NCBI RefSeq assembly: GCF_021391675.1
Contig: NZ_CP090096.1
Coordinates: 992,001-1,056,000, forward strand
DNA: 64,000 bases
Source: Neorhizobium galegae
GTDB taxonomy: Bacteria > Pseudomonadota > Alphaproteobacteria > Rhizobiales > Rhizobiaceae
Direction of reading: 5' to 3'
Under the pieces are notes generated by a model that saw only the letters and a list, made by a program, of their open reading frames with translations, ran no database searches and was not told the DNA's origin. Positions 1-64,000 of the stretch are shown here, in pieces. The position numbers and the translations under genes were made by a program. The first letter of the stretch is position 1, and each line of letters begins with the position of its first letter.

Positions 1-2
1 TG

Positions 3-692
3 ATCGAATGTCGGCGCGCGGGAGACGTGCTCGGTGCCACAAAAATGGACAGACCGGAAGACGTCCAGCCGAACGGCGTCAACGGCAAGGTCTACGTCAT
101 GCTGACCAACAACACCCGCCGCAAGGCCGACCAGATAAATGCTGCCAATCCGCGTGCAGAAAACGCCTTTGGCCATATCATCGAGATTGCCGAAAACGAC
201 GGCGATTTCACCGCCACCTCCGGCAAGTGGGAAGTGCTTCTGAAGTGCGGCGATCCTTCCGTTGCGGCGGTCGGCGCGACCTTCTCCACAGAAACCACCA
301 AGAACGGCTGGTTCGGCATGCCGGATAACTGCGCCGTCGATTCCGCCGGCCGGCTCTGGGTCTCGACCGACGGCAACAACAACAAGGCGACCGGCCGAAC
401 AGACGGTCTCTGGGCCGTCGATACGGAAGGTGAAGCCCGCGCCACGTCAAAGCTCTTCTTCCGCGTTCCCGTCGGTGCTGAGATGTGCGGCCCGCTTTTC
501 ACCCCGGATGACCAAACGGCTTTCGTCGCCGTCCAGCATCCGGCCGATGGCGGCGAGGACTGGTCTGGCCATGGCCGTCCGTCCTACTACGAGGACCTTT
601 CCACCCGCTGGCCGGACTTCAAGCCCGACATGCCAGTGCGACCTGCAGTCGTTGCGATCACCAAGGTGGGTGGCGGCAAGATTGCCGTCTGA
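3..692 (+). CDS. phoX: PhoX/DUF839-family phosphatase, C-terminal part (5' end outside window)
   Basis: The reading frame is open from the first bases and ends at a TGA, giving about 229 residues, so the gene begins before the window. The segment 'GATKMDRPEDV' followed by long loop-rich sequence with 'GMPDNCAVDSAGRLWVSTDG' is typical of the C-terminal half of PhoX-type (DUF839) proteins. These are calcium-dependent, Tat-exported alkaline phosphatases acting in the periplasm, usually under phosphate control. Only the C-terminal third is visible, so the export signal and part of the metal site cannot be checked. A strong hairpin follows 24 bases after the stop. Family assignment is firm; a non-phosphatase DUF839 paralogue remains possible. 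Confidence 0.8.
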   Translation: MECRRAGDVLGATKMDRPEDVQPNGVNGKVYVMLTNNTRRKADQINAANPRAENAFGHIIEIAENDGDFTATSGKWEVLLKCGDPSVAAVGATFSTETTKNGWFGMPDNCAVDSAGRLWVSTDGNNNKATGRTDGLWAVDTEGEARATSKLFFRVPVGAEMCGPLFTPDDQTAFVAVQHPADGGEDWSGHGRPSYYEDLSTRWPDFKPDMPVRPAVVAITKVGGGKIAV

Positions 693-715
693 CACGATCA
701 ACGCAGCGTCGAGCG

Positions 716-752
716 ACAACGAGAGCGGCAGCGCGGCTGCCGCTCTCGTTGT
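716..752 (+). terminator. Rho-independent-type hairpin after the phoX-like gene
   Basis: A perfect 16-bp inverted repeat (716-731 with 737-752) encloses a 5-base loop. It starts 23 bases after the stop of the PhoX-like gene. No T-run follows, so intrinsic termination may be weak, but the stem is very stable. It also faces the 3' end of the minus-strand MmgE/PrpD gene, so it may work in both directions. Confidence 0.7.
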
Positions 753-897
753 GAATGCCGGCCGGGGTGAGTGCATTATCCCGGCGGCAATGCGCAGCAT
801 GCCCCTCCCCTCGAGCCACAAGGTTTCCCTTTTGGGCTACGTCCTCTCGCTTGTTGCGGTACCTGGTAGCCTGGTCGGTCGGAGCCGCGAGCGCTGG

Positions 898-2265
898 TTA
901 TCTTGGAAAGGGAAGAGCTGCTGCCACACACTCTGTGTGCTGGAGGTCGCTCAAGGACTGCCAAGACGGAATCTGGTGACCGGAGATATTCGCCCAACTC
1001 AAACAATCTCGAAACTTATATTCCCGATCAGCTTCATCCAAGGGGGCTTCTATGGCACCCTTTGCATGAAGTCGTTCGACACTGATATGCCGACCGTCGC
1101 AGGTGATCACGGTCACACGATGCGGCAGTCTCTCAACACCCTTTTCCTGTTCCGGCGTGTATGCAGTCATCGAAATACGAGACATTAGATCACGAAGTTC
1201 CAGACGGACGGCTGCTTCTGGCGTGAAGTCGGAAAGCCCCAGTTTTCCATGGATAAAAGCGGTCGCCAAGCAATATTGCATCGAAAACCGCGCTTCCATT
1301 TCATCCTTGGGGTCCGCATAAGCAAGATTACGCTGTGCTGATATGCCAACTTGAGTATCGATACCGCGAATGTCGGCGATATCGAGATCGTATCGCTTCT
1401 TGAGCTCGAGCAGCGCATCGATAGCCCGATGCGTCGAGCCGCAACAGGGGTGCCTTTTCGTCACAAGTCCGCGCGTTTCGATTACATGTTCGGAGGCAAG
1501 GACCAAATCCTTCCAGCCCTTGGCGTCTTCACCGCCGGACAATTCAAGAAATCCCTGCCGACCCTCCAGGATATCCAGTCTCGCCTCTAGACCGGCCTTG
1601 GCCATCAAAGCCGCTTCAACGGCGTTTCTCGCGGCAACACCTGCATGAACTGGCTTCACCATAGTTCCGAACTGGCCCTTCAGCCCGCAGGAAAGGCTCA
1701 CGGCGATACTCATCGCATGCGCGACTTCAGTTTCCGTAGCCCGCAGGAGTATCGCGACGCCGGCCGCGGCGCCTATGCAGCCCACCGTGGAGGTCGCATG
1801 CCAGCCAGCATTGTAGTGTGATGGATTGACGCCGAATCCCACCGCCGCCTGAGCCTCGAGTCCAGCGAGATAGGCGGACAGAAAATTCCTACCGGTGATC
1901 GATCGATCACCACCGGCAACCGCAAGCAATGCCGGCACCAGCACTGCGGAGGCGTGGGCTCGCGCCGGGTGGAAATTGTCGTCGAAATCGAGGCTATGGG
2001 CAGCCGTCCCATTCACCAGAGCGGCAAGCGACACCGGTGCGCGCAAACCGCCAACGATCGAAGATGGGTGATCCTCGTTGATCTGGTCCGAAAAGGCGCG
2101 CTGCAAGGCTTTCACCGGGCTTTCATTCGCACCTGCAAGTATCGCTCCGTAGGTGTCGATCACTGCATCGGTCGCACGCGAAATGGCGAGCGGAGAGAAG
2201 CTCGCGCGAGCCATGATCTGACGCACTATCTTTTCAATGACTGTAACCATGGCTGAATTCTCCAT
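898..2265 (-). CDS. MmgE/PrpD family protein
   Basis: The 455-residue product has the length and sequence character of the MmgE/PrpD family: an all-helical N-terminal domain beginning with 'ASFSPLAISRATDAVIDTYG', 'HSLDFDDNFHPARAHAS' near residue 90, and a C-terminal lid domain. Known members are 2-methylcitrate dehydratase, cis-aconitate decarboxylase and iminodisuccinate epimerase, so the family fixes the fold but not the substrate. ATG at 2265 gives the full length; a second ATG five codons in (2250) is a possible start. It is divergently transcribed from the LysR gene at 2355 across 89 bases, which suggests that regulator controls it. Substrate unknown, probably a small di- or tricarboxylate. 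Confidence 0.85.
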   Translation of the reverse strand: MENSAMVTVIEKIVRQIMARASFSPLAISRATDAVIDTYGAILAGANESPVKALQRAFSDQINEDHPSSIVGGLRAPVSLAALVNGTAAHSLDFDDNFHPARAHASAVLVPALLAVAGGDRSITGRNFLSAYLAGLEAQAAVGFGVNPSHYNAGWHATSTVGCIGAAAGVAILLRATETEVAHAMSIAVSLSCGLKGQFGTMVKPVHAGVAARNAVEAALMAKAGLEARLDILEGRQGFLELSGGEDAKGWKDLVLASEHVIETRGLVTKRHPCCGSTHRAIDALLELKKRYDLDIADIRGIDTQVGISAQRNLAYADPKDEMEARFSMQYCLATAFIHGKLGLSDFTPEAAVRLELRDLMSRISMTAYTPEQEKGVERLPHRVTVITCDGRHISVERLHAKGAIEAPLDEADREYKFRDCLSWANISGHQIPSWQSLSDLQHTECVAAALPFPR

Positions 2266-2329
2266 GCGGGATTGATTTGCATGGAGAATGTTTCACCGTT
2301 TAACATACCGCAATCTTATGCATTTGGCG

Positions 2330-2341
2330 GGTAACATTACC
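2330..2341. promoter_or_regulatory. 12-bp palindrome in the mmgE/lysR intergenic region
   Basis: GGTAACATTACC is a perfect inverted repeat with 5-bp arms and a 2-base centre. It lies 13 bases before the LysR start codon in the 89-bp divergent region. A looser pair, ATGTT...AACAT, lies at about 2288-2306. The position fits an autoregulatory site, but the classic T-N11-A spacing of a LysR box is not clear, so the assignment is tentative. Confidence 0.3.
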
Positions 2342-2354
2342 GACCGGAGGTCCG

Positions 2355-3275
2355 ATGTCGAAAGACAATAATTTGCCGATCAATGTAAAACACATCGAAA
2401 CATACGATGCGATTTCGGCAACGGGCTCGACGATTGCGGCCGCCGTGAAGCTTGGCATATCGCAGTCCAACGCCAGCCGAATGCTGCACCAGCTTGAAAA
2501 TTATCTGGGCGTGCGTCTCTTCGACCGTGAAAAGAACAGACTTTCACCTACTCGCGAGGGTTTGCAACTCGGACCGGAAATCAGATCGATATCCGACAGA
2601 CTGCATGCGATAAGAATATCCGCGCGCGAGCTGGAAAGTGGCCGATCGGGGGAAATTCTCCTGCGTCTGGCTTTTCCGGCAAGTCTTTCCGTCACAATGA
2701 TGCCCCGCCTCATCCGCCGGTTCCGAGATGAAAATCCTCAAGTGAGAACCGAAATAGCCTCGGGAAATTATCTTTCCATCGAGAGGATGGTCGCCGACCG
2801 AAACGCGGACATAGGTTTTGTTCGTCTCCCCGCCATATCCACCGGCCTGCGGCAGGAAATTCCCATTCAATCCTTCAATGTCTGCGTGATGCATGAAGAA
2901 CACCCGTTGGCGAGGGAGACGTTTCTTTCCGTCGACAATCTGAAGGGCCAGGATTTGATATTGCTCAACCGTGAGCGACCGATCCGCCATGAGCTGGAAT
3001 CGCTTTTCTATAAGGTTGGACTGCGTCAAAAGCCAGTCGTGGAGGCGCATTCGGTTGGGTGCGCCTGCTCACTTGCGGCGGAAGGGCTGGGTATTGCCAT
3101 AGTCGGCTCTCTCATCGCCAACGAGTACAGGAACCTGCCTCTTCGTTTCGTTCCCCTTGAACCCGCCTTGCCCGTGACTTACGCGGTCGTTAGCGCGGAA
3201 GGGTATCCCCTTCCCAAGATAGCGCAGACGTTTCTTCCATACGTCTCCGACTGGGCTCGGGCGCACCAAAACTAG
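2355..3275 (+). CDS. LysR family transcriptional regulator
   Basis: The 306-residue protein has an N-terminal winged helix-turn-helix (residues about 9-68, 'GSTIAAAVKLGISQSNASRMLHQLE') followed by a two-lobed periplasmic-binding-like effector domain to the C-terminus. A GGAGG ribosome site lies four bases before the ATG. It diverges from the MmgE/PrpD gene and is followed 160 bases later by the peptide-type ABC operon on the same strand, so it could regulate either side. The effector is not deducible. The N-terminus before the helix-turn-helix is slightly longer than usual. Confidence 0.9.
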   Translation: MSKDNNLPINVKHIETYDAISATGSTIAAAVKLGISQSNASRMLHQLENYLGVRLFDREKNRLSPTREGLQLGPEIRSISDRLHAIRISARELESGRSGEILLRLAFPASLSVTMMPRLIRRFRDENPQVRTEIASGNYLSIERMVADRNADIGFVRLPAISTGLRQEIPIQSFNVCVMHEEHPLARETFLSVDNLKGQDLILLNRERPIRHELESLFYKVGLRQKPVVEAHSVGCACSLAAEGLGIAIVGSLIANEYRNLPLRFVPLEPALPVTYAVVSAEGYPLPKIAQTFLPYVSDWARAHQN

Positions 3276-3437
3276 ACTACCTACTTCGCGTTCATCCTGT
3301 AGGTTGCCCTGTTTATGCATAGGCATAACCCGAATATGCATAAGATTGCGTGCCATTCTCCCGACACCCATAGTTCCCGCAAAACATGCCGATGACAGGC
3401 GCACCCAGTGGTGGGGCCCTCGCATCCAGGGGAACAA

Positions 3438-4382
3438 ATGTCAGGATTTATTTTTAGACGCCTGCTGATGGCGTTGCCAACGATCGCAATCGTATCGATC
3501 ACGGTCTTCGCTCTCATCCGATTCATACCTGGGGACCCCGCATCTCTGATGCTTGGGGACATGGCTCAGCCCGAACAGGTTGCTCAAATGCGTTTCGAGC
3601 TTGGGCTCGACAAGTCGATGCCGGAACAGTTTTTGATCTGGAGCGGGAATGTAACGACGGGAGATTTTGGACGCTCCATCGTCAATGACGAACCTGTTTT
3701 GCAACTCGTCGTCTCACGGTTCACGGTAAGCGCTGAGATCGTGGTGATTGCGGTAATTCTCGCTAGTCTGATAGCGGTCCCGGCTGGCGTGATAGCCGCC
3801 TGGAGACAGAACAGCATCACCGATCTGGCTCTGGTTGGTACCGCAACGATACTCCTGTCGATCCCGACCTTTTGGTTGGGTCTGCTACTTCTTCTCCTAT
3901 TCGGCCTAAAGCTCGGTTGGTTGCCGGTACTTGGTTATGTCTCCATGTCGGAGAATTTTACCGCCGGTTTGGTCTATATAGTCTTGCCGGTCATGACGCT
4001 GGTCATCCATTAGGCGGGTGCTTTGGTTCGCATGGCGCGCGCCTCCACCCTCGAGGTGCTGCGGCTGGACTACATTACCCATGCTCGCGCCAAGGGCCTG
4101 TCCGAAAGCGCTGTGCTCTGGAAACACGCTTTCAAGAACGCTTTTGGTCCCACCTGGACGATGATCGGCCTCATTCTCGGTAATCTTCTCGGTGGCATCG
4201 CGGTCATCGAAACCGTGTTCACCATTCCCGGTCTTGGACGGTTGATGGTGGATAGCATCTTCCAGCGCGACTATCCGGGCATTCAGGGTTGCCTGCTATT
4301 CGTCGCGTTCTCCTATGTCGTCGTCAACCTGATCGTCGATCTCCTGTACCCTCTGTTTGATCCGCGCGTGGTGGCAGAATGA
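3438..4382 (+). pseudogene. DppB/OppB-type ABC permease interrupted by an in-frame amber codon
   Basis: The gene encodes the first membrane subunit of a dipeptide/oligopeptide/nickel-type ABC importer. Residues 1-191 carry the usual N-terminal helix and 'IPGDPASLMLGD' segment, then TAG at 4011-4013 stops translation. The same frame continues at once ('AGALVRMARAS...DYITHARAKGLSES', the permease EAA-loop region) to 4382, so one substitution explains the break. Relatives commonly have glutamine or a small residue at this place, so CAG to TAG is the simplest origin. Full read-through would give 314 residues, the normal length. The next permease gene overlaps the 3' end by 4 bases. Unless an amber suppressor exists the transporter should be inactive; a sequencing error is the main alternative. 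Confidence 0.85.
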
Positions 4383-5197
4383 AACATTTCACTCTAAATG
4401 GCCTGATCGGCGGACTGCTTATCTCGGTCCTTCTGGCGGTCGCAGCCGTCAGCCTGTTCTGGACGCCGTCCGACCCGATGAAGCTCAGCTTCACCGCCCG
4501 CCTTGCCGCACCAAGCACCCAGCATCTGCTCGGTACCGACGAGTTCGGCCGCGACGTCCTTAGCCGTCTGGTGATCGGCGCACGCGCCAGTGTCTGGATC
4601 GGTTGTTTGACCGTCGGTTTCGCCACCGTCGCCGGAACCCTCATCGGGCTGGTCAGCGGTTATGCCCGCGGATGGATCGATGGCGTCATCATGGCAATCA
4701 ACAACGCCCTTCTCGCTTTTCCGGGCATCCTGCTGGCGCTTGGCCTGCTTGCCGTATTCGGTGCCAACCAATACGGCATCATCTTTGCGCTCGGCATCGC
4801 CTACACACCATCCATGGCACGCGTGGTTCGCGGCGCGGTTCTGTCGCTGCGTGAGCGTGAATTCATCGAAGCCTCCAAGGTCATGGGTAATGGCGAGATT
4901 TTCACCATGCTGCGGCATATCCTCCCCAATTGCCTGGCACCGATCACCGTTCTTGCCACATCGATGTTCGGCTGGGCCATCCTGTCGGAAAGTGCCCTGA
5001 GCTTCCTCGGTCTTGGCGTGCCGCCACCGGCACCAACCTGGGGCAATATGCTGGCGGCTGGCCGCCCCTTCATCGAACAGGCCGTCTGGCTCGGACTTTT
5101 CCCCGGCCTTTGCATCGCACTGACATTGCTCGGCATCAATCTGCTCGGAGACGCGCTTCGCGACAAACTCGATCCCCGCATGAGAGGTTTGAAATGA
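4379..5197 (+). CDS. DppC/OppC-type ABC transporter permease
   Basis: This 272-residue protein is the second membrane subunit of the peptide-type importer. It has an N-terminal transmembrane helix, the segment 'HLLGTDEFGRDVLSRLVIGAR' characteristic of the DppC branch, five further hydrophobic segments, and an EAA-type loop ('EFIEASKVMGNGEIFTMLRHILPN'). It overlaps the amber-interrupted permease by 4 bases and the ATPase gene by 4 bases (ATGA), so the genes are translationally coupled. It is intact, but its partner permease is broken, so it probably has no working complex. Confidence 0.9.
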   Translation: MKHFTLNGLIGGLLISVLLAVAAVSLFWTPSDPMKLSFTARLAAPSTQHLLGTDEFGRDVLSRLVIGARASVWIGCLTVGFATVAGTLIGLVSGYARGWIDGVIMAINNALLAFPGILLALGLLAVFGANQYGIIFALGIAYTPSMARVVRGAVLSLREREFIEASKVMGNGEIFTMLRHILPNCLAPITVLATSMFGWAILSESALSFLGLGVPPPAPTWGNMLAAGRPFIEQAVWLGLFPGLCIALTLLGINLLGDALRDKLDPRMRGLK

Positions 5198-6822
5198 CAC
5201 AGGAAAAACTTCTCAGCGTGCGTGATCTCTCGCTGGAAATCACCCATCGCGGCATAGATGTCGTCAAAAATGTCAGCTTCGATCTCGAACCAGGCGAAAT
5301 TTTCGGAATCGTTGGCGAAAGCGGCTCCGGCAAATCGCTGGCGACCCGTTCGCTGATCTCGCTGCTGCCTGCTGCCATCCGCAAAATCGGCGGTCAGGTG
5401 ATCTACAAAGGTCGTGACGTCTCATCGATGAGCGAAGCAGACCTTCGCAGGATGCGCGGTGCGGAAATCGGGTTGGTGTTCCAGGAGCCGATGACATCGC
5501 TCAATCCATCCATGACCATCGGACGGCAGCTGGAAGAAGGGCTCACCCTTCACACCCGGGATACGCCTGCCGAGCGGCACGCCAAAATCCTCGCCATGCT
5601 GGATCGGGTGGGCATCCGCGACCCGGAAGCAGCGCTGTCATCCTATCCGCATGAATTCTCCGGCGGCATGCGCCAGCGGATCATGCTCGCCTCGGTCATG
5701 CTTCTGAAACCCGCGTTGCTGATCGCCGACGAGCCGACCACGGCGCTCGACGCTGTTATCCAGCGCGATGTCATGGAACTGATGGTCGAGCTGACGAAGG
5801 CCGAAGGCACGGCCGTGCTTTTGATCAGCCACGACCTGCCGATGGTGGCACGTTACACCAGCCGCATCGTGGTCATGGAAAAAGGATCGATCGTCGAGGC
5901 TGGAACGACCGAACAGATTCTCGAGACGCCCCAGCATCCCTACACCCGCAAGCTGTTGTCATCCTTGCCGATCCGCGGCCAGGTCCGGACAATCGATACC
6001 ACGGCAGCACCGATGGTTTCCGCCAAGAATATCGTGGTCGATTATCCGGGCCGCAGGTCGCTTTTGAAAAAGGGAGCGGTCAAGCGCGCGCTGCATGGCG
6101 TGTCCATCGATATCCACGAGGGTGAGGTCGTCGCTCTGGTGGGTGGTTCCGGCTCCGGCAAGACGACGCTCGGACGCACCATCGCTGGCCTGATCAAGGA
6201 ATCCGGGGGCGAGATCCCTTTTCAAGGCCGCAAGCGGGAGGCCGACCGGCAGGACTACCGGCTGAATTGCCAGATGGTTTTTCAGGACCCCTACTCGTCT
6301 CTTGATCCGCGCATGACCATACTGGCGCTCGTGGAAGAAGCTCTCCGGCGGGTTCCCGGCATCGATCGCGCCTCCAAGAAGAAGCGGGCCTATGAAACGC
6401 TGGAGGAAGTCGGGCTCGGTTCTGAATATTCGCTGCGTTATCCTCATGAACTTTCGGGCGGGCAACGGCAGCGCGTGGCAATTGCCCGCGCAATCGCGCG
6501 GCGTCCGCGTTTCCTGATTGCCGATGAACCGGTGTCGGCGCTCGACGTGACGGTGCGCGCGCAGGTGCTGACGCTCTTTTCCGACCTGCAAAAGCGCTAC
6601 GGTTTTTCCTGCCTGTTCATCAGCCATGATCTTGGCGTTGTGGAGCAGGTGGCCGACCGCGTCGTCGTCATGCAGGACGGCCGGATCATCGAACAGGGTG
6701 ATCGCGACACGATCTTCGACACCCCGAAGGAGGCTTATACGCGACGCCTGCTCTCTGCCATCCCCGCACTCGATCTGAACAAGACCGGCGGCGTCACCCT
6801 GAAATGGCGCCTGGAGAACTGA
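5194..6822 (+). CDS. Dual ATP-binding protein of a peptide-type ABC transporter (DppD-DppF fusion)
   Basis: Two complete ABC ATPase domains lie in one 542-residue chain. The first has Walker A 'GESGSGKS' near residue 43 and signature 'SGGMRQR' near 155. The second has Walker A 'GGSGSGKT' near 315 and signature 'LSGGQRQR' near 419. Each domain ends with the oligopeptide-transporter C-terminal extension ('QHPYTRKLL' in the first, 'EAYTRRLL' in the second). Such fused ATPases are common in rhizobial peptide importers and drive uptake from the cytoplasmic side. The ATG at 5194 overlaps the upstream stop; longer upstream frames only cover the permease gene. The protein looks intact. Confidence 0.9.
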   Translation: MTQEKLLSVRDLSLEITHRGIDVVKNVSFDLEPGEIFGIVGESGSGKSLATRSLISLLPAAIRKIGGQVIYKGRDVSSMSEADLRRMRGAEIGLVFQEPMTSLNPSMTIGRQLEEGLTLHTRDTPAERHAKILAMLDRVGIRDPEAALSSYPHEFSGGMRQRIMLASVMLLKPALLIADEPTTALDAVIQRDVMELMVELTKAEGTAVLLISHDLPMVARYTSRIVVMEKGSIVEAGTTEQILETPQHPYTRKLLSSLPIRGQVRTIDTTAAPMVSAKNIVVDYPGRRSLLKKGAVKRALHGVSIDIHEGEVVALVGGSGSGKTTLGRTIAGLIKESGGEIPFQGRKREADRQDYRLNCQMVFQDPYSSLDPRMTILALVEEALRRVPGIDRASKKKRAYETLEEVGLGSEYSLRYPHELSGGQRQRVAIARAIARRPRFLIADEPVSALDVTVRAQVLTLFSDLQKRYGFSCLFISHDLGVVEQVADRVVVMQDGRIIEQGDRDTIFDTPKEAYTRRLLSAIPALDLNKTGGVTLKWRLEN

Positions 6823-6824
6823 AA

Positions 6825-7700
6825 ATGATCAATAACATGACAACTCATACCACGACCGGCACCACAGCTGAGCGCTTCAACGCCATCTGCGACGCCCAGA
6901 ACTTCGTCACACGCTTCAGCATTCGTAACCTTCTGACCGGCGAGACGTTCGACCGCGGCGCGGATGAGGAAACGCCTTCGGCAAGCACACGCAAGATATC
7001 GATCATGATGGCAGCACTCAAGGCGGTGCATGAGGGCAGGCTCGATCTGGACGAACAGATCACCTACGAGGCACGCCTCGCGGAAGAGGTTGCCAGTGGC
7101 ATGTTTCGCTACATGACACCCGGCATCGTCATTTCGCTGCGCGACGCGATTACCGGCATGATGGTTCTCAGCGACAATGTCTGCACCAAGATGGTGTTCG
7201 AACGGCTGACGCTCGAAGAGGTTGACAGCTATTGCAAGTCGATCGGCATGAACGGCACCCATCACCGCTTTCTCATTCCACCGCTGGGCCTGTCTGCGGA
7301 TCACACCTTGAATTCCGTAACCACGACGACGGCACGCGACCAGCTGTTTCTGCTGCAGGCCATACTCGACGCGCAGACTTCACCGGAAGCGGCTGCCATG
7401 CTCGGCGCCTCGCAGGAATTATGCGTTTATGCCCTCAAAACGCTGAAGAGCCAGATCCTGCGTTACGCCATTCCGTCACGACTGCCGGTCGGCACTGTCG
7501 TTGCGCATAAGGGCGGCACCGGAAAACGCGGGCGGATGAATGCGGGCATCGTCTACCGCGACGGCATACCATTTTACATCATCACTGCCTTTACCGACCA
7601 GGTGCCACAGGAAATGTCCGACGGCACGCCGGGTTACACGATGTCGCTCGAAACCATCGGCCGGTTGTCACGCGCCTGCTGGGACGCGTTCCAAGCCTGA
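6825..7700 (+). CDS. Class A beta-lactamase-fold serine hydrolase
   Basis: The 291-residue product carries the three beta-lactamase/DD-peptidase motifs: SxxK as S-T-R-K at residues 54-57, 'SDN' about 60 residues later ('MVLSDNVC'), and 'HKGG' in place of KTG near residue 230. There is no signal peptide, so unlike true secreted beta-lactamases it probably acts in the cytoplasm, for example on an imported cyclic or blocked peptide. A GGAG site nine bases before the ATG at 6825 supports this start over the ATG at 6804, which lies inside the ATPase gene. Location between ATPase and binding-protein genes of a peptide importer supports a role in processing the imported substrate. Substrate unknown. 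Confidence 0.8.
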   Translation: MINNMTTHTTTGTTAERFNAICDAQNFVTRFSIRNLLTGETFDRGADEETPSASTRKISIMMAALKAVHEGRLDLDEQITYEARLAEEVASGMFRYMTPGIVISLRDAITGMMVLSDNVCTKMVFERLTLEEVDSYCKSIGMNGTHHRFLIPPLGLSADHTLNSVTTTTARDQLFLLQAILDAQTSPEAAAMLGASQELCVYALKTLKSQILRYAIPSRLPVGTVVAHKGGTGKRGRMNAGIVYRDGIPFYIITAFTDQVPQEMSDGTPGYTMSLETIGRLSRACWDAFQA

Positions 7701-7737
7701 ACAGACAAACGGAACTTCACAAAAAAGAGGGTAGAAC

Positions 7738-8346
7738 ATGAAAAGCATTCTCCTGGCCGGAACGGTCCTTATGTCGCTTGCCGGTGTTTCCACCGCCCGT
7801 GATATCGTCATTGCCCAGAGTTCCGACCTGCGCAACAACAATCCCGGCGTAAACCGTGATGGCAATACCGATGGGGTCATTCTGCACATCGTCGAAGGAC
7901 TTGTCGGTTACTCCGACAGCGGCGAGGTCAAGCCGCTATTGGCAGAGAGCTTCGACAAGTCGCCGGATGGACTAGCCTATACGTTCAAGCTTCGTGAAGG
8001 GGTGAAGTTTCACAACGGCAAGACGCTGACCGCCGAAGACGTGGTGTGGAACTGGAACCGCTACATGGATCCTGCAACAAAGTGGACCTGTGCTGGTGAT
8101 TTCGACGGCAGCCGCATCGTCCATGTGACCGGTATCAAGGCTGTGGATACAACCACCGTCACGATCACGCTCGAGAAACCATCCGCCGTTTTCCTGGGGC
8201 TTATGGCCCGTCCCGAATGTGGGTACACCGGCATCATATCTTTCCTCTATGACACGGTCGACGTCTGCGGCGCGACCAAAAAGCTCCGGGGCCAACCCAT
8301 CTGGCAATCGAACGCTCGATTGTGGGAAATATCAGTAGAAGACTGA
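7738..8346 (+). pseudogene. Peptide-type ABC substrate-binding protein, 3' truncated
   Basis: The first 170 or so residues are a normal family 5 solute-binding protein: a signal peptide (MKSILLAGTVLMSLAGVSTA), then 'AQSSDLRNNNPG', 'EGLVGYSDSGEVKPLLAESF' and 'FKLREGVKFHNGKTLTAEDVVWNWNRY'. Similarity ends around 'ECGYTGI', followed by about 35 unrelated residues and a stop. The family norm is about 500 residues, so roughly two thirds are missing. The break lies just before the 3' end of the gra cluster. Together with the amber permease this leaves the importer without a binding protein. A hairpin with one mismatch (8357-8366 with 8375-8384) follows the stop. Confidence 0.8.
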
Positions 8347-8480
8347 GGCTTATCGCTGGCCATCCGAACATTACCGGACGGCCAGTTGCACGACACGCAT
8401 CCGGGTTGCGGTGCAGATGAGTATGCCATCGGCATTCGACCCGCTCTTCGTGGACAACGAGAACTCCCGAGGGCCTGCGG

Positions 8481-9329
8481 TCATCGACGGCAATCCAGGG
8501 GGCTCAGGACGAAATTGAAATCGGAACGCCAGATCGTCGCTTCATCGATCCGCTCGAAGGGAGCGATCAGGCTGTCTTTCACCCCAAAGACCGCATCCGA
8601 CTCCAGATAGGGATCGTCGCCGACAAACGTGTGGGTGACGAGCTTCTGGTATTCCTCCGCAGTGATCAGATAGTGGGTATGGGCAGGGCGGTATGGGTGG
8701 CGGCCCAGCGATCTCAGCATCTGGCCGACCGGACCGTCATCGGGGATCGGGTAGGAAACCGGCTTGATGCCGACGAAACTATAGCCGCCGTCGGCGCCTG
8801 TCACGAAAATCCCGCGATTATTCCATTTTGGCTGAATGTCCGGCTGCTGGACGTCGTAGAACCCATCGGAATTGTCCGACCAGACATCGATCAGCGCACC
8901 CTCGACAGGGTGGCCATCAAGATCCAGCACGCAGCCGGTGAAAAGACAACTTTCGCCCCTGCCGTCGAGAGAGATCGTCTCTCCCATCTGGCGCAGTGGC
9001 GCTCCCTCGACGTGAAACGGCCCGAATACAGTGTTCTCGGTTGCCCCTTCGGGTCGGCGATTATTGATGGCATCGACCAGCATGGAAAAACCCAACGCGT
9101 CGCTCAGCAGGATGAATTCCTGCCGCTCGTCGTGACAAAGATGGCCTGTCCGGGTGAGGAAGCTGATCGCCATCTCCCATTCCTGCTGGGTAAGGCTGAC
9201 ATCCTTTGCAAAGGCATGCAAATGCGTGACAAGCGATGCCATGACCTCGGCCAGTCGTGGCGCTATATCCTGGGCCATGCGTGCGTTGACCGCTTCTGCG
9301 GATTTCTCCTCGCTGAAATATCGAGACAT
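8481..9329 (-). CDS. graB: Hydroxyquinol 1,2-dioxygenase (intradiol)
   Basis: The 282-residue protein has an N-terminal helical dimerisation domain (residues 1-100) and an intradiol dioxygenase core. Likely ferric ligands are Tyr158, Tyr193, His217 and His219 ('RPAHTHY'), with the 35-24-2 spacing of catechol dioxygenases. It would cleave hydroxyquinol (1,2,4-trihydroxybenzene) to maleylacetate, which the next gene reduces; that context and the resorcylate genes around it favour hydroxyquinol over catechol as substrate. It is the last gene of the minus-strand gra operon, 19 bases after graC. The name follows the Rhizobium gamma-resorcylate cluster. Confidence 0.88.
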   Translation of the reverse strand: MSRYFSEEKSAEAVNARMAQDIAPRLAEVMASLVTHLHAFAKDVSLTQQEWEMAISFLTRTGHLCHDERQEFILLSDALGFSMLVDAINNRRPEGATENTVFGPFHVEGAPLRQMGETISLDGRGESCLFTGCVLDLDGHPVEGALIDVWSDNSDGFYDVQQPDIQPKWNNRGIFVTGADGGYSFVGIKPVSYPIPDDGPVGQMLRSLGRHPYRPAHTHYLITAEEYQKLVTHTFVGDDPYLESDAVFGVKDSLIAPFERIDEATIWRSDFNFVLSPLDCRR

Positions 9330-9348
9330 TGAAACTCCTCCTAATGCG

Positions 9349-10407
9349 TTATTGCGGCCGCGCGCCCTCCCAGGCGTTTTGCAGCAGGGCGCGGATCGCT
9401 TGGCGCTCTATGGGACGCGGGTTCCAGTACGGGTTGCGGGTGGCCAGATCGGCTGCACGGTCGAGATCGGCTTCCTTCATACCGAGATCTCTCAATGCCG
9501 TAGGAGCGTTGATCGACGCGGCAAAGTCGTAGAGGCCGGCTCCCAGTGAGCCACCGAAGAGGTCGGCCGCCGACTTCAGTTCATCTGCCGCTGCATAGGC
9601 GTTGTAGGCGGCTGAGTGCGGAAGCACGATCGCATGGGTTTCTGAATGCGGTAGGTCGAAGCTGCCACCCAGCGTGTGGCAGAGTTTGTGGTGCAGGGCC
9701 ATGCCCACGGTTCCAAGCACCGTCCCGCAAAGCCACGCTCCATAAAGCGCATCCCCCCGAGCGCCGAGATCTTGCGCTTCGTTCAGAATCCGTGGCAATG
9801 CCTGCTTCAGAGCACGCAGACCTTCCATTGCCATCATCGAGGAGATCGGATTGCGATCCCGTGCGTAAAGACCTTCTACGGCATGGGCCATCGCATTGAG
9901 GCCGCTGCTCACGCTCATGGCGACCGGCAATCCGACGGTCAATTCGGGGTCGTAAATGACGACCTCGGGCAGTATGCTGGCGGCCCGGACGGTCGTCTTT
10001 TCACCGTTTTCCGTCTGCCCGAGGATCGGCGTCACTTCCGAGCCGGCATAAGTCGTCGCTACCACGATCTGAGGCGTATCGTTGCGATAGCCGATCGCTT
10101 TCCCGAGCCCGATCGTCGATCCGCCCCCGAAGGAAACGACGCAATCGGCTCCGGCGGCACGATAAATTGCCATCGCCCGCTCGGTCACCTCGACCGGCGT
10201 GTGCATCGTGGCATCGGTAAACAGCCCGGCCGAAAGCGGACCGAGGACGGCGGCAATACCTTCGGCTTCCGCACTTTGATGCGGGGTGGACAGGATCAGG
10301 GCGCGCTTGCAGCCCTGCCCCGTGATTGCGTCGGCGAGTTGGCCAAGCGAACCGGGCCCGAAAATGACCCTTGCCGGGCCAATATTGTATTGGAAGGACG
10401 CTACCAC
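9349..10407 (-). CDS. graC: Maleylacetate reductase
   Basis: The 352-residue product belongs to the iron-containing alcohol dehydrogenase superfamily, maleylacetate reductase branch. It shows the nucleotide-binding 'SFGGGSTIGLGKA' near residue 95, 'TTYAGSEVTPI' and the conserved 'HKLCHTLGGSFDLPHSETHA' region that carries the usual metal-site histidines. It reduces maleylacetate to 3-oxoadipate with NAD(P)H, feeding the beta-ketoadipate pathway in the cytoplasm. It sits between the decarboxylase and the dioxygenase genes, the expected place in a gra operon. Confidence 0.9.
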   Translation of the reverse strand: MVASFQYNIGPARVIFGPGSLGQLADAITGQGCKRALILSTPHQSAEAEGIAAVLGPLSAGLFTDATMHTPVEVTERAMAIYRAAGADCVVSFGGGSTIGLGKAIGYRNDTPQIVVATTYAGSEVTPILGQTENGEKTTVRAASILPEVVIYDPELTVGLPVAMSVSSGLNAMAHAVEGLYARDRNPISSMMAMEGLRALKQALPRILNEAQDLGARGDALYGAWLCGTVLGTVGMALHHKLCHTLGGSFDLPHSETHAIVLPHSAAYNAYAAADELKSAADLFGGSLGAGLYDFAASINAPTALRDLGMKEADLDRAADLATRNPYWNPRPIERQAIRALLQNAWEGARPQ

Positions 10408-10438
10408 ACCCGTCGACTCCGTCTTCGTTGCGCCATGT

Positions 10439-11419
10439 TCAACGATCGAGCTTGAACAGCGAAACTGCGTTGGTCCTGCCGATCTTCAGGCGATCTGCCT
10501 CCGAGATCGTAGCGCTATCAAACCAGTCGGCGGCGTGGTCGATATTCTCGAACGGCCAGTCGGCCGAGAACAGAATCCTGTCAGCGCCGATTTCCAGCAT
10601 GGCGTCGATCAGCGACTGGGTGCGGAAATTTCCCGACGTGGTGATGTAGAAGTTCTCGTTGAAATAATCTGCGATGCGACGCTTGGCGGGATAGCTCTTT
10701 TCGACCTTGACCCAAGCATTTCGGTTGTCGATTCGCCACATCATATAGGGCAGCCCCTCGCCCATGTGACCGACAATGATGCGCAGGCCAGGGTGCTCGT
10801 CAAAGAGGCCAGACCCCATGAGCCGCAGCGCATGCACGGCGGTTTCCTGTGCGAAGGCCCAGGTCGGGCCCATGAGCCACGAATGACCGGCATAGATCCG
10901 GCTGTCCTGCGGCAGCGGATTGCGCGGGTGGAGATAGAAAGGAACGTTGAGCTTTTCCATCTCCGCCCAGAACGGGCGGTATTGCGGCAGGTCGTAGTAA
11001 AGCGGAGTCGAGCCGTCGCCTTCCTGCGAAAACCCGTTCACCAGCGCGCCGACGAAGCCCATCGTCGTCACGCAGCGTTGAAGTTCCTGTATCGCCGCAT
11101 CCGGATCCTGCAGGGGGAGAGCCGCAAAACCCAGAAAGCGGTTGGGGTTCTTGAGGCATTGCTCCGCCAGGAAGTCATTGGCGCGGCGGGAGATTTCCAG
11201 AGCCTTTGCCTTGTCCGGGATAGCCTGCACAGCCGGAGCGTTCAGGGAAAGGATCATCTTGTCGATGCCGTGGGCGTCCATCAGCCGCAGGCGCTTGTCC
11301 TGTATGTCCAGAAGGCGGGCCGATAGTTCCGTCCAGTAGTCCCCGGGCACGAAACCTGCTGAATCCTGCAGCGTGTCGGGAATGGCGAAGTGTTCTTCAA
11401 GCGCTATTTTACCTTGCAC
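10439..11419 (-). CDS. graF: Gamma-resorcylate (2,6-dihydroxybenzoate) decarboxylase
   Basis: This amidohydrolase-superfamily protein decarboxylates 2,6-dihydroxybenzoate to resorcinol. Read from the GTG at 11419 it has 326 residues, and the residues known as metal and catalytic ligands in the Rhizobium enzyme fall at matching positions: Glu8 and His10 in 'ALEEHF', His164 in 'FYLHPRNP', His218 in 'GHMGEG' and Asp287 in 'FSADWPF'. This agreement supports the GTG start; a purine-rich 'AGAGAGAG' precedes it. The frame runs about 34 codons further upstream without family similarity. The specific assignment is strong because sequence and neighbours agree. Confidence 0.93.
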   Translation of the reverse strand: MQGKIALEEHFAIPDTLQDSAGFVPGDYWTELSARLLDIQDKRLRLMDAHGIDKMILSLNAPAVQAIPDKAKALEISRRANDFLAEQCLKNPNRFLGFAALPLQDPDAAIQELQRCVTTMGFVGALVNGFSQEGDGSTPLYYDLPQYRPFWAEMEKLNVPFYLHPRNPLPQDSRIYAGHSWLMGPTWAFAQETAVHALRLMGSGLFDEHPGLRIIVGHMGEGLPYMMWRIDNRNAWVKVEKSYPAKRRIADYFNENFYITTSGNFRTQSLIDAMLEIGADRILFSADWPFENIDHAADWFDSATISEADRLKIGRTNAVSLFKLDR

Positions 11420-11465
11420 GATACTCTCTCTTTTCTGTCTCAGATCTGGAATGGGCGTGTACAGG

Positions 11466-12698
11466 TCAGTACTGACCCTTGGGCGGCAGGCCCAGGAGAT
11501 GCTGGCCGACCATGGTCCCAACGGCGTCCCAGTTCATCGAAATGTGGCGTCCGACGGCATTCGCATCCCGCCATGCCCGCTGGACGGGGTTGGACATTTG
11601 AAGTCCGAGACCACCCGTGGAGGCGTTCAAGGCTTCGACCGCCTGAAGGGACAGGTTGACGGCGAAGGACTGCGTGCGCCGTGCCAGAATTCTGTCTTCC
11701 TCGGTGATTTCGACCGTGCCGTTTTCGCGTGCCTGCGCCAACTGCTGCGCCCATGCCACGTCGCGCAGCATGATCTCGCGTGCTGCATCGATAGATGCCG
11801 ATGCCTCTGCTACCCTCAGCTGGATGGTCGGAAACTCGGCGATCTTGTTGTTGCCCCCGGCGACCGCACCGCGCGTGATCCGCGTGCCCATATGGTCGAG
11901 ATAGCTTGTCAACGCACCTTTCGCGGCACCGATGGCAGCGCTGCCGAGGCAAAACGGAATCCCCATGAGGAGCGGAATGTTGAAAAGCCCGATGCCCTCG
12001 TATCCCCTCCCGCCCGGCGTTCTGCCCGTAGTCGCATCCGGGAAGGCCAGGATACGGTGCTCGGGCACGTAGACGTCTTTCAGGATCAGGCTCTTGGAAC
12101 CGGTACCGGCCAGACCGACGACATCCCAGGTCTCCGCGATCGTGTAGTCGCTTGCAGGCACCAGGAGAAAGGACGGGACGGCCCGCTCTCCTTCGATTTT
12201 TGGCGGGATGATGGCAGCACACAGTGCCCACTGCGCATTTTCGCAACCGCTCGCAAAGGCCCAGTCGCCGGAAAGGTGAAATCCGCCCTCCACGCGCTCC
12301 GCCATGCGCGTCGGCGCATAGGAACCACATACAAGTGCATCGGGGTTCGTGCTCCAGACTTCCTGCTGCACCCGTTCGTCGAACATCGCAAGAAGCCACT
12401 GATGCGCAGAGAGAAGTCCCGCGACCCAACCGGTCGAGGCGCAAGCCGATGACAGTTCGATATTGGCATCGACGAGCTCTGCAAAGGAGCCCTGGTCACC
12501 GCCGAAACGGCCAGGCTTAACAATGTCGAAATACCCGACGCCGCGCAGCAGGTCGATATTGCGGGCCGGCACGCGCCCCGCTTTCTCGGTATCGCGAGCA
12601 GCGGCGCGGATCTCATCGAGAACCGGCGCGATACGCTTGGCAAGACATGGGTTTTCCGCCCGCATCGAAGCGGGAAACAAGGCTGCTGTACTGTTCAT
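11466..12698 (-). CDS. graA: Resorcinol 4-hydroxylase, oxygenase component
   Basis: The 410-residue protein has the acyl-CoA dehydrogenase fold of the two-component flavin-dependent monooxygenases (HpaB/HsaA type). Visible features are the N-terminal helical segment 'DTEKAGRVPARNIDLLRGVGYF', 'SSACASTGWVAGLLSAHQW' and 'VVGLAGTGSKSLILKDVYVPE'. It should hydroxylate resorcinol to hydroxyquinol using reduced flavin from GraD. An ATG at 12698 with GAAGG about ten bases upstream is preferred over an upstream ATG at 12764 that lies inside graD. The substrate is inferred from context. Confidence 0.87.
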   Translation of the reverse strand: MNSTAALFPASMRAENPCLAKRIAPVLDEIRAAARDTEKAGRVPARNIDLLRGVGYFDIVKPGRFGGDQGSFAELVDANIELSSACASTGWVAGLLSAHQWLLAMFDERVQQEVWSTNPDALVCGSYAPTRMAERVEGGFHLSGDWAFASGCENAQWALCAAIIPPKIEGERAVPSFLLVPASDYTIAETWDVVGLAGTGSKSLILKDVYVPEHRILAFPDATTGRTPGGRGYEGIGLFNIPLLMGIPFCLGSAAIGAAKGALTSYLDHMGTRITRGAVAGGNNKIAEFPTIQLRVAEASASIDAAREIMLRDVAWAQQLAQARENGTVEITEEDRILARRTQSFAVNLSLQAVEALNASTGGLGLQMSNPVQRAWRDANAVGRHISMNWDAVGTMVGQHLLGLPPKGQY

Positions 12699-12708
12699 GG
12701 AACTGCCT

Positions 12709-13248
12709 TCAGTTATGGGAAGTAAAAGGTGCGTGCTGTGGCGCGCAATAATTCGAGTTTTCATACATTAACGGGGTGGTATCGTCGGAAAGACGAGTGT
12801 CTATCACTTGGCCGATGAAGATCGTATGCGTTCCATAGGGAACGGCACCCATGCGACGGCAAATCACAGCGGCATGGGCCGAATCCAGAACCATCATGCC
12901 CCGTTCGTGACGAACCCAATCGGCCGCTTCGAACCGACGCTCCGGAGCGATCTTTCCGCTGAAACCTTCCGATACGGAAACCTGTTCGTGCGTCAAAACG
13001 CTGACGGCAAATTCCGGCACTTCCAGCAGCATGTCGTGCAGGTAAGTGCGGTTGTTCAGGCAGATAATCAGCGACGGAGGATCCATGGAAAGTGATGTCA
13101 CCGCCGTTGCGGTCATGCCGTGGTCGGCTCCATTACGACAGGCGGATATCACGGTAACCGTCGCCGGAAATCTGCGCATGGTCGCGCGAAACGCATCGCT
13201 GATAGGCGGAATTGCCGGCGTAGAGCCGGCGGTAGCTGTGGCAGACAT
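12709..13248 (-). CDS. graD: Flavin reductase component of resorcinol hydroxylase
   Basis: The 179-residue protein is a member of the flavin reductase (FMN/FAD:NADH) family: 'FRATMRRFPATVTVIS' near residue 20, 'GMTATAVTSLSMDPPSLIICLN' and 'HTIFIGQVIDTRL' near the C-terminus. It supplies reduced flavin to the oxygenase encoded next. It is the first gene of the minus-strand gra operon. The promoter lies in the 207-bp region shared with graR and contains an inverted repeat matching one behind graR. Confidence 0.88.
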   Translation of the reverse strand: MSATATAGSTPAIPPISDAFRATMRRFPATVTVISACRNGADHGMTATAVTSLSMDPPSLIICLNNRTYLHDMLLEVPEFAVSVLTHEQVSVSEGFSGKIAPERRFEAADWVRHERGMMVLDSAHAAVICRRMGAVPYGTHTIFIGQVIDTRLSDDTTPLMYENSNYCAPQHAPFTSHN

Positions 13249-13281
13249 GAGTTCCTCCCGAGTCTCCTTGGCGTTAAATTA

Positions 13282-13293
13282 TTGCAACTGCAA
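13282..13293. promoter_or_regulatory. Candidate GraR operator upstream of graD
   Basis: TTGCAACTGCAA is a perfect inverted repeat (TTGCA, 2-base spacer, TGCAA). It lies 34 bases upstream of graD in the graD/graR divergent region, and another half-site (TGCAAAT) follows at 13304-13310. The same TTGCA-N2-TGCAA pattern occurs at 13914-13925 on the other side of graR. MarR regulators bind such short palindromes, so repression by GraR is the natural reading. Confidence 0.5.
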
Positions 13294-13455
13294 CTATTGT
13301 CAATGCAAATTTTTAGACCGCGAGCAATTTCTCGTTCACTGCTGCTCCTTTTTGCGGAGTGATCCAGCGGCTCGTGTTGTCATTTGGGCCATTTAGGTGC
13401 ATGTCGGAACAAGCCGCGGTCAGCCGCACACGAGATTTCGCCAGCAGACTGAGAC

Positions 13456-13911
13456 ATGTACAAACTTACCGATTCAGTTCCCTACCTGCTCAACCGTGCG
13501 GGCGTGCGCATCGCCGAGGTCTTCTCACAGCGAATTGCCGAGAACGATCTCAGCGTCGCCATGTATCGAGTGTTGGCAATGTTGAGGGAGCGCAAGGAAA
13601 GCACGCTTGGGGACCTTGCCGACGTCGTCTCGGTTGAGATCTCCACCCTCTCGCGGCTCGTCGGCACTCTGGCGAAACGCAAGCTGGTCTCGAGAACCCG
13701 TCCCGAGGATAATGGCCGTATCGTCATCGTTCGGTTGACCCCACAGGGGGAGGCACTGACTGAAAAGCTGATGCCGCTTGCTATGGAACTCGAGGCCACG
13801 GCTGTGCAGGGCATGTCCAAGGAGGAGGTCACCGCGCTGAAAAGTGCGTTGAGGCGGATGCACAGCAATCTGCCGGCCATGTCCGGCAAAGGAAAAACCA
13901 GCGACCAGTAA
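13456..13911 (+). CDS. graR: MarR family regulator of the gamma-resorcylate genes
   Basis: The 151-residue product is a typical MarR protein: N-terminal dimer helix, winged helix-turn-helix at residues about 50-95 ('TLGDLADVVSVEISTLSRLVGTL') and beta-wing ('KLVSRTRPEDNGRIVIVRLT'). MarR-type regulators of aromatic catabolism commonly repress until an aromatic ligand binds. It diverges from graDAFCB and precedes the transporter gene graK. The A/T-rich palindromes on either side are probable binding sites. Naming follows the MarR gene of the Rhizobium gra cluster. Confidence 0.85.
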   Translation: MYKLTDSVPYLLNRAGVRIAEVFSQRIAENDLSVAMYRVLAMLRERKESTLGDLADVVSVEISTLSRLVGTLAKRKLVSRTRPEDNGRIVIVRLTPQGEALTEKLMPLAMELEATAVQGMSKEEVTALKSALRRMHSNLPAMSGKGKTSDQ

Positions 13912-13927
13912 ATTTGCACTTGCAAAT
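13912..13927. promoter_or_regulatory. Candidate GraR operator upstream of graK
   Basis: ATTTGCACTTGCAAAT is a perfect inverted repeat with 7-bp arms and a 2-base spacer. It starts at the base after the graR stop and lies about 185 bases before graK. A further half-site pair (ACTTGCA at 13918-13924 and TGCAAGT at 13936-13942) overlaps it. The core matches the site before graD, so the transporter may be co-regulated with the catabolic operon. Confidence 0.5.
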
Positions 13928-14110
13928 ATTTTAACTGCAAGTATTTAATGGCGCGTCATTCGTTGTCATGGCATCATCTCGTCTTCGGGATGATGGTCCG
14001 GTGTGGGAGGAAACACGCCGACGACGAACCGGAGGATTTGTACATGGATCGATGCTGGCCTGCCGATGGCGGGGGTGTACTTCCTGTACTCAAATGTGTG
14101 GGGAGGAAAA

Positions 14111-15394
14111 ATGACCATACAAGATGTCGCTATCGCCAAGGAACGCGTCCGCAGCCCGAATATGATCATCGCCCTATGCGGCCTGTTGATCCTTTTCGAT
14201 GGCTATGACCTTATCGTTTATGGTGCGGTTGCACCTTCATTGCTTCGAGAAGGAAGCTGGGCTCTGACGCCCGGCATGGTCGGAAGAGCCGCGTCAATCA
14301 CCCTGTTCGGCATGCTGCTCGGCGCCCTGATTGCCGGAACCCTTGCCGACAGGATCGGCCGCCGCAAAGTCATAGTCGGGAGCCTCTTGAGTTTTTCGGT
14401 GATGATGATCGGCAGCGGTTTGGCTCCGAGCTTCCTGATTTTTGAAGGAACCCGTTTTCTCGCCGGTCTTGGCCTGGGCGCACTGTTCCCGACGGTAACC
14501 GCCTTGATCATCGAGTTCTCTCCGCCCAAGCGCAAGGCCATGGCCTACTCGACCGCGCTTCTCGGCTATCTCGCCGGCGGCATCATCTCGGGCATTCTGG
14601 GGATTATGCTGATCGAGACTTACGGTTGGCGCGTGCTGATGATCATCGGCGGCGCACCGATACTGCTTCTTCCGCTGTTCCTGCGCCTCCTTCCGGAATC
14701 GCCGGAATGGCTGGCGACCAAGAACCGCCAGGAAGAAGCCAATCGGATAGCCAATCAGTATGGGTTGCCCAATCCCAATCCAAGGCCTGCTGCTCTGCGT
14801 CAGGTAGGCATCAAGTCGCTGTTTTCCGAAGGCCGTCTGTTGCCGACCCTGAACGCCTGGGGCATCCACTTCTGTTCTCTTCTGCTTACTTTCGGCATGG
14901 TGAACTGGCTGCCGACCATCATGAACAAGATGGGCTACGACCTCGGTTCCGCCCTTCTCTTCTCCGTCACGCTCAATCTTGGCGCGGCAGTCGGTCTGCT
15001 GATCGGCGCGAGAATTGCCGACCTTGGCAATGTCAAGATGGTCGTGGCGGGAATGTTCCTCCTCGGCGCATGCTCGATCTGGATGTTGACCCAGGTAGGC
15101 CAGGGCCTTCAGGTCTACGGTCTGGTCGCGCTGGCTGGAACCGGAACGATCGGAACGCAGATTCTAGCCAATGTCCTGGTCGGAAATCTCTACCCGGTCG
15201 AAATTCGCGGCACCGGCCTTGGCTTTTCGCTGGGCATCGGTCGCGTCGGGGGCATGATCGGACCCGCCATCGGCGGTGCCGTCCTGGGAGCAGGGCTTGC
15301 ACCGCAATGGAACTTCTACATCTTCGCGGCCGTCGGTGCGGTGGGCTGCCTTCTCGCTCTGGCGACACTGCTGTACAAGAAAAAGACTGTTTGA
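14111..15394 (+). CDS. graK: MFS aromatic acid transporter, probable gamma-resorcylate uptake
   Basis: The 427-residue protein has twelve hydrophobic segments and belongs to the aromatic acid:H+ symporter branch of the MFS. It shows 'LLILFDGYDLIVYGAVAPSLL' in helix 1 (with the D-G-Y-D motif typical of 4-hydroxybenzoate and protocatechuate permeases), 'GTLADRIGRRKVIV' between helices 2 and 3, and 'LPESPEWLATK' after helix 6. GGGAGG lies a few bases before the ATG at 14111; an in-frame ATG at 14003 lacks such a site. The plus-strand position after graR and the shared palindromes suggest uptake of the resorcylate substrate; substrate is inferred. Confidence 0.85.
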   Translation: MTIQDVAIAKERVRSPNMIIALCGLLILFDGYDLIVYGAVAPSLLREGSWALTPGMVGRAASITLFGMLLGALIAGTLADRIGRRKVIVGSLLSFSVMMIGSGLAPSFLIFEGTRFLAGLGLGALFPTVTALIIEFSPPKRKAMAYSTALLGYLAGGIISGILGIMLIETYGWRVLMIIGGAPILLLPLFLRLLPESPEWLATKNRQEEANRIANQYGLPNPNPRPAALRQVGIKSLFSEGRLLPTLNAWGIHFCSLLLTFGMVNWLPTIMNKMGYDLGSALLFSVTLNLGAAVGLLIGARIADLGNVKMVVAGMFLLGACSIWMLTQVGQGLQVYGLVALAGTGTIGTQILANVLVGNLYPVEIRGTGLGFSLGIGRVGGMIGPAIGGAVLGAGLAPQWNFYIFAAVGAVGCLLALATLLYKKKTV

Positions 15395-15456
15395 ACTCTC
15401 GCCCGGGCCTCGGCAGGTCAAGGGCAACCAATTCTGCAGGTATTGAACTCGAGAAT

Positions 15457-15489
15457 GTAAGAGGCGGCTTCTCAAAACCCGCCTCTTAC
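15457..15489 (+). terminator. Hairpin terminator after graK
   Basis: A perfect 11-bp inverted repeat (15457-15467 with 15479-15489) surrounds an 11-base loop and is followed by the T-rich 'TCTTGTTG'. It lies 63 bases after the graK stop and 70 bases before the 3' end of the opposing idnD-like gene, so it separates two convergent units. Confidence 0.7.
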
Positions 15490-15558
15490 TCTTGTTGTCC
15501 TGGCAGAGGTGCGGTTTCAATTCCTCTAATGCCAATCCTGTCGGCCCTGGTTCGATTG

Positions 15559-16590
15559 CTAGAAAGCCAGTTGCACCTTCATTGACCGGGTTCTGTCGCC
15601 GGCGGCCTCAAAAGCCTCCACGGCATCCTCGAACGGAAAGATGCCGGTGAGCAGCGGCTTCAGATCGACACGGCGCTTGCCGATAAGGTCCACGGCGAGA
15701 CCGAATTCCTCGTGAAAACGGAAAGTGCCCTTCATCTCGATTTCCTTGGCGACCACGATGTTCTGCGGGATGGAGACGTCGCCGCCGAGGCCGAGTTGGA
15801 CCAATGTCGAGCGGGGTCGGAGCACTTCCAGGCCGGAGCGTACGGCGCGTTCGTTACCGGAAGCCTCGAACTGTACGTCGAAATAGCCCTTGTTTGCGGA
15901 ATAGGCCATAAGCTGTTCCGGATTGCTGGCGACGTCGATGACCCGATCGGCGCCGACCGCCAGCGCCTTGTCGAGGACCGCACCCATGACGTCGGTCGCG
16001 ACGATCTCTCGGGCACCGTGGGCACGGGCAGCGATGATCGCCAGCGCCCCGATCGGACCGCAGCCGGTGACCAGCACTCGCTTGTCCGCAAGCGAGCCGG
16101 CGCGGGCCACCGCATGCAGCGTTACCGCGAACGGCTCCGCCATCGCCGCTTCGTTGATCGAGACGCCATCCGCTATCCTGTGGCACTGCCACTGCTCTGC
16201 AACCAGACGCTGGCGGAATGCACCCTGGATGTGCGGCATCGGCATCGCGGAACCGTAGAAGCGCATGTTGAGGCAATGGTTCTGCTGCCCCTTCAGGCAA
16301 TAGTCGCAGGCGTTGCACGGACGGCTCGGCGAAACCGCCACCCGGTCTCCGACCGCAAGGCTCGATATCCCCTCCCCCAGCGCCTTAATCGTCCCCGCAA
16401 CCTCGTGGCCGAGGATCATTGGCTCGCGGACACGCACCGTACCGAAGCCGCCATGGTTATAATAATGCAAGTCGGAACCGCAAATTCCGCCCGCCTCGAT
16501 GGCGACCTCCACCTGTCCGGGGCCGAGGTCCTCGACCTCCCTCTCTTCGATGCGCAGGTCCTTGGCGGCATGAATGACGACGGCTTTCAC
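15559..16590 (-). CDS. idnD: Zinc alcohol dehydrogenase, L-idonate 5-dehydrogenase-like
   Basis: This medium-chain dehydrogenase has 343 residues from the GTG at 16590, the length of E. coli IdnD. It shows the catalytic-zinc region 'GGICGSDLHYY' with 'GHEVAGTI', the four-cysteine structural zinc lobe ('CNACDYCLKGQQNHC') and the Rossmann segment 'VLVTGCGPIGALAI'. L-idonate dehydrogenase converts L-idonate to 5-keto-D-gluconate. The neighbouring 5-ketogluconate reductase-like SDR supports that reading; sorbitol dehydrogenase is an alternative. It is the last gene of a nine-gene operon, ten bases after the hydroxyacid dehydrogenase. Confidence 0.75.
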   Translation of the reverse strand: MKAVVIHAAKDLRIEEREVEDLGPGQVEVAIEAGGICGSDLHYYNHGGFGTVRVREPMILGHEVAGTIKALGEGISSLAVGDRVAVSPSRPCNACDYCLKGQQNHCLNMRFYGSAMPMPHIQGAFRQRLVAEQWQCHRIADGVSINEAAMAEPFAVTLHAVARAGSLADKRVLVTGCGPIGALAIIAARAHGAREIVATDVMGAVLDKALAVGADRVIDVASNPEQLMAYSANKGYFDVQFEASGNERAVRSGLEVLRPRSTLVQLGLGGDVSIPQNIVVAKEIEMKGTFRFHEEFGLAVDLIGKRRVDLKPLLTGIFPFEDAVEAFEAAGDRTRSMKVQLAF

Positions 16591-16600
16591 GGGCGTATCC

Positions 16601-17548
16601 TCAGAGAACGGGTGTCGGCAGGGCGGCGCCGGCGAAGTGGGCGGCAAGGTTGTCGCGCACCAGCTTGCCCATGGCCTTGCGGGTTTCGATCGTGCCGGAC
16701 GCATGGTGCGGTTGCACCAGCACATTGTCGAGTTTCAGGAAACGCGGATCGAGCTTCGGCTCGGCTTCGAAGACATCGAGTGCCGCCGATCCTAGCGCGC
16801 CGCTTTCGAGCGCCTCGAGCAGCGCTTCCTCGTCGATATTGGATGCGCGCGAGATGTTGATCAGCATGCCGTCCGGGCCAAGCGCCGCAATCACATTCCT
16901 CGAAACGATATGGCGCGTGACAGTCGACGCCGCCAGCGTCACGAACAGGAAGTCGGAATGCCGGGCAAGTTCCACCGGATCGGCGATGAACGTCATACCA
17001 TCCGCAAACGGCTTCTCGGCAACGTCGCTATAGGCGATGTCCATGTCGAAGCCCTTGAGGCGTTTGGCGACCTCGAAGCCGATGCGGCCGAGGCCGAGAA
17101 CTCCGGCCTTGCGGCCCCAGACGCGACGCTTCAGCGGATAGAGACCCTTCTCCACCCAGCTGCCATCCTTCACCCAGCGCTCGGCGCCGATCATGCCGCG
17201 CGACTGGACGAGCATCATCGCGACGCCAAGGTCGGCAACGTCGTTGGTCAGGACATCGGGCGTATTGGTGACCCGAATGCCGCGCGCCCGGCAGGCGTCG
17301 AGATTGACTGCGTCATAGCCCACACCATAGACCGAGACGATCTCCAGCTTAGGCAGCCTGGCGATCAGTTCGGCAGAGGCGCCGAGCTCTCCCCGCGTGG
17401 CGATGGCGCGAATGCCGTCCGCATGATCCTGAACGAATGCATCGCGATCTTCAGCCTCGTAGAGCTTGCGCACGTTGTACTGCGCTTCCAGCTCAACGAG
17501 ATCCCATTCGGGGTAGGGGCCGACGAGCAGGATGTCCGGCTTGGCCAT
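16601..17548 (-). CDS. D-2-hydroxyacid dehydrogenase (glyoxylate/hydroxypyruvate/2-ketogluconate reductase type)
   Basis: The 315-residue protein has the family layout: substrate-binding lobes around a Rossmann core with 'GVLGLGRIGFEVAKRL' near residue 150, catalytic arginine in 'LINISRASNID', glutamate in 'DVFEAEP' and catalytic histidine in 'VLVQPHHASG'. Such enzymes reduce 2-keto acids such as glyoxylate, hydroxypyruvate or 2-ketogluconate with NAD(P)H. Next to IdnD- and IdnO-like genes, 2-ketogluconate is a likely substrate, but this is inference. ATG at 17548 has GGAGG seven bases upstream; a frame start at 17638 lies inside the preceding gene. Confidence 0.85.
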   Translation of the reverse strand: MAKPDILLVGPYPEWDLVELEAQYNVRKLYEAEDRDAFVQDHADGIRAIATRGELGASAELIARLPKLEIVSVYGVGYDAVNLDACRARGIRVTNTPDVLTNDVADLGVAMMLVQSRGMIGAERWVKDGSWVEKGLYPLKRRVWGRKAGVLGLGRIGFEVAKRLKGFDMDIAYSDVAEKPFADGMTFIADPVELARHSDFLFVTLAASTVTRHIVSRNVIAALGPDGMLINISRASNIDEEALLEALESGALGSAALDVFEAEPKLDPRFLKLDNVLVQPHHASGTIETRKAMGKLVRDNLAAHFAGAALPTPVL

Positions 17549-17606
17549 CGATTTCCTCCATTGTGATGTAGATGATGGTTTGTCGATACCCGTGTGGCGG
17601 GCTTTC

Positions 17607-18374
17607 CTAAAGGCAGGTTGTGATACCGCCGTCGACATAGAGCGTGTGTCCGTTCACAAAGGAGGAAGCCTTGCCGGCAAGAAACACCGCTGCCCCGACG
17701 AGCTCCTCGACATCGCCCCAGCGGGCTGCCGGTGTGCGTTTCTCAAGCCAGGACGAGAATTCCGGGTTATCGACCAGCGCCTGGTTCAAGGGTGTCTTGA
17801 AGTAGCCGGGCGCAATCGCGTTGATTTGCAGGCCGTGCTTTGCCCAATCCGCGCACATGCCGCGTGTCAGGTTCTTCACCGCGCCCTTGGTGGCCGTGTA
17901 GGGAGCGATGCCGGGGCGTGCCAGCTCGCTCTGCACCGAGGCGATGTTGACGATCTTCCCCTGCCCTCGGCCGATCATGTGGCGTGCCACCGCCTGGCCG
18001 ACATAGAAGACACTGGAGACGTTGGTCTTCATGAGCTGCTCCCAGCGATCAGCCGGAAACTCCTCCAGCGGGCTGCGGAACTGCATTCCGGCATTGTTGA
18101 CCAGGATGTCGATCGCACCAACTTCGGCCTCGATCGCGTTGACGCCGCGTTTGACGGCATCGGGATCGGTAACGTCGAAGTCGGCAGCCCTCGCCTCATA
18201 GCCTTCATTCTCCAGGCTATCGACGGCGACCTGAAGCTTCACAGGGTCGCGGCCGTTCAGCACGACCGAAGCCCCATGCCGCGCAAGCCCTCGCGCAAGC
18301 GCCAGCCCTATGCCCTGCGACGAACCCGTCACCAACGCACGCCGGCCGGCCAAATCAAATAATGGGAAGGTCAT
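17607..18374 (-). CDS. idnO: SDR oxidoreductase, 5-keto-D-gluconate 5-reductase-like
   Basis: The 255-residue short-chain dehydrogenase has the TGxxxGIG motif ('VTGSSQGIGLALARGL'), 'NNAG' near residue 93, a catalytic serine in 'NIASVQSE' and YxxxK as 'YTATKGAV'. The ending 'VNGHTLYVDGG' and overall similarity fit gluconate 5-dehydrogenases. With the IdnD-like enzyme it would interconvert L-idonate, 5-ketogluconate and D-gluconate. The upstream gap to the RraA-like gene is 57 bases. Substrate assignment is moderate. Confidence 0.75.
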   Translation of the reverse strand: MTFPLFDLAGRRALVTGSSQGIGLALARGLARHGASVVLNGRDPVKLQVAVDSLENEGYEARAADFDVTDPDAVKRGVNAIEAEVGAIDILVNNAGMQFRSPLEEFPADRWEQLMKTNVSSVFYVGQAVARHMIGRGQGKIVNIASVQSELARPGIAPYTATKGAVKNLTRGMCADWAKHGLQINAIAPGYFKTPLNQALVDNPEFSSWLEKRTPAARWGDVEELVGAAVFLAGKASSFVNGHTLYVDGGITTCL

Positions 18375-18431
18375 TCAAACCTCTTTCCGAAAAAGACAGT
18401 CCGCCGCGTTGCGTGACAATCGCGGCCGGGT

Positions 18432-19106
18432 TCAGATATCGACGATCAGACCCTTGGCTTTCAGTACCGGCTCCAGATTGCTGACCTCGATCACCGACTT
18501 GCCCTGCTTGTAGGCCGCGATATAGCCGGCTTCGGCATCCTCGCGGGCCTCGGAAAGCCTTGCGGCCTCCTGTGCTTCCGCGCGGCGGACGACGACCAGC
18601 CCATCGGCATCGCCGACGATGATGTCGCCCGGATTGATCGTCTCGCCCCCGACGATGATAGTATCGTTCACCGCCGCAATGGTTTCCTTGACGGTGCCCT
18701 TGATGCAGACGCTCAGGGAAAAGACCGGAAAGCCGAGGTCCCTCAGCTGCAGCGTGTCGCGCACGCCCGTGTCAGTCACCAGGCCGCCGATACCCTTTGC
18801 CAGGCAGGCATTGGCGAGAACGTCACCGAACGAGCCGGCCTCTTCGTATTCGCCGGCGGACACGACGATGATGTCACCCGGCTTTGCATAGTTGATCGCG
18901 AGCTGAAGCATGATGTTGTCGCGCGGCGCGCATTTGACCGTGAAGGCCGGGCCGCACAGCTTCATCCGGTAATCCACTGGCTTCAGGCGGGAGGAGAGCG
19001 CTCCGCGGCGTCCCTGCGCTTCGTGGATGGTAGCTGGCGAAAATTTGGAAAGAGCCTCGATGTCGGCGTTGCTCGGCCGTTCGGCGATATCTTTTATGTG
19101 GATCAT
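18432..19106 (-). CDS. RraA-like protein (4-hydroxy-4-methyl-2-oxoglutarate aldolase/demethylmenaquinone methyltransferase-like)
   Basis: This 224-residue protein belongs to the RraA fold family. It shows 'ISPATIHEA'-type N-terminal sequence, 'CAPRDNIMLQLAINYAKPGDIIVV' and the metal/pyruvate site 'GGLVTDTGVRD', with the conserved R and D found in HMG/oxaloacetate aldolases. Members include class II pyruvate aldolases and the RNase E inhibitor RraA. Inside a sugar-acid operon an aldolase or oxaloacetate decarboxylase role is more likely than RNase control. It lies between the solute-binding protein gene and the idnO-like SDR. Confidence 0.8.
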   Translation of the reverse strand: MIHIKDIAERPSNADIEALSKFSPATIHEAQGRRGALSSRLKPVDYRMKLCGPAFTVKCAPRDNIMLQLAINYAKPGDIIVVSAGEYEEAGSFGDVLANACLAKGIGGLVTDTGVRDTLQLRDLGFPVFSLSVCIKGTVKETIAAVNDTIIVGGETINPGDIIVGDADGLVVVRRAEAQEAARLSEAREDAEAGYIAAYKQGKSVIEVSNLEPVLKAKGLIVDI

Positions 19107-19200
19107 GGAAACCTCCCACGGTTAGGCCGACGGCGGACACGTCCCGCCGCCTGCAGTCTTCGGTGATTTGCAATTGGATGGAGTGCCTGGGCCAAAGACC

Positions 19201-20037
19201 TCAGGGGATCGGGTCGAACTTCAGTTCGGAAAGCGGCACGACCTTGTCGTTACGCGTCATCTTGTATTCGGTATTCGGGCCAAGCCATTTGTCCCAGATC
19301 TTGTTGAGTTCGCCGGACGTATCGAGCTTGCGGAGCACCTCGTTGATCTTGGCCGTCAGGGCCGGATTGTCCTTTGCCATGCCGATGCCGATCGGCTGGA
19401 ACAGCATCGGATCCTCGATCATCCGCATTTCCTTGCCCTTGGTCTTGGATTCGTTGACGAATTTTGTCGTCGTCATCGTGTTCGCCACCATGCCGCGTGC
19501 CTTGCCCTGCTGGACGGCAAGATAGGCGGATGCGGTATCCTGGAAGGTCAGCGGATCGGACTTGTTGAGCTTGATCGACATTTCCGAAGTCGAGCCCTTG
19601 GTCGAGGCGATGCGCTGGCCTTCGTAGTCGGCCTTCTTCTTGCCGGGGTCATCGGCCGGGACGATCAGCATTTCCTTGGCGAGATAGTAGGGATCGCTGA
19701 ACTGGATCTGTTCCGCGCGGCTCAGCGTATAGGCAAGATTTGCGACCGTGATGTCCACGCGGCCGAGCTTGACTTCCGGCACGCGCGCCTCGACCGAGAC
19801 CGGCTTGACTTCGGCTTTGACGCCCAGTTCCTTGGCAATCGCATTGCAGAGGTCGACGTCGAAGCCGGCCATTTCGCGCGTCTTCGGATCGGGTGCTGCG
19901 AAAGGCACCACGTCGGCAAACGTCGCGCAGCGAAGCGTCTTGGCAGACATGATCGTGTCGAGTTGATCCGCCTTTGCCGGCAAGGCTGCCGAGGCACCTG
20001 CCAGCACGGCGGTAAGAGTTACAAATTTCCAGTTCAT
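19201..20037 (-). CDS. Amino-acid-type ABC transporter, substrate-binding protein
   Basis: A 278-residue family 3 solute-binding protein. The first 23 residues are a signal peptide ending in 'LPAKA', followed by the two-lobed domain with 'TLRCATFADVVPFAAPDP', 'MAGFDVDLCNAIAKELG' and 'VDITVANLAYTLSRAEQIQFSDPY'. It is periplasmic and delivers ligand to the two permeases encoded upstream. Family 3 usually binds polar amino acids, but the operon's sugar-acid enzymes leave open another small acidic ligand. It is 38 bases downstream of the ATPase gene. Confidence 0.9.
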   Translation of the reverse strand: MNWKFVTLTAVLAGASAALPAKADQLDTIMSAKTLRCATFADVVPFAAPDPKTREMAGFDVDLCNAIAKELGVKAEVKPVSVEARVPEVKLGRVDITVANLAYTLSRAEQIQFSDPYYLAKEMLIVPADDPGKKKADYEGQRIASTKGSTSEMSIKLNKSDPLTFQDTASAYLAVQQGKARGMVANTMTTTKFVNESKTKGKEMRMIEDPMLFQPIGIGMAKDNPALTAKINEVLRKLDTSGELNKIWDKWLGPNTEYKMTRNDKVVPLSELKFDPIP

Positions 20038-20075
20038 TGCTGTTCTCCTTTGTTTTTAGTCGTTGGTCGTGAATG

Positions 20076-20843
20076 TCAATGGCGCAGATCGGCGAGGAAC
20101 CGCTGAGCACGGGGATGGCGGGGGGTCTTGAAAAACTCCCCGGGCGGGGCCGTTTCGAGGATCTGTCCGGCATCGATGAACCAGATGCGGTCGGCGACAT
20201 CGCGGGCGAAGCCCATTTCGTGCGTCACGCAGATCATGGTCATGCCTTCGGATGCCAGGCTCTTCATGACCGCCAGCACCTCGCCCACCATTTCCGGATC
20301 GAGCGCGCTGGTCGGCTCGTCGAACAGCATGACAGGGGGCTCCATGGCGAGTGCGCGCGCTATCGCCACCCGCTGCTGCTGGCCACCCGACAGCTGCCCG
20401 GGATAGGCCCGCGCCTTGTCGGCAAGCCCGACGCGTTCGAGAAGCTTGAGCGCCTTGTCATGGGCGACATCCGCCGCCACGCCCTTCACGCGGATCGGCG
20501 ACATCGACACATTTTCGACGACGGAGAGATGCGGGAACAGGTTGAAGTTCTGGAATACGAAACCGATCCGGCTGCGCAGCAGATTGAGTTCCCTCGTCCG
20601 CATTGCCGCATGAATGTTCTGACCATCGAGGGTGATCGATCCGCTATTGATCTCCTCGAGACGGTTGATCGTACGGATCAGGGTGGACTTCCCCGAACCG
20701 GAAGGCCCGCAGATCACCACAACCTCGCCCCGTGCGACTTCCGCTTCGATATTCTTGAGGACCGGATAGTCGCCATAGCTTTTGCAAACGTCCGAAAGGC
20801 GGATCGTCTGCACCTGCTGGATCTCCGCTGCTGAGGTGCTCAT
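20076..20843 (-). CDS. Amino-acid-type ABC transporter, ATP-binding protein
   Basis: The 255-residue ATPase has Walker A 'GPSGSGKST' near residue 46, the Q-loop in '[10 protein letters not shown]', signature 'LSGGQQQR' and Walker B '[12 protein letters not shown]', all typical of the GlnQ/HisP branch. ATG at 20843 overlaps the stop of the preceding permease by 4 bases; the frame remains open far upstream but only over the permease gene. It energises the importer formed with the two adjacent permeases and the periplasmic binding protein. Confidence 0.92.
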
Positions 20844-21598
20844 AGCTGCTCCGATATGATTTTGGCCGGCACGAGTTCCACCGGTGCCGCGCCGCCGGAC
20901 AGACCTGCACGGCGACGCGTGATGCGGCGCTCGACGATGTTGGCGACATGCGTCAGGCTCCAGCAGATCGCGTAGTAGACGACCGCGAGGATGAAGAAGA
21001 CCTGGAAGGGCTGCGTCAGAAGCTGGTTGTTGACCTGGCTTGCCGCGAACGTAAGGTCCGGGACATTGATGACATATCCGAGCGTCGTATCCTTTATCGT
21101 CGAGACGAAGGTCGAGATGATGCTCGGAATCATGTTGTAGAGCGCCTGCGGAAGGATGATGAAGCGCATCGCTCCGAGAGAGCTGTGTCCGAGTGCGCGG
21201 GCGGCATCCATCTGGCCGCTGCCGAGTGCGACAATGCCGGCACGCACGACCTCGCTGAGGAAAGCTCCCTGGTACACGACGAGCGTGGTCAGCATCGTCA
21301 CGAAGCTCGGAACGTCCGCTCCCGTCCAAAGCGGGACGAGGAAATAGCTCCAGAGGATGAGCATCAGCAGCGGCACGCCGCGGGTTACGTAGACAAGCCC
21401 CGTGACCGGCCACCGCAGCAGCCGCCATTTCGACAGCCGCGCCAAGGCAAGTATAATGCTGACAGGGAAAGCGAGCATGATGCTGAACGCCGACAGGATC
21501 AGCGTATTTGCAAGTCCGCCCAGCGGGCCGTTCGGATATTGACCGATCAGCAGCAGAAGCCAGTAGTCCTGGATGATGGCGATGACATCGTTGATCAT
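20840..21598 (-). CDS. Amino-acid-type ABC transporter permease
   Basis: This 252-residue membrane protein of the HisM/GlnP type has about five hydrophobic helices and the segment '[40 protein letters not shown]'-like region (visible as '[14 protein letters not shown]' near residue 150), the loop that contacts the ATPase. It overlaps both neighbours by 4 bases (ATGA), which indicates translational coupling. It forms a heterodimer with the permease encoded just upstream. Confidence 0.9.
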
Positions 21599-22302
21599 GC
21601 GCGTGCACTCCGGACCGGATCGGCACGCATCGAGAGATAGGCGCCGGCGCCCATGATCAGGAGCGAGAAGAACAGGTAAAGAACCGTGCCGACCAGGTAG
21701 ATTTCGAAGGTGCGGAAGCTCAGGTTCTCGACTTCCTTCACGGCGTGCGTCAGTTCCGACGCACCGATGACGATGGCGAGACTGCTGTTCTTGAACAGGG
21801 AAACACTATGGTTGATGAGCGGAGGAAACGCATTGCGCACGCCCTGGGGCATGATTACGAAGCGCATCGCCGAGACATAGCTGTGCCCGAGAGCTTTCGC
21901 GGCTTCCATCTGGCCCGGGCTTACGGAGCGAAGGCCGGACCGCAGGTCCTCGCTGAAATAGGCTGCCTGGCACAGGCCGAGGCCGATGACGGCGAAGATC
22001 GTTTCGGCATTGTGTGCCGCGAGCCAGGAGGTCAGGCCTGGCGGAAACAGGGTGAATATGCCGAAATACCACAGCATCAGCTGCACGAGGGTCGGCACGT
22101 TGCGATGGTAGGAGACATAGGCGGCCACGGCCCTGCCGCCAAAGCGGAGCGGTGAAAACCGGATGCACAGAAGCAGGAGCGCGAGCGTCATGGCCAGCAG
22201 CCACGACCCGATATAGATGACAAAGGTCATCTCGATGCCGTGCAAGAGCATCGCGGTATATTCGGGGTTCCTCAGAATAGCCGAGAGATCGAACCCGTTC
22301 AC
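21595..22302 (-). CDS. Amino-acid-type ABC transporter permease
   Basis: The 235-residue partner permease has the same HisQ/HisM architecture, with '[20 protein letters not shown]' as the ATPase-contact loop and several hydrophobic helices. It overlaps the SDR gene upstream and the second permease downstream by 4 bases each. The tight coupling makes the SDR and transporter one transcription unit. Confidence 0.9.
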
Positions 22303-23081
22303 CGCCCCGGCTCCTTGGAAATGTCCGGACCTGCCGGTGCAAGCTGCGGCCGGGCCGTCTGCAGGCCGCCCATGACCTGCAATGTCGGCGTGATCTCCAT
22401 GTGGCCGATATTGACCGCGACCGGCGCGGCGATCGCAAACGCTATCGCTTCGGCGATATCGGCTGCCTGGGGCAGCTCGAAACCATCGATGAACCTTTCC
22501 CGGACACTGGGATCGTCGCCGTGCACGTGATTGAAAATGTCCGTCGCGACCCGCCCGGGGCAGATTTCCGTCACCCGCACGCGCTTGCCGAACGCGTCGA
22601 TGCGCAGCTGGTTTGACAGCATGGCGACGCCGGCTTTGACGGCGTGATAGATGGAGTTGCCGCCGAAATTGTAGTTGCCGGCGATCGAGGAAATGTTGAT
22701 GACATGGCCTCGATCGCGAGCGACCATTCCCGGCACGATCAGACGGCAGATGTGCAGGACCGCACGGAGATTGACATCAACGAGGAGGTCGATATCGCCC
22801 TCGTCCGCTTCCAGGAATTTCTTCGGCCGGTCGACGCCGGCATTGTTGACAAGAATATCGAACTCGACGCGACCGGCGAGTTCGGCGAGTGCCGGGCGGT
22901 CGGTAACGTCGATGACATGAGCGATGCAGCCCGTGCGTTTGGCCAGATCCCGCAGAGCATCGCCGCTACGGGCGATCGCGTGGACCTCGATATTCTCACG
23001 GCGAAGCCGCTCCACCACAGCGGCGCCGATACCGGAGGAAGCGCCGGTAACCAGTGCGGTCTTGTAATCGGAGAATGGCAT
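22299..23081 (-). CDS. SDR family oxidoreductase
   Basis: The 260-residue short-chain dehydrogenase carries 'VTGASSGIGAAVVERL' at residues 11-26, 'NNAG' near 84, catalytic serine in 'NISSIAGNYN' and YxxxK as 'YHAVKAGV'. It resembles NADP-dependent dehydrogenases such as serine/3-hydroxy acid dehydrogenases. It is the first gene of the operon that continues with the ABC transporter, and diverges from the LysR gene across 213 bases. The substrate is unknown but is likely the compound imported by the transporter. Confidence 0.82.
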   Translation of the reverse strand: MPFSDYKTALVTGASSGIGAAVVERLRRENIEVHAIARSGDALRDLAKRTGCIAHVIDVTDRPALAELAGRVEFDILVNNAGVDRPKKFLEADEGDIDLLVDVNLRAVLHICRLIVPGMVARDRGHVINISSIAGNYNFGGNSIYHAVKAGVAMLSNQLRIDAFGKRVRVTEICPGRVATDIFNHVHGDDPSVRERFIDGFELPQAADIAEAIAFAIAAPVAVNIGHMEITPTLQVMGGLQTARPQLAPAGPDISKEPGR

Positions 23082-23294
23082 TCGGATCCCCTTGTTGTTG
23101 CGAATGACAGTAGCGAACCTTTAATCCCTTGCCTAAGACCGATTATTTGTGGAGCAATAAGCAACGGCTATGGAGGCTCGGCTCCGCAATGTCGGTAGGT
23201 GACGGTCACCGGGCGAGATCGCAGTCGGCGGCGTTGCAAAAGAAGATCGCGTCTGCAAACATGCGTCTGCTCAGGACAAAAGACAAAAACCCGA

Positions 23295-24200
23295 ATGGAC
23301 ATCAGACGCCTCAAATCCTTCATAGTGATCGTCGACAGCGGCAGCATCACGCGCGCCGCCGACCTGCTGCATATCGCGCAGCCCGCGCTCAGCCAGCAGC
23401 TGGCGGCGCTGGAGGAGCATTTCGGCCAGAAGCTGCTGATCCGCAGCCAGCAGGGCGTCAGCATGACCGATGCGGGGCATGCGGTGTACCGCCATGCGCA
23501 GATCATTCTTCGCCAGATGGAACAGGCGCAGGCGGACGCCTCCGCCGCCGGCAACTCACTTGCCGGGCGCGTTTCCGTGGGGCTCGTGCCGTTCAGCAGT
23601 GCCGCCACGTTGTCCGTCGACCTGCTGGCCGAAACGCGTAGGCGCCATCCCGGCATCCTGCTCCATCTCACAGAAAGCGTCGGCCAGACCTACAGTCAGA
23701 TGATCATGAACGGCCGGCTGGAAATGGCGCTGATCCACGGGGCCGGGCCGATCAAGGGTGTGCGGTTCGAGCCTATCCTCAGCGAGGAGTTCTATCTCGT
23801 CGCCCACCGCGATTTCGCGATCGAATCGGATAACAAGCCCATTCCGATTGCCGCTCTCGACGGATTGCCGCTTCTGATGCCGCCCGCTTACAACTTCGTT
23901 CGCCGTGCGGTCGACACCGCCTTCACGCGCAGCCGGATCAACCTGAAGGTCGTGGCGGAAGTTGAAATCGTAAGGACTTTGGCGCGCGCCGTGGGCAGCG
24001 GTCTCGGAGCGACCATCATGCCGAAAGCCATCGCCGACCGTATCGTGACGGAATCAGGCGAGCCGCTGATCTGCCGGCTCGTTTCCCCGCGGATCGAGGA
24101 AACCCTGTCGCTCTGCATTGCCGAGCAGAACTCGCTGTCTGAGCCGGCGTTGGCGGTCAAGGATATCCTTATCGAGCTGACCGCGCGGCTGAGGACGTAA
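23295..24200 (+). CDS. LysR family regulator (Nac/CynR-like)
   Basis: The 301-residue protein starts at the ATG at 23295, where 'MDIRRLKSFIVIVDSGSITR' begins the normal LysR helix-turn-helix domain; 32 extra upstream codons lack family similarity. The effector domain follows ('LAGRVSVGLVPFSSAATL' from about residue 88). It is divergent from the SDR-ABC operon, the standard arrangement for a LysR activator of that operon. Its 3' end converges with the aminotransferase gene, 47 bases away, with no obvious terminator between. Confidence 0.9.
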   Translation: MDIRRLKSFIVIVDSGSITRAADLLHIAQPALSQQLAALEEHFGQKLLIRSQQGVSMTDAGHAVYRHAQIILRQMEQAQADASAAGNSLAGRVSVGLVPFSSAATLSVDLLAETRRRHPGILLHLTESVGQTYSQMIMNGRLEMALIHGAGPIKGVRFEPILSEEFYLVAHRDFAIESDNKPIPIAALDGLPLLMPPAYNFVRRAVDTAFTRSRINLKVVAEVEIVRTLARAVGSGLGATIMPKAIADRIVTESGEPLICRLVSPRIEETLSLCIAEQNSLSEPALAVKDILIELTARLRT

Positions 24201-24247
24201 GGCGAGTTCCGGCACGAGGCAGCCGCGCCGGATCATCGGACCAATCG

Positions 24248-25459
24248 TCAGCGCATGTCCCAGCAGAACTGGGCGATTCGCGCGCATCCCTCGTCCAGCA
24301 TTTCCATGCTCGTTGCGTAAGAAATGCGGAAATGGGGGCTCATGCCGTAAGCTGCGCCTTGCACCGTCGCCACATGATGTTCGTCCACGAGGGCCATGAC
24401 GAAGTCGATGTCGGTCTCGATCTTCCGCCCGCCCTTGCTGGTCTTGCCGATCAAACCGGAGATGTTGGGATAGAGGTAGAACGCGCCCTCGGGCTTGTGG
24501 CAACGCAATCCCTCCACCTGCGACAGCCGGTCCAGCACGAAATCGCGCCTCTGCTTGTAGATCGCAGCTCGCTCCTTCAGGAGATCCTGAGGCCCATTCA
24601 GCGCCGCGATGGCGGCCGCCTGCGTGACCGTGCTGATGCCGCCGCCGTTCTGGCCGTTGACGTTGCTGATCGCAGCGATCAGCTCCTTTGAGCCGCTGGC
24701 GCAGTAACCGAGCCGCCAGCCGGTCATGGCATAGGCCTTCGAGACCCCGTTCATGGTCAGGACGCGATCATAGAGCCTGGGCTCAGCATCCACGATGGTG
24801 CAGAATTCGAAACCGTCATAGACCAGATGTTCGTAGATATCGTCGGTCAGGATCCAGACATCCGGATGGCGCAGCATGACCTGCGCGATCGCCTCCATTT
24901 CCGCGCGCGAGCAGGCCGCACCGGTCGGATTGTTGGGAAAGTTCAGGATCAGCCATTTGGTACGCGGCGTGATCGCAGCTTCCAGATCCTCGGGGCGCAG
25001 TTTGAAGCCGGCCTGCTCGAAACAGGGTACGGCCACAGGAATGCCACCGGCGAACTTGACGATGTCGGCATAGCTGACCCAGGAGGGCGTTGGAATGACG
25101 ACTTCGTCGCCGGGATTGCAGGTTGCGAGCATCGTGTTGAAGATCACCTGCTTGCCGCCGGCTGATACGACGATCTGGCTGGCATCGTAGTCGAGATTGT
25201 TGTCCCGCTTGAACTTCCGGCTGATCGCCGCCTTGAGCGCCGGCGTACCATCCATCGGCGGATATTTCGTATCACCGCCAAGTGCGGCGGCATGGGCCGC
25301 CTCGATGGCATGCAGCGGCGTCGGGAAGTCCGGCTCCCCGGAGGAGAGGCTGACAACCTTGATACCCTTTGCGGCCAGTTCCCGGGCGCGCTGGGTCATG
25401 GCGGCTGAGGCGGATATGGAGACGTTTTTCAGGCGATCGGCGGTAGAAGACATCGACAT
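24248..25459 (-). CDS. PLP-dependent aminotransferase (aspartate aminotransferase class I)
   Basis: The 403-residue protein is a class I aminotransferase of the aspartate/prephenate type: 'VVSLSSGEPDFPTPLHAIEAA', 'PPMDGTPALKAAI', 'NFPNNPTGAACSR' near residue 175, the PLP lysine in 'NGVSKAYAMTGWRLGY' near 240, and the C-terminal arginine in 'FRISYATS'. It transfers amino groups between aspartate or a related amino acid and 2-oxoglutarate. It is the last gene of the pxp/acc operon, 53 bases after pxpA, so it may act on an amino acid released by that system. An ATG two codons in is an alternative start. Confidence 0.88.
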   Translation of the reverse strand: MSMSSTADRLKNVSISASAAMTQRARELAAKGIKVVSLSSGEPDFPTPLHAIEAAHAAALGGDTKYPPMDGTPALKAAISRKFKRDNNLDYDASQIVVSAGGKQVIFNTMLATCNPGDEVVIPTPSWVSYADIVKFAGGIPVAVPCFEQAGFKLRPEDLEAAITPRTKWLILNFPNNPTGAACSRAEMEAIAQVMLRHPDVWILTDDIYEHLVYDGFEFCTIVDAEPRLYDRVLTMNGVSKAYAMTGWRLGYCASGSKELIAAISNVNGQNGGGISTVTQAAAIAALNGPQDLLKERAAIYKQRRDFVLDRLSQVEGLRCHKPEGAFYLYPNISGLIGKTSKGGRKIETDIDFVMALVDEHHVATVQGAAYGMSPHFRISYATSMEMLDEGCARIAQFCWDMR

Positions 25460-25512
25460 GATCTTTCGATACGAATTGGAACGGAGACCGCCGGCCTGGC
25501 GGTCGGGATGCG

Positions 25513-26280
25513 TTAAAGCGCGAGGTCGGCAGCCGGCGCGAGCATCGCGCCGGAGGCTTCGATCTCGCTTCGGACGATATGCGCAAGCTCAAGGGAACCC
25601 GGTGTGTCGCTGTGCACGAGGATCGACCGCGCCGGCATCGCTATGACGCCTCCGTCGATGGTTTCGACGGTTCCGTCGAGAAGAAAGCGGCGCACCCTCG
25701 CCCGCACCGAAGCCTCATCCTTGATGACAGCGCCGGGGAGGCCGCGGGCAACAAGCCTGCCGGCGGCATCATAGGCCCGGTCGGCCAGAAAGAGAGCGAG
25801 CGTCTTCAACCGTGCGCGTTTGGCCGCCTGCTCTATTTCGCTGTCGGGCGTCACGAACACGACGAGGCTCGTGTCCACTGCGGCAATTGCATCCATCATC
25901 AAATCGGCGAGGACAGGATCGCGGTTGACCATATTGCCCATGGCGGCATGGAAACTGATATGCCTGACGGCAACGCCCTCGCTCGCGGCGATCGCCTTGA
26001 GGGCGCCAAGCTGATAGAGCATCTGCTGGCGCAGTTCATCCGCCTGGAAAGGCATCTCGCGCCGTCCAAAGCCAAGCCGGTCGGGCAGGCCCGGATGTGC
26101 GCCGATGCCGACACCGTTCGCCTTGGCAAGCCGCACCATGCGCGCCATCGTATCCGGATCGCCACCGTGGAAACCGCAAGCGATATTGGCCGACGACACG
26201 ACCTTCATCATCGCCTCGTCGTCGCATAGCCGATAAGGGCCGAACCCTTCGCCCATGTCGGAATTCAGATCGATTTTCAC
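25513..26280 (-). CDS. pxpA: LamB/YcsF family protein, 5-oxoprolinase subunit A
   Basis: The 255-residue product has the LamB/YcsF signature from its first residues: 'IDLNSDMGEGFGPY', 'SANIACGFHGGDP' near residue 40 and 'GIGAHPGLPDRLGFGRR'. PxpA works with PxpB and PxpC in ATP-dependent opening of 5-oxoproline. GTG at 26280 has GGGAG six bases upstream; TTG two codons earlier is less well placed. It is 27 bases after pxpC. Because biotin carboxylase and carrier genes share the operon, the substrate may be another lactam or amide. Confidence 0.88.
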   Translation of the reverse strand: MKIDLNSDMGEGFGPYRLCDDEAMMKVVSSANIACGFHGGDPDTMARMVRLAKANGVGIGAHPGLPDRLGFGRREMPFQADELRQQMLYQLGALKAIAASEGVAVRHISFHAAMGNMVNRDPVLADLMMDAIAAVDTSLVVFVTPDSEIEQAAKRARLKTLALFLADRAYDAAGRLVARGLPGAVIKDEASVRARVRRFLLDGTVETIDGGVIAMPARSILVHSDTPGSLELAHIVRSEIEASGAMLAPAADLAL

Positions 26281-26307
26281 CGGCAACTCCCTTTGACCGA
26301 TCGTATT

Positions 26308-27303
26308 TCAGGCCATCGCCCTCAAGGCGCGTTTGACCATCCCTGATGTGGTCCGGACGTCTTCGACATAGCGGGCAACCGCCTGCTCCACCGCGCGCGC
26401 CTCCGCATGCGTGGACCGCACGAACCGCAAGCGGCTGCCTATGCGGGCCTGGCCAAGCCGCCAAAGGTCGCATTCGATCACGCCGGCGATCTTCGGATAG
26501 CCACCCGCTGTGTTCGCATCGCTCATCTGGACAATGGGCTCCCCACCGGGCGGAACCTGGATCACACCGGGCACGATCCCATGAGAACGCATCTCAATCG
26601 ACGCCGTCGGTTTGATGGGCTCGCCCGACAGACGATAGCCAGTGCGGTCGCTGCGGGAAGAAATCTTCCAGGTCTGGCTCCAGAAGGCGTCGCCGTCATC
26701 GGGAAACAGGGCATGCTCGCCACCAGGCAGGGCACGGACCGGCAGGGCGCCGTCAACGAGATCCGGAAAGACCTCCCGGAGCGCCACGGCGGGCTCGATG
26801 ACGGCCAAGCCGTTCGCCGGCACGGGGGCAAGGTCGGTGCTGTTACCGAACGCGATCCGATCGCCCTTTTCCAGTGGCCGGCCGGCATTGCCGCCAAAGC
26901 TGCCGCGCAGTGATGTACTGCGCGACCCCATCACCGACGGGACATCCAGCCCCCCGCCGATGGAAACATAGGCGCGCGCAAGTGTCGGAGGATGCTTCAG
27001 TTCGAGCACCTGTCCGGCCTCCGCCGTATAGGCGCACCAGGGAAGCAATTCCAACGCATCCAGTAGCGGATCGCCGTCGGCGCCCGTAACTGCGAAGACG
27101 GTCCGGCGGTCGAAACGCAGGCTGAACGGAAAGGTCTGCACCTCTATCCCGGCCGCGCCCTCGTCATTCCCGACAAGAATATTACCTATCCTCATGGCGA
27201 GCGGATCCATCGCGCCGCTGGCCGAAACGCCGATATCGCGATACCCTGGCCGTCCGAGATCCTGGACCGTATTGAACGGGCCGGTTTCCACAATTTCGAT
27301 CAT
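26308..27303 (-). CDS. pxpC: Biotin-dependent carboxyltransferase family protein, 5-oxoprolinase subunit C (AHS2/KipA)
   Basis: A 331-residue protein of the AHS2 family: 'TVQDLGRPGYRDIGVSASGAMDPLAMRIGN' near the start (seen as 'DLGRPGYRDIGVSASG'), then 'VEIQTFPF'-like core and 'VPPGGEPIVQMSDANTAGGYPKI' near residue 250. In urea carboxylase the AHS1-AHS2 pair is the carboxyltransferase domain; in Pxp it is the oxoprolinase C subunit. It overlaps pxpB by 4 bases (ATGA). The neighbouring biotin enzymes make the carboxyltransferase reading possible here. Confidence 0.88.
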   Translation of the reverse strand: MIEIVETGPFNTVQDLGRPGYRDIGVSASGAMDPLAMRIGNILVGNDEGAAGIEVQTFPFSLRFDRRTVFAVTGADGDPLLDALELLPWCAYTAEAGQVLELKHPPTLARAYVSIGGGLDVPSVMGSRSTSLRGSFGGNAGRPLEKGDRIAFGNSTDLAPVPANGLAVIEPAVALREVFPDLVDGALPVRALPGGEHALFPDDGDAFWSQTWKISSRSDRTGYRLSGEPIKPTASIEMRSHGIVPGVIQVPPGGEPIVQMSDANTAGGYPKIAGVIECDLWRLGQARIGSRLRFVRSTHAEARAVEQAVARYVEDVRTTSGMVKRALRAMA

Positions 27304-28007
27304 AGCTCGATCCTTGCCGGCACGAACCGCACCGTATCGCCCGGCGCCATCATCGCCGGCTTGGGCGACGCCGGGTCGAACATCTGCAGTTCTGCGAAAC
27401 CTATGGAATTCCAGCCGTTCGGGCCGGTAAGCATCGCAACGCCGGTCTGCATGCCGCCAATGGTCACGCAGCCCTTCGCCATCTTCAGCGACGGCACGGT
27501 CTTTCGCGGCATGTAGATGCGCGGATCCAGGCCATGCAGATAACCGAAGCCCGGAGCGCTGCCCAAGGCAAAAACACGGTAGGTCGCTTCGTGATGAATA
27601 CGGACGATCTCACGGTCGCTGAGGCGGGCAATGTCGCAAAGCGCAGGCAGGTCCACCGCATGCTCCCCGCCGTAGTGAACAGGGATTTCGATCGTCTTTC
27701 CATCCAGATCGATGCTGCGGGCATTGTCCCACGCCTCCAGCAGCCGCACTACGACGGCCTCGGGATCCTGCGGCGCCTCCTGGAATATCGTCAGAAGGTT
27801 GGTCATTCCCGGAACGATTTCCGCGATATCCGGCCAGCCTCCGACCGCCTGGGACAGCGCCCAGATCCGGCGCTGCGCGGCGAGATCGAATTCTCCCGGT
27901 GCTTCGAGCAGGAAGGACCGGGCTCCGATCGAGGAAACGCGAGCACGGCCTTGGGCGGCGGATACGATTTCGCGCAACGGCGTGTGGTTGTTCAATGTGG
28001 CAATCAT
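27300..28007 (-). CDS. pxpB: 5-oxoprolinase subunit B (AHS1/KipI family)
   Basis: The 235-residue protein is an AHS1/KipI-family member: 'VPVHYGGEHAVDLPALCD'-type strand (visible 'IPVHYGGEHAVDL'), 'HHEATYRVFALGSAPGFGYL' near residue 140 and 'GGMQTGVAMLTGPNGWNSIG'. It pairs with PxpC. ATG at 28007 is the start because family similarity begins just after it and it overlaps the upstream carrier-like gene by 4 bases; the frame stays open for 32 codons upstream without similarity. Confidence 0.88.
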   Translation of the reverse strand: MIATLNNHTPLREIVSAAQGRARVSSIGARSFLLEAPGEFDLAAQRRIWALSQAVGGWPDIAEIVPGMTNLLTIFQEAPQDPEAVVVRLLEAWDNARSIDLDGKTIEIPVHYGGEHAVDLPALCDIARLSDREIVRIHHEATYRVFALGSAPGFGYLHGLDPRIYMPRKTVPSLKMAKGCVTIGGMQTGVAMLTGPNGWNSIGFAELQMFDPASPKPAMMAPGDTVRFVPARIEL

Positions 28008-28432
28008 GATTGAGGCTCGATCTCGAACAGCGGATCGCCGAAGCCGACCAGCGCATCGGGTTCGGCAAGCTGCTTGGTCAATATGCCTGCGCGGCCGGCA
28101 CAAAGTGGAAGCAGGACGGGGCCGACGCGAAGGAAGCCGAGGATGTCTGCGGCGGGAACCGTTCGCGGCAGACGATCGGCGGCTGCCGAGCGCAATGGGC
28201 TGCCCGGGTAAAAATGGCCGGCCATCGGCGCCCTGACGATCACCACCGGCTGAGCCGTCGGGGCCGGTTGAGAGGTCGCGGACACATCGATCCTGGCTTC
28301 ATTCCCCGTCGCAATGACGATGCGTAACTGTCCGCCGGGCCTGGATATTTCGAGCCCGCTCACCCCGGCAGCCGTCAGCGCATCGGTGAGGAACGCGATC
28401 GTCGCGGGATCGCTAAAATCGATCCCGCTCAT
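28004..28432 (-). CDS. Biotin/lipoyl-carrier-like protein lacking the biotin-attachment lysine
   Basis: The 142-residue protein resembles acetyl-CoA carboxylase carrier subunits. It has an acidic N-terminal helix, then 'VIVRAPMAGHFYPGSPL' at about residue 65 and a closing 'VGFGDPLFEIEP'. Where carriers have the E-A-M-K turn it has 'LRVGPVLLPLCAG' with no lysine, so it should not be biotinylated. It sits between accC and pxpB with 4-base overlaps on both sides. It may be a structural or regulatory carrier paralogue. The true carrier in the operon is the gene at 29808. Confidence 0.75.
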   Translation of the reverse strand: MSGIDFSDPATIAFLTDALTAAGVSGLEISRPGGQLRIVIATGNEARIDVSATSQPAPTAQPVVIVRAPMAGHFYPGSPLRSAAADRLPRTVPAADILGFLRVGPVLLPLCAGRAGILTKQLAEPDALVGFGDPLFEIEPQS

Positions 28433-29808
28433 GACGCTCTCCGTTGTTTCAGCCATTGCTCGAGATAGTGGATATCCGTCTCGCCTCGCGCAAACGCGCT
28501 GTCCTCGAAGAGCGCACGCAGGAAGGGAATATTCGTGGAAATTCCGTCCACTCGCGTCTCGGCAAGCGCCTCGCGCATCCTTGCCATCGCCTCCGCCCTC
28601 GTCGGCGCATGAACGATCAGCTTGGCGATCAGCGAGTCGTAATAGGGTGGTACCTTGTACCCCGCATGGATATGGGTATCGACCCGTATACCGGTCCCTT
28701 CGGGAAGGGCGAGACTGGTGATGATACCGGCTGACGGCAAGAAAGTATCGGGATCCTCGGCATTGATGCGACATTCGAAGGCGTGACCCGCGCATTTAAC
28801 GTCAGCCTGGGCCAGTTCGAGCGGATCGCCCTGAGCCACTTTGATCTGCGCTTGCACGATGTCGATCCCGCTTGTCATTTCGGTGACCGGATGTTCGACC
28901 TGAAGCCGGGTATTCATCTCGATGAAATAGAAAGCGCCATCCTCGTAGAGGAATTCGAAAGTTCCGACGCCACGGTAGCCGATCTGGCGGCAGGCCTCGA
29001 CACAGGCTCTCCCGACGAGCCGGATCACATCCGGCGATATCCCGGGTGCCGGCGCCTCTTCCACGACCTTTTGATGGCGGCGCTGCATCGAGCAATCCCG
29101 GTGCCCGAGCCAGATTGCATTGCCATGGGTGTCGCAAAGGACCTGAATCTCGATATGACGCGGATGCTGAAGGAATTTTTCCATGTAGAGCGACGGCGAG
29201 CCGAAAGCTTGCCGCGCCTCCTCCCGGGTGAGCGCGACCGCCTCTTGCAGCAGACCGGCCTCCGGCACGAGACGCATGCCCCGCCCGCCGCCGCCCCCGG
29301 CAGCCTTGATGATGACGGGATAACCGATCTCCAGGGCCAGGCGCTCGACGGCGGCCGGATCGTCGGCAAGCGCCGTATCCGGCCCCGGGACACAAGGAAC
29401 TCCGGCTGCGATCATTGCCCTCTTTGCCGAGATCTTGTCGCCCATCGCCTCGATTGACGACGCGCTCGGACCGATGAACGCCAGTCCCGCTTTTTCGACG
29501 GCATCGGCGAATGCGGCATTTTCCGAGAGAAAACCATAACCGGGATGGATGGCGCCAGCCCCAGTCAACCGCGCCGCCAGAAGAAGAGCATCCTTGTTGA
29601 GGTAGCTTTTTGCCGCGCTCGATGGGCCGATGCACAGGGCGCTATCGGCGGTCTTGCCATAGGGCGCCTGCCGATCCGCTTCGGAATAGACAACGACGGT
29701 CTTGAGGCCCAGCTGCCGGCAGGCTTTCTGGATCCTGGTCGCGATCTCCCCACGATTGGCAATGAGAACCGTATCGAAACGCGGGCGACTGTCGAATGTC
29801 TCCGGCAT
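28429..29808 (-). CDS. accC: Biotin carboxylase (AccC-type)
   Basis: The 459-residue protein is a complete biotin carboxylase: 'VLIANRGEIATRI' near residue 15, 'IHPGYGFLSENAAFA', the glycine-rich ATP loop 'KAAGGGGGRGMR' near 165, 'HIEIQVLCD' and 'FIEMNTRLQVEHPVTE' near 290. It carboxylates biotin on the carrier protein with ATP and bicarbonate. ATG at 29808 overlaps the stop of the carrier gene; GTG one codon earlier is also possible. Presence with PxpB/PxpC-type carboxyltransferase subunits, and absence of AccA/AccD, argues against a fatty-acid role here. Confidence 0.92.
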   Translation of the reverse strand: MPETFDSRPRFDTVLIANRGEIATRIQKACRQLGLKTVVVYSEADRQAPYGKTADSALCIGPSSAAKSYLNKDALLLAARLTGAGAIHPGYGFLSENAAFADAVEKAGLAFIGPSASSIEAMGDKISAKRAMIAAGVPCVPGPDTALADDPAAVERLALEIGYPVIIKAAGGGGGRGMRLVPEAGLLQEAVALTREEARQAFGSPSLYMEKFLQHPRHIEIQVLCDTHGNAIWLGHRDCSMQRRHQKVVEEAPAPGISPDVIRLVGRACVEACRQIGYRGVGTFEFLYEDGAFYFIEMNTRLQVEHPVTEMTSGIDIVQAQIKVAQGDPLELAQADVKCAGHAFECRINAEDPDTFLPSAGIITSLALPEGTGIRVDTHIHAGYKVPPYYDSLIAKLIVHAPTRAEAMARMREALAETRVDGISTNIPFLRALFEDSAFARGETDIHYLEQWLKQRRAS

Positions 29809-30257
29809 CACGCGATCTCCGCGAGCAGATCACCCGTCTCGACTTCGCCGCCGTCGACTTCGGTCAGGCTGACAATACGCCCTGACCGCGGCGCGGCGAT
29901 CTTGTTGAAGACCTTCATCGCTTCAATAATGAAGAGAGTCTGCCCATCCGTCACCTCATCTCCAAGCTTGACGAACGGCTCCTCGCCCGGTGCCGAGCTG
30001 CGATGCAGCACGCCGGAGACCGGCGCTTTTACGGAAATGACCGACGCCTGGCCGATAGTCGGCAGTTCATCAGGCCCCAAGGTGATCGACGCACCTGCAA
30101 CCGGCTGTTGTCCCCGAGCCAAATCGGCGGAGGTCTCCCCCGCCGTCGGCTGCGACCGGAAGATTCGAACCGTCAGGTCCTTCTCGGTCACGGTGAGTTC
30201 GGAAATGCTCGATCGACCGACAAAGTCGATCAGGGTCTTGATCTTCGAGAGGTCCAT
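29808..30257 (-). CDS. accB: Biotin carboxyl carrier protein (AccB-type)
   Basis: The 149-residue protein has an N-terminal 'MDLSKIKTLIDFVGRSSISELTV' region like AccB, an Ala/Pro linker and a C-terminal biotinyl domain. Its attachment site is 'IIEAMKVFNK', with Lys115 as the expected biotinylated residue. It is the first gene of the carboxylase half of the operon and is followed by accC without a gap. A 313-base stretch containing inverted repeats precedes it, so the promoter for this half may be there. Confidence 0.9.
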   Translation of the reverse strand: MDLSKIKTLIDFVGRSSISELTVTEKDLTVRIFRSQPTAGETSADLARGQQPVAGASITLGPDELPTIGQASVISVKAPVSGVLHRSSAPGEEPFVKLGDEVTDGQTLFIIEAMKVFNKIAAPRSGRIVSLTEVDGGEVETGDLLAEIA

Positions 30258-30570
30258 ATTTGCGCTCGGTATTTCGAATGCCGCCGCGCGCTTTTGCAGA
30301 TCAAGTCGCGTGATACGGTAACGTTGCGTAACACGATCGGGCCGCCGATGGGGTCAGACGAACTTTTGATGGACCGGCTCAGGTCCGGAATACGCCCGGG
30401 ACGATCAGGCCCCATCGAGTTTCGGCCGCTGCTCATGACGCACCACCCGTCATGGCTCCAGGGGGTGCCATGTGAGAAGCGTTGATGCGTCCTGGACGAC
30501 CCGCCTAGAAAGCCATAACGGCCGACGCCGGGTAGCGGACACCTGCGGGACAGATCATCCAGATTGCAGA
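30258..30570 (-). other. Gene-free stretch between dadA-like gene and accB, with inverted repeats
   Basis: No convincing coding sequence is seen. An 8-bp outer inverted repeat (30346-30353 with 30410-30417) encloses a smaller hairpin with GGACC/GGTCC arms at about 30371-30386. On the minus strand this lies 89-160 bases before accB, where a leader RNA or attenuator could sit. No known riboswitch consensus was recognised. Confidence 0.35.
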
Positions 30571-31827
30571 TCAGCGAAAACGGGTGGCGGATAGCGCTGA
30601 TAGATCGATGGCACATTCGCGCCCAGCGATCAGTCCTGCAACAAGCGCGCCGCTAACCGGCCCGGCCGCAAGGCCGACATGACCGTGGCCAAACGCATGA
30701 ACGATATCTTCGGAAGACCTCGAAAACCCGATCACCGGAAGGCCGTCCGCAGTCGAGGGACGATGCCCCATCCACCGGTCGATGCTCTTGTCCTCGGATA
30801 TATTCGACAGTGCCGGATAGGTTCCCTTCGCGTGTTTCAGCAGAATGCCGGCGCGGGTCCAGTTCGGTCTTTCCTCGACACTTGCCAGTTCGACCTGTCC
30901 AGCAATGCGAAGTCCGGCAAGTGTCGGATTGTTGCCCATCCTGCCGTCGCTCGGCATGATCGGCATCTCCCCTTTGGCCAGATGATAGGGGACGACTACG
31001 TGGTAACCGCGCTCGCTCTGCATCGGGATTGTGTCACCGGCCAGCGCCGCAAGCTTTTTCGAATGTATTCCGGCAGCGATGACGGCCTTGTCGCACGCCA
31101 CGTTGCCCGCCTCTGTCCGGACACCGGAAAGCCGGCTGCCGGTAAGATTGAAACCGGTCGCCCTCGCGTTGATGCGCCGGGCGCCGAGGTCCACCGCATG
31201 ATCCACCATCGCTGCGACATAGCCTCCCGGATCCACGCAATGACCTCCATCCTCGACGAAGGCAGCAAAGGAATAGCGGGGTGAAAGATTCGGCTCGAGT
31301 TCGTGCAGTTCGGCCGAGGATAGCTCTCGATAGGAAACGCCGTTGTCGCGTCGCAGGCGCCACGCAAAAGCCTCTGCCTCGAAAGCCGCGCGATCCTGGT
31401 AAACGTAGAGCAGACCCTTGCGCCGGATTAGGTCCGGCCGTCCGATTTTTTCCGCCAGTGCCACATGCCGGGATGGAGCATCGTGCAGGAGGCTCGCCAG
31501 AATTCTTGCGGTCCGTTCGACCTTGGATCCAGTCGAACCGGCCAGCATGAACCGCAGCAACCAAGGCGCGAGGCGTGCCAGATGCCGCCAGCGGATGGTC
31601 AGCGGCCCGGAAGGATCGGCAAGATAACCCGGTACCTTCTTCCAGAGACCGGGCACCGACATCGGGATGATCGAGGCAGGGCTCAGCCAGCCGCTGTTAC
31701 CATAGCTTGCCGCGTGGCGCCCCCCGGGCTGTTCCGGCTCGATGACGGTGACCTCGTGCCCGTCCTTCAACAACTCGAGTGCCGTCGATGCACCGACGAT
31801 ACCCGCTCCGATGACCACTACATGCAT
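30571..31827 (-). CDS. FAD-dependent D-amino-acid dehydrogenase-like oxidoreductase (DadA family)
   Basis: The 418-residue protein starts with the FAD-binding 'VVVIGAGIVGASTALELLKDGHEVTVIE' region (motif GAGIVG at residues 7-12) and continues as a DAO-superfamily protein. 'ASYGNSGWLSPASIIPMSVPG' near residue 40 and 'GHRPSTADGLPVIGFS' near 350 are typical of DadA-type D-amino-acid dehydrogenases. It would oxidise a D-amino or imino acid to a keto acid and pass electrons to the membrane. It is 34 bases after tctA, so it should act on a product of the transported substrate. Confidence 0.85.
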   Translation of the reverse strand: MHVVVIGAGIVGASTALELLKDGHEVTVIEPEQPGGRHAASYGNSGWLSPASIIPMSVPGLWKKVPGYLADPSGPLTIRWRHLARLAPWLLRFMLAGSTGSKVERTARILASLLHDAPSRHVALAEKIGRPDLIRRKGLLYVYQDRAAFEAEAFAWRLRRDNGVSYRELSSAELHELEPNLSPRYSFAAFVEDGGHCVDPGGYVAAMVDHAVDLGARRINARATGFNLTGSRLSGVRTEAGNVACDKAVIAAGIHSKKLAALAGDTIPMQSERGYHVVVPYHLAKGEMPIMPSDGRMGNNPTLAGLRIAGQVELASVEERPNWTRAGILLKHAKGTYPALSNISEDKSIDRWMGHRPSTADGLPVIGFSRSSEDIVHAFGHGHVGLAAGPVSGALVAGLIAGRECAIDLSALSATRFR

Positions 31828-31861
31828 GGCGTTTCACTCTTCGTGACGGGAATAAGCCGGC

Positions 31862-33361
31862 TCATTCCTGAAATGCCTCTTCGCGGACGGCTTTGATCTT
31901 CGGCAGGGCGACCACGGTGATGGCGAGCACAGCCAGGACAATCAAGCCTGCTGAAATCGGACGATCGACAAAAACGCTGGGATTGCCACGTGCGAGGAAC
32001 ATCGCCCTGCGGAAATTCTCCTCCATCATCGGCCCGAGAATGAGGCCCATTACCAGTGGTGCCGGATCGCAATCAAGCTTGGCGAAGATGTAGCCGGCGA
32101 CGCCGAAGGCTCCGAGCAGCCACAGATCGAATACCGAATTGCCGAGCGAGAATGCGCCGATCGAGCAGAACACCACGATAGCCGGAAAGAGATAGTGGAA
32201 AGGCATCGTCAGCAAGCGCGTCCAGACGCCGATCAGCGGCAGGTTCAAGACCAACAGCATGACATTGCCAACCCACATCGACACGATGACGCCCCAGAAC
32301 ACATCCGGATGTTCGGAAATCAGCGTCGGGCCCGGTGCGATACCCTGCATGATCAGGGCACCGAACATCAAGGCCATGACGGCATTGGCCGGTAGACCGA
32401 GCGTGAGCAGCGGGACGAACGACGTCTGTGCACCGGCATTGTTGGCGCTCTCGGGCGCTGCTACGCCTTCGATCGCACCACCACCGAAACCTTCGGGCGG
32501 GTTGGCAACGCGTTTCTCGATGGCATAGGCAGCGAAGGCGGCGAGAAGCGCGCCGCCGCCCGGCAGAAGTCCCAGCACGGAACCGATCCCCGTACCACGA
32601 AGAATCGGCGCAACCATCCGCCGCCAGTCTTCCCGCGACGGGATCATCGAGAAGAACGGTGCGTTGATGGCCGTGCGGCTTTCCGGGGTTTCCAGATCCT
32701 TGATCAACTCGCCGATGCCGAATAATCCCATTGCCACAACGACGAAATTGATACCGCCCGACATCTCTTCAAGACCGAGCGTGAAACGCGGCACGGCCGT
32801 TTGCACGTCCTGGCCGACAAGACCGACCAGTATGCCGATGAAGACCATGGCAAGCGCCTTCGGCAGCGATCCACGCGAAAGCACAACCGAGGCGACAAGC
32901 CCCAGGATCATCAGCGAAAAGTACTCCGCGGGGCCAAACAGCAATCCGATTTCGGCAAGCGAAGGTGCAAACAATGCCAGCAACAGCGTTGCGACGGTGC
33001 CGGCGAAAAAGGAGCCGATCGCCGCTGTCGACAGTGCCACGCCCGCGCGTCCGTTGCGGGCCATCTTGTAGCCGTCTATCGCCGTAACCACAGATGATGC
33101 TTCGCCGGGAAGATTGAGAAGGATGGCTGTCGTCGACCCGCCATATTGCGCACCGTAATAGATACCGGCCATCATGATCAGCGATGTCACCGGTTCAAGT
33201 CCGATGGTGAAAGGCAGGAGGATGGCCATGGTCGCGGCAGGCCCGAGGCCCGGCAGGACGCCGACGAGGGTCCCGAGCAGCGTGCCGATCAGGCACCAGA
33301 ACAGGTTCGTCGGCAGGATTGCCTGGTCAAAGCCGAGCAGCAGGGCGTTGAGCGTCTCCAT
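31862..33361 (-). CDS. tctA: Tripartite tricarboxylate transporter, large membrane subunit
   Basis: The 499-residue protein has about ten hydrophobic segments and the TctA signatures 'GVLPGLGPAATMAILLPFT' near residue 37, 'YYGAQYGGSTTAILLNLPGEASSVVTAIDG' (from about residue 70) and 'VLGLLPGGGALLAAFAAYA'. TctA is the channel subunit of TTT importers that carry tricarboxylates and other organic acids. ATG at 33361 opens with 'METLNALLLGF', typical for TctA; the upstream frame extension has no similarity. It is 10 bases after tctB. Confidence 0.92.
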   Translation of the reverse strand: METLNALLLGFDQAILPTNLFWCLIGTLLGTLVGVLPGLGPAATMAILLPFTIGLEPVTSLIMMAGIYYGAQYGGSTTAILLNLPGEASSVVTAIDGYKMARNGRAGVALSTAAIGSFFAGTVATLLLALFAPSLAEIGLLFGPAEYFSLMILGLVASVVLSRGSLPKALAMVFIGILVGLVGQDVQTAVPRFTLGLEEMSGGINFVVVAMGLFGIGELIKDLETPESRTAINAPFFSMIPSREDWRRMVAPILRGTGIGSVLGLLPGGGALLAAFAAYAIEKRVANPPEGFGGGAIEGVAAPESANNAGAQTSFVPLLTLGLPANAVMALMFGALIMQGIAPGPTLISEHPDVFWGVIVSMWVGNVMLLVLNLPLIGVWTRLLTMPFHYLFPAIVVFCSIGAFSLGNSVFDLWLLGAFGVAGYIFAKLDCDPAPLVMGLILGPMMEENFRRAMFLARGNPSVFVDRPISAGLIVLAVLAITVVALPKIKAVREEAFQE

Positions 33362-33371
33362 GTGATCTTCC

Positions 33372-33830
33372 TTAATACCCGAACCAGGGACCGATGATGG
33401 CAAGCGGCATGCTGAGCCCCTTGATGAAGGCAAGGCTGCAGGCCGCACCGAGTCCGAGCCCGTACAAGGCTGATTTCACCGGCTGCAAAGGACGTGAGGC
33501 AAACGAGGAGATAAAGCAGCAACAGAAGACCGCTGGCAGCAATCCGCCGCCGCGAACGACCAGTCCAAACACCACGATCGCTGCAATGATGAACGTGACC
33601 TTCGAGGAATAAAGGCTCGGTCGCTCTTTACCGGTGTCATGTTTTTCTGCCGTAAAGGCGACGATAAGGCCCATGGCGATCAGGGCCGAGGCTACCAGGC
33701 CCGGAAATGCACCGGGACCGATTTTACGCCAGGTACCATAGGAGAGATCGAGGCTGCCCAACAAGAAAGCGGCGCCGATCAATACGAACAGGAGCCCTGC
33801 AATCAATTGCGGATTGAGACGTGAGGTCAT
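33372..33830 (-). CDS. tctB: Tripartite tricarboxylate transporter, small membrane subunit
   Basis: The 152-residue protein has four hydrophobic helices and the TctB pattern, with 'IAGLLFVLIGAAFLLGS' near the N-terminus and 'RKIGPGAFPGLVA' (the G-x-F-P motif common in TctB) near residue 40. ATG at 33830 overlaps the stop of the BisC-like gene by 4 bases; an ATG two codons upstream is also possible. It pairs with TctA in the membrane. Confidence 0.87.
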   Translation of the reverse strand: MTSRLNPQLIAGLLFVLIGAAFLLGSLDLSYGTWRKIGPGAFPGLVASALIAMGLIVAFTAEKHDTGKERPSLYSSKVTFIIAAIVVFGLVVRGGGLLPAVFCCCFISSFASRPLQPVKSALYGLGLGAACSLAFIKGLSMPLAIIGPWFGY

Positions 33831-36208
33831 GGGCATTCCTTTCCGTTGGACGCTTTCGATCGCGGGTCGGGAGCCAGATCCGGCGGGCGGTAGGCTCGCA
33901 CCTCCGGCGGCTTGCCGATGAAGCGGGAAATCTCGACAAGGCACGAGTTCGGGCTTGGCCCCTGCGTGAGGCGGGAGGTCCCATGATCCGGCGTCAGTAC
34001 GTTCGGATTGCCGTTCAGCTCCAGCGAACCCGGCTTCGAGGGATCCGCGGGATCGAACCAGGCGCCCGTCGCCAACTGCACGACGCCGGGCATGACGGCA
34101 TCGGTAATGGCAACGACCGCCAGGCACGCACCGCGGGCGTTGGAAATGGTCACCACCTCGCCTTGCGCCAGGCCGCGAGCCGAGGCGTCGTCGGGATGAA
34201 TGCGCACCGGCTGACGACCGCCGCTTTTGGTCCGGCGCGACGGCGCTGCATGGTCCCACTGGCTGTGTAGCTTGTCATGCGGCTGGCAGGACAGGAGATG
34301 CAGTGGATAGATGGCCGCCAGTTTGCTCCCAAGCCATTCGACCGGTTCCACCCACGCCGGGTGACCGGGGCAATCGGCATAGTCGAAGCCGGCAATGAGC
34401 TCCGAGGAAAGCTCAATCAGACCGGACGGCGTGCACAGCGGATGGGCAACCGGGTCCGCACGAAACGCGGCAAGGAAAGGCCGGTCCGCGTTTTGGCTTT
34501 CCACCTCGATCAGTCCCGTATTCCGGAACGTGGGAAAATCAGGTAGGGAAATGTCGCGCAACGCGGCGTTCGCCTGCGCCTCGGCATAAAGCTTCTCCAG
34601 CCATTCGGATTCGCTCAATCCATCCGTGAATGCCGCTTCAGTCCCCAGCCTTTTCGCGATGCGGCGCAGGATCTCGTGATCCGAGAATACGTCCGCAGGT
34701 GGTGCCGTCGTGTGTGTCGAATATCCGAGAAAACTGTCGCGACCGCTGGCAACCAGATCGTCGCGTTCCAGGAACGTCGCGGCCGGCAACACGATGTCGG
34801 CATGCCGGGCGTTGGCGTTCCACCAGTGTTCGTGAACGATGATCGTTTCCGGCTTCTGCCAAGCTTCGACCAGCCGATGAAGATCCTGATGATGGTGAAA
34901 AGGATTGCCACCGGCCCAATATATCAGCCTTATTTCCGGATAGATTCGTTTATTGCCATTATGGTCGTATTCCGTTCCCGGAGAAAGCAGCATGTCGGCA
35001 ATCCGCGCGACCGGAATGTAGTCAGAAATTGCATTCTGCCCTTGCGGTAGCGACGGCCATTTCACGGCCGGCGCCGGCTGGCCAATACCCGATACGGATG
35101 CATAACCGAAACCAAATCCTCCGCCGGGCAGACCGATGCGACCCAGCAGCGATGCGACCGCGATAACCGCCCAATAGGCCTGTTCGCCATGGTCGGCGCG
35201 TTGCAGCGCCCATGCCATCATGATGAAGGTTTTTCGCGAGGCCATATTGCGGGCAAGGGTGAGGATGTCCTGCGCTCCAAGGCCGGTAATGCCGGCTGCC
35301 CAGGCGACATCCTTGATGACGCCGTCCACCTTTCCGAACAGATAATCCCGCAATGTCTCGAAGCCGACGGTGTAACGATCGATGAAACCCGTGTCGTGAC
35401 GATTCTCCTGGATCAGCACGTGGGCGATGGCCAGCAGCAGGGCGGCGTCCGTCCCGGGTTTCAGAGCCATCCATTGGGCATCGAGCTCGCCTGCGGCGTC
35501 ATCCCGGACGGGCCCGATGTTGATGAAATGGGCGCCTGCCTCTTTGCAATCAAGCAGACCCTGGCGGGTTTCATGGCGGGAAACGCCACCGGCATTGACC
35601 TGAGCGTTGCGAAGCGGCGTGCCGCCGAACATCACGATCAGATCCGCATGACCGACGATCTGGCTCCATGGGCTGTGGCCGGTGATCAACCCATCGGTGG
35701 AACCAATGACGTGCGGCAGGATGATTTCGCCGGCGGCATAACTATAGCTCTGGACGGAACGGACGGAACCGCCGTTCATGTTGAAAAAGCGTTTCAGCTG
35801 GCTTTGCGCATGATGAAATCGTCCGGCGCTCGACCAGCCGTAGGAGCCGGAAAAAATCGCGCCGTTGCCGTGCTCGTCCCTGACGCGGCGAATTTCGCCG
35901 GCGACCAGTTCGAGTGCTTCGTCCCAGGAGACCTCGACGAAAGCCTCGGCTCCCCGCCGCCCGGCACGATAGCCCGGTCCCTTTTCAAGGAAGGATCGCC
36001 TGACCGCTGGCCTGAGAATGCGGCACGGCGCTAGCCTGTCGGCTGGAAGCTCCCCACCGAATCGAACGGGATCGGGATCGCCCGCCATCGGACGAATGGC
36101 GCCATCTAAGCCATCATGACTGTAGAACCCCCAATGGGTTCCGACATGGCGCCGGTCTGCCGAAGGCTCCGAATGTTGCATGGTTTTCGGAGCCTTCGTC
36201 ATCTTCAT
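33827..36208 (-). CDS. bisC: Molybdopterin-dependent reductase of the BisC/DMSO/TMAO reductase family
   Basis: The 793-residue protein is a bis-MGD molybdoenzyme of the DMSO reductase family. The probable molybdenum ligand is Ser122 in 'FSGSYGWSSAGRFHH', and no N-terminal [4Fe-4S] cysteine motif is present, as in BisC, DorA and TorA. There is no Tat leader, so it is probably cytoplasmic like BisC, which reduces biotin sulfoxide and methionine sulfoxide. The C-terminal MGD domain includes 'HDKLHSQWDHAAPSR' and 'VRIHPDDASARGLAQGEVVTI'. It lies between tctC and tctB with 4-base overlaps on both sides, so its job is tied to the transported substrate, perhaps an S- or N-oxide. Confidence 0.85.
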   Translation of the reverse strand: MKMTKAPKTMQHSEPSADRRHVGTHWGFYSHDGLDGAIRPMAGDPDPVRFGGELPADRLAPCRILRPAVRRSFLEKGPGYRAGRRGAEAFVEVSWDEALELVAGEIRRVRDEHGNGAIFSGSYGWSSAGRFHHAQSQLKRFFNMNGGSVRSVQSYSYAAGEIILPHVIGSTDGLITGHSPWSQIVGHADLIVMFGGTPLRNAQVNAGGVSRHETRQGLLDCKEAGAHFINIGPVRDDAAGELDAQWMALKPGTDAALLLAIAHVLIQENRHDTGFIDRYTVGFETLRDYLFGKVDGVIKDVAWAAGITGLGAQDILTLARNMASRKTFIMMAWALQRADHGEQAYWAVIAVASLLGRIGLPGGGFGFGYASVSGIGQPAPAVKWPSLPQGQNAISDYIPVARIADMLLSPGTEYDHNGNKRIYPEIRLIYWAGGNPFHHHQDLHRLVEAWQKPETIIVHEHWWNANARHADIVLPAATFLERDDLVASGRDSFLGYSTHTTAPPADVFSDHEILRRIAKRLGTEAAFTDGLSESEWLEKLYAEAQANAALRDISLPDFPTFRNTGLIEVESQNADRPFLAAFRADPVAHPLCTPSGLIELSSELIAGFDYADCPGHPAWVEPVEWLGSKLAAIYPLHLLSCQPHDKLHSQWDHAAPSRRTKSGGRQPVRIHPDDASARGLAQGEVVTISNARGACLAVVAITDAVMPGVVQLATGAWFDPADPSKPGSLELNGNPNVLTPDHGTSRLTQGPSPNSCLVEISRFIGKPPEVRAYRPPDLAPDPRSKASNGKECP

Positions 36209-37176
36209 TCCACCTTGATGCCGGCTGTCTTGACGATCTTGCTGTAACGCTGTGTCTCGTCAACCACGAACGCCCTCAGATCGGCGCTGTTCTTGTACAT
36301 CGGCTCGAAACCGAAGACCGTCAGCTTGTCCTTGAATTCGGTGGAGGTGACAACGTCCTGCAGGACCTTGCCGAGATATTCCGCCGCCTTTGGATCAAGA
36401 TTCTTCGGTGCCCAGACGCCGTACCAGGAGAGCATTTCCAATGCAGGCATGCCGCTCTCGGCAACGGTCGGGACATCCGGCGCCAGGGGCGAGCGGGTCA
36501 GGCTGGTCACGGCGAGCGGCTTCAGCCGGCCTGCCTTGACATGCGGCAGGGACGACAGGATCGGGTCGGCGATCAGCTGCACCTGGCCGCCAATCATGTC
36601 GGTAAGTGCCGGACCGGCTCCCTTGTAGGTGACCACTTCAGTATCGACGCCGGCTTCACCCTTCAGGACTTCCACAGCCAAGTGGCCGGCAGAGCCATAA
36701 CCGGAGGTGGCGAAGTTGTAGGAATCCGGATCCGCCTTCACCTCAGCGAAGAATTCCTTCAGCGTGTTCGCCTTGTCCGACGGATTGGTGGTGATCAGCA
36801 GCGGGCCAGCCGCGATGCCGCTAATATGCGTGAAGTCATTGACGACATCGAAAGGCACATTCTTGTTGATCAGCGGCGTGACCACATGGATCGACGCATT
36901 CAGCAGCAGGGTGTAGCCATCGGGAGCAGCCTTGACCACATCGGACGAACCGACCACCCCGCCGGCACCGCCCGCACGATTATCGACAACGAACGTCTTG
37001 CCGGTCTTGACCGAAAGCGTGGCGGCAAGAACGCGTGCAACGCCATCGACTGCACCGCCCGGCGGATAGGGCACGACAATGGACACAGGTCGACTAGGGT
37101 AGTCGTCCGCCTTGGCAAGGCCGGCCACCGGCAGCGTCATCGAAAGAAAAAGCAATGCTGTTCCGAAGCGATTCAT
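36205..37176 (-). CDS. tctC: Tripartite tricarboxylate transporter, periplasmic binding protein (Bug family)
   Basis: The 323-residue protein begins with a signal peptide (residues 1-23, ending 'GLAKA') followed by 'YPSRPVSIVVPYPPGGAVDGVAR', the Bug-family ligand-site segment. 'VVDNRAGGAGGVVGSSDVVKAAPDGYTLL' region and 'SGYGSAGHLAVE' are also typical. It captures an organic acid in the periplasm for TctAB. ATG at 37176 is chosen for the signal peptide; the frame extends upstream without similarity. It overlaps the bisC-like gene by 4 bases. Confidence 0.92.
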   Translation of the reverse strand: MNRFGTALLFLSMTLPVAGLAKADDYPSRPVSIVVPYPPGGAVDGVARVLAATLSVKTGKTFVVDNRAGGAGGVVGSSDVVKAAPDGYTLLLNASIHVVTPLINKNVPFDVVNDFTHISGIAAGPLLITTNPSDKANTLKEFFAEVKADPDSYNFATSGYGSAGHLAVEVLKGEAGVDTEVVTYKGAGPALTDMIGGQVQLIADPILSSLPHVKAGRLKPLAVTSLTRSPLAPDVPTVAESGMPALEMLSWYGVWAPKNLDPKAAEYLGKVLQDVVTSTEFKDKLTVFGFEPMYKNSADLRAFVVDETQRYSKIVKTAGIKVE

Positions 37177-37285
37177 AGATGGATTCCTTCTGGCTCCAAG
37201 AGGATGTATGCAGTCGAAAGTCATTGTATGTGTCGGCGGATCCTTCGCGGCGAGTCGCGGGAGGCAATCCGCCCGGTTCCGGCCG

Positions 37286-38065
37286 TCAGAACGTTCCGGG
37301 ATATTGCCCGCCATCGATCAGCAGGTTCTGAGCGGTGACGAAGCCGGCATTCGCCGAGCAGAGGAAGGCGATGTAGGCGCCAACTTCTTCGGGACGTCCG
37401 TAGCGGCCGGCCGGATTCTGCGCCGCACGGGCGGCCCATATTTCGTCGAAAGAGCGACCGCTTTCCTGAGCAAGTACCTCGACGTGCTGGCGCTGGCCAT
37501 CCGAAGCGACAATGCCCGGGAGTATATTGTTAATCGTCACATTATGGGCGATCGTCTGTCGAGCAAGGCCCGCGACGAAACCGACGAGGCCGGAGCGCGC
37601 CGCATTCGACATGCCAAGCTCGGCCTGGGCGATCTTGACGCTCCGCGACACGATGTTGACGATACGGCCGAACTCGCGCTCCATCATTCCGTCAACGGTC
37701 AGGCGCATCATGTCGATCGGTGTCAGCATCATCCGGTCGATGCCCCGCAACCAGTCCTCTCGAGACCAGTTGCGGAAATCACCGGGTAGTTCGCCATCGG
37801 CGTTGTTGACCAGGATGTCCGGGTTTGGGCAGACAGACAGAACGGCTTCACGACCGGCAAGCGTGGTAATATCGCCGACGACGGTGGTGACGCGGGCGCC
37901 GGTAACCGCTCGAATTTCTGCGGCTGCCGCCTGCAGTGTTTCGGGCGTCCGGGCGACGATGGTCAGATCCACATTCTCCCGAGCGAGAGCCATTGCGGCG
38001 GCCTTGCCCATGCCTCGGCTAGCGCCGCTAACGATAGCATTCCGACCGGAAATCCCGAGATCCAT
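37286..38065 (-). CDS. SDR family oxidoreductase with altered active site
   Basis: The 259-residue protein has a normal cofactor segment ('VSGASRGMGKAAAMALA') and NNA motif as 'VNNADGE'. At the catalytic site the usual YxxxK is replaced by 'SNAAR': Tyr is Ser and Lys is Arg, while Ser lies in 'NIVSRSVKI'. A recognised SDR lineage annotated as 3-oxoacyl-ACP reductase-like shares this change, so it may use different chemistry or not be a dehydrogenase. It ends with 'QNLLIDGGQYPGTF'. It follows the DapA-family gene by 10 bases. Confidence 0.8.
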   Translation of the reverse strand: MDLGISGRNAIVSGASRGMGKAAAMALARENVDLTIVARTPETLQAAAAEIRAVTGARVTTVVGDITTLAGREAVLSVCPNPDILVNNADGELPGDFRNWSREDWLRGIDRMMLTPIDMMRLTVDGMMEREFGRIVNIVSRSVKIAQAELGMSNAARSGLVGFVAGLARQTIAHNVTINNILPGIVASDGQRQHVEVLAQESGRSFDEIWAARAAQNPAGRYGRPEEVGAYIAFLCSANAGFVTAQNLLIDGGQYPGTF

Positions 38066-38075
38066 CGGCCGAGCC

Positions 38076-39023
38076 TCAAGCGGCCAAGGCCGAAGCGGGC
38101 TGCAGCTTCCAGCCATATTTCTTGTCGAGACCGAGATCCTGGACGATGCGAATGCCCTTTGCGAGCGCTTCGCCTTCAAGACCGGTCAATGGCCGCCGCA
38201 GTTCGCCAGCCGGCAGTCCGACAGCCTTCATCAGCGATTTCACGGCCACCGGGTTAATGGCCGAGTAATTGTAGTGCAGCAGCGGGAGAAGATTCAAATA
38301 GTTGTCGCGGAACCCTTCGGCTTCGACATAGCTCGTCCACGGACGCGACATGACCGCCACTTCGGCCGGGGCAATATTGCCGCCCATGTTTGCAGTGCCA
38401 TGACCACCAAGGCTCATTGTTGGAACGACGAGACCGAGATTGGGGCTGTCGCAGCACATCACCGAAACATCCGGACGCGCGGCGAGAACCTGGGCAACCT
38501 GGCCGACACGCGCAGTGGATTCCTTATGAATGACGTAGTTCGGATGCTTGAAGATGCGCAGCAGGTGATCCCAGTGCAGGTCGCTCTTGACGCGCGGCGG
38601 GTTGTTGTAGAGCCCGAGAGGCAGGTCTGTTGCGTCGGCGACTTCCAGAAAATAGCCTTCGATGTCGGCTTCCGGGGCGCAGATATACGCTGGAGCGGCG
38701 AGAATGGCACCGTCTGCGCCGTTATCCTTGGCAAACTTCACATTTTCAATCGTAACGTCAGTGTTGTTGCCGGTGCAGCCAAAGAAGATCGGCATCTTGG
38801 CCGTTTTCATCTTCGACGTCTCGACGATGATTTTCTTCTTCTCCTCGGCCGACAGCATGGATACCTCGCCGGTCGAGCCCATGATCAAGACGGCGGACGT
38901 GCCGTTCGCCTCATGGAAGGAAAGCAATTCGCGGAATGCCCCCATATCGACGGCGCCTGACTTGTCAAATGGAGTGATCAAGGCAACGAAGGATCCAGTG
39001 ATCTTGGGGGCAGCAGCAGTCAT
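38076..39023 (-). CDS. DapA-family (dihydrodipicolinate synthase/N-acetylneuraminate lyase) aldolase or dehydratase
   Basis: The 315-residue protein is a class I aldolase-fold member of the DHDPS family: 'LIMGSTGEVSML' at residues 46-57 (the GxTGE motif), Tyr139 in 'LYNNPPR' and the Schiff-base Lys167 in 'VIHKEST'. Such enzymes form an imine with pyruvate or another 2-keto acid and catalyse aldol, dehydratase or deaminase reactions. Membership of a catabolic operon argues against lysine synthesis. It is the first gene of the tct/bisC operon and is preceded by two palindromes. Substrate unknown. Confidence 0.87.
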   Translation of the reverse strand: MTAAAPKITGSFVALITPFDKSGAVDMGAFRELLSFHEANGTSAVLIMGSTGEVSMLSAEEKKKIIVETSKMKTAKMPIFFGCTGNNTDVTIENVKFAKDNGADGAILAAPAYICAPEADIEGYFLEVADATDLPLGLYNNPPRVKSDLHWDHLLRIFKHPNYVIHKESTARVGQVAQVLAARPDVSVMCCDSPNLGLVVPTMSLGGHGTANMGGNIAPAEVAVMSRPWTSYVEAEGFRDNYLNLLPLLHYNYSAINPVAVKSLMKAVGLPAGELRRPLTGLEGEALAKGIRIVQDLGLDKKYGWKLQPASALAA

Positions 39024-39039
39024 TGCAGGACTCCGTGAA

Positions 39040-39061
39040 TGTTAAACAATGTTTGAAACAT
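39040..39061. promoter_or_regulatory. Paired palindromes upstream of the dapA-family gene, candidate TetR operator
   Basis: ATGTTTGAAACAT (39049-39061) is a perfect 13-bp inverted repeat, preceded by the 9-bp palindrome TGTTAAACA at 39040-39048. They lie 17-38 bases before the start codon of the first operon gene on the minus strand. The nearest regulator gene is the TetR-family gene at 39323-40006. A site this close to the start suits repression. Confidence 0.45.
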
Positions 39062-39322
39062 AATTTGAGGCGGGATGGAGTCAATGACTTTAATCGGTCA
39101 AATCGCCCAATAAACAAGCAACGGCCGGAGACTTGGAAAAAGCAGCGTGCGATTGAAGGGATAATTGGAAAGACCGTCTAATCCTGAAATATATGCCCTA
39201 GCCTTTTTCTCAAAAGGCAATAAAAAAGATAAATATCCAGCCTAGATCCCATTTTTAAATAGATACTGTAGTATATCTTATCTTGAGCGAGCTTCTCGCT
39301 GTAAGTTCGAAATTCGGGATTA
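39062..39322. other. A/T-rich gene-free stretch between dapA-family gene and tetR
   Basis: No coding sequence is convincing here. The base composition is much richer in A and T than the surrounding genes, as expected for a promoter and terminator region. It holds the upstream part of the dapA-operon promoter and the 3' flank of the TetR gene. A short run of T and A near 39210-39270 has no clear hairpin. Confidence 0.4.
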
Positions 39323-40006
39323 TCACCCGATGGCAGGCGCCTGAAATCCAGTGCAGATAAACCGCGAGAGCTGGCTGATGATCTCTTCGTCGTCATCGGT
39401 ATCGCAAAGGCCGCCGGACAACTGCTTGAGGCGGTGCGATGCCGGGTCTGAATCGATCAGGACCTGCATGATGGCGCCAATCGAAAAATTGTAACGCCAG
39501 AAGATATCGCGACGCTGCATATCCGGTAGTGCTCGACTGAAGGCGTCGATAAAACGGAACACTGCAGGATCGACGCGGCGTATAAAAAAACGGTTGGTCG
39601 ATTCACGCGGCCGCGAACGGACCTGCAGGATCAGCCGCGTCAGCGGACGGGCGCCCGAGGCATCGCGGCTGAACTGTACCATCGGTCGGACAAGAGCCCC
39701 GACGACCTCCTCCAAAATCGGGAATCTCGGCCGGGCTGAGGCCTCGCATTTTTCCAAAGCCTCTATTCGGGCATGCGTATAGGGCTCCATCATCAGGTTA
39801 AGCACTTCGCTGATGAGCTCTTCCTTGGAGCCGAAATAATAATTGACGGCAGCAACATTCACATCGGCCCGCCTCGTGATGTCGCGAACGGTCGCGAGAT
39901 CGAACCCCTGCTCAATGAATACTTCGCGCGCGGCCGCAACAATGCGCTCTCGCGGCTCATCCGCGCGATCGACTTTGGACGTTTCGTTATATGCTTTTTT
40001 TGCCAT
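39323..40006 (-). CDS. TetR family transcriptional regulator
   Basis: The 227-residue product has the TetR N-terminal helix-turn-helix: 'RIVAAAREVFIEQGFDLATVRDITRRADVNVAAVNYYFGSKEEL' region at about residues 20-62 (recognition segment 'ADVNVAAVNYYFGSKE'). The C-terminal ligand domain resembles the CerR-type set. ATG at 40006 gives a short lysine-rich leader; the frame is open a further 24 codons upstream. It lies on the same strand as the dapA-bisC-tct operon and directly before it, so it probably controls that operon in response to its substrate. Confidence 0.88.
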   Translation of the reverse strand: MAKKAYNETSKVDRADEPRERIVAAAREVFIEQGFDLATVRDITRRADVNVAAVNYYFGSKEELISEVLNLMMEPYTHARIEALEKCEASARPRFPILEEVVGALVRPMVQFSRDASGARPLTRLILQVRSRPRESTNRFFIRRVDPAVFRFIDAFSRALPDMQRRDIFWRYNFSIGAIMQVLIDSDPASHRLKQLSGGLCDTDDDEEIISQLSRFICTGFQAPAIG

Positions 40007-40371
40007 ACATCCCAAATTCTTTGCTTCGTGGCTATCGTCGTCGTTTTGTAGCGGACCAACGGGGGCCATCAAGTGCAATTTTGGGGAGCATGAGGATTTG
40101 TGGAATCATCATGAAGCTTCGCGCGTTTCGCTTTACTCATGGTCGTCGTCGGTCATGCCGGGAGATCGTTGCCGGAAAGCTGGGCAGGGAGCCGTCGAAG
40201 GACTGGGTGCCGGTTTGTGGCAGAAGGTATAGAGCCCCCCTGCTCCAACTGCATCTGCTGTCCTTGGCGAATGCTCCAAGACCACGCCTTTAACGGTGGG
40301 ATCGAGGCCAATCACGCCCATGCCGAGCCGGATTGCATTGGCTGGATTAGGCGCGATGGACAATGACACGT
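40007..40371. other. Stretch without a convincing gene
   Basis: This 365-base stretch separates the SyrB-like pair from the TetR gene. One minus-strand frame (40133-40369, GTG start) gives 78 residues with plausible composition, but I recognise no domain and see no ribosome site. The region also holds the tetR promoter. Confidence 0.3.
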
Positions 40372-40932
40372 TCAGCGCTCGAACCGCTCCAGCATCCTCT
40401 TCAGTTGTGCATTTTGCAGCTGAAGCTTGCTCGCCAATTGGGTCCGGAGCAGCCTGATCTCTTCATCAAGGCTGATCGCGTCGTCAGAAACGGCCGGAAC
40501 GCCTGGAGAGGGAGGGGGAACGGCTTCAATCGGTTCCGTTGTCTTGCCCCGCCTGCTGCGCTTTCGCGTTGCACCCTCGCCAGTGTGCGAGGGTTTCAAT
40601 GCGCCGTGTGCGACCGCACCTGCGTCATCGGACAAGGCCGGATCAGCGGCCTCCACGGGCCTGGCGCCCTCGATATCTGCCGTGCCGTGAACACCGCTTG
40701 CCGTTTCTTCGGAATGATCCGGGTCCGCCGACGCCGCCTCCGATTGTTCGTGAAGGGCTGGCTTTTCGTCGACCGGAGGATCCGCGGCATTCAATCCGTT
40801 GTCGGCGACCGTTTCAGTCGGTTTGGCGATGGCCAAAGCGTCCGGCTTCACGTCATCGGTCGAGCCCTGTTCTTGGCGCTGCTGACGTCGCGGTGACACA
40901 AGCCGGGCAAGAAGTTTCCATGGTGACGCCAT
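40372..40932 (-). CDS. SyrB-like hypothetical protein with C-terminal coiled coil
   Basis: The 186-residue protein has a basic N-terminus (MASPWKLLARLVSPRRQQRQ), a long acidic, proline- and alanine-rich low-complexity middle, a basic patch ('RKRSRRGKTTE') and a C-terminal heptad segment 'LRTQLASKLQLQNAQLKRML'. That tail closely resembles the tail of the SyrB-like protein encoded next (41066-41776). SyrB proteins of rhizobia are linked to regulation of exopolysaccharide genes. The middle is likely disordered. GAGG lies nine bases before the ATG. Function is not established. Confidence 0.65.
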   Translation of the reverse strand: MASPWKLLARLVSPRRQQRQEQGSTDDVKPDALAIAKPTETVADNGLNAADPPVDEKPALHEQSEAASADPDHSEETASGVHGTADIEGARPVEAADPALSDDAGAVAHGALKPSHTGEGATRKRSRRGKTTEPIEAVPPPSPGVPAVSDDAISLDEEIRLLRTQLASKLQLQNAQLKRMLERFER

Positions 40933-41065
40933 TTTATTCGACCTCGTATTCTACCCCGCATGCAGGCTGCGAGCAAAAGCGTTGGCGGCGGGACTGGCCG
41001 CCGCCAAGATGTTCGTCTCGATATAGCCTTAAGAATGCGGCCAGCGCTTGACCGACGGCTGTCGA

Positions 41066-41776
41066 TCAACCGAGGTTGAGCCGCTTTCGCAGATCGGCAT
41101 TTTCAGCACGCAGCTTCTCGGCCAGCTGCTTGCGCAGTCTTTGGTTTTCCTCTTCCAGCTGCAGAAGATCCGCAAACTCATCGACTGCCGCCACCGACGG
41201 TGCGGTCGCAGCCTGCACGGCCTTCGGAGTACGTTTGACAGGCGCACGTTTGGCGCTTGTCACAGCCTCGTCGGACTTTGCCTTGCGACCTCTCTTCGGC
41301 TTTCCATCTGCGGCATTCGAAGCCGCTGCCGGTTGCGCCGAAACTGCGGCTGAGGCCGTTTCAGCGGCCGCCTTCCTGGCGCGAGGTTTGCGCTCCTTCT
41401 TCGGTGCGGGCGCCGCAACCGTCGGCGTGTCAGCGTCAGTCATCGTATTAATATCGTCGGCCATTATGGTCTCCTGTAAAGCCGATGCATTTGTCTGCTG
41501 CTCAATCGACGGTGTCAACAACGCCGCGGCCTGTTGTTCTCCGGCGAAAGACATTCCGGCGCTGCTAACCTCGGAAATTTCCGACAGGATTGGCATTGCC
41601 TCGTCCTGCAGATCTTGCGCGACGGACTTGAGATCCATGTCTCCCCAGATCGAGTTCGGATTGGAATTGAGTTTTCGCCGACCCGATTTGTATTCGACGG
41701 CAAAGCTGCGCTGGACTTTTTTCACTTTGAGAGGCCTTGGGTGTCTGCGGTGATGTTTCGGCGATGTCTTCAGCAT
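41066..41776 (-). CDS. SyrB-like regulator
   Basis: The 236-residue frame combines an N-terminal part with 'RSFAVEYKSGRRKLNSNPNS' and 'IWGDMDLKSVA', a motif known from rhizobial hypothetical proteins, with a C-terminal part typical of SyrB: lysine/alanine-rich 'KKERKPRARKAAAE' and the zipper-like 'LRKQLAEKLRAENADLRKRL'. Inside the frame an ATG at 41464 has an AGGAG site six bases upstream and would give a 132-residue SyrB of usual length. Either the full 236 residues or this shorter form, or both, could be made. SyrB acts on regulation of symbiosis-related genes in Sinorhizobium; the role here is inferred. Confidence 0.7.
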   Translation of the reverse strand: MLKTSPKHHRRHPRPLKVKKVQRSFAVEYKSGRRKLNSNPNSIWGDMDLKSVAQDLQDEAMPILSEISEVSSAGMSFAGEQQAAALLTPSIEQQTNASALQETIMADDINTMTDADTPTVAAPAPKKERKPRARKAAAETASAAVSAQPAAASNAADGKPKRGRKAKSDEAVTSAKRAPVKRTPKAVQAATAPSVAAVDEFADLLQLEEENQRLRKQLAEKLRAENADLRKRLNLG

Positions 41777-41976
41777 CGCGACAAGCCCTGCAGATAACCC
41801 CTATCGCCCCGGCGGTCCAGACCCCTGACGATACCCGGCCCGAACGCGGTTCCGGATTGCCTCAGGTTACGCCCAAAGGGTCGCCCGGGCGATCTAGCGC
41901 TGGCTAGATGAAGCCGCCAGCTCGGTCGATCGTTGCCCGGCCGAAGCGCCAAGTCGAGGCACGTCTGACTTGACGC

Positions 41977-43215
41977 TTATCCAAACAACATCTTCAAATG
42001 ATCGTTCAGGAACCGGCCCTTCGGATCCAAATCCCGCCTCAGCGCTCGAAATTCTTTGGCGCGAGGGTAAAGCCTTGTGACGTCGTGCGTGTCGAGGAAA
42101 TGCATCTTTCCCCAATGCGGGCGAGAATTGTATCCGCCTAGAATTTGATCGACATCCTTCAGGAAGGGCCAGTAATCGATGCCCGGGCCACCCGACACCG
42201 ACAAGGTGATGCTGTCCTGGCGGTGAAAGGGGCTCATCCATGCCGGATCGCCAGCCGTGAAGCGGTATTCGATCGGATAGATGCAGTTGGTGTGCTTGTT
42301 CAGCATCAGGTCCCGGACCGCCCTTATCGCGGTCTTGCCGTGTTCGAGAGGAACAGCATATTCCAGTTCGACGAAATTCGGCACGTATTCGATCGGATAG
42401 ACCTCGGAACTGTAGGCGATCTTTTCGAATTCGCTCTCCATCGGAGCGGCGTCGGTGATGTCCATCACCTTCATCTCGCAGACATCGGCCAGTTTGTTCG
42501 TGCTCGATACCGCAGAGGTGTCGGGAAGGCAGTACAGATGGCGGCTTTCCGGCGTCGGGCACCAGAAGAAGCCGAAATGGCGGTGCCTGGAAGCCAGCTC
42601 GTCGTGACGCTCCATGCAGGTCTCGAAATCGTCCCGCCATAGACGCTCGTGCAGATTATAGGCGTCCATGACGTTGAGCGTCAGCGAGGAGATAACGCCG
42701 AGCGTTCCCACCGAGACCTGGGCTGCATGCAGCTTGTCACCGTCGCGACCGTCGATATCGAGGACATCCCCGGCCGCGGTGACGATACGCATGCCGGCAA
42801 TCGATGAGGCCAGGTTACCGAGCTTGATCCCGGTACCGTGGGTTCCGGTGGTAAACGCACCGGCGACAGCCTGGCTGTCGATGTCGCCCTGGTTCATCAA
42901 TGAAAGACCGTGTTCTTTCAGCGTCCTGCCGACTTCGTTTATGCGTGTTCCCCCTGCCACCGTGATCTGTTTCCGATCATGGTCGATGTTCTGCACGCCG
43001 CGCAGATTTGCGAGCGACAGCAACAGCCCGTTGGTGCCGACGACGGGCGTGAAGGAATGTCCCGAGCCCGAAACGCGCACCGCCAGATCACGCCTGTCGG
43101 CTTCGTGGACAAGCTCCGCCACTTCAGCTTCCGTTTCCGGCGATGCCTTGAATTGTGAAACGCAATATTGATTGCCGACCCAGTTGCGCCACAGGCCGCC
43201 TTTTTCCAGAGCCAT
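41977..43215 (-). CDS. FAD-linked sugar-lactone oxidase (D-arabinono-1,4-lactone/L-gulonolactone oxidase type)
   Basis: The 412-residue protein has the vanillyl-alcohol-oxidase FAD domain in residues 10-180, including 'RVSGSGHSFTPVVGTNGLLL' (the histidine of 'GSGHS' is the usual covalent FAD site) and 'GTHGTGIKLGNLASSI'. The C-terminal domain ends 'DLDPKGRFLNDHLKMLFG', typical of aldonolactone oxidoreductases with 'P..RF.N'. It would oxidise an aldonolactone to an ascorbate-like product, or an alditol. ATG at 43215 starts the family similarity. It lies 7 bases after an SDR gene, so the pair may form a sugar-oxidising unit. Confidence 0.82.
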   Translation of the reverse strand: MALEKGGLWRNWVGNQYCVSQFKASPETEAEVAELVHEADRRDLAVRVSGSGHSFTPVVGTNGLLLSLANLRGVQNIDHDRKQITVAGGTRINEVGRTLKEHGLSLMNQGDIDSQAVAGAFTTGTHGTGIKLGNLASSIAGMRIVTAAGDVLDIDGRDGDKLHAAQVSVGTLGVISSLTLNVMDAYNLHERLWRDDFETCMERHDELASRHRHFGFFWCPTPESRHLYCLPDTSAVSSTNKLADVCEMKVMDITDAAPMESEFEKIAYSSEVYPIEYVPNFVELEYAVPLEHGKTAIRAVRDLMLNKHTNCIYPIEYRFTAGDPAWMSPFHRQDSITLSVSGGPGIDYWPFLKDVDQILGGYNSRPHWGKMHFLDTHDVTRLYPRAKEFRALRRDLDPKGRFLNDHLKMLFG

Positions 43216-43222
43216 GTTTCCC

Positions 43223-43990
43223 TCACATCGCTGTAAAACAATTATCGACAAACAGATGAGTACCGCTGACGAAGCTGGCGTCGTCACTCGCCAGATAGAG
43301 CGCCGCCTTGGCGACCTCGTCCGGTCGGCACATCCTGCCCTGCTGGGCCGCGATCACTGTATCCGAAACATCGACCCCGTAGCGGGTCAATTCCTCGACC
43401 TCCTTCTGGCCATGTGGCGTCTGGATGAAGCCGGGGCAAACCGCGTTGCAGCGGATGTTGTGGTCGCGAAATTCGACCGCGATCGCCCGGGCAAACATGT
43501 GGCACGCGCCCTTGGTCGTATCATAGAGAACTTCCATCGGTGTCGCGGCGACCGCCGAGATCGACGACGTGCAGACGATGGACCCGCCGCCCGCCTTGAT
43601 CATGTGCGGCAGGACCGCACGGGTCATCAGGAACATGCTGCGGACATTGATGGCCATCAGCCGGTCCCAGTCCGCCACCGAGGTTTCGAGGAACGGCCGG
43701 ACGATGATCGTTCCGGCATGATTGAACAGCACCGTTATCGGTCCGAGTTCACCGGAAATTGCGTCTACCGCCCGATTCACCTGCAGTTCGTCGGAAACGT
43801 CGGCTGGTGCAAATGCTACCTTTCGGCCTTCTTCACGCAAACGGGCGGCGACAGCCGCCCCCTGGCTATGCGGGAGATCGACAATCCCCACCGCCGCCCC
43901 CTCTCGCGCAAAAAGCTCGGTGGCGGCTAGGCCGCACCCACCCGCGCCGCCACTGATGAGCGCGATCTTACCGTCCAGACGACCAGCCAT
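43223..43990 (-). CDS. SDR family oxidoreductase
   Basis: The 255-residue short-chain dehydrogenase has 'ISGGAGGCGLAATELFA' as cofactor loop, 'NHAG' near residue 90 (NNAG variant), serine in 'CTSSISAVAA' and YxxxK as 'YDTTKGAC'. It is followed at 7 bases by the lactone-oxidase-like gene. A polyol or sugar dehydrogenase role is likely from this pairing, but the substrate is not known. The region upstream holds a LysR remnant that may once have regulated it. Confidence 0.83.
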   Translation of the reverse strand: MAGRLDGKIALISGGAGGCGLAATELFAREGAAVGIVDLPHSQGAAVAARLREEGRKVAFAPADVSDELQVNRAVDAISGELGPITVLFNHAGTIIVRPFLETSVADWDRLMAINVRSMFLMTRAVLPHMIKAGGGSIVCTSSISAVAATPMEVLYDTTKGACHMFARAIAVEFRDHNIRCNAVCPGFIQTPHGQKEVEELTRYGVDVSDTVIAAQQGRMCRPDEVAKAALYLASDDASFVSGTHLFVDNCFTAM

Positions 43991-44127
43991 TCAACCTCCA
44001 ACGATTGCTGATAACGGCCGATCGGTGGCTGAGTGGGGCTCTTTTCGAACCTCTTGTTCTCCGGCCGACGAAGGGCGGCTATACTCCTGCTTGATAGTAG
44101 CAAACTGGCCTAATTTTGCGCCGTGGT

Positions 44128-44676
44128 CTATTGCTGACTTGGCCCCAGCCCTATCACCGTTTGTCGTCGTCGGGATCTGTACCGAAATGCCTCGACGAAC
44201 GCCGAGAAGGCCGGGGATGGGTTCCGTCGGCTGGGGTAGTAGAGGTGGTAGCCTTGGAAGGTCGGACACCAGTCCGAAAGCACCGACAGGAGCCGCCCGC
44301 TCTCCACGTGCGATCGAACGAGGTCGGTGGGCACGTAGGCCAGGCCGATACCATCCAGCGCGGCGTCGATCGCAGGCCCGATGTTGCTCAAGATGAGCGG
44401 ACCCTCGACCCTCACGCTGAATTCATGTCCATCCCGCTCAAACTCCCAGGCATAGAGCATTCCCGACGTGGGTAGCCGCAGGTTTATGCAATCATGGTCC
44501 GTCAGTTCCTGCGGCTTCTTCGGCTGTGAGCGACGTTCGAAATATTCGAGTGATCCGACCACGGAATAAGAGACATCGGGGCCTACGCGCAGTGCCACCA
44601 TGTCGCGAGCCACGGCCTCGCCGAGCCGAACGCCAGCGTCGAACTGCCGCTCGACGATGTTCGTGAAGCCGTGCCC
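44128..44676 (-). pseudogene. LysR regulator remnant, effector domain only
   Basis: The frame is open from 44676 to a stop at 44128 (about 182 codons) and encodes the C-terminal LysR effector domain: 'NIVERQFDAGVRLGEAVARD', 'VVGSLEYFERRSQPKKPQEL' and 'GIGLAYVPTDLVRSHVESGRL'. A TGA at 44677-44679 precedes it and no helix-turn-helix coding sequence is visible upstream. The usual length is about 300 residues, so roughly 120 N-terminal residues are lost. A short product starting at 44613 is possible but could not bind DNA. Confidence 0.75.
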
Positions 44677-44949
44677 TCAAGGTGAGGAAGAAAGGCAGCG
44701 GCCCGCCGGAGCGAACGCTCCGGTTCTTCGAACGGCTGTACCGGGCTGAAGGCAGGCGCGGAACGAAAACCCGGACAGAGGCGAAACGCCAGATCAATGC
44801 ATTCTGATCGAGCGCGATGCCTTCCGATCACGCCCTGAAAGGCGGCGTCAACTTGCGGAGGAATCGCGCTTATTTTGATCCTCTCAACACGGCGATACAC
44901 AGAGCAAGAAGTTTGCTCTGTGCAGGCGCTTTGGAATCGAAAGGTTAAG
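44677..44949. other. Gene-free stretch beside the LysR remnant
   Basis: No gene is recognised. The minus strand keeps an open frame with arginine/proline-rich sequence but nothing that matches the missing LysR N-terminus. It may be scrambled remains of that gene plus the promoter of the small gene at 44950. Confidence 0.3.
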
Positions 44950-45216
44950 ATGGAAGGATTATTTAAGTCCATAAAAAGGGTAATGACCGGGCAGATAATA
45001 CGGCGATCTGACGTTCCTCTCATGAACGGAAAGTGCGTAATGTCCTTCCGCCTCAAGCAGGACAGTGACGGTGTCTTTGTGGTACTTGCCTCCAACGCCG
45101 CAGGCAACCATCAATACTACCCCTTCGATACAAACGAGTTCGAGAAGTTCGTCGAAGCTGCAATAGAAATTAGAGACGCGCTACACTCAGGCATCAATCA
45201 AAAACCGCCAGTTTGA
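44950..45216 (+). CDS. Small hypothetical protein
   Basis: The 88-residue protein has no recognised domain. Its composition is that of a folded, mixed alpha/beta protein: basic N-terminus ('LFKSIKRVMTGQIIRRSD'), a strand-rich middle ('CVMSFRLKQDSDGVFVVLAS') and an acidic C-terminal helix ('NEFEKFVEAAIEIRDALH'). AAGGTTAAG precedes the ATG. It is followed by a palindromic stretch and converges with prc. Coding status is likely from the even codon use and start context. Confidence 0.55.
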   Translation: MEGLFKSIKRVMTGQIIRRSDVPLMNGKCVMSFRLKQDSDGVFVVLASNAAGNHQYYPFDTNEFEKFVEAAIEIRDALHSGINQKPPV

Positions 45217-45542
45217 CAGGGCGTGTGGCCCCGCAACATCGCGGACACTCAGCAGCCAAATGTGTATAGAAATTCGCCCTTCCTTCGGATCCGAAGGAAG
45301 GCTGGCGCGTGACCTACAAGCGGCTCTGAGAAGTGGAAGGGCTCGCGAGGTTGCCCCCCATAAGCGGCTAAAGAGAGCGCATCCGCGCCACAGAATGCGC
45401 TCCTTGAGCGGGATGAAACCATGGAGCGGATTGGGTTTGGACGCGCATGTCATGAGCGAAATCGAGATTTCGATGCACCTGGACAAGCGTCGTGTCGAAG
45501 GCCAAGCCTTAGACACGACTATTTTCCGTCGGCATTCCCCAT
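45217..45542. other. Convergent intergenic region with a 24-bp perfect palindrome
   Basis: Between the small plus-strand gene and the 3' end of prc there is no convincing gene. A perfect 24-bp inverted repeat without a loop (45278-45301, BamHI site GGATCC at its centre) and a large hairpin at 45489-45519 are the notable structures. No known repetitive-element family was recognised. Confidence 0.5.
45489..45525 (+). terminator. Hairpin terminator in the convergent region before prc
   Basis: GTCGTGTC (45489-45496) pairs with GACACGAC (45512-45519). A second stem, AAGGC with GCCTT, lies inside, with one mismatch between the two stems, and 'TATTTTCC' follows on the plus strand. It would stop plus-strand transcripts before they enter prc. 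Confidence 0.6.
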
Positions 45543-47639
45543 TTACCGAGTGCCGGTCTTTCGCGCATTTTCCAGCAAATCGGCCTGATCGGCAACAATG
45601 GAGGCTGCTTCGTTTCTCAAGACGTCCTTGGCGTTCTTGCGGGCATTTTCAATCGCGATATCAGCATTCAGGCTTCGCTCGTTTGCTTGCAGGCCATCGT
45701 CTTTGTCCGGAACCAAACCATCGTTTGTCTGCTCGCGCGCCTTGAGACGGGTCGTAAGAGCAGTGAGCTCGTTACGACGTTCAACTTCATTGAGGGAGAT
45801 GACACGCTTTTCACGTTGCGCCTTCAGCTCGGCTGCGTCTTCTGCGAAACGCTGAAAATCCCGATCGCTTTGTACCCGAGCATCATGCCGGCTTTGCAGT
45901 TGCTGCAGCAATCCGCTCCTGTTGCCTGCGGCCGCATAATTCGCAGGCTTGATCTGACCCCAAGGCAGCGCATTGTCATAACTCGCTTCACCAAGGGTCT
46001 TGGGGTCCGAGAGGCCCGGCAAGCTGATGTCGGGTGTCACGCCGCGCAGCTGTGTCGTTCCCCCATCGACCCGGAAAAATTGGGCGATCGTCAGTTTCAG
46101 TTGGCCGAATTTTGGTTTGCTGTTGTGGGCCACCTGATCGAGATCGACCACCGTTTGCACGGTACCTTTACCGAAGCTAGGTTCGCCGACGATCACGCCG
46201 CGACCGTAGTCCTGTATCGCTGCGGCGAAAATCTCCGAGGCCGACGCTGAGCCGCGATTGATCAACACCCCAAGCGGACCCGTCCACGCAGGCGTAGGCA
46301 GATCATCGCTTTCTACCTTGATCTTACCTTCGGCGTCACGTTGCTGAACTACCGGGCCTTTCCCGACGAACAGGCCTGTCAAATCAATCGCCTCGGCCAG
46401 CGAGCCCCCACCGTTGTCGCGCAAGTCGATCAGGACGCCGTCGACCTTTTCCCGCTTCAGTTCACCAATAAGCTTGGCAACGTCGCGGCTTGCGCTTCTG
46501 TAGTCTTTCTCGCCTTTTCGTCGCGCTTCGAAGTCCTCATAGAACGCCGGCAAGGTGATCACACCAATTCTGCGCGCGACACCGCGGTCCTCCAAGGGCA
46601 GGATGGCCTTTTTTGCAGCCTGTTTTTCGAGGCTGATCTTGTCTCGCACCAGGCTGATGACGCGGCGGCTTCCATTCTCTCCGGCATCCGCCGGCAAGAC
46701 ATCCAAGCGCACAACGGAATTTTTCGCCCCGCGGATCATTTGCACGACTTCATCAAGGCGCGTGCCCACGACTTCCTTTATGGCGCCATCATCGCCCTGA
46801 CCGACACCGACAATGCGGTCGCCGACGGCCAGCATTCCGGACAATTGCGCGGGTCCACCCGGCACGAGCTCACGGACCGTCGTGTAACCATCGCGCTCCT
46901 GCAACACCGCGCCGATACCGACCAGTGAGAGCTTCATCGAAATGTCGAAATTGGCCGAAGCGGCGGCACCAAAATAGTCCGTGTGCGGATCAACGGACGT
47001 GGTGTAGGCGCCCATGAATGACTGGAACGCATCGTCACTCTTGTAGGTATAAACACGCTCCAGGATATTCTTGTAACGTTTGTCGAGGGTATCGCGAATC
47101 GTCGCATCGGCTTGGCCTGCCAGTTTCAACCGCAGCCAGTCGCCCTTGACACGCTTGCGCCAGAGGTCATTGCTTTGCTCTTCGGATTTCGGCCAGGGCT
47201 CTTTGTCGCGCGACAGGGAATAGTCTTCCCGCACGCTGAAATCGAAGCCCTGTTTGAGCTGGCTGCGGGCATACGTCATGCGGTCCACAACTCGCTGCGA
47301 ATAGACGTTGAAAATCGAAAACGGAACCTTCAGGTCTTCACCCAGGATGGCATCGTCGATCTTGGTGCTGTCGGCCGTGAACTTGTCGATGTCGGCTTGC
47401 AGGAAAAAGCTCCGGTCGGAATCCAGAGACTCGATAAACCGATCCAGGATTTTAGCCGACAAGGCGTCATTGAGCGGAACAGGCTTGTAAGCATATCGCG
47501 TCAGGAATTGCGCGCTCAAATGAGCGGCTTGCGCCTGCTCCTGCAATGGCGACAGGACCGGCGGCGGTCCAAGTTCCAACGAGTAGGCCGACGGTGCGAT
47601 TGCAAGGAACAGGCCAAGGAAACCATATCGTATGCGCAT
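45543..47639 (-). CDS. prc: Carboxy-terminal processing protease Prc/Tsp (S41 peptidase)
   Basis: The 698-residue protein has a signal peptide (residues 1-20), a long N-terminal helical domain, a PDZ domain near residues 235-325 ('ERDGYTTVRELVPGGPAQLSG'), the S41 protease domain and a C-terminal DUF3340-type region. By alignment to E. coli Tsp the catalytic residues are Ser466 ('GSASASEIFAAAI'), Asp477 and Lys491 ('FGKGTVQ'). It degrades C-terminally tagged and misfolded periplasmic proteins. Length and architecture are the long gammaproteobacterial type rather than the roughly 440-residue CtpA usual in rhizobia. Insertion-sequence remnants lie upstream, so transfer is likely. Confidence 0.92.
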   Translation of the reverse strand: MRIRYGFLGLFLAIAPSAYSLELGPPPVLSPLQEQAQAAHLSAQFLTRYAYKPVPLNDALSAKILDRFIESLDSDRSFFLQADIDKFTADSTKIDDAILGEDLKVPFSIFNVYSQRVVDRMTYARSQLKQGFDFSVREDYSLSRDKEPWPKSEEQSNDLWRKRVKGDWLRLKLAGQADATIRDTLDKRYKNILERVYTYKSDDAFQSFMGAYTTSVDPHTDYFGAAASANFDISMKLSLVGIGAVLQERDGYTTVRELVPGGPAQLSGMLAVGDRIVGVGQGDDGAIKEVVGTRLDEVVQMIRGAKNSVVRLDVLPADAGENGSRRVISLVRDKISLEKQAAKKAILPLEDRGVARRIGVITLPAFYEDFEARRKGEKDYRSASRDVAKLIGELKREKVDGVLIDLRDNGGGSLAEAIDLTGLFVGKGPVVQQRDAEGKIKVESDDLPTPAWTGPLGVLINRGSASASEIFAAAIQDYGRGVIVGEPSFGKGTVQTVVDLDQVAHNSKPKFGQLKLTIAQFFRVDGGTTQLRGVTPDISLPGLSDPKTLGEASYDNALPWGQIKPANYAAAGNRSGLLQQLQSRHDARVQSDRDFQRFAEDAAELKAQREKRVISLNEVERRNELTALTTRLKAREQTNDGLVPDKDDGLQANERSLNADIAIENARKNAKDVLRNEAASIVADQADLLENARKTGTR

Positions 47640-47768
47640 TCAGCTTTGATCCCATTTGCAAAATCGAGTCTATACTACGCAATGGTGGTGCAACAATGAT
47701 GTCGTCTTGGCAACCAGATGAATAAGCAACATCTCGTGTTCATCATGAGAAAGGGACCATCCCTGATG

Positions 47769-47802
47769 CCAATTTGAGGGGTCGCGTCACCAATCTGGGG
47801 GG
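47769..47802. repeat. Two imperfect 13-bp direct repeats, possible IS21-type end
   Basis: CCAATTTGAGGGG (47769-47781) and CCAATCTGGGGGG (47790-47802) repeat with a 21-base period, two differences apart. Repeats of this style occur at ends of IS21-family elements in rhizobia. No transposase of that family is present, so this can only be a remnant. Confidence 0.35.
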
Positions 47803-47811
47803 CGTTGCCCT

Positions 47812-48244
47812 AGGGTCAGGACCTATTAAATTGCTTACTCCCGCCTCCTGCCTTTGATTCATCGGGATCGAAAGGAGGCCGCCGCAGTGAGTGATTTGCT
47901 GTTGTTGTCGGAGGCGCAGATGCGGCGGATCGAGCCGTATTTCCCACTGTCCGCGGGATTCCGCGCGTTGATGACCGGTTGATTTTGAGCGGCATCATTT
48001 TCGTCCTGCGCAACGGGCTACGTTGGCGCGACGCTCCCGGGGAATACGGCCCGCACAAGACGATCTATAACCGCTTCATCCGCTGGAGCAGGCTCGGCGT
48101 GTTCAACCGGATTCTGGCCGAACTGACCGCTAAACGCGGCAAGCCCGAGCAGTTGATGATCGACGCGACCCACTTGAAAGCCCACCGCACCGCAGCCAGT
48201 CTGCTGAAAAAAAGGGGATGTTCCCCGACGTATCGGACGTACTG
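47812..48244 (+). mobile_element. IS5-family (IS427-type) insertion sequence remnant
   Basis: The left part of an IS5-family element: a terminal-looking stretch around 47812-47835, then transposase-coding sequence from GTG at 47887. Recognisable protein similarity stops at about 48244, after 'GDVPRRIGRT', and the catalytic DDE core is missing. It adjoins prc on one side and a histidine kinase gene on the other. The right end was not found. Confidence 0.75.
47887..48244 (+). pseudogene. IS5-family transposase fragment with two frameshifts
   Basis: The start reads 'VSDLLLLSEAQMRRIEPYFPLS', then one base is missing near 47960 (TCC-GCGGG where TCC-CGC-GGG would restore 'RGIPRVDDRLILSG'). The frame continues as 'FVLRNGLRWRDAPGEYGPHK' and 'MIDATHLKAHRTAASLLKK' to an A7 run near 48210, where removing one A restores 'KKGDVPRRIGRT'. 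It then ends in unrelated sequence. The protein is not functional. The A7 tract could also be a natural frameshift site between the two reading frames of IS427-type elements. Confidence 0.75.
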
Positions 48245-48364
48245 TCGACAGTCTGGTTGGCTCTCAAATATCGCACCATTCCGAAGCGTACGCATCACCC
48301 GTTCAGATTAGGCGGTTCAGTCCGGCTCCCGGAGAGGATTGAGCAAGCGACATAGGAAACCGGT

Positions 48365-49453
48365 CTAGTCTACGCTTGGAGGGCGGGATAAGAATGTGGC
48401 ACGGGTAATGACGATGGTGGTGCCGGCATTGCCGCCATCCATTTCGATCTGTGCGCCTAGCTGCCTGACCAAAGCGGTCACGATTGCCGTTCCGAGGCCA
48501 CCGCCGGTCTTGGCAGGCCCTGCTCTCTCGGAGAGCGTCCGGTCCTTGCCGACGCCGTTATCGGAGACCGTCAGTTTCCAATCGCTGCCGCTGACCTCGT
48601 ATGACACCAGAACAGCCGCCTGCGCCTTTTGATACGGGAAGGCGTATTTCACCGCATTGATGACCAGTTCGGTCACGATGAGCCCTAGACTCACCGCTTG
48701 GTCGGAGCCGATCTTACCGTCCTGCGCCATGACCCTGATCAGAATTGGCTGGCTTTCGCCGGTCATCGACGATCCGAGGCTATGGCAAAGCGTAGTGAGA
48801 TAGGACGCCACCTCGATCTGATCGACGCCGCCTGACTGATGCAGGTGTTTTTGTACTTCCGCCACCGACAGGACGCGCTGATGCGCATCGTGAAGATCAC
48901 GGCGGGTTTCGTCCGAGGTGACAGCGCGGGCTTTCAGCAGCAGAATGCTCGCGATGATTTGCAGGCTGTTGGCGACGCGGTGTTGCATCTCCTGCAGCAA
49001 TACCTCTTTCTGGTGCAGGAGATCCTCCGTACGCTCATGCAGGACCTCTTTTTCACGCTCGATCAATCGGCGCGCGCTAATATCAGTGAAGGCAAGCAGG
49101 ATCGTTTTGCCCGGCTTTTCAGCGTAGACCACCTGCCGGGCATTCAGCAGCATGGTCCTGCGCCCGATACCGGGAAAGTTATGCTCCACTTCAAAGCCGT
49201 CCATTGCCGTTCGGGCGGGAATAATCGTTTCCAGCAGCGTGCGCAATGCGGGGATGTCCCATTGGCCGTCGCCGAGGGAGTATAGCAGGCGACCTTGCGT
49301 TTGCGCTGCATCTACGTTGAAGGTCTCATAGAAGGATCGGCTGGCCGCCAGGACGCTGAAGCGTTCATCAAGCACCAGAAGCGGATCGTGAATGGTGTTG
49401 ACGATCGCCTGAGCAAGCGTTTGCGCATCTTCGACTCCGCGGAAATCAAACAT
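48365..49453 (-). CDS. PAS-domain sensor histidine kinase of the HisKA_2/HWE group
   Basis: The 362-residue protein has an N-terminal PAS domain (about residues 12-130, 'IHDPLLVLDERFSVLAASRSFYE'), a phosphoacceptor helix 'EMQHRVANSLQIIASILLLKAR' region (histidine of 'QHRVANSL', about residue 157) and a C-terminal HATPase domain with 'VTELVINAVKYAF' and 'DNGVGKD', 'GGGLGTAIVTAL'. No transmembrane segment is visible, so it is cytoplasmic. No response regulator gene is adjacent, so it is an orphan kinase. HisKA_2 kinases in rhizobia take part in light and general stress signalling; the signal here is unknown. Confidence 0.88.
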   Translation of the reverse strand: MFDFRGVEDAQTLAQAIVNTIHDPLLVLDERFSVLAASRSFYETFNVDAAQTQGRLLYSLGDGQWDIPALRTLLETIIPARTAMDGFEVEHNFPGIGRRTMLLNARQVVYAEKPGKTILLAFTDISARRLIEREKEVLHERTEDLLHQKEVLLQEMQHRVANSLQIIASILLLKARAVTSDETRRDLHDAHQRVLSVAEVQKHLHQSGGVDQIEVASYLTTLCHSLGSSMTGESQPILIRVMAQDGKIGSDQAVSLGLIVTELVINAVKYAFPYQKAQAAVLVSYEVSGSDWKLTVSDNGVGKDRTLSERAGPAKTGGGLGTAIVTALVRQLGAQIEMDGGNAGTTIVITRATFLSRPPSVD

Positions 49454-50501
49454 TGTTGTAAATTTTCCGATCTGAAGCCGACGTTTTCTGAGATGCTAGA
49501 GATGTGCATCCAGTCGATCTTATCGAGCGCCTGGTTCAATGTCGCGCGGCAAATTTGGAATCGCGGTTATCGGTGCGATTAAGATCGAATCATCACGAAA
49601 CCTTCTTTCAAGCTCAACTCGTCAATAAGCTAGGACGTGGGCATCGATAGCGGCCGAGATGAAGCCATCTCTGGCGTCCTGACCAGCAATGATCCGCCTG
49701 ATGGCGCCGTCGCATTTTGTTCTGGCTGCTTCGAAGTACATGCCGCTGCCTGGGGGCCACCGATTCAGCAGGCCACTCCTGGAATATTGCATGAAAGGCG
49801 ACTGGCTACTCCGAGCGTAGTTTAGGGGCCAATCCCGGACGCTTGATGATGTTCGCTCTTGCGACTTTGCGATCTTACCTTCAGCAACGCGGCGTAGACG
49901 CGTAGCAAGCGTTTCAAGCGGAGCTTGCTATGGAGATGCCCGCGACAACAGGTGTGCGGGGCCGGGCATACGACCCGCATGGGGATGTATCGAAGCCGCT
50001 CTTCTGTCGCCATGAGCCGAACGAATGCGCCGGGGTGGACCATTGTAAAAGCGAACATTTAGCATTGGTGTAGCGGCCACCGAAGTGGTAATCGTGGGTC
50101 ATAGCTGCGCCATTCGCCGGCAGCAGAAGGACCATGAAATACCGCCCACTCCACGACCGGGGCGCCATCCGGCCCGCCGAAGGCGTTCTCAAATACAGGG
50201 CGGGATCATCGTTCGCGGTATCGTCAGGCAAAGCCGCAGGATGGCGAAATGATCGCCGTTGAACCCGGATTGCGCGGCGAAAGCGGCAAGCCGACCTTCG
50301 GGCTAGGGTCAAGAAACGGACCGCGTAGAAGACGCGGGGACGCTCCCGTGCGGCAGCGGGAAAAGGGACGTTTCCCGGCCGATGGCGCTGCCTTGCCGCC
50401 GGTGTGGCCGGAATGAGATACACAGAGTAGTGCCTAAACTTCGCGGTCGATGCGACCGGGGAGCCGACCCGCAACATCCATAAAGGGATACACCAATCGC
50501 C
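49454..50501. other. About 1 kb without a convincing gene
   Basis: Short open frames occur on both strands, the longest on the minus strand continuing antisense under the gene at 50502, but none shows a recognisable domain or a good start. The stretch contains the promoter of the kinase gene and probably degraded sequence. No inverted repeat stands out. Confidence 0.4.
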
Positions 50502-50888
50502 ATGCAAAACGGCAGCAAGAATTCTATTGCCCAGCGTTTCGACGGCTACCAACCCAGCAAGACTGTTCTTGTCTGGGCGTGCTTCATCACGGTGATTGCC
50601 ACCATCGTCGTCGGGTTCAACTGGGGCGGCTGGGTGACGGGTGGCTCGTCGCGCGCCTCGTCTGTGGCTGCGGGCGATACGGCTCGGGGCGAACTCGCCT
50701 CCGCCATCTGCGTCCAGCGTTTCAATGCGGCACCGGACGCAGCAACAAAACTGACCGAACTCAAGGCCATCCCCGACAGCTACAGGAAGCGTCAGTTCAT
50801 CGAAGCCGGCGGCTGGGCCACCATGCCGGGCCAAACCTCCGCCGACAGCCGCGTTGCCGAAGGCTGCAGCACCGCCCTGGCCGCCTAA
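50502..50888 (+). CDS. Hypothetical membrane-anchored protein
   Basis: The 128-residue protein has one membrane helix at about residues 20-42 ('VLVWACFITVIATIVVGFNW') and a C-terminal domain of about 75 residues containing 'ASAICVQRFNAAPDAATKLTELKAIPDSYRK' region and two cysteines. Orientation with the C-terminal part in the periplasm is plausible. I recognise no named family. An AAAGGG-like site lies upstream of the ATG. It precedes a 55-residue gene by 73 bases. Confidence 0.65.
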   Translation: MQNGSKNSIAQRFDGYQPSKTVLVWACFITVIATIVVGFNWGGWVTGGSSRASSVAAGDTARGELASAICVQRFNAAPDAATKLTELKAIPDSYRKRQFIEAGGWATMPGQTSADSRVAEGCSTALAA

Positions 50889-50961
50889 CCGCCTCCTCAA
50901 GATCGCTTGGCGCCCTGTCATCGGGGCGCGTCCTCCATCTGCCAAACAGGAAAATGACATC

Positions 50962-51129
50962 ATGATCCGTTTCGAAAAGAAAGTCGCTGCAGTACCCTTG
51001 CCGCCGGAGAGCGAAACAAACCGCTTCGACGAGATCCGAGGGGCCGCCGTCGAAGGACACAAGAAATCGGCAGAGGAAAGCGCGCGTCGCCGTTCGCTGC
51101 CGGCAAAGGAAGAAGACCGTCTTATCTAG
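50962..51129 (+). CDS. Small hypothetical charged protein
   Basis: The 55-residue product is rich in charged residues ('MIRFEKKVAAVPLPPESE', 'EGHKKSAEESARRRSLPAKEE') and is probably soluble and mostly disordered or helical. AGGA lies about ten bases before the ATG. It follows the membrane-anchored gene on the same strand and precedes a strong hairpin. No function can be assigned; coding status is moderate. Confidence 0.45.
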   Translation: MIRFEKKVAAVPLPPESETNRFDEIRGAAVEGHKKSAEESARRRSLPAKEEDRLI

Positions 51130-51162
51130 AATTATTCCGCATCTGCTTCGTCCAGACATAGG

Positions 51163-51197
51163 CAATCCCGGGTATGGCATGACCACGCCCGGGATTG
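51163..51197. terminator. Hairpin between convergent genes
   Basis: A perfect 10-bp inverted repeat (CAATCCCGGG at 51163-51172 with CCCGGGATTG at 51188-51197) lies between the 55-residue plus-strand gene and the 3' end of the GH130 gene. It has no clear T-run on either strand, but its location suits a two-way terminator. Confidence 0.55.
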
Positions 51198-51256
51198 AGA
51201 AAGACCGATCGCTGAAGGTTAGCGTGGCTCCTGCCATGGCGGCGGAATGAGATGGC

Positions 51257-52555
51257 TCAGCCGTCGAGCGTTCGCAGAAGATCTGCAATCTTGATCGTCG
51301 AGAAATTCGAATACGTGTCGCATACCGCGTATGGCAGGACGATCTGGTCGTTGTGGCGCATGGCGCCGCAGGTATAGACGACGTTCGGCACATACCCTTC
51401 CCGCTCCGAGGGTTCCGGCCGCACCAGCGGTTCCCGCGAACGGGCGAGGACCTTGGAGGGATCCTGTTTATCGAGCAGCGCCGCGCCGATAGCATATTTG
51501 CGGACGGCGCCGACGCCATGGGTCAGCAGCAGCCAGCCTTCGTCGAGCTCGATCGGCGAGCCGCAATTGCCCATCTGAACGAACTCCCATGGAAACTTGG
51601 GGCCGAGGATCAACTGCCCGCCATTCCAGGTATAGAGATCGTCGGAATAGATGAGGTAGAGGTTCTCGCTATCCTGTCGGCCGATCATCGCGTAGCGGCC
51701 ATCGATCTTGCGGGGAAACAGGCCCATTCCCTTGTTCCTGGCCACGGTGCCTGCGAGTGGGCTCAAGCGGAAAGACACGAAGTCCTTGGTCTCCAGCAGT
51801 TCCGAGCGGATACCCATGCCGTTATAGGCGGTGTAGGTCGCGTAAAATGTCTTCTCTCCGTTGTCCTCGAATTCGACAAATCGAGCGTCCTCGATTCCGT
51901 TCGACTGAGCGGGTGTGATCGGAAAGATGACCCGCTCGCTGATGGACTGTTCGGAACCGAAGCTGACGTCGACCTGCTCGCCTGCCGCAACGAATGTGCG
52001 CGCAGTGACGGTTGGCGTGGAAGCGAGCCGCACCGTCGGATCGATGTCAACGCCACCATCGGTGGCGATCACGCCGGTACGGAATGTCAGGGACGACACG
52101 TGCCCTTCGCCGACGGCACGCAAGCTGAGAACGAAACGCCGGCTCCCCTTTTCCAGACCGGATTGATCCGGATGGGAGACAATACTGGGATTGAATAACG
52201 CAGATGCTTCGAAGGAATATTCATTGAGAAAATACGCGCCAACCAGCTGACGCTGTTTTTTCGTGAAGTTGGCGTGAGGCGCGAATGCCTCTTCCATTTC
52301 CGCGGCCCGATTTTCGAACGTCGCCAGCAGGTTACGGTGGCGGCCCTCGAAATTCTCCAGGACGTCGGCGAGAAGGATTTCCGTCATCTCCAGGTCAAGC
52401 GCCAGAACGCGATCGACGATATGATTTGCCCGCGACTTTTCGGTGGGATTGAGGTCCCTTGGTTCGGTGGCAGGCTTGAAAGGTCGCACGACCACGCGCG
52501 ATGAATCGGGGTGCAGGAAAAGGGCCTGACGGTTCAGAAAAGTTGCTTGTGACAA
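51257..52555 (-). CDS. GH130 family glycosidase/phosphorylase (beta-mannoside phosphorylase-like)
   Basis: The 432-residue protein matches the GH130 family: a five-bladed beta-propeller-like core with 'NPSIVSHPD', 'ISERVIFPITPAQSNGIEDARFV' (aspartate of 'EDARF' is the usual catalytic acid in the family), 'GMGLFPRKIDGRYAMIGRQDSENLYLIYSDDL' region and 'WLLLTHGVG'. GH130 enzymes phosphorolyse or hydrolyse beta-mannosides to release mannose 1-phosphate or mannose. It is cytoplasmic, with no signal peptide. It is 27 bases after the glycosyltransferase gene and in an operon with manA, which supports mannose chemistry. Confidence 0.85.
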   Translation of the reverse strand: MSQATFLNRQALFLHPDSSRVVVRPFKPATEPRDLNPTEKSRANHIVDRVLALDLEMTEILLADVLENFEGRHRNLLATFENRAAEMEEAFAPHANFTKKQRQLVGAYFLNEYSFEASALFNPSIVSHPDQSGLEKGSRRFVLSLRAVGEGHVSSLTFRTGVIATDGGVDIDPTVRLASTPTVTARTFVAAGEQVDVSFGSEQSISERVIFPITPAQSNGIEDARFVEFEDNGEKTFYATYTAYNGMGIRSELLETKDFVSFRLSPLAGTVARNKGMGLFPRKIDGRYAMIGRQDSENLYLIYSDDLYTWNGGQLILGPKFPWEFVQMGNCGSPIELDEGWLLLTHGVGAVRKYAIGAALLDKQDPSKVLARSREPLVRPEPSEREGYVPNVVYTCGAMRHNDQIVLPYAVCDTYSNFSTIKIADLLRTLDG

Positions 52556-52582
52556 AGGAACCTCAATTGATCTGATTGGCGA

Positions 52583-54874
52583 TTAGGCGCAGAGCGCGCG
52601 AAGGAGAGCGGGTTCTGCAGGCTGCTCGCTGACACGGACGAACCTGCGAAACTCCACAAGGGCCAGAAGATAGGAGATTACAGATTCGCCACCCCGATTC
52701 TCGTTGACGCGCAGGCGGTGCAGTCCGTCGCGACAACTGCCCGTGTCGATGTCGACGAGTGTCTGCGAAAGATCGTTGCTGCCGAGAAACCAGGCAAATG
52801 CGCTGATGGCACCGTTTTTCCATTCTGCGCCTTGATCGGCGTGCCAGGCGGCAAGACAGGCCGAGATCGTCGCCGTGGCCTCGAGCGGCTGCTGATCAAA
52901 CTCCTGGGGCGGCTTGCGGATGTCGCCGAAACCATCGGTTCCGATCGGTCGGAAATGCCCCCCCGGCGCTGTCTGCTTTGTCATCAGCCAACGCAGGGTC
53001 CGCACACCCGCAACGACATACGCGGATGTTCCGCTGGCGTGGCCCGTGAGGATCAGCGCCTGGGGCAGGCGTGCATTGTCATAGGAGAGGCCTTCCTCGA
53101 ACCAGGCCCAATCCCCCGTCTCCACACGAACGAGGATATCCATCAGACGGTCTGCGAGAAGACGGCGCATCCGTTTGGCGAAAAGATCCTCTCCCCTTAT
53201 GGCACAATAGCCATTCAGCCCAATGAGGGTGAAAGCCCAGGCGCGCGGTGAGCGAAACATCTCCACCGTCGGCAGAGCTTCCGCGAACAGGGCCGCCGCC
53301 CAGCTACGGCGGGACGCATTGATATCGCTGCGGGCACATTCTCCCAGAGCCCAGAGCGTGCGCCCGTGGCTGTCCTCGGAACCGGTGTCCTCAAGCCATC
53401 TCCGGTCGAAGCCCATGAAGTTGCGAAAATGCTTCTTGTCGGGATTCCACGCGTGTTGCACGAAGGATGCAAATCGGCTCGTCAGCGTCTCCGGTAGAGA
53501 TTTTTCGCCGGACGTGTTGAGGGCGCTCGCCAGAAGCAATGCCCGTGCATTGTCATCGACACAATAACCGTGCGCGCGATCAGGTACCGAATGGACGGCG
53601 TGTTGGAACAGGCCGGTGTCGTCGCACATGGAGAGGAAATAGGTGAGCTGCGTATCCGGCAGAACGGAGACGTCGCGTGTTGGAGCATTTCTCTCCCCGG
53701 CAGCGGTTGCGACGGGTCGTAAATGTCGCTTGGCGGTCTCGAAGACGGCCACATAACGTTCGGCCGTCCTTTGCCACGTCATCGACCGGCTGCTGGCATA
53801 AGCACGCGCACGCATGGCATCACGCCTTGTGTCATCCGTCAGCAATCCCGCGATCTCGGTGCCGATGGCTTTTACATCACCGGACGCAACCAGAATGCCG
53901 CGGCCCTCGGCCAGAAGTTCGCGCGCATGCCAATAGGGTGTCGAAACGACCGCTTTTCCCAAGCCGAAACTGTAAGCCAGGGTGCCCGATGTCATCTGCG
54001 CCTCGTTCAGATAAGGCGTTGCATAGACGTCGCACATGGAAATGAAGTCCAGGAGCTTCGCCTGGTCGACAAACTGGTCTAGGAAAACGACATGGTCTTC
54101 CACGCCGAGCGCCTGCACCCGGTCAATTAGGCTCTCGCGATAGGCCTCGCCCTGATTGCGGATAAGATTGGGGTGGGTCGCACCGAGTACTACATAGACA
54201 GCGTCCGGGCTGCTTTCCAGGATCAGAGGCATCGCATCGATCATCACCTCTATGCCCTTATTGGGCGAAAGCAGTCCGAATGTCAGGATAACCGGCCTAT
54301 CACTGAACCCGAGTTTCGCCTTTGCGAGGTCGGTTTCCGCGAAGGCGATGTCGGGAATCCCATGCGGGATCACTTCGATTTTGTCTGCCGAGGCATCATA
54401 GACCTGACGCAAAAGCGCACGGCCTTTCTCGGCCATGACGATGACCTTTGCTGATGTCTCGATAATCCGCGTCAGAACGCGCCGCTGGGCTGCATTGGGT
54501 TCGGCAAGAACCGTGTGCAGGGTCGTCACGATCGGCATTTTCAGACGCGACATCAGTTCCAGAATATAGCTACCGGCTTCGCCGCCGAAAATTCCGAATT
54601 CATGCTGGAGACAAACTACATCGAATCGTCCGGCATTCAGGGCCTCGGCGGCGCTGATATAATCCTCGAGGTTTTCGTCACGTATTTGAAGCGAGACACT
54701 GGGAGGGTAATCATAGGTATGGCCGTGATCGTTCATTGCCACGATTACCGTCTCCACCTTTGCCGGGGATTTGGAAACCGCCTGTTGAAGATCGCTGGTG
54801 AAAGTCGCGATGCCGCAGCGACGCGGGAGCGAATTGCCGATGAATGCAATTTTCCTGAGTTGGGTCATGGTCAT
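52583..54874 (-). CDS. Glycosyltransferase family 4 protein with large C-terminal helical domain
   Basis: The 763-residue protein has an N-terminal GT-B glycosyltransferase of the GT4 type in residues 1-390 ('RRCGIATFTSDLQQAV', 'LQHEFGIFGGEAGSYILEL', 'TFGLLSPNKGIEVMIDAM' and the nucleotide-sugar region 'YLNEAQMTSGTLAYSFGLGKAVVSTPYWHARE'). Residues 400-763 form a helix-rich domain resembling an alpha/alpha barrel, with 'HGYCVDDNARALLLASAL', 'FRNFMGFDRRWLEDTGSEDSHGR' and 'SYDNARLPQAL'. The two parts suggest transfer of mannose or another sugar coupled with processing of the product. ATG at 54874 overlaps manA; ATG two codons in is an alternative. Confidence 0.85.
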   Translation of the reverse strand: MTMTQLRKIAFIGNSLPRRCGIATFTSDLQQAVSKSPAKVETVIVAMNDHGHTYDYPPSVSLQIRDENLEDYISAAEALNAGRFDVVCLQHEFGIFGGEAGSYILELMSRLKMPIVTTLHTVLAEPNAAQRRVLTRIIETSAKVIVMAEKGRALLRQVYDASADKIEVIPHGIPDIAFAETDLAKAKLGFSDRPVILTFGLLSPNKGIEVMIDAMPLILESSPDAVYVVLGATHPNLIRNQGEAYRESLIDRVQALGVEDHVVFLDQFVDQAKLLDFISMCDVYATPYLNEAQMTSGTLAYSFGLGKAVVSTPYWHARELLAEGRGILVASGDVKAIGTEIAGLLTDDTRRDAMRARAYASSRSMTWQRTAERYVAVFETAKRHLRPVATAAGERNAPTRDVSVLPDTQLTYFLSMCDDTGLFQHAVHSVPDRAHGYCVDDNARALLLASALNTSGEKSLPETLTSRFASFVQHAWNPDKKHFRNFMGFDRRWLEDTGSEDSHGRTLWALGECARSDINASRRSWAAALFAEALPTVEMFRSPRAWAFTLIGLNGYCAIRGEDLFAKRMRRLLADRLMDILVRVETGDWAWFEEGLSYDNARLPQALILTGHASGTSAYVVAGVRTLRWLMTKQTAPGGHFRPIGTDGFGDIRKPPQEFDQQPLEATATISACLAAWHADQGAEWKNGAISAFAWFLGSNDLSQTLVDIDTGSCRDGLHRLRVNENRGGESVISYLLALVEFRRFVRVSEQPAEPALLRALCA

Positions 54875-55821
54875 GCCTCCGTTGAGCGGAATGGCAAGCC
54901 CGCCGATTGTTGGTGGTGAATGAGTGCCTGTTCAAGATGCCGGGTCGCTGGCTTGGTGGCGCGTACGTCGAGATTGCGTAGCAGGCCGGGCCTTGGTTCC
55001 GCGTCGGCATAGGCAAACAGGGCGGTCAGTCCCTTGCTCCCGGCCTTGATATGGGTGTGCGAAGCGTCGGCAAACAACGCATCTCCGATGCCGGCATAAG
55101 CCGTCCCGACGTCTATCTCACCCGCGATGACCAGCACCCAAGTTTCGCATTCCGCGTTCAACTCCCAGTTCGAGTCTGCCGGAAGGTTGACCCGTTCGAG
55201 GACAAAGAAAGGGCAGGAGACCAGTTGTGTCCTGACCTCTGTGAGGTCCACCGGAATTGCCTGTGCCTTCGCCGGCTCTAAATCCGCAGCCGCGACGGCC
55301 TGCTCCACATGCAGTTCGCGCTTGCGGCCATAGTCGAAAAGACGAAATGTCGTATCGCTTCTCTGCTGAATCTCCGCGACAACGAGCCCGGCGCCAATGG
55401 CATGAATGGTTCCGGCCGGGACGAAAATGATGTCGCCCGCGATGGCATTTCGCCAATCCACGATATCGGCGACGGATCCATCAAGGATCGCATGGCGCAG
55501 TTCCGGCTGCGTCAACCTCCTCTTCAACCCGACGGCAACCTGAGCGCCCGGTTCCGCTGAAAGGATATACCATGCTTCGGTCTTTCCGTTTCCCATGCCT
55601 AGCGATTGCGCAAGGCCGTCGTCGGGATGGACCTGGATCGACAGGGCTTCTTTTGTGAAGAGCAGCTTGAGAAGCAGAGCAGGATCGGGCGCCTGCGCGT
55701 CGGCGCGCTCGAACCAAATTTCGCCGATCGCGTCGTCGTGGCGTGTCTTCGTCCAGGGCTGGAGATCGTGGCTGCCCCAGGGTTTGCGCGCAACCCGCAC
55801 ACCGGCCTGTTCGATTACCAT
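54871..55821 (-). CDS. manA: Mannose-6-phosphate isomerase, class I
   Basis: The 316-residue cupin-fold protein has the type I isomerase zinc region: 'PWGSHDLQPW' near residue 15, 'KLLFTKEALSIQVHPDD' near 70 (histidine of 'QVHPDD'), 'FVPAGTIHAIGAG' near 150 and 'RLFDYGRKRELHVEQA'. It interconverts mannose 6-phosphate and fructose 6-phosphate. It is the first gene of the manA-GT4-GH130 operon and overlaps the glycosyltransferase by 4 bases, suggesting that it feeds GDP-mannose or mannose precursors to the pathway, or recovers mannose released by GH130. Confidence 0.88.
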   Translation of the reverse strand: MVIEQAGVRVARKPWGSHDLQPWTKTRHDDAIGEIWFERADAQAPDPALLLKLLFTKEALSIQVHPDDGLAQSLGMGNGKTEAWYILSAEPGAQVAVGLKRRLTQPELRHAILDGSVADIVDWRNAIAGDIIFVPAGTIHAIGAGLVVAEIQQRSDTTFRLFDYGRKRELHVEQAVAAADLEPAKAQAIPVDLTEVRTQLVSCPFFVLERVNLPADSNWELNAECETWVLVIAGEIDVGTAYAGIGDALFADASHTHIKAGSKGLTALFAYADAEPRPGLLRNLDVRATKPATRHLEQALIHHQQSAGLPFRSTEA

Positions 55822-56825
55822 TGTGGAACTCCTTCATCGTACCGCTAAGACCGGGTCGATCTGAGGTCGGAGTATCCTGCTGGGGTGGCGGACAGTCCGT
55901 GGGGACTGATCTGAATCAGGCCAAAAAGATTACGGTCAGCCTGCGATTGCTTAGATCGGAACGATTTCAAGAAAGAAGAAAAATAAATAAACTCGAAATC
56001 TGACTCAATATTTTTCGATCCGCATTTTCATATAATCGCAAATCTCAAAAAATGCAATGGCATGCGATCTTCCAGACAATCTAAAAGTGGGGACAATATT
56101 TTGATATAGTTGGAAATTCTTGCGAATGACAATCATAAATTTGAAGATGTATTTATTGCTTTCGAATAAGAATTAGCGCTTATCTGAAAGACGATCGAGG
56201 ATCAGATGTTCGTACTAAGCCTCGGATTGCCGCTCCCTATTCAGATCGTGATATTGGCTGCCAAGAGGCGCTGGAGCAGGCCCTTCTCGATCTTGCAGAG
56301 GGTTACCCCCTGACATCGTGGCGTAAACGGCCGGTAGCAGTCTTCCTCCGGTACTGAAGGGCTTGCACTGCGCGCGGAAAACGTTGGCTGGGCGGTCGAA
56401 CTGACGCAGAACCTGCTGGATGAGATGTCACTCATGTAGGCCGGCCGCAAATGGTTCAATATTTGGCGTTGGACTTGTCGGCCGCCACGTGAGCTAATCT
56501 GAGTCGATCGTTGATGTCTTGTCCCCTTCGGCACCAACGTATTCGTCACCTACTGGTTGAGCTTTGCGGCGATGATTGGGACGTGACGACTTCTTCCCAT
56601 GGAGTGACACCACTGTTCTTCTAGTCACCGTCCGAGTGAGGCTGATATGCACTGCAATTTCTAAACAGAAATCGCAGTCTCGACGAAGCGAAACGTGCGA
56701 TCTCAACACGTTCGACAGGTCGCGCGCGGCCGTTCAGCAGGCGGTGATCAGAGCCTATGAAGACAATCGCCGCTCGCGCCACCCCTGCATGCGAGACCCT
56801 TGATGGGCCCTAGGAGAAATTCTCC
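55822..56825. other. About 1 kb of A/T-rich sequence without a convincing gene
   Basis: The stretch includes the manA promoter. Base composition is lower in G+C between about 55980 and 56200 than anywhere else in the window, then returns to normal. Short frames on both strands (for example 56241-56549 minus and 56576-56803 plus, whose end reads 'AVQQAVIRAYEDNRRSRHP') lack start signals or family matches. It may contain worn-down gene remnants. Confidence 0.4.
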
Positions 56826-57035
56826 ATGATAAAATTCGAAGCCGTACAACCACGTTTGGACGGACCACGAGCCGCAGTTTACGAGTTTGCGAAAAAATAC
56901 CGATTGGGTGAGGTGGAAGCTGAGCGGCTTTTTCTCAAGCTTGGTGCTTCGGCAACGCAGGTCGCTATGCTCGCGGAGGCCAAGTTTCCTGCTCCGGAAT
57001 TCGGAAGACCGACCAACAAGGCTAAAATATCATGA
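56826..57035 (+). CDS. Small hypothetical protein, first gene of a two-gene operon
   Basis: The 69-residue protein is mainly helical: 'VYEFAKKYRLGEVEAERLFLKLGASATQVAMLAEA' and a basic tail 'FGRPTNKAKIS'. I recognise no domain. TAGGAGAAATTCTCC directly precedes the ATG, giving a good ribosome site that is also a short inverted repeat. Its 3' end overlaps the next gene by 4 bases, so the two are coupled. Confidence 0.6.
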   Translation: MIKFEAVQPRLDGPRAAVYEFAKKYRLGEVEAERLFLKLGASATQVAMLAEAKFPAPEFGRPTNKAKIS

Positions 57036-57598
57036 AGCCGACCGCGTTTGATGGACAGGTTGTGAATATCGCCGAGAGTTCACACCCGGTGGAGGCTCTT
57101 GGCAACCGCCCGATGGTCAAATCGGCGGGAGACCCCGCCACTGGCCTGAAACAGCGCATCGCGGCCACGGTAAATGCTGCTCGAGCGCAAAGAGAAGCCG
57201 AACTGCAGCAGGCCTCGGATCGCGCGAACGCGGAGCGACGGGAAATACAGCAAAAGGCAAAGAACGCATTGCTGTTGCTTCTGAGCGACGACGTCATAAA
57301 TTCCATCATCGGTAAACATGCCGGTCTGGGCGAACTTTATGCCGGAACGATCCAAGTGACCAAGCGTGGAGTTGAACTCATCAGGAGCGGCGGAGCGGGA
57401 GCATCGCATATGATGGGTGACAGGCTCGACCTCAGATTTGACGGAGGCATTCTGCAGGCTGGCCAACAACTGAAATCGCTCGAATTTCAAAGTCGCGTAC
57501 TGGAACTGCAGACGCATGGCATCAGGGTTGACGGCGTGTATGACGCTTCGGCACAAGCCATTTTGATTACGTTCGACTATGAGAATGCGGTTGGCTGA
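57032..57598 (+). CDS. Hypothetical protein with central coiled coil
   Basis: The 188-residue protein has a helical central section at residues 43-80 ('QRIAATVNAARAQREAELQQASDRANAERREIQQKA' region), a glycine-rich segment 'SGGAGASHMMGDRLDLRFDGG' and a C-terminal strand-rich end 'VYDASAQAILITFDYENAVG'. No family is recognised. ATG at 57032 overlaps the upstream stop. A role as partner of the 69-residue protein is likely; the function is unknown. Confidence 0.65.
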   Translation: MKPTAFDGQVVNIAESSHPVEALGNRPMVKSAGDPATGLKQRIAATVNAARAQREAELQQASDRANAERREIQQKAKNALLLLLSDDVINSIIGKHAGLGELYAGTIQVTKRGVELIRSGGAGASHMMGDRLDLRFDGGILQAGQQLKSLEFQSRVLELQTHGIRVDGVYDASAQAILITFDYENAVG

Positions 57599-57773
57599 CG
57601 CCTGATCTAGCTCGGGTCTGGCCATCGGCAACGGGAGATTGATGTTGGGATGGCACACGCGCGACGATCCCTGAAGACACTCATCACCGCGGTTGATACC
57701 CGAGAGATTAGTGCCGCGGGTTGTACCCGGGAACAAGGGCGAAGTCAGGAGGAACAGCCAAGCACACGCTGCG

Positions 57774-58040
57774 CTAAGCAAGAACATATGCCTCAATGGC
57801 GGCTGCTATGAATGCCTCGCGAGCTATGGAGCTTGAACGGCTATGGAAGAGAGCGCCCTCGCACGCTTGCTTTGCTGCCTGATACTGTTTATCGCGCTCA
57901 TGCGGCCAACGTCTTTCAAGAAATTCCAGCGCGTCCGCGGCGTTCTCAATCATTTCAGGCGAACCGTAACCGATGCGAACGGCAACGGGCGTGCTCCATT
58001 GAACGCCCGCTATGTAGGCCGGTATCCGCTTCCACGGCAT
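57774..58040 (-). CDS. DUF982 domain protein
   Basis: The 88-residue protein matches the DUF982 pattern, found mostly in rhizobia: an N-terminal 'W..PV.V' strand ('VQWSTPVAVRIGYGSPEMI'), then 'ALEFLERRWPHERDKQYQAAKQACEGAL' region and 'AREAFIAAAIEAYVLA'. Members are small, usually in many copies per genome, and have no known function. GGAGGA lies about six bases before the ATG at 58040. Confidence 0.8.
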   Translation of the reverse strand: MPWKRIPAYIAGVQWSTPVAVRIGYGSPEMIENAADALEFLERRWPHERDKQYQAAKQACEGALFHSRSSSIAREAFIAAAIEAYVLA

Positions 58041-58453
58041 GATAGTCCTCCTCCCAGCACAATGCTGGAGGTGGCACGACGCGCTCATTCCCGCCACTTA
58101 GCAACAACAATCGGATGTTTGCATCCGCCTCGCGGCTACCCAAATTGGCGGACGCCCTCGCCGGCGGGTGCAGGGTGAAAAGTTGCCTGGCTCCAGCTTG
58201 AGAAACGCCGTGAAGGGGAGAACCCCCAATTCACCCCAACGCCACCAACCGAACCACGCTGAATTGACGAGACCGGGCCGGGCAAAGTCGGATCCTTGCG
58301 CTCTGGCAGCGTTACTGGCGAAGAAGGCCCCGGATGCGGAACGCGTTGACTTCGAGACTGCTGCTCTGTCGGTCCGGATGAACGAGAGCGATGAGAACGA
58401 CGCGCGCCGCTTAGAACTGCAACGTCTATAAATGACTATAATAAATGACGCTG
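58041..58453. other. Gene-free stretch between DUF982 gene and the AbrB-type gene
   Basis: A plus-strand frame at 58168-58431 gives 87 charged residues, but I see no domain match and no clear ribosome site, so I do not call it. The rest holds the DUF982 promoter and the 3' flank of the opposing operon. Confidence 0.35.
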
Positions 58454-59518
58454 TCAGATACGGGCGAGCTTCAAAAGTTGCAGCAAGGTGCGCGCTATTG
58501 GTGGGCCGAACACTATTACCGCGAACAGGCGCGTGGTTTGCAGCACCATGATGAACGACATGTCAGACCCGGTCGAAAGAGCGACCAGCGCAATCGAATC
58601 GATCGACCCGGGAACGGTTGCGAGGACCGAGCTCATGAGATCCGATCCTGACACCAGGGACAGAACAACGCCCGAAACGCCGCAAAGCACCAGCAGCAGA
58701 ACAACGGTAAGGACCAGCATTGGCAACGCTTTCGCTCCGACCCTGACAATCTCGGGTGTGAAACGCAATCCGGTTTGAGCCCCAAGGAAGAAGAAGGCGG
58801 CGGTGACAAGCCAATGCGGCACGGTATATGCGATCCCGTTCAGACACAGAACGCCACCGACAAGGATCGGTACCAATGATGCGCCGGCGGGTATCCGTTT
58901 GAGCCATTTCCCCGTCGCGACACCCAACGCGCCCAGTAGAAGCGTCGGCACGATGGCCAAGGCAGGCTGACCCGGCTCCGCGGCAGCATGAGGTAACGCA
59001 GGCCCGACCAAAACCGCACCGAACGCGACCATCGCAGCGATGACCATGAGGAGGCGCAGGATCTGGATAAAGGCGACCATTCTGCTGTCGAGGCCGCGGT
59101 CGTGGGCAAGTGCTATCATCGTCCCAGCCATGCCCGGCATGAAACCCCACATGGCGACTTCGCGATCAAGCCCTGTCAGGCGGGTCGCGACCAGTCCGGC
59201 TGCGCAGGCAAACACCAGCGTCAGGATGACGAACAGCAAAACGACCGGCCACATTTGCGTCGTCATCGCCAGGATCTGCGGATTGATGTTCAAGCCGATC
59301 AGCGCCCCTGCAATGGCCTGCCCAAATTGATACGTCGGCGCGGTGACGCGTATCGCCATGCCCCTCATTCCCAGGATCGCCGCCCAAATAAGCGGTCCGA
59401 GCAGAAGAGCGGCAGGGACATGCAAAAACTCCATGCCGAGCCCCAGAGCGACGCCGCCGACAACAAGCAGCCCCCATTGCAGCGCATGGGGCAAGCGCCC
59501 GAGATCACTAAGAAGCAT
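58454..59518 (-). CDS. AbrB-family (AbrB_dup) integral membrane protein
   Basis: The 354-residue protein has about nine to ten hydrophobic segments and a two-repeat plan: 'LGLGMEFLHVPAALLLGPLIWAAILG' in the first half and 'GVATGKWLKRIPAGASLVPILVGGVL' in the second. This is the AbrB duplication family (COG3180), labelled regulator or ammonia-monooxygenase-related in databases although it looks like a transporter. ATG at 59518 overlaps the amidase gene by 11 bases. It closes the amidase operon and may export or import a reaction product such as ammonium or an acid; this is inference. Confidence 0.78.
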   Translation of the reverse strand: MLLSDLGRLPHALQWGLLVVGGVALGLGMEFLHVPAALLLGPLIWAAILGMRGMAIRVTAPTYQFGQAIAGALIGLNINPQILAMTTQMWPVVLLFVILTLVFACAAGLVATRLTGLDREVAMWGFMPGMAGTMIALAHDRGLDSRMVAFIQILRLLMVIAAMVAFGAVLVGPALPHAAAEPGQPALAIVPTLLLGALGVATGKWLKRIPAGASLVPILVGGVLCLNGIAYTVPHWLVTAAFFFLGAQTGLRFTPEIVRVGAKALPMLVLTVVLLLVLCGVSGVVLSLVSGSDLMSSVLATVPGSIDSIALVALSTGSDMSFIMVLQTTRLFAVIVFGPPIARTLLQLLKLARI

Positions 59519-60815
59519 GAGGTATTGCAATTCTTTCGGGCCGTACCACGACATCCGCCAGGCGCAGGATATCTTCGATAGCGGCAGCACAGGCAAGGAG
59601 TCTTGCATCGTCGCCGGGACGCGCAACGAGCTGAATTCCGATCGGCAATCCGGACGGTCCGAGGCCGGCGGGGATCGAGAGAGAGGGGGTCCCCAGAAGC
59701 GTCCAGCGGATGTTATAGGCTGCCGCTCCCGTTGCACCGAGGCCGATGGGTGCCTCGCCGGGAGCCGCCTGGGTGATCAGCAGGTCGCAGTCCCCGAAAA
59801 GACTGTCGAGATCGGCCATGGCTGAATCCCGCTTGTTGATCCCCGCACGCCAGCGCTCGAAGGTTATTCCCTCGTGGCGGGCAAAGAACTCATGCGAGCG
59901 CGGTTTTAGAAGGCCCCAGTGCAGATCACGCTCTGGGCCGAGTGCGGCGGAGGCCTCCCAGGCAAAGACATCGGCCTGCGCCTGACCGAGATCGTCCCAC
60001 CAATCCGGTTTAGCGAGCGTCTCGACGCCCCCCAGGATTCCGGCGACGTTGTCGAGTATGTCCATTGAGGCGGTCGATGGCGTGTCTGCCAGATCATATG
60101 CGAATAGGCCAACGCGCGGCAGCTCAATGGTGTCATCCGTCAGCGCAAGGTCATTCCTGCGTGCAAGGACCGAGGCGAAGAGGGCGCAATCGCGGACATC
60201 GCGGGCCATCACCCCGACGATATCCAGGCTCTCCGCCAAAGGCTTCACGCCCGTTCGGTCGATGAGGCCACGGCTCGCCTTGTACCCGACGACCCCGCAG
60301 AACGACGCGGGACGCACCGTTGAGCCGGATGTCTGCGTGCCGAATGCAAGCGGGAAAAAACCGGCTGCAAGCCCAGCCGCGGACCCGGAAGAGGAGCCGC
60401 CTGGCGACCGTGCCGGATCGAAGGGGTTGCATGTCGGACCGGGTGCCGCACTTGCGAATTCCGTCGTCACCGTCTTGCCGAGCGCGATGCCCCCCGCCAT
60501 GCGTGTGAGATGGACCGCGCTTGCGTCCCGCACCGGACGCGACCCCGCATAGGCGGCGGAGCCGTAACCTGTCGGCATGTCGACCGTGTCGAACACATCC
60601 TTGATCCCGAACGGGACGCCCGCAAGCGGGCCTTGCACGGCAGCTTCCGCCCCGGCGCGCGCTGCATCCGGATCCAGCCATGCAAAGGCATTCAGCTGAG
60701 GCTCCAGTCTGGCGATGTGGTCGAGATAGGCATCGGTGACGTCATGGGGATGTAGGCTCCCGCTGGCTACATCTGCGGCTATCTTGCGCGCCGTCATCGT
60801 CATCGGGTCGATCAT
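59508..60815 (-). CDS. Amidase (amidase signature family)
   Basis: The 435-residue protein has the amidase signature triad: Lys in 'GVPFGIKDVFDT' (about residue 75), first Ser in 'GTQTSGSTVRPASF' and nucleophile Ser in the glycine/serine-rich 'SPGGSSSGSAAGLAAG' region. Family members hydrolyse amides, including allophanate, indoleacetamide and glutaminyl-tRNA substrates. ATG at 60815 overlaps the upstream amidase gene by 4 bases. Two amidases in tandem with an isochorismatase-fold hydrolase suggest stepwise breakdown of an amide or ureido compound. Confidence 0.88.
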   Translation of the reverse strand: MIDPMTMTARKIAADVASGSLHPHDVTDAYLDHIARLEPQLNAFAWLDPDAARAGAEAAVQGPLAGVPFGIKDVFDTVDMPTGYGSAAYAGSRPVRDASAVHLTRMAGGIALGKTVTTEFASAAPGPTCNPFDPARSPGGSSSGSAAGLAAGFFPLAFGTQTSGSTVRPASFCGVVGYKASRGLIDRTGVKPLAESLDIVGVMARDVRDCALFASVLARRNDLALTDDTIELPRVGLFAYDLADTPSTASMDILDNVAGILGGVETLAKPDWWDDLGQAQADVFAWEASAALGPERDLHWGLLKPRSHEFFARHEGITFERWRAGINKRDSAMADLDSLFGDCDLLITQAAPGEAPIGLGATGAAAYNIRWTLLGTPSLSIPAGLGPSGLPIGIQLVARPGDDARLLACAAAIEDILRLADVVVRPERIAIPHAS

Positions 60816-62236
60816 GAGTACATCGCCTCCAGGTCCAGCTTTGGGCGGCGCCAAGCCCAGGGGCGCGCCAGTTCGAGTTCGCCCGCGAGCGAGAACAGCA
60901 ATTCCTCTCCTCCGAAAGCCGCACCGAAATGGGCCCCAACGGGAAGGCCTGCAGTCGTCCAGTAAAGCGGCACACTCATGGCGGGGCAGCCGGAGGCGTT
61001 GAAGACCGCTGTCAGCGGGGCATGTGCCCAGAAACGACGAAAGAATTCCTCCGGCCCGAGGCCCGTCCCCGCAAGCTCGCCGAGCTTCGGCGCGATCTCT
61101 GCCGTGACAGGGGATAAATAGATGTCGTAGGTCTGGAAGAATGTCCCCATCGCCCGGCTCGATGCCTGCAGCACCTGGACCGCCCCGAGATAATCCTCGC
61201 CCGAGATCCCTGCCGATCGGCGCACCCATTCGGCGTTGACAGGTTCGAGCAGAGCCAATGGATCGGCAATGCCGCGAGCCGCCGCAAAACCTTTGACGCC
61301 GCGTCCGATATTGACTGCCGCCACGACAAACCAAGCGCGCGCCAGTGCGCCATTGTCATAGACGGGGGCTGCGATTTCGACATTATGTCCGAGCTCCGTC
61401 AGCAATCGCGCCGCATCCTCGGTCGCCTCAACCACCTCGGGTGATAGCGGATAACCTTCCGGTCCCTCGATCTGCATTCCGATCCGCAGACGCTTCGGAG
61501 GGTTGAGGGCTGCGGATAGAAAACTCCCCGATGGTGCCGGGCAGGACCAGGGATCGCCGATATCGCCACCATGGGTGATATCGAGCATGGCCGCGCTGTC
61601 GCGCACGCTGCGGGAAATCCCATGCAGGGTCGACATACCCGCCATGCCCTCGGCCTGCAGCGGACCATGAGGATTGCGAAGCCGCGATGGTTTGAAGCCG
61701 AAGGTTCCCGTGTGGGCGCAGGGCACGCGGATGGATCCTGCCCCGTCGGAGGCTTGGGTCAGGGGCACTATCCCAGCGCCGACCAGGGCCGCGGCACCGC
61801 CAGAGGAGCCGCCGGGGCTGCGCGTCAGGTCCCAGGGGTTGCGAGCACTGCCGTGGAATTCCCCTTCGGCCGTGAAGGACAGCGCCAGTTCAGGCGTGTT
61901 GGTCCGCCCCATGAAGGCGAAACCGGCGCGACGCAACCGTCCGCCCACGGTGCTGTCCGAGGGACTGCGGACGCCCTGATAAAGACGGGTGCCGGACGTC
62001 ATCAGCTCGCCCTTTACCGCCACGCCGGTATCCTTCAGCCAAAGCGGAACGCCGGCGAACGGGACTTCTGTTTCAATCGCAGCGGGGACGGAAAACTCAT
62101 GAACGACCGCGTTCAGCACCGGATTGGCCACGGCGACCCGTGCCGCTGCCTCCCTGACGAAATGATCGGGGGCAACCTCTCTGCGACGGACAAGGTCCGC
62201 CATCGCCAGGGCATCAAGGTTATCGTAATCAGACAT
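60812..62236 (-). CDS. Amidase (amidase signature family)
   Basis: The 474-residue protein has the same signature: 'GVPLWLKDTGVAV' (catalytic Lys), 'RSPGGSSGGAAALVGAG' and 'ASDGAGSIRVPCAHTGTFGFKPS' with the two serines. It is slightly longer than its neighbour, and the C-terminal part differs most between the two, so they probably act on different substrates or steps. It overlaps the FAD-synthetase-like gene by 8 bases upstream and the second amidase by 4 bases. Confidence 0.88.
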   Translation of the reverse strand: MSDYDNLDALAMADLVRRREVAPDHFVREAAARVAVANPVLNAVVHEFSVPAAIETEVPFAGVPLWLKDTGVAVKGELMTSGTRLYQGVRSPSDSTVGGRLRRAGFAFMGRTNTPELALSFTAEGEFHGSARNPWDLTRSPGGSSGGAAALVGAGIVPLTQASDGAGSIRVPCAHTGTFGFKPSRLRNPHGPLQAEGMAGMSTLHGISRSVRDSAAMLDITHGGDIGDPWSCPAPSGSFLSAALNPPKRLRIGMQIEGPEGYPLSPEVVEATEDAARLLTELGHNVEIAAPVYDNGALARAWFVVAAVNIGRGVKGFAAARGIADPLALLEPVNAEWVRRSAGISGEDYLGAVQVLQASSRAMGTFFQTYDIYLSPVTAEIAPKLGELAGTGLGPEEFFRRFWAHAPLTAVFNASGCPAMSVPLYWTTAGLPVGAHFGAAFGGEELLFSLAGELELARPWAWRRPKLDLEAMYS

Positions 62237-63044
62237 ACGTGTCGCTGCTTTTCGGATTGGAGGACATGTGTCTGGCCGGGCCGCTACGCCATTCGACGAT
62301 CGCGGTGCCGCCAGGCGCGGCCACTTGCGCGAAACCGGCGGGATCTAGAAGCAGATCGCAATCTGCCAGGCAGTTTCCGGCCAGGTTCAAGGCCGTCACC
62401 TGCCAACGCCCGGGCGGCGGCAGAATCTGATCTGGAGAGAACTGCCAGCGCCCGCTGCCGGTCGGATTCACCTGGGTCAACCAGCGATGGCCGAGCAGTT
62501 GCGTTGCCGTGCCAATGTCCCCGGCCGTGATCGCGGTCCGCACGGATGAGGTAGAGATGCGGCAACCGCGTTCCATCTCGTCCCCGACGACCGCAAGGGT
62601 AAACGGCATCTGCTTCGTCAGAGCTTCGATAAGCGAGACATCGCCCGTTCGACGATGCCCGAAGCGGAAGTCACGGCCCATCACGACGCCTGTCACACCC
62701 AGCCCGTCGAGCAGAAGGCGCAGTATGAAATCCTCCGGCGAGGTCGCCGCAAAGCCCGCGTCGAAATGCGGTGCGTACACGAGATCTATCCCCGCCGCCG
62801 CCAAAAGCTTCAGTTGTGCGGCGCCCGTCGAAACGCGAAACCGCGACGGCCCGGCAAAAAAGGCGCGCGGATGGGGATCGCATTGCAGGATCGAGAGAGG
62901 CACCCCGCGGCGCCGAGCCTGGTCAAGTCCGACCTCCAGAAGTGCCGTATGGCCGCGATGCATTCCGTCGAAGCTACCGAGAAGCATCACCGACCCTCGC
63001 AGCCCGCCGGGCAGAGGGGTGATGCCGTCATGAACGAACGGCAC
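62229..63044 (-). CDS. FAD synthetase-like protein (RibF nucleotidyltransferase domain only)
   Basis: The 271-residue protein has the FMN adenylyltransferase domain of RibF: 'VMLLGSFDGMHRGHTALLEVGL' (HxGH-type motif), 'ILQCDPHPRAFF', 'VVMGRDFRFGHRRTGDVSLI' and 'ISTSSVRTAITAGDIGTATQLLGHRW'. The riboflavin kinase domain is not recognisable; the remaining 85 residues lack its conserved motifs. GTG at 63044 is the likely start, with AGGA about ten bases upstream; TTG near 63074 is possible. It is coupled to amidase genes, so it is unlikely to be the cell's main RibF. It may make FAD locally or adenylylate a different compound. Confidence 0.72.
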   Translation of the reverse strand: MPFVHDGITPLPGGLRGSVMLLGSFDGMHRGHTALLEVGLDQARRRGVPLSILQCDPHPRAFFAGPSRFRVSTGAAQLKLLAAAGIDLVYAPHFDAGFAATSPEDFILRLLLDGLGVTGVVMGRDFRFGHRRTGDVSLIEALTKQMPFTLAVVGDEMERGCRISTSSVRTAITAGDIGTATQLLGHRWLTQVNPTGSGRWQFSPDQILPPPGRWQVTALNLAGNCLADCDLLLDPAGFAQVAAPGGTAIVEWRSGPARHMSSNPKSSDTYV

Positions 63045-63066
63045 GTCGCAATCCTGATCCGCAAAT

Positions 63067-63729
63067 TTAAGCAAGGGATTCGAACCATTCGAAGACCTCC
63101 TGCACCGGAAGGCAGTCGGCGTATTTCTTATGCATGTCGTACAGGTTGGAAAAATGCGGGCTTTCATGCAGATCGGCAGTGCATTCGATCGGGACGATAG
63201 TACGGAATGACCGCGATAATGAATCCACGACGGTCGCCCGCACGCAGCCAGACGTGGAGCCTCCGGTGACGATCACGGTATCGACCTTGTGGAAGCGCGC
63301 CAGCGAGTCGATATGCGTTTCGAAGAAAGCCGACGGCATCTTCTTGTTGAGAAGAACGTCCTCGGCGCCAATTTCAAGCCTCGGATCGAGGGCGGCCCGC
63401 TCTGAACCGATCTTGATGTTCTTCAGCGCATCCGGATCATTGGCGCGTGTTCCGAACACCCCGCAATCGTCGCCAGAGGGCGAGAAGGCGACGTAAGTCC
63501 AGATCACCGGCAGTCCGAGCTTGCGGTTATAGGCCGCGAGCCGGTTCACGTATTCCGCCTGGCGCGGATCGGTCTCGTAGGCGGTCTTGTAGACACCCGG
63601 CTGGGTGTAGGCACATTGCATATCGACATTGATCAGCATCGGCCGCGTTCCGAAGCCGTAGTGCGGGCGGGCTGGGTTGGCGATGAGGTTCTCGAACATC
63701 TGCCTTGCTGTAAGATCGGACAGTTCCAT
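63067..63729 (-). CDS. Isochorismatase-fold cysteine hydrolase (N-carbamoylsarcosine amidohydrolase-like)
   Basis: The 220-residue protein has the family's catalytic triad: Asp in 'LINVDMQCAYT' (about residue 36), Lys in 'NKKMPSAFFET' (about residue 130) and Cys in 'GGSTSGCVRATVVDSL' (about residue 162). N-carbamoylsarcosine, nicotinamide and ureidoacrylate hydrolases share this layout. It would split a carbamoyl or amide group. It sits 51 bases after the solute-binding protein gene at the head of the visible operon, ahead of two amidases. Confidence 0.86.
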   Translation of the reverse strand: MELSDLTARQMFENLIANPARPHYGFGTRPMLINVDMQCAYTQPGVYKTAYETDPRQAEYVNRLAAYNRKLGLPVIWTYVAFSPSGDDCGVFGTRANDPDALKNIKIGSERAALDPRLEIGAEDVLLNKKMPSAFFETHIDSLARFHKVDTVIVTGGSTSGCVRATVVDSLSRSFRTIVPIECTADLHESPHFSNLYDMHKKYADCLPVQEVFEWFESLA

Positions 63730-63780
63730 GTTATCTCCGGTGCTGGACGCGGGCAGTCCGCCCGCCTGCGTCAGTTCTCA

Positions 63781-64000
63781 TCAGGAGCGGCTCATCCATT
63801 CGAGCCAGCGTGGCTGAACCGATGCCGTATTTTCCGCCCACCAAGCCTCATCGATATGCATGTTCTTGGCGGCGTTTTCCGGGTAGCCGGGCAGCTGAAC
63901 CTGCATGTCCTTCGGGATGTTTGCGTAAATCGACGTGTTGGCGACGTTGAACGGCAGGGCCGAGGCATATTTCAGCATGCCTTCCGCCTGCATCATCCAG
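63781..64000 (-). CDS. ABC transporter substrate-binding protein, C-terminal part (5' end outside window)
   Basis: The frame runs off the window edge. The visible last 72 or so residues ('QAEGMLKYASALPFNVAN', 'QVQLPGYPENAAKNMHIDEAWWAENTASV', closing 'RWLEWMSRS') look like the end of a spermidine/putrescine-type (family 1) periplasmic binding protein, where a W-x-E-x-W ending and 'P.Y.EN.A..M' are common. It would deliver substrate to permeases lying beyond the window. The identity is moderate because most of the protein is unseen. Confidence 0.6.
   Translation of the reverse strand, partial: WMMQAEGMLKYASALPFNVANTSIYANIPKDMQVQLPGYPENAAKNMHIDEAWWAENTASVQPRWLEWMSRS

Follow-up and report, generated by a model that had tools for sequence, protein, structure and literature searches.

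Within the analysed window (the whole stretch of 64,000 nucleotides from Neorhizobium galegae), genes for PxpA-, PxpB- and PxpC-type proteins share one operon with those for a biotin carboxyl carrier protein (AccB), a biotin carboxylase (AccC), an aminotransferase and a carrier paralogue devoid of the biotinyl lysine (dBCCP), an association that is more than chance, since other genomes carry this set of genes as well. Judging from gene content, we give roughly even chances to the reading that the operon encodes a PxpABC lactamase coupled to biotin and housed in a catabolic cluster.

Gene content and architecture of the cluster

Gene identities were assigned by NCBIfam and Pfam profile searches, which recovered on the minus strand all the genes named in the original prediction (the flanking genes of the cluster are listed after them):

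29808..30257, minus strand: accB, biotin carboxyl carrier protein (TIGR00531, PF00364, lysine at the biotinyl column)
28429..29811, minus strand: accC, biotin carboxylase (NF006367; ATG start probably 29808)
28004..28432, minus strand: dBCCP, paralogue of BCCP that lacks the biotinyl lysine (VGP in place of AMK)
27300..28007, minus strand: pxpB, 5-oxoprolinase subunit B / AHS1, CT_C_D (TIGR00370, PF02682)
26308..27303, minus strand: pxpC, 5-oxoprolinase subunit C / AHS2, CT_A_B (TIGR00724, PF02626)
25513..26286, minus strand: pxpA, LamB/YcsF family (NF003814, PF03746; GTG start probably 26280)
24248..25459, minus strand: class I/II aminotransferase, aspartate-transaminase-like (PF00155, NF004769)
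23199..24200, plus strand, divergent: NAC-type (nitrogen assimilation) LysR regulator (NF008410, 325 bits, above cut-off)
22299..23081, minus strand: SDR oxidoreductase (PF00106)
19201..22302, minus strand: amino-acid ABC transporter, four genes
19201-20037, minus strand: ABC binding protein (TIGR01096, 139 bits, under cut-off)
20076-20837, minus strand: ABC ATPase (named after annotated counterparts in loci L142 and L143)
20840-21598 and 21595-22302, minus strand: ABC permeases (likewise named after counterparts in L142 and L143)
18432..19106, minus strand: RraA-type protein, 4-carboxy-4-hydroxy-2-oxoadipate aldolase/oxaloacetate decarboxylase model (NF006731, 215.6 bits, cut-off 179)

The genes are separate and overlapping, as had been proposed, at the four junctions from accB to pxpC (TGATG at accB/accC; ATGA at accC/dBCCP, dBCCP/pxpB and pxpB/pxpC). 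The claimed absence of AccA and AccD also held, for no gene of an acyl-CoA carboxyltransferase lies beside the operon: the four PF01039 matches in the genome all lie on contig C1, and the window on C2. The proposed extent (24248..30257) was right in its genes but too narrow, as it omits the LysR, SDR and amino-acid ABC transporter genes, conserved in the cluster across the compared loci, and that of the aldolase, which adjoins the gene of the binding protein in 6 of the 8 additional genomes inspected for it. Other candidates were rejected as parts after scoring 27 loci (26 of the PxpC clade plus L113, window excluded): the D-amino-acid-dehydrogenase-like gene (30571-31827), as DadA scored in three of them (137-215 bits), and the tricarboxylate-transporter-like genes, as TctA/TctB scored in none. 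A BisC-like gene was found in none of the 27, whose stretches barely extend to its place.

Scores above the model cut-offs were obtained for PxpB (TIGR00370, 170 bits; PF02682, 202 bits without reference to a cut-off), PxpA (NF003814, 335 bits), AccC (NF006367, 681 bits) and PxpC (TIGR00724, 292 bits; 281 bits with PF02626), the last reaching 281 bits with the curated PxpC model NF045499, below its cut-off of 500. The aminotransferase (515 bits with the PRK06107-like NF004769) stayed below 617. AccB was under the 115.2 cut-off of TIGR00531 (91.7 bits, 6e-26); it matched PF00364 (1e-16) and keeps the biotinyl motif EAMKVFN intact, with lysine at the biotinyl column of the alignment. By tree topology, the operon AccC is other than the housekeeping AccC of the same genome, falling apart from it in a clade of 19 rows (98/96 support). 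A single-sequence AlphaFold model of PxpC was set aside (pLDDT 29.9).

The lysine-less carrier and the recurrence of the gene set

The second carrier-like protein had been read as a carrier, although its biotinyl lysine is missing. Neither Pfam nor NCBIfam models matched dBCCP at E 0.001; it is a BCCP paralogue both by profile match and by predicted fold (a biotinyl-domain fold), with 25% identity to the AccB of the operon. A biotinylated lysine occupies the biotinyl column in none of 73 aligned rows; among the 144 dBCCP relatives listed, three (P0081, P0096, P0138) have an 'MK' away from that site. One further match to the dBCCP profile (G676, 97 bits) was discarded as an ordinary AccB carrying EAMK. 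Public records label dBCCP as 'acetyl-CoA carboxylase' or BCCP, and these names are misleading.

The search for the conserved gene set, which the original prediction had proposed, recovered it across genera in Pseudomonadota (the scope of the survey), including a Rhizobium indicum plasmid and a Bradyrhizobium guangxiense plasmid with the same set. In the PxpC clade of 27 loci dBCCP is the most constant accessory (27/27), alongside PxpA (27/27), PxpB (26/27), AccB (24/27), AccC (19/27) and the aminotransferase (19/27); the single missing PxpB is that of L117, cut by a contig end. Among 70 other loci without PxpB2, AccC occurs in two and a lysine-less carrier in one. No accC was found in the fetched stretch of eight clade loci, three of which (L097, L098, L117) also lack accB there, and a named Rahnella plasmid, which keeps dBCCP, lists neither gene; thus, the accB/accC pair can be locally absent. 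L117 is uninformative in this respect, since the end of its contig lies immediately upstream of pxpC. Coverage across phyla by named records is thin, as the one scan of genome contigs yielded three loci.

Proposed reaction and rival explanations

The biotin-dependent lactam enzyme of the original prediction found partial support, in its general form and not as a literal split urea carboxylase. We reason that biotin coupling is a reasonable reading because AccB/AccC, PxpBCA and the aminotransferase are conservedly linked, the AccC is not the housekeeping one, and PDB entry 9yx5 combines, by chain content, AccA3 with AHS1/AHS2 chains resembling PxpB/C. AccC (its gene, like that of AccB, being intact) would carboxylate biotin on AccB using ATP and bicarbonate; PxpB-PxpC, as members of the family of urea carboxylase carboxyltransferase domains, would accept the activated carboxyl and activate the amide of a small lactam, and PxpA, judging by its family, would open the ring. 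The conserved neighbourhood suggests that the released amino acid would pass to the aminotransferase and the resulting 2-oxo acid be split by the aldolase. The most likely role of dBCCP, which has no biotin site, would be that of the plant BADC proteins, a subunit without catalytic function that serves assembly or docking and keeps BC-BCCP attached to PxpBC. A lactam similar to 5-oxoproline is the probable substrate, perhaps 4-hydroxylated or 4-branched, as the aldolase and the amino-acid transporter in the cluster may indicate.

In this weighing, the overlapping junctions, the recurrence, the AccC clade, 9yx5, dBCCP, the precedent of the plant BADC proteins (BCCP paralogues without the biotinylation motif) and the aminotransferase/aldolase neighbours were counted for the biotin-coupled lactamase; the PxpB arginine (see below), the acc-less loci, the assumed phosphorylation by PxpBC and a fused Hydantoinase_B frame of 1229 aa, also encoded in the genome, were counted against it. 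We take this frame to resemble the eukaryotic-type oxoprolinase.

Arginine stands in PxpB at the alignment column of K1605 (K. lactis numbering), the catalytically important carboxyltransferase lysine and general base of urea carboxylase (PMC5770610), and in the PxpC tree the protein clusters with its counterparts from PxpBCA systems of other Pseudomonadota that have no acc genes; both speak against the literal 'split urea carboxylase' of the original prediction. A true split enzyme with urea or a ureido compound as its substrate would explain the identical domain set; it is nonetheless highly improbable, with PxpA, the aminotransferase and the amino-acid transporter adjoining, and no allophanate-hydrolase amidase gene recognised among the genes scanned. 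Against the whole-chain model TIGR02712 (cut-off 1303.85), AccC reached 499, PxpC 169 and AccB 32 bits. Urea itself was rejected as substrate on account of the PxpB arginine, the PxpC grouping and the neighbouring genes. The same canonical arginine fits a usual PxpABC, in which PxpBC would phosphorylate the lactam and AccB/AccC/dBCCP would serve as a regulatory add-on, with dBCCP, for instance, inhibiting BC-BCCP or titrating it as a decoy. Such an inhibitor model was reported earlier for plant BADC (PMC11926652), and the presence of dBCCP without local accB/accC in L097, L098 and the Rahnella plasmid would suit a regulator of the housekeeping ACC. We regard this as possible but rather unlikely, as the separate AccC clade and the overlapping genes suggest stoichiometric AccB/AccC/dBCCP subunits rather than a mere regulator. 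The four PF01039 matches on C1 would allow AccB/AccC to be half of an acyl-CoA carboxylase with a distant carboxyltransferase, merely co-regulated with the pxp genes; this appears improbable, given that PxpB/C themselves belong to the AHS carboxyltransferase-domain family, that the linkage to pxp genes is repeated and accompanied by a distinct AccC clade, and that no acyl-CoA carboxyltransferase is listed in the annotated stretches L142 and L143 (those two loci only).

A bolder version of the biotin-coupled lactamase, speculative and in our estimate unlikely, is that PxpB-PxpC may be lactam biotin carboxyltransferases with their own BC and BCCP and a BADC-like, biotin-free BCCP paralogue docking BC-BCCP onto PxpBC, that acc-less relatives may borrow the housekeeping BC-BCCP, and that the substrate may be a plant-derived 4-substituted pyroglutamate instead of 5-oxoproline. 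The AccA3 chains in 9yx5 hint at such a borrowed housekeeping BC-BCCP.

Comparison with known systems

PxpABC is described as an ATP-dependent 5-oxoprolinase whose PxpBC is assumed to phosphorylate the substrate (PMC13274462), even though both subunits bear carboxyltransferase-domain names. The operon shares its PxpA-, PxpB- and PxpC-type genes, encoded together, and differs by the addition of AccB, AccC, dBCCP and the aminotransferase. Three recombinant Bacillus subtilis proteins reportedly suffice for PxpABC activity. In the open-licence literature we found neither a biotin-dependent PxpABC nor a bacterial lysine-less BCCP with PxpABC. Whether lactam activation is driven by carboxybiotin becomes a testable question in a lineage that has BC, BCCP and a conserved lysine-less BCCP of its own.

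The BC, BCCP and AHS1/AHS2 domains of urea carboxylase (K. lactis UC; urea amidolyase) are all present, here as separate genes, with arginine for the catalytic lysine and PxpA adjoining. A separate UC-like operon type (pxpA-accB-accC-pxpB2-pxpC, termed type II) also links AccB and AccC to PxpA and an AHS pair; it keeps the UC lysine (27 of 28 PxpB2 rows), has AccC and PxpC clades of its own, and dBCCP is absent from the 26 PxpB2 loci examined. In Aspergillus nidulans (urea carboxylase P38095, 1,241 aa), 2-pyrrolidinone use involves the urea-carboxylase-like LamA, which differs in being a single fungal chain, and LamB, a PxpA-family protein. The plant BADC proteins of heteromeric acetyl-CoA carboxylase, 25-30% identical to BCCP, bind BCCP and BC and aid assembly (PMC11926652); dBCCP, likewise a BCCP paralogue without the biotinylation lysine, is bacterial and encoded beside a lactamase, and its family would be their bacterial counterpart in anatomy.

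Operon and genomic setting

The operon is located on the minus strand of contig C2, in a genome of 6.05 Mb and three contigs. All the genes named in the original prediction were recovered, in the transcription order accB, accC, second carrier, pxpB, pxpC, pxpA and aminotransferase, and curated models recognised each of them except the second carrier (henceforth dBCCP, a BCCP paralogue without the biotinyl lysine).

Genes of the operon (window coordinates, strand, product)
29808-30257, minus, accB (curated model)
28429-29811, minus, accC (curated model)
28004-28432, minus, second carrier-like gene, dBCCP (not recognised by curated models)
27300-28007, minus, pxpB (curated model)
26308-27303, minus, pxpC (curated model)
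25513-26286, minus, pxpA (curated model)
24248-25459, minus, aminotransferase (curated model)

The first four junctions are TGATG or ATGA overlaps, and the nearest named relatives of dBCCP come from Neorhizobium (87-89% identity). The lack of AccA/AccD in the operon, noted in the original prediction, was borne out, as all four PF01039 carboxyltransferase matches of the genome are on contig C1. The genome has a single CT_C_D (PxpB) match, the window's pxpB, and five biotin-carboxylase C-domain matches, the window's accC among them. Since it also carries three Hydantoinase_B matches (one within a 1229-aa frame), it may manage 5-oxoproline itself without PxpABC.

Operon kinds and their phylogeny

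PxpC matches were present in 84 of 289 genomes of a class sample (60 stretches fetched, omitting ~1,200-aa frames, urea carboxylases and some near-duplicates), 54 of 121 of a family sample (20 stretches: the best 18 and two lower) and 200 of 397 of a phylum sample (40 stretches, mostly best-scoring). Stretches were chosen by PxpC score and spread, independently of neighbouring genes, and gene absences apply within the fetched stretch (at most ~7.5 kb on each side). Three operon kinds were found. The first has pxpB-pxpC(-pxpA) and lacks acc genes; type II usually reads pxpA-accB-accC-pxpB2-pxpC, its PxpB2 resembling urea carboxylase; type III is the window's kind.

The PxpC tree (113 rows, quick-tree method, moderate support; L001, L062-L073, L094, L096 and nine urea-carboxylase-like loci omitted) placed the window in a 27-row clade with an SH-aLRT of 94, just below the 95 star. 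A starred 48-row group unites this clade with 18 acc-less rows and a set of three (L113, L115, L116), the tree giving no firm branching order among the three sets; type II PxpC stands apart (97).

The acc-pxp gene set, whose conservation elsewhere had been put forward as a check, recurs within the 27-locus clade: PxpA is present at 27 loci, PxpB at 26, AccB at 24, and AccC and the aminotransferase at 19 each. As dBCCP occurs at 27 of 27, the biotin-free carrier is therefore the most constant accessory of the type III system. Within the fetched stretches, AccC was not found at L086, L087, L089, L090 and L091 (AccB and dBCCP present), while L097, L098 and a Rahnella sikkimica plasmid have dBCCP and neither AccB nor AccC; L117, where the contig ends beside pxpC, is uninformative on acc genes. 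Among the 70 other loci without PxpB2, an AccB-like gene was found in four (L009, L113, L116, L118), AccC in two (L113, L118) and a lysine-less carrier in one (L113). The 26 PxpB2 loci yielded AccB in 18, AccC in 17, PxpA in 16 and dBCCP in none.

In the AccC tree (41 rows) the sequences of 19 type III loci form one starred clade (98/96), and 14 of the 16 type II sequences a separate one (100/100), the other two (L029, L033) grouping with L118. This separation suggests at least two recruitments of biotin carboxylase to AHS pairs. The AccC of L113 and the long-branched one of genome G676 attach beside the type III clade (99/96 for 21 rows); the housekeeping AccC of the window's genome (L137, adjoining an ordinary accB) falls outside both clades.

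Carboxyltransferase position and likely substrate

For Kluyveromyces lactis urea amidolyase, the authors regard K1605 as most likely serving as essential general base in the carboxyltransferase reaction (PMC5770610). By our recount it is the lysine of 'TKYNPSRT', which aligns with 'PKYNPPRT' of urea-carboxylase-like PxpB2. Across 124 aligned rows (one genome entering twice, as L045 and L094) this column holds Lys in 27 of 28 PxpB2 and Arg in 96 of 96 PxpB, including the window's, which by sequence is therefore an ordinary PxpB at this position and not a urea carboxylase carboxyltransferase domain. The original prediction of a split urea-carboxylase-like, biotin-dependent lactam or amide enzyme is partly supported: the Arg speaks against plain urea carboxylase chemistry, and biotin coupling would still be compatible with it, because the chains listed for PDB 9yx5 include AccA3 besides AHS2 and an AHS1 that has this Arg as well ('VPRRAEPR'). 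Mycobacterium smegmatis carboxylases are named in the titles of 9yx0, 9yx1, 9yx2 and 9yx4. Bacillus subtilis PxpABC can reportedly be reconstituted from three proteins, and LamA/LamB provide a precedent.

Type II operons are closer to the predicted enzyme than the window's own. Split operons retaining the urea carboxylase lysine were seen at L004, L005, L007, L012, L014, L016, L017 and L021, and further at L023, L024, L026, L092, L093 and L128. Urea-carboxylase-like PxpB2-PxpC pairs, sometimes doubled, occur at L010, L011, L013, L015, L018, L020, L029 and L033 (PxpC only at L009); L009, L018, L029 and L033 carry a short BCCP with EVMKTEVPH or EVMKSEVNH.

The neighbourhood of the operon recurrently contains genes for a NAC-like LysR regulator, an SDR and an RraA-type aldolase, together with an amino-acid ABC transporter. 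A full complement of seven (the transporter's binding protein, ATPase and two permeases, plus SDR, LysR and aminotransferase) is present in 12 of 27 compared loci (26 of the clade and L113, the window not counted) and also in L143 and L144. The window's aldolase scores above the PRK09262 cut-off, and in six of eight further genomes the aldolase directly adjoins the binding-protein gene (the exceptions are G342 and G379, of which the latter carries one upstream); in Bradyrhizobium guangxiense a different RraA-family gene adjoins the aminotransferase. On the simplest reading, a 4-hydroxyglutamate-like product would be transaminated and then undergo aldol cleavage, from which we infer a 4-substituted pyroglutamate as substrate.

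Upstream in the window (30571-33839) lie a D-amino-acid-dehydrogenase-like gene and, judged by eye, TctA/TctB transporter subunit look-alikes; DadA occurs in 3 and Tct genes in none of the 27 compared loci. Near the operon (33827-36208) lies a BisC/TorA-family molybdopterin S/N-oxide reductase gene (TIGR00509, 881 bits, below cut-off), not seen in the 27 compared loci, whose stretches barely extend to that distance. Alcohol dehydrogenase-like (by eye), 2-hydroxyacid dehydrogenase and gluconate-5-dehydrogenase-like SDR genes at 15559-18374 suggest an idonate/gluconate cluster, and look-alikes of intradiol dioxygenase, maleylacetate reductase, amidohydrolase and flavin hydroxylase at 8481-12764 (by eye) perhaps serve hydroxyquinol/resorcylate breakdown.

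Spread of the biotin-free carrier and a plant analogue

A dBCCP profile was run against 397 Pseudomonadota genomes, with up to 10 candidates scored in each. Eleven matches reached 97 bits, and 10 of them sit no more than 4 kb from a PxpC place; seven of these 10 had contributed members to the profile, G590, G734 and G497 being independent. The eleventh, in G676, was rejected as an ordinary AccB with EAMK; all other ordinary AccBs in these genomes scored below 92 bits. A match in G712 (89 bits) likewise adjoins a PxpC place, G712 and G734 being assigned by score and place alone. dBCCP-like stretches were found in 172 of 72,556 plasmid records (126 of the 172 from Rhizobium) and in none of 50,697 phage records. 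Outside the window's clade and in the same phylum, L113 encodes a separate lysine-less BCCP (4897-5385, VDVLSKL), maybe an independent loss.

Plant BADC proteins are described as paralogues of BCCP that lack the AMKL motif, bind BCCP and biotin carboxylase and aid assembly, an inhibitor role being likewise argued in the same source (PMC11926652). In anatomy, dBCCP is similar to them.
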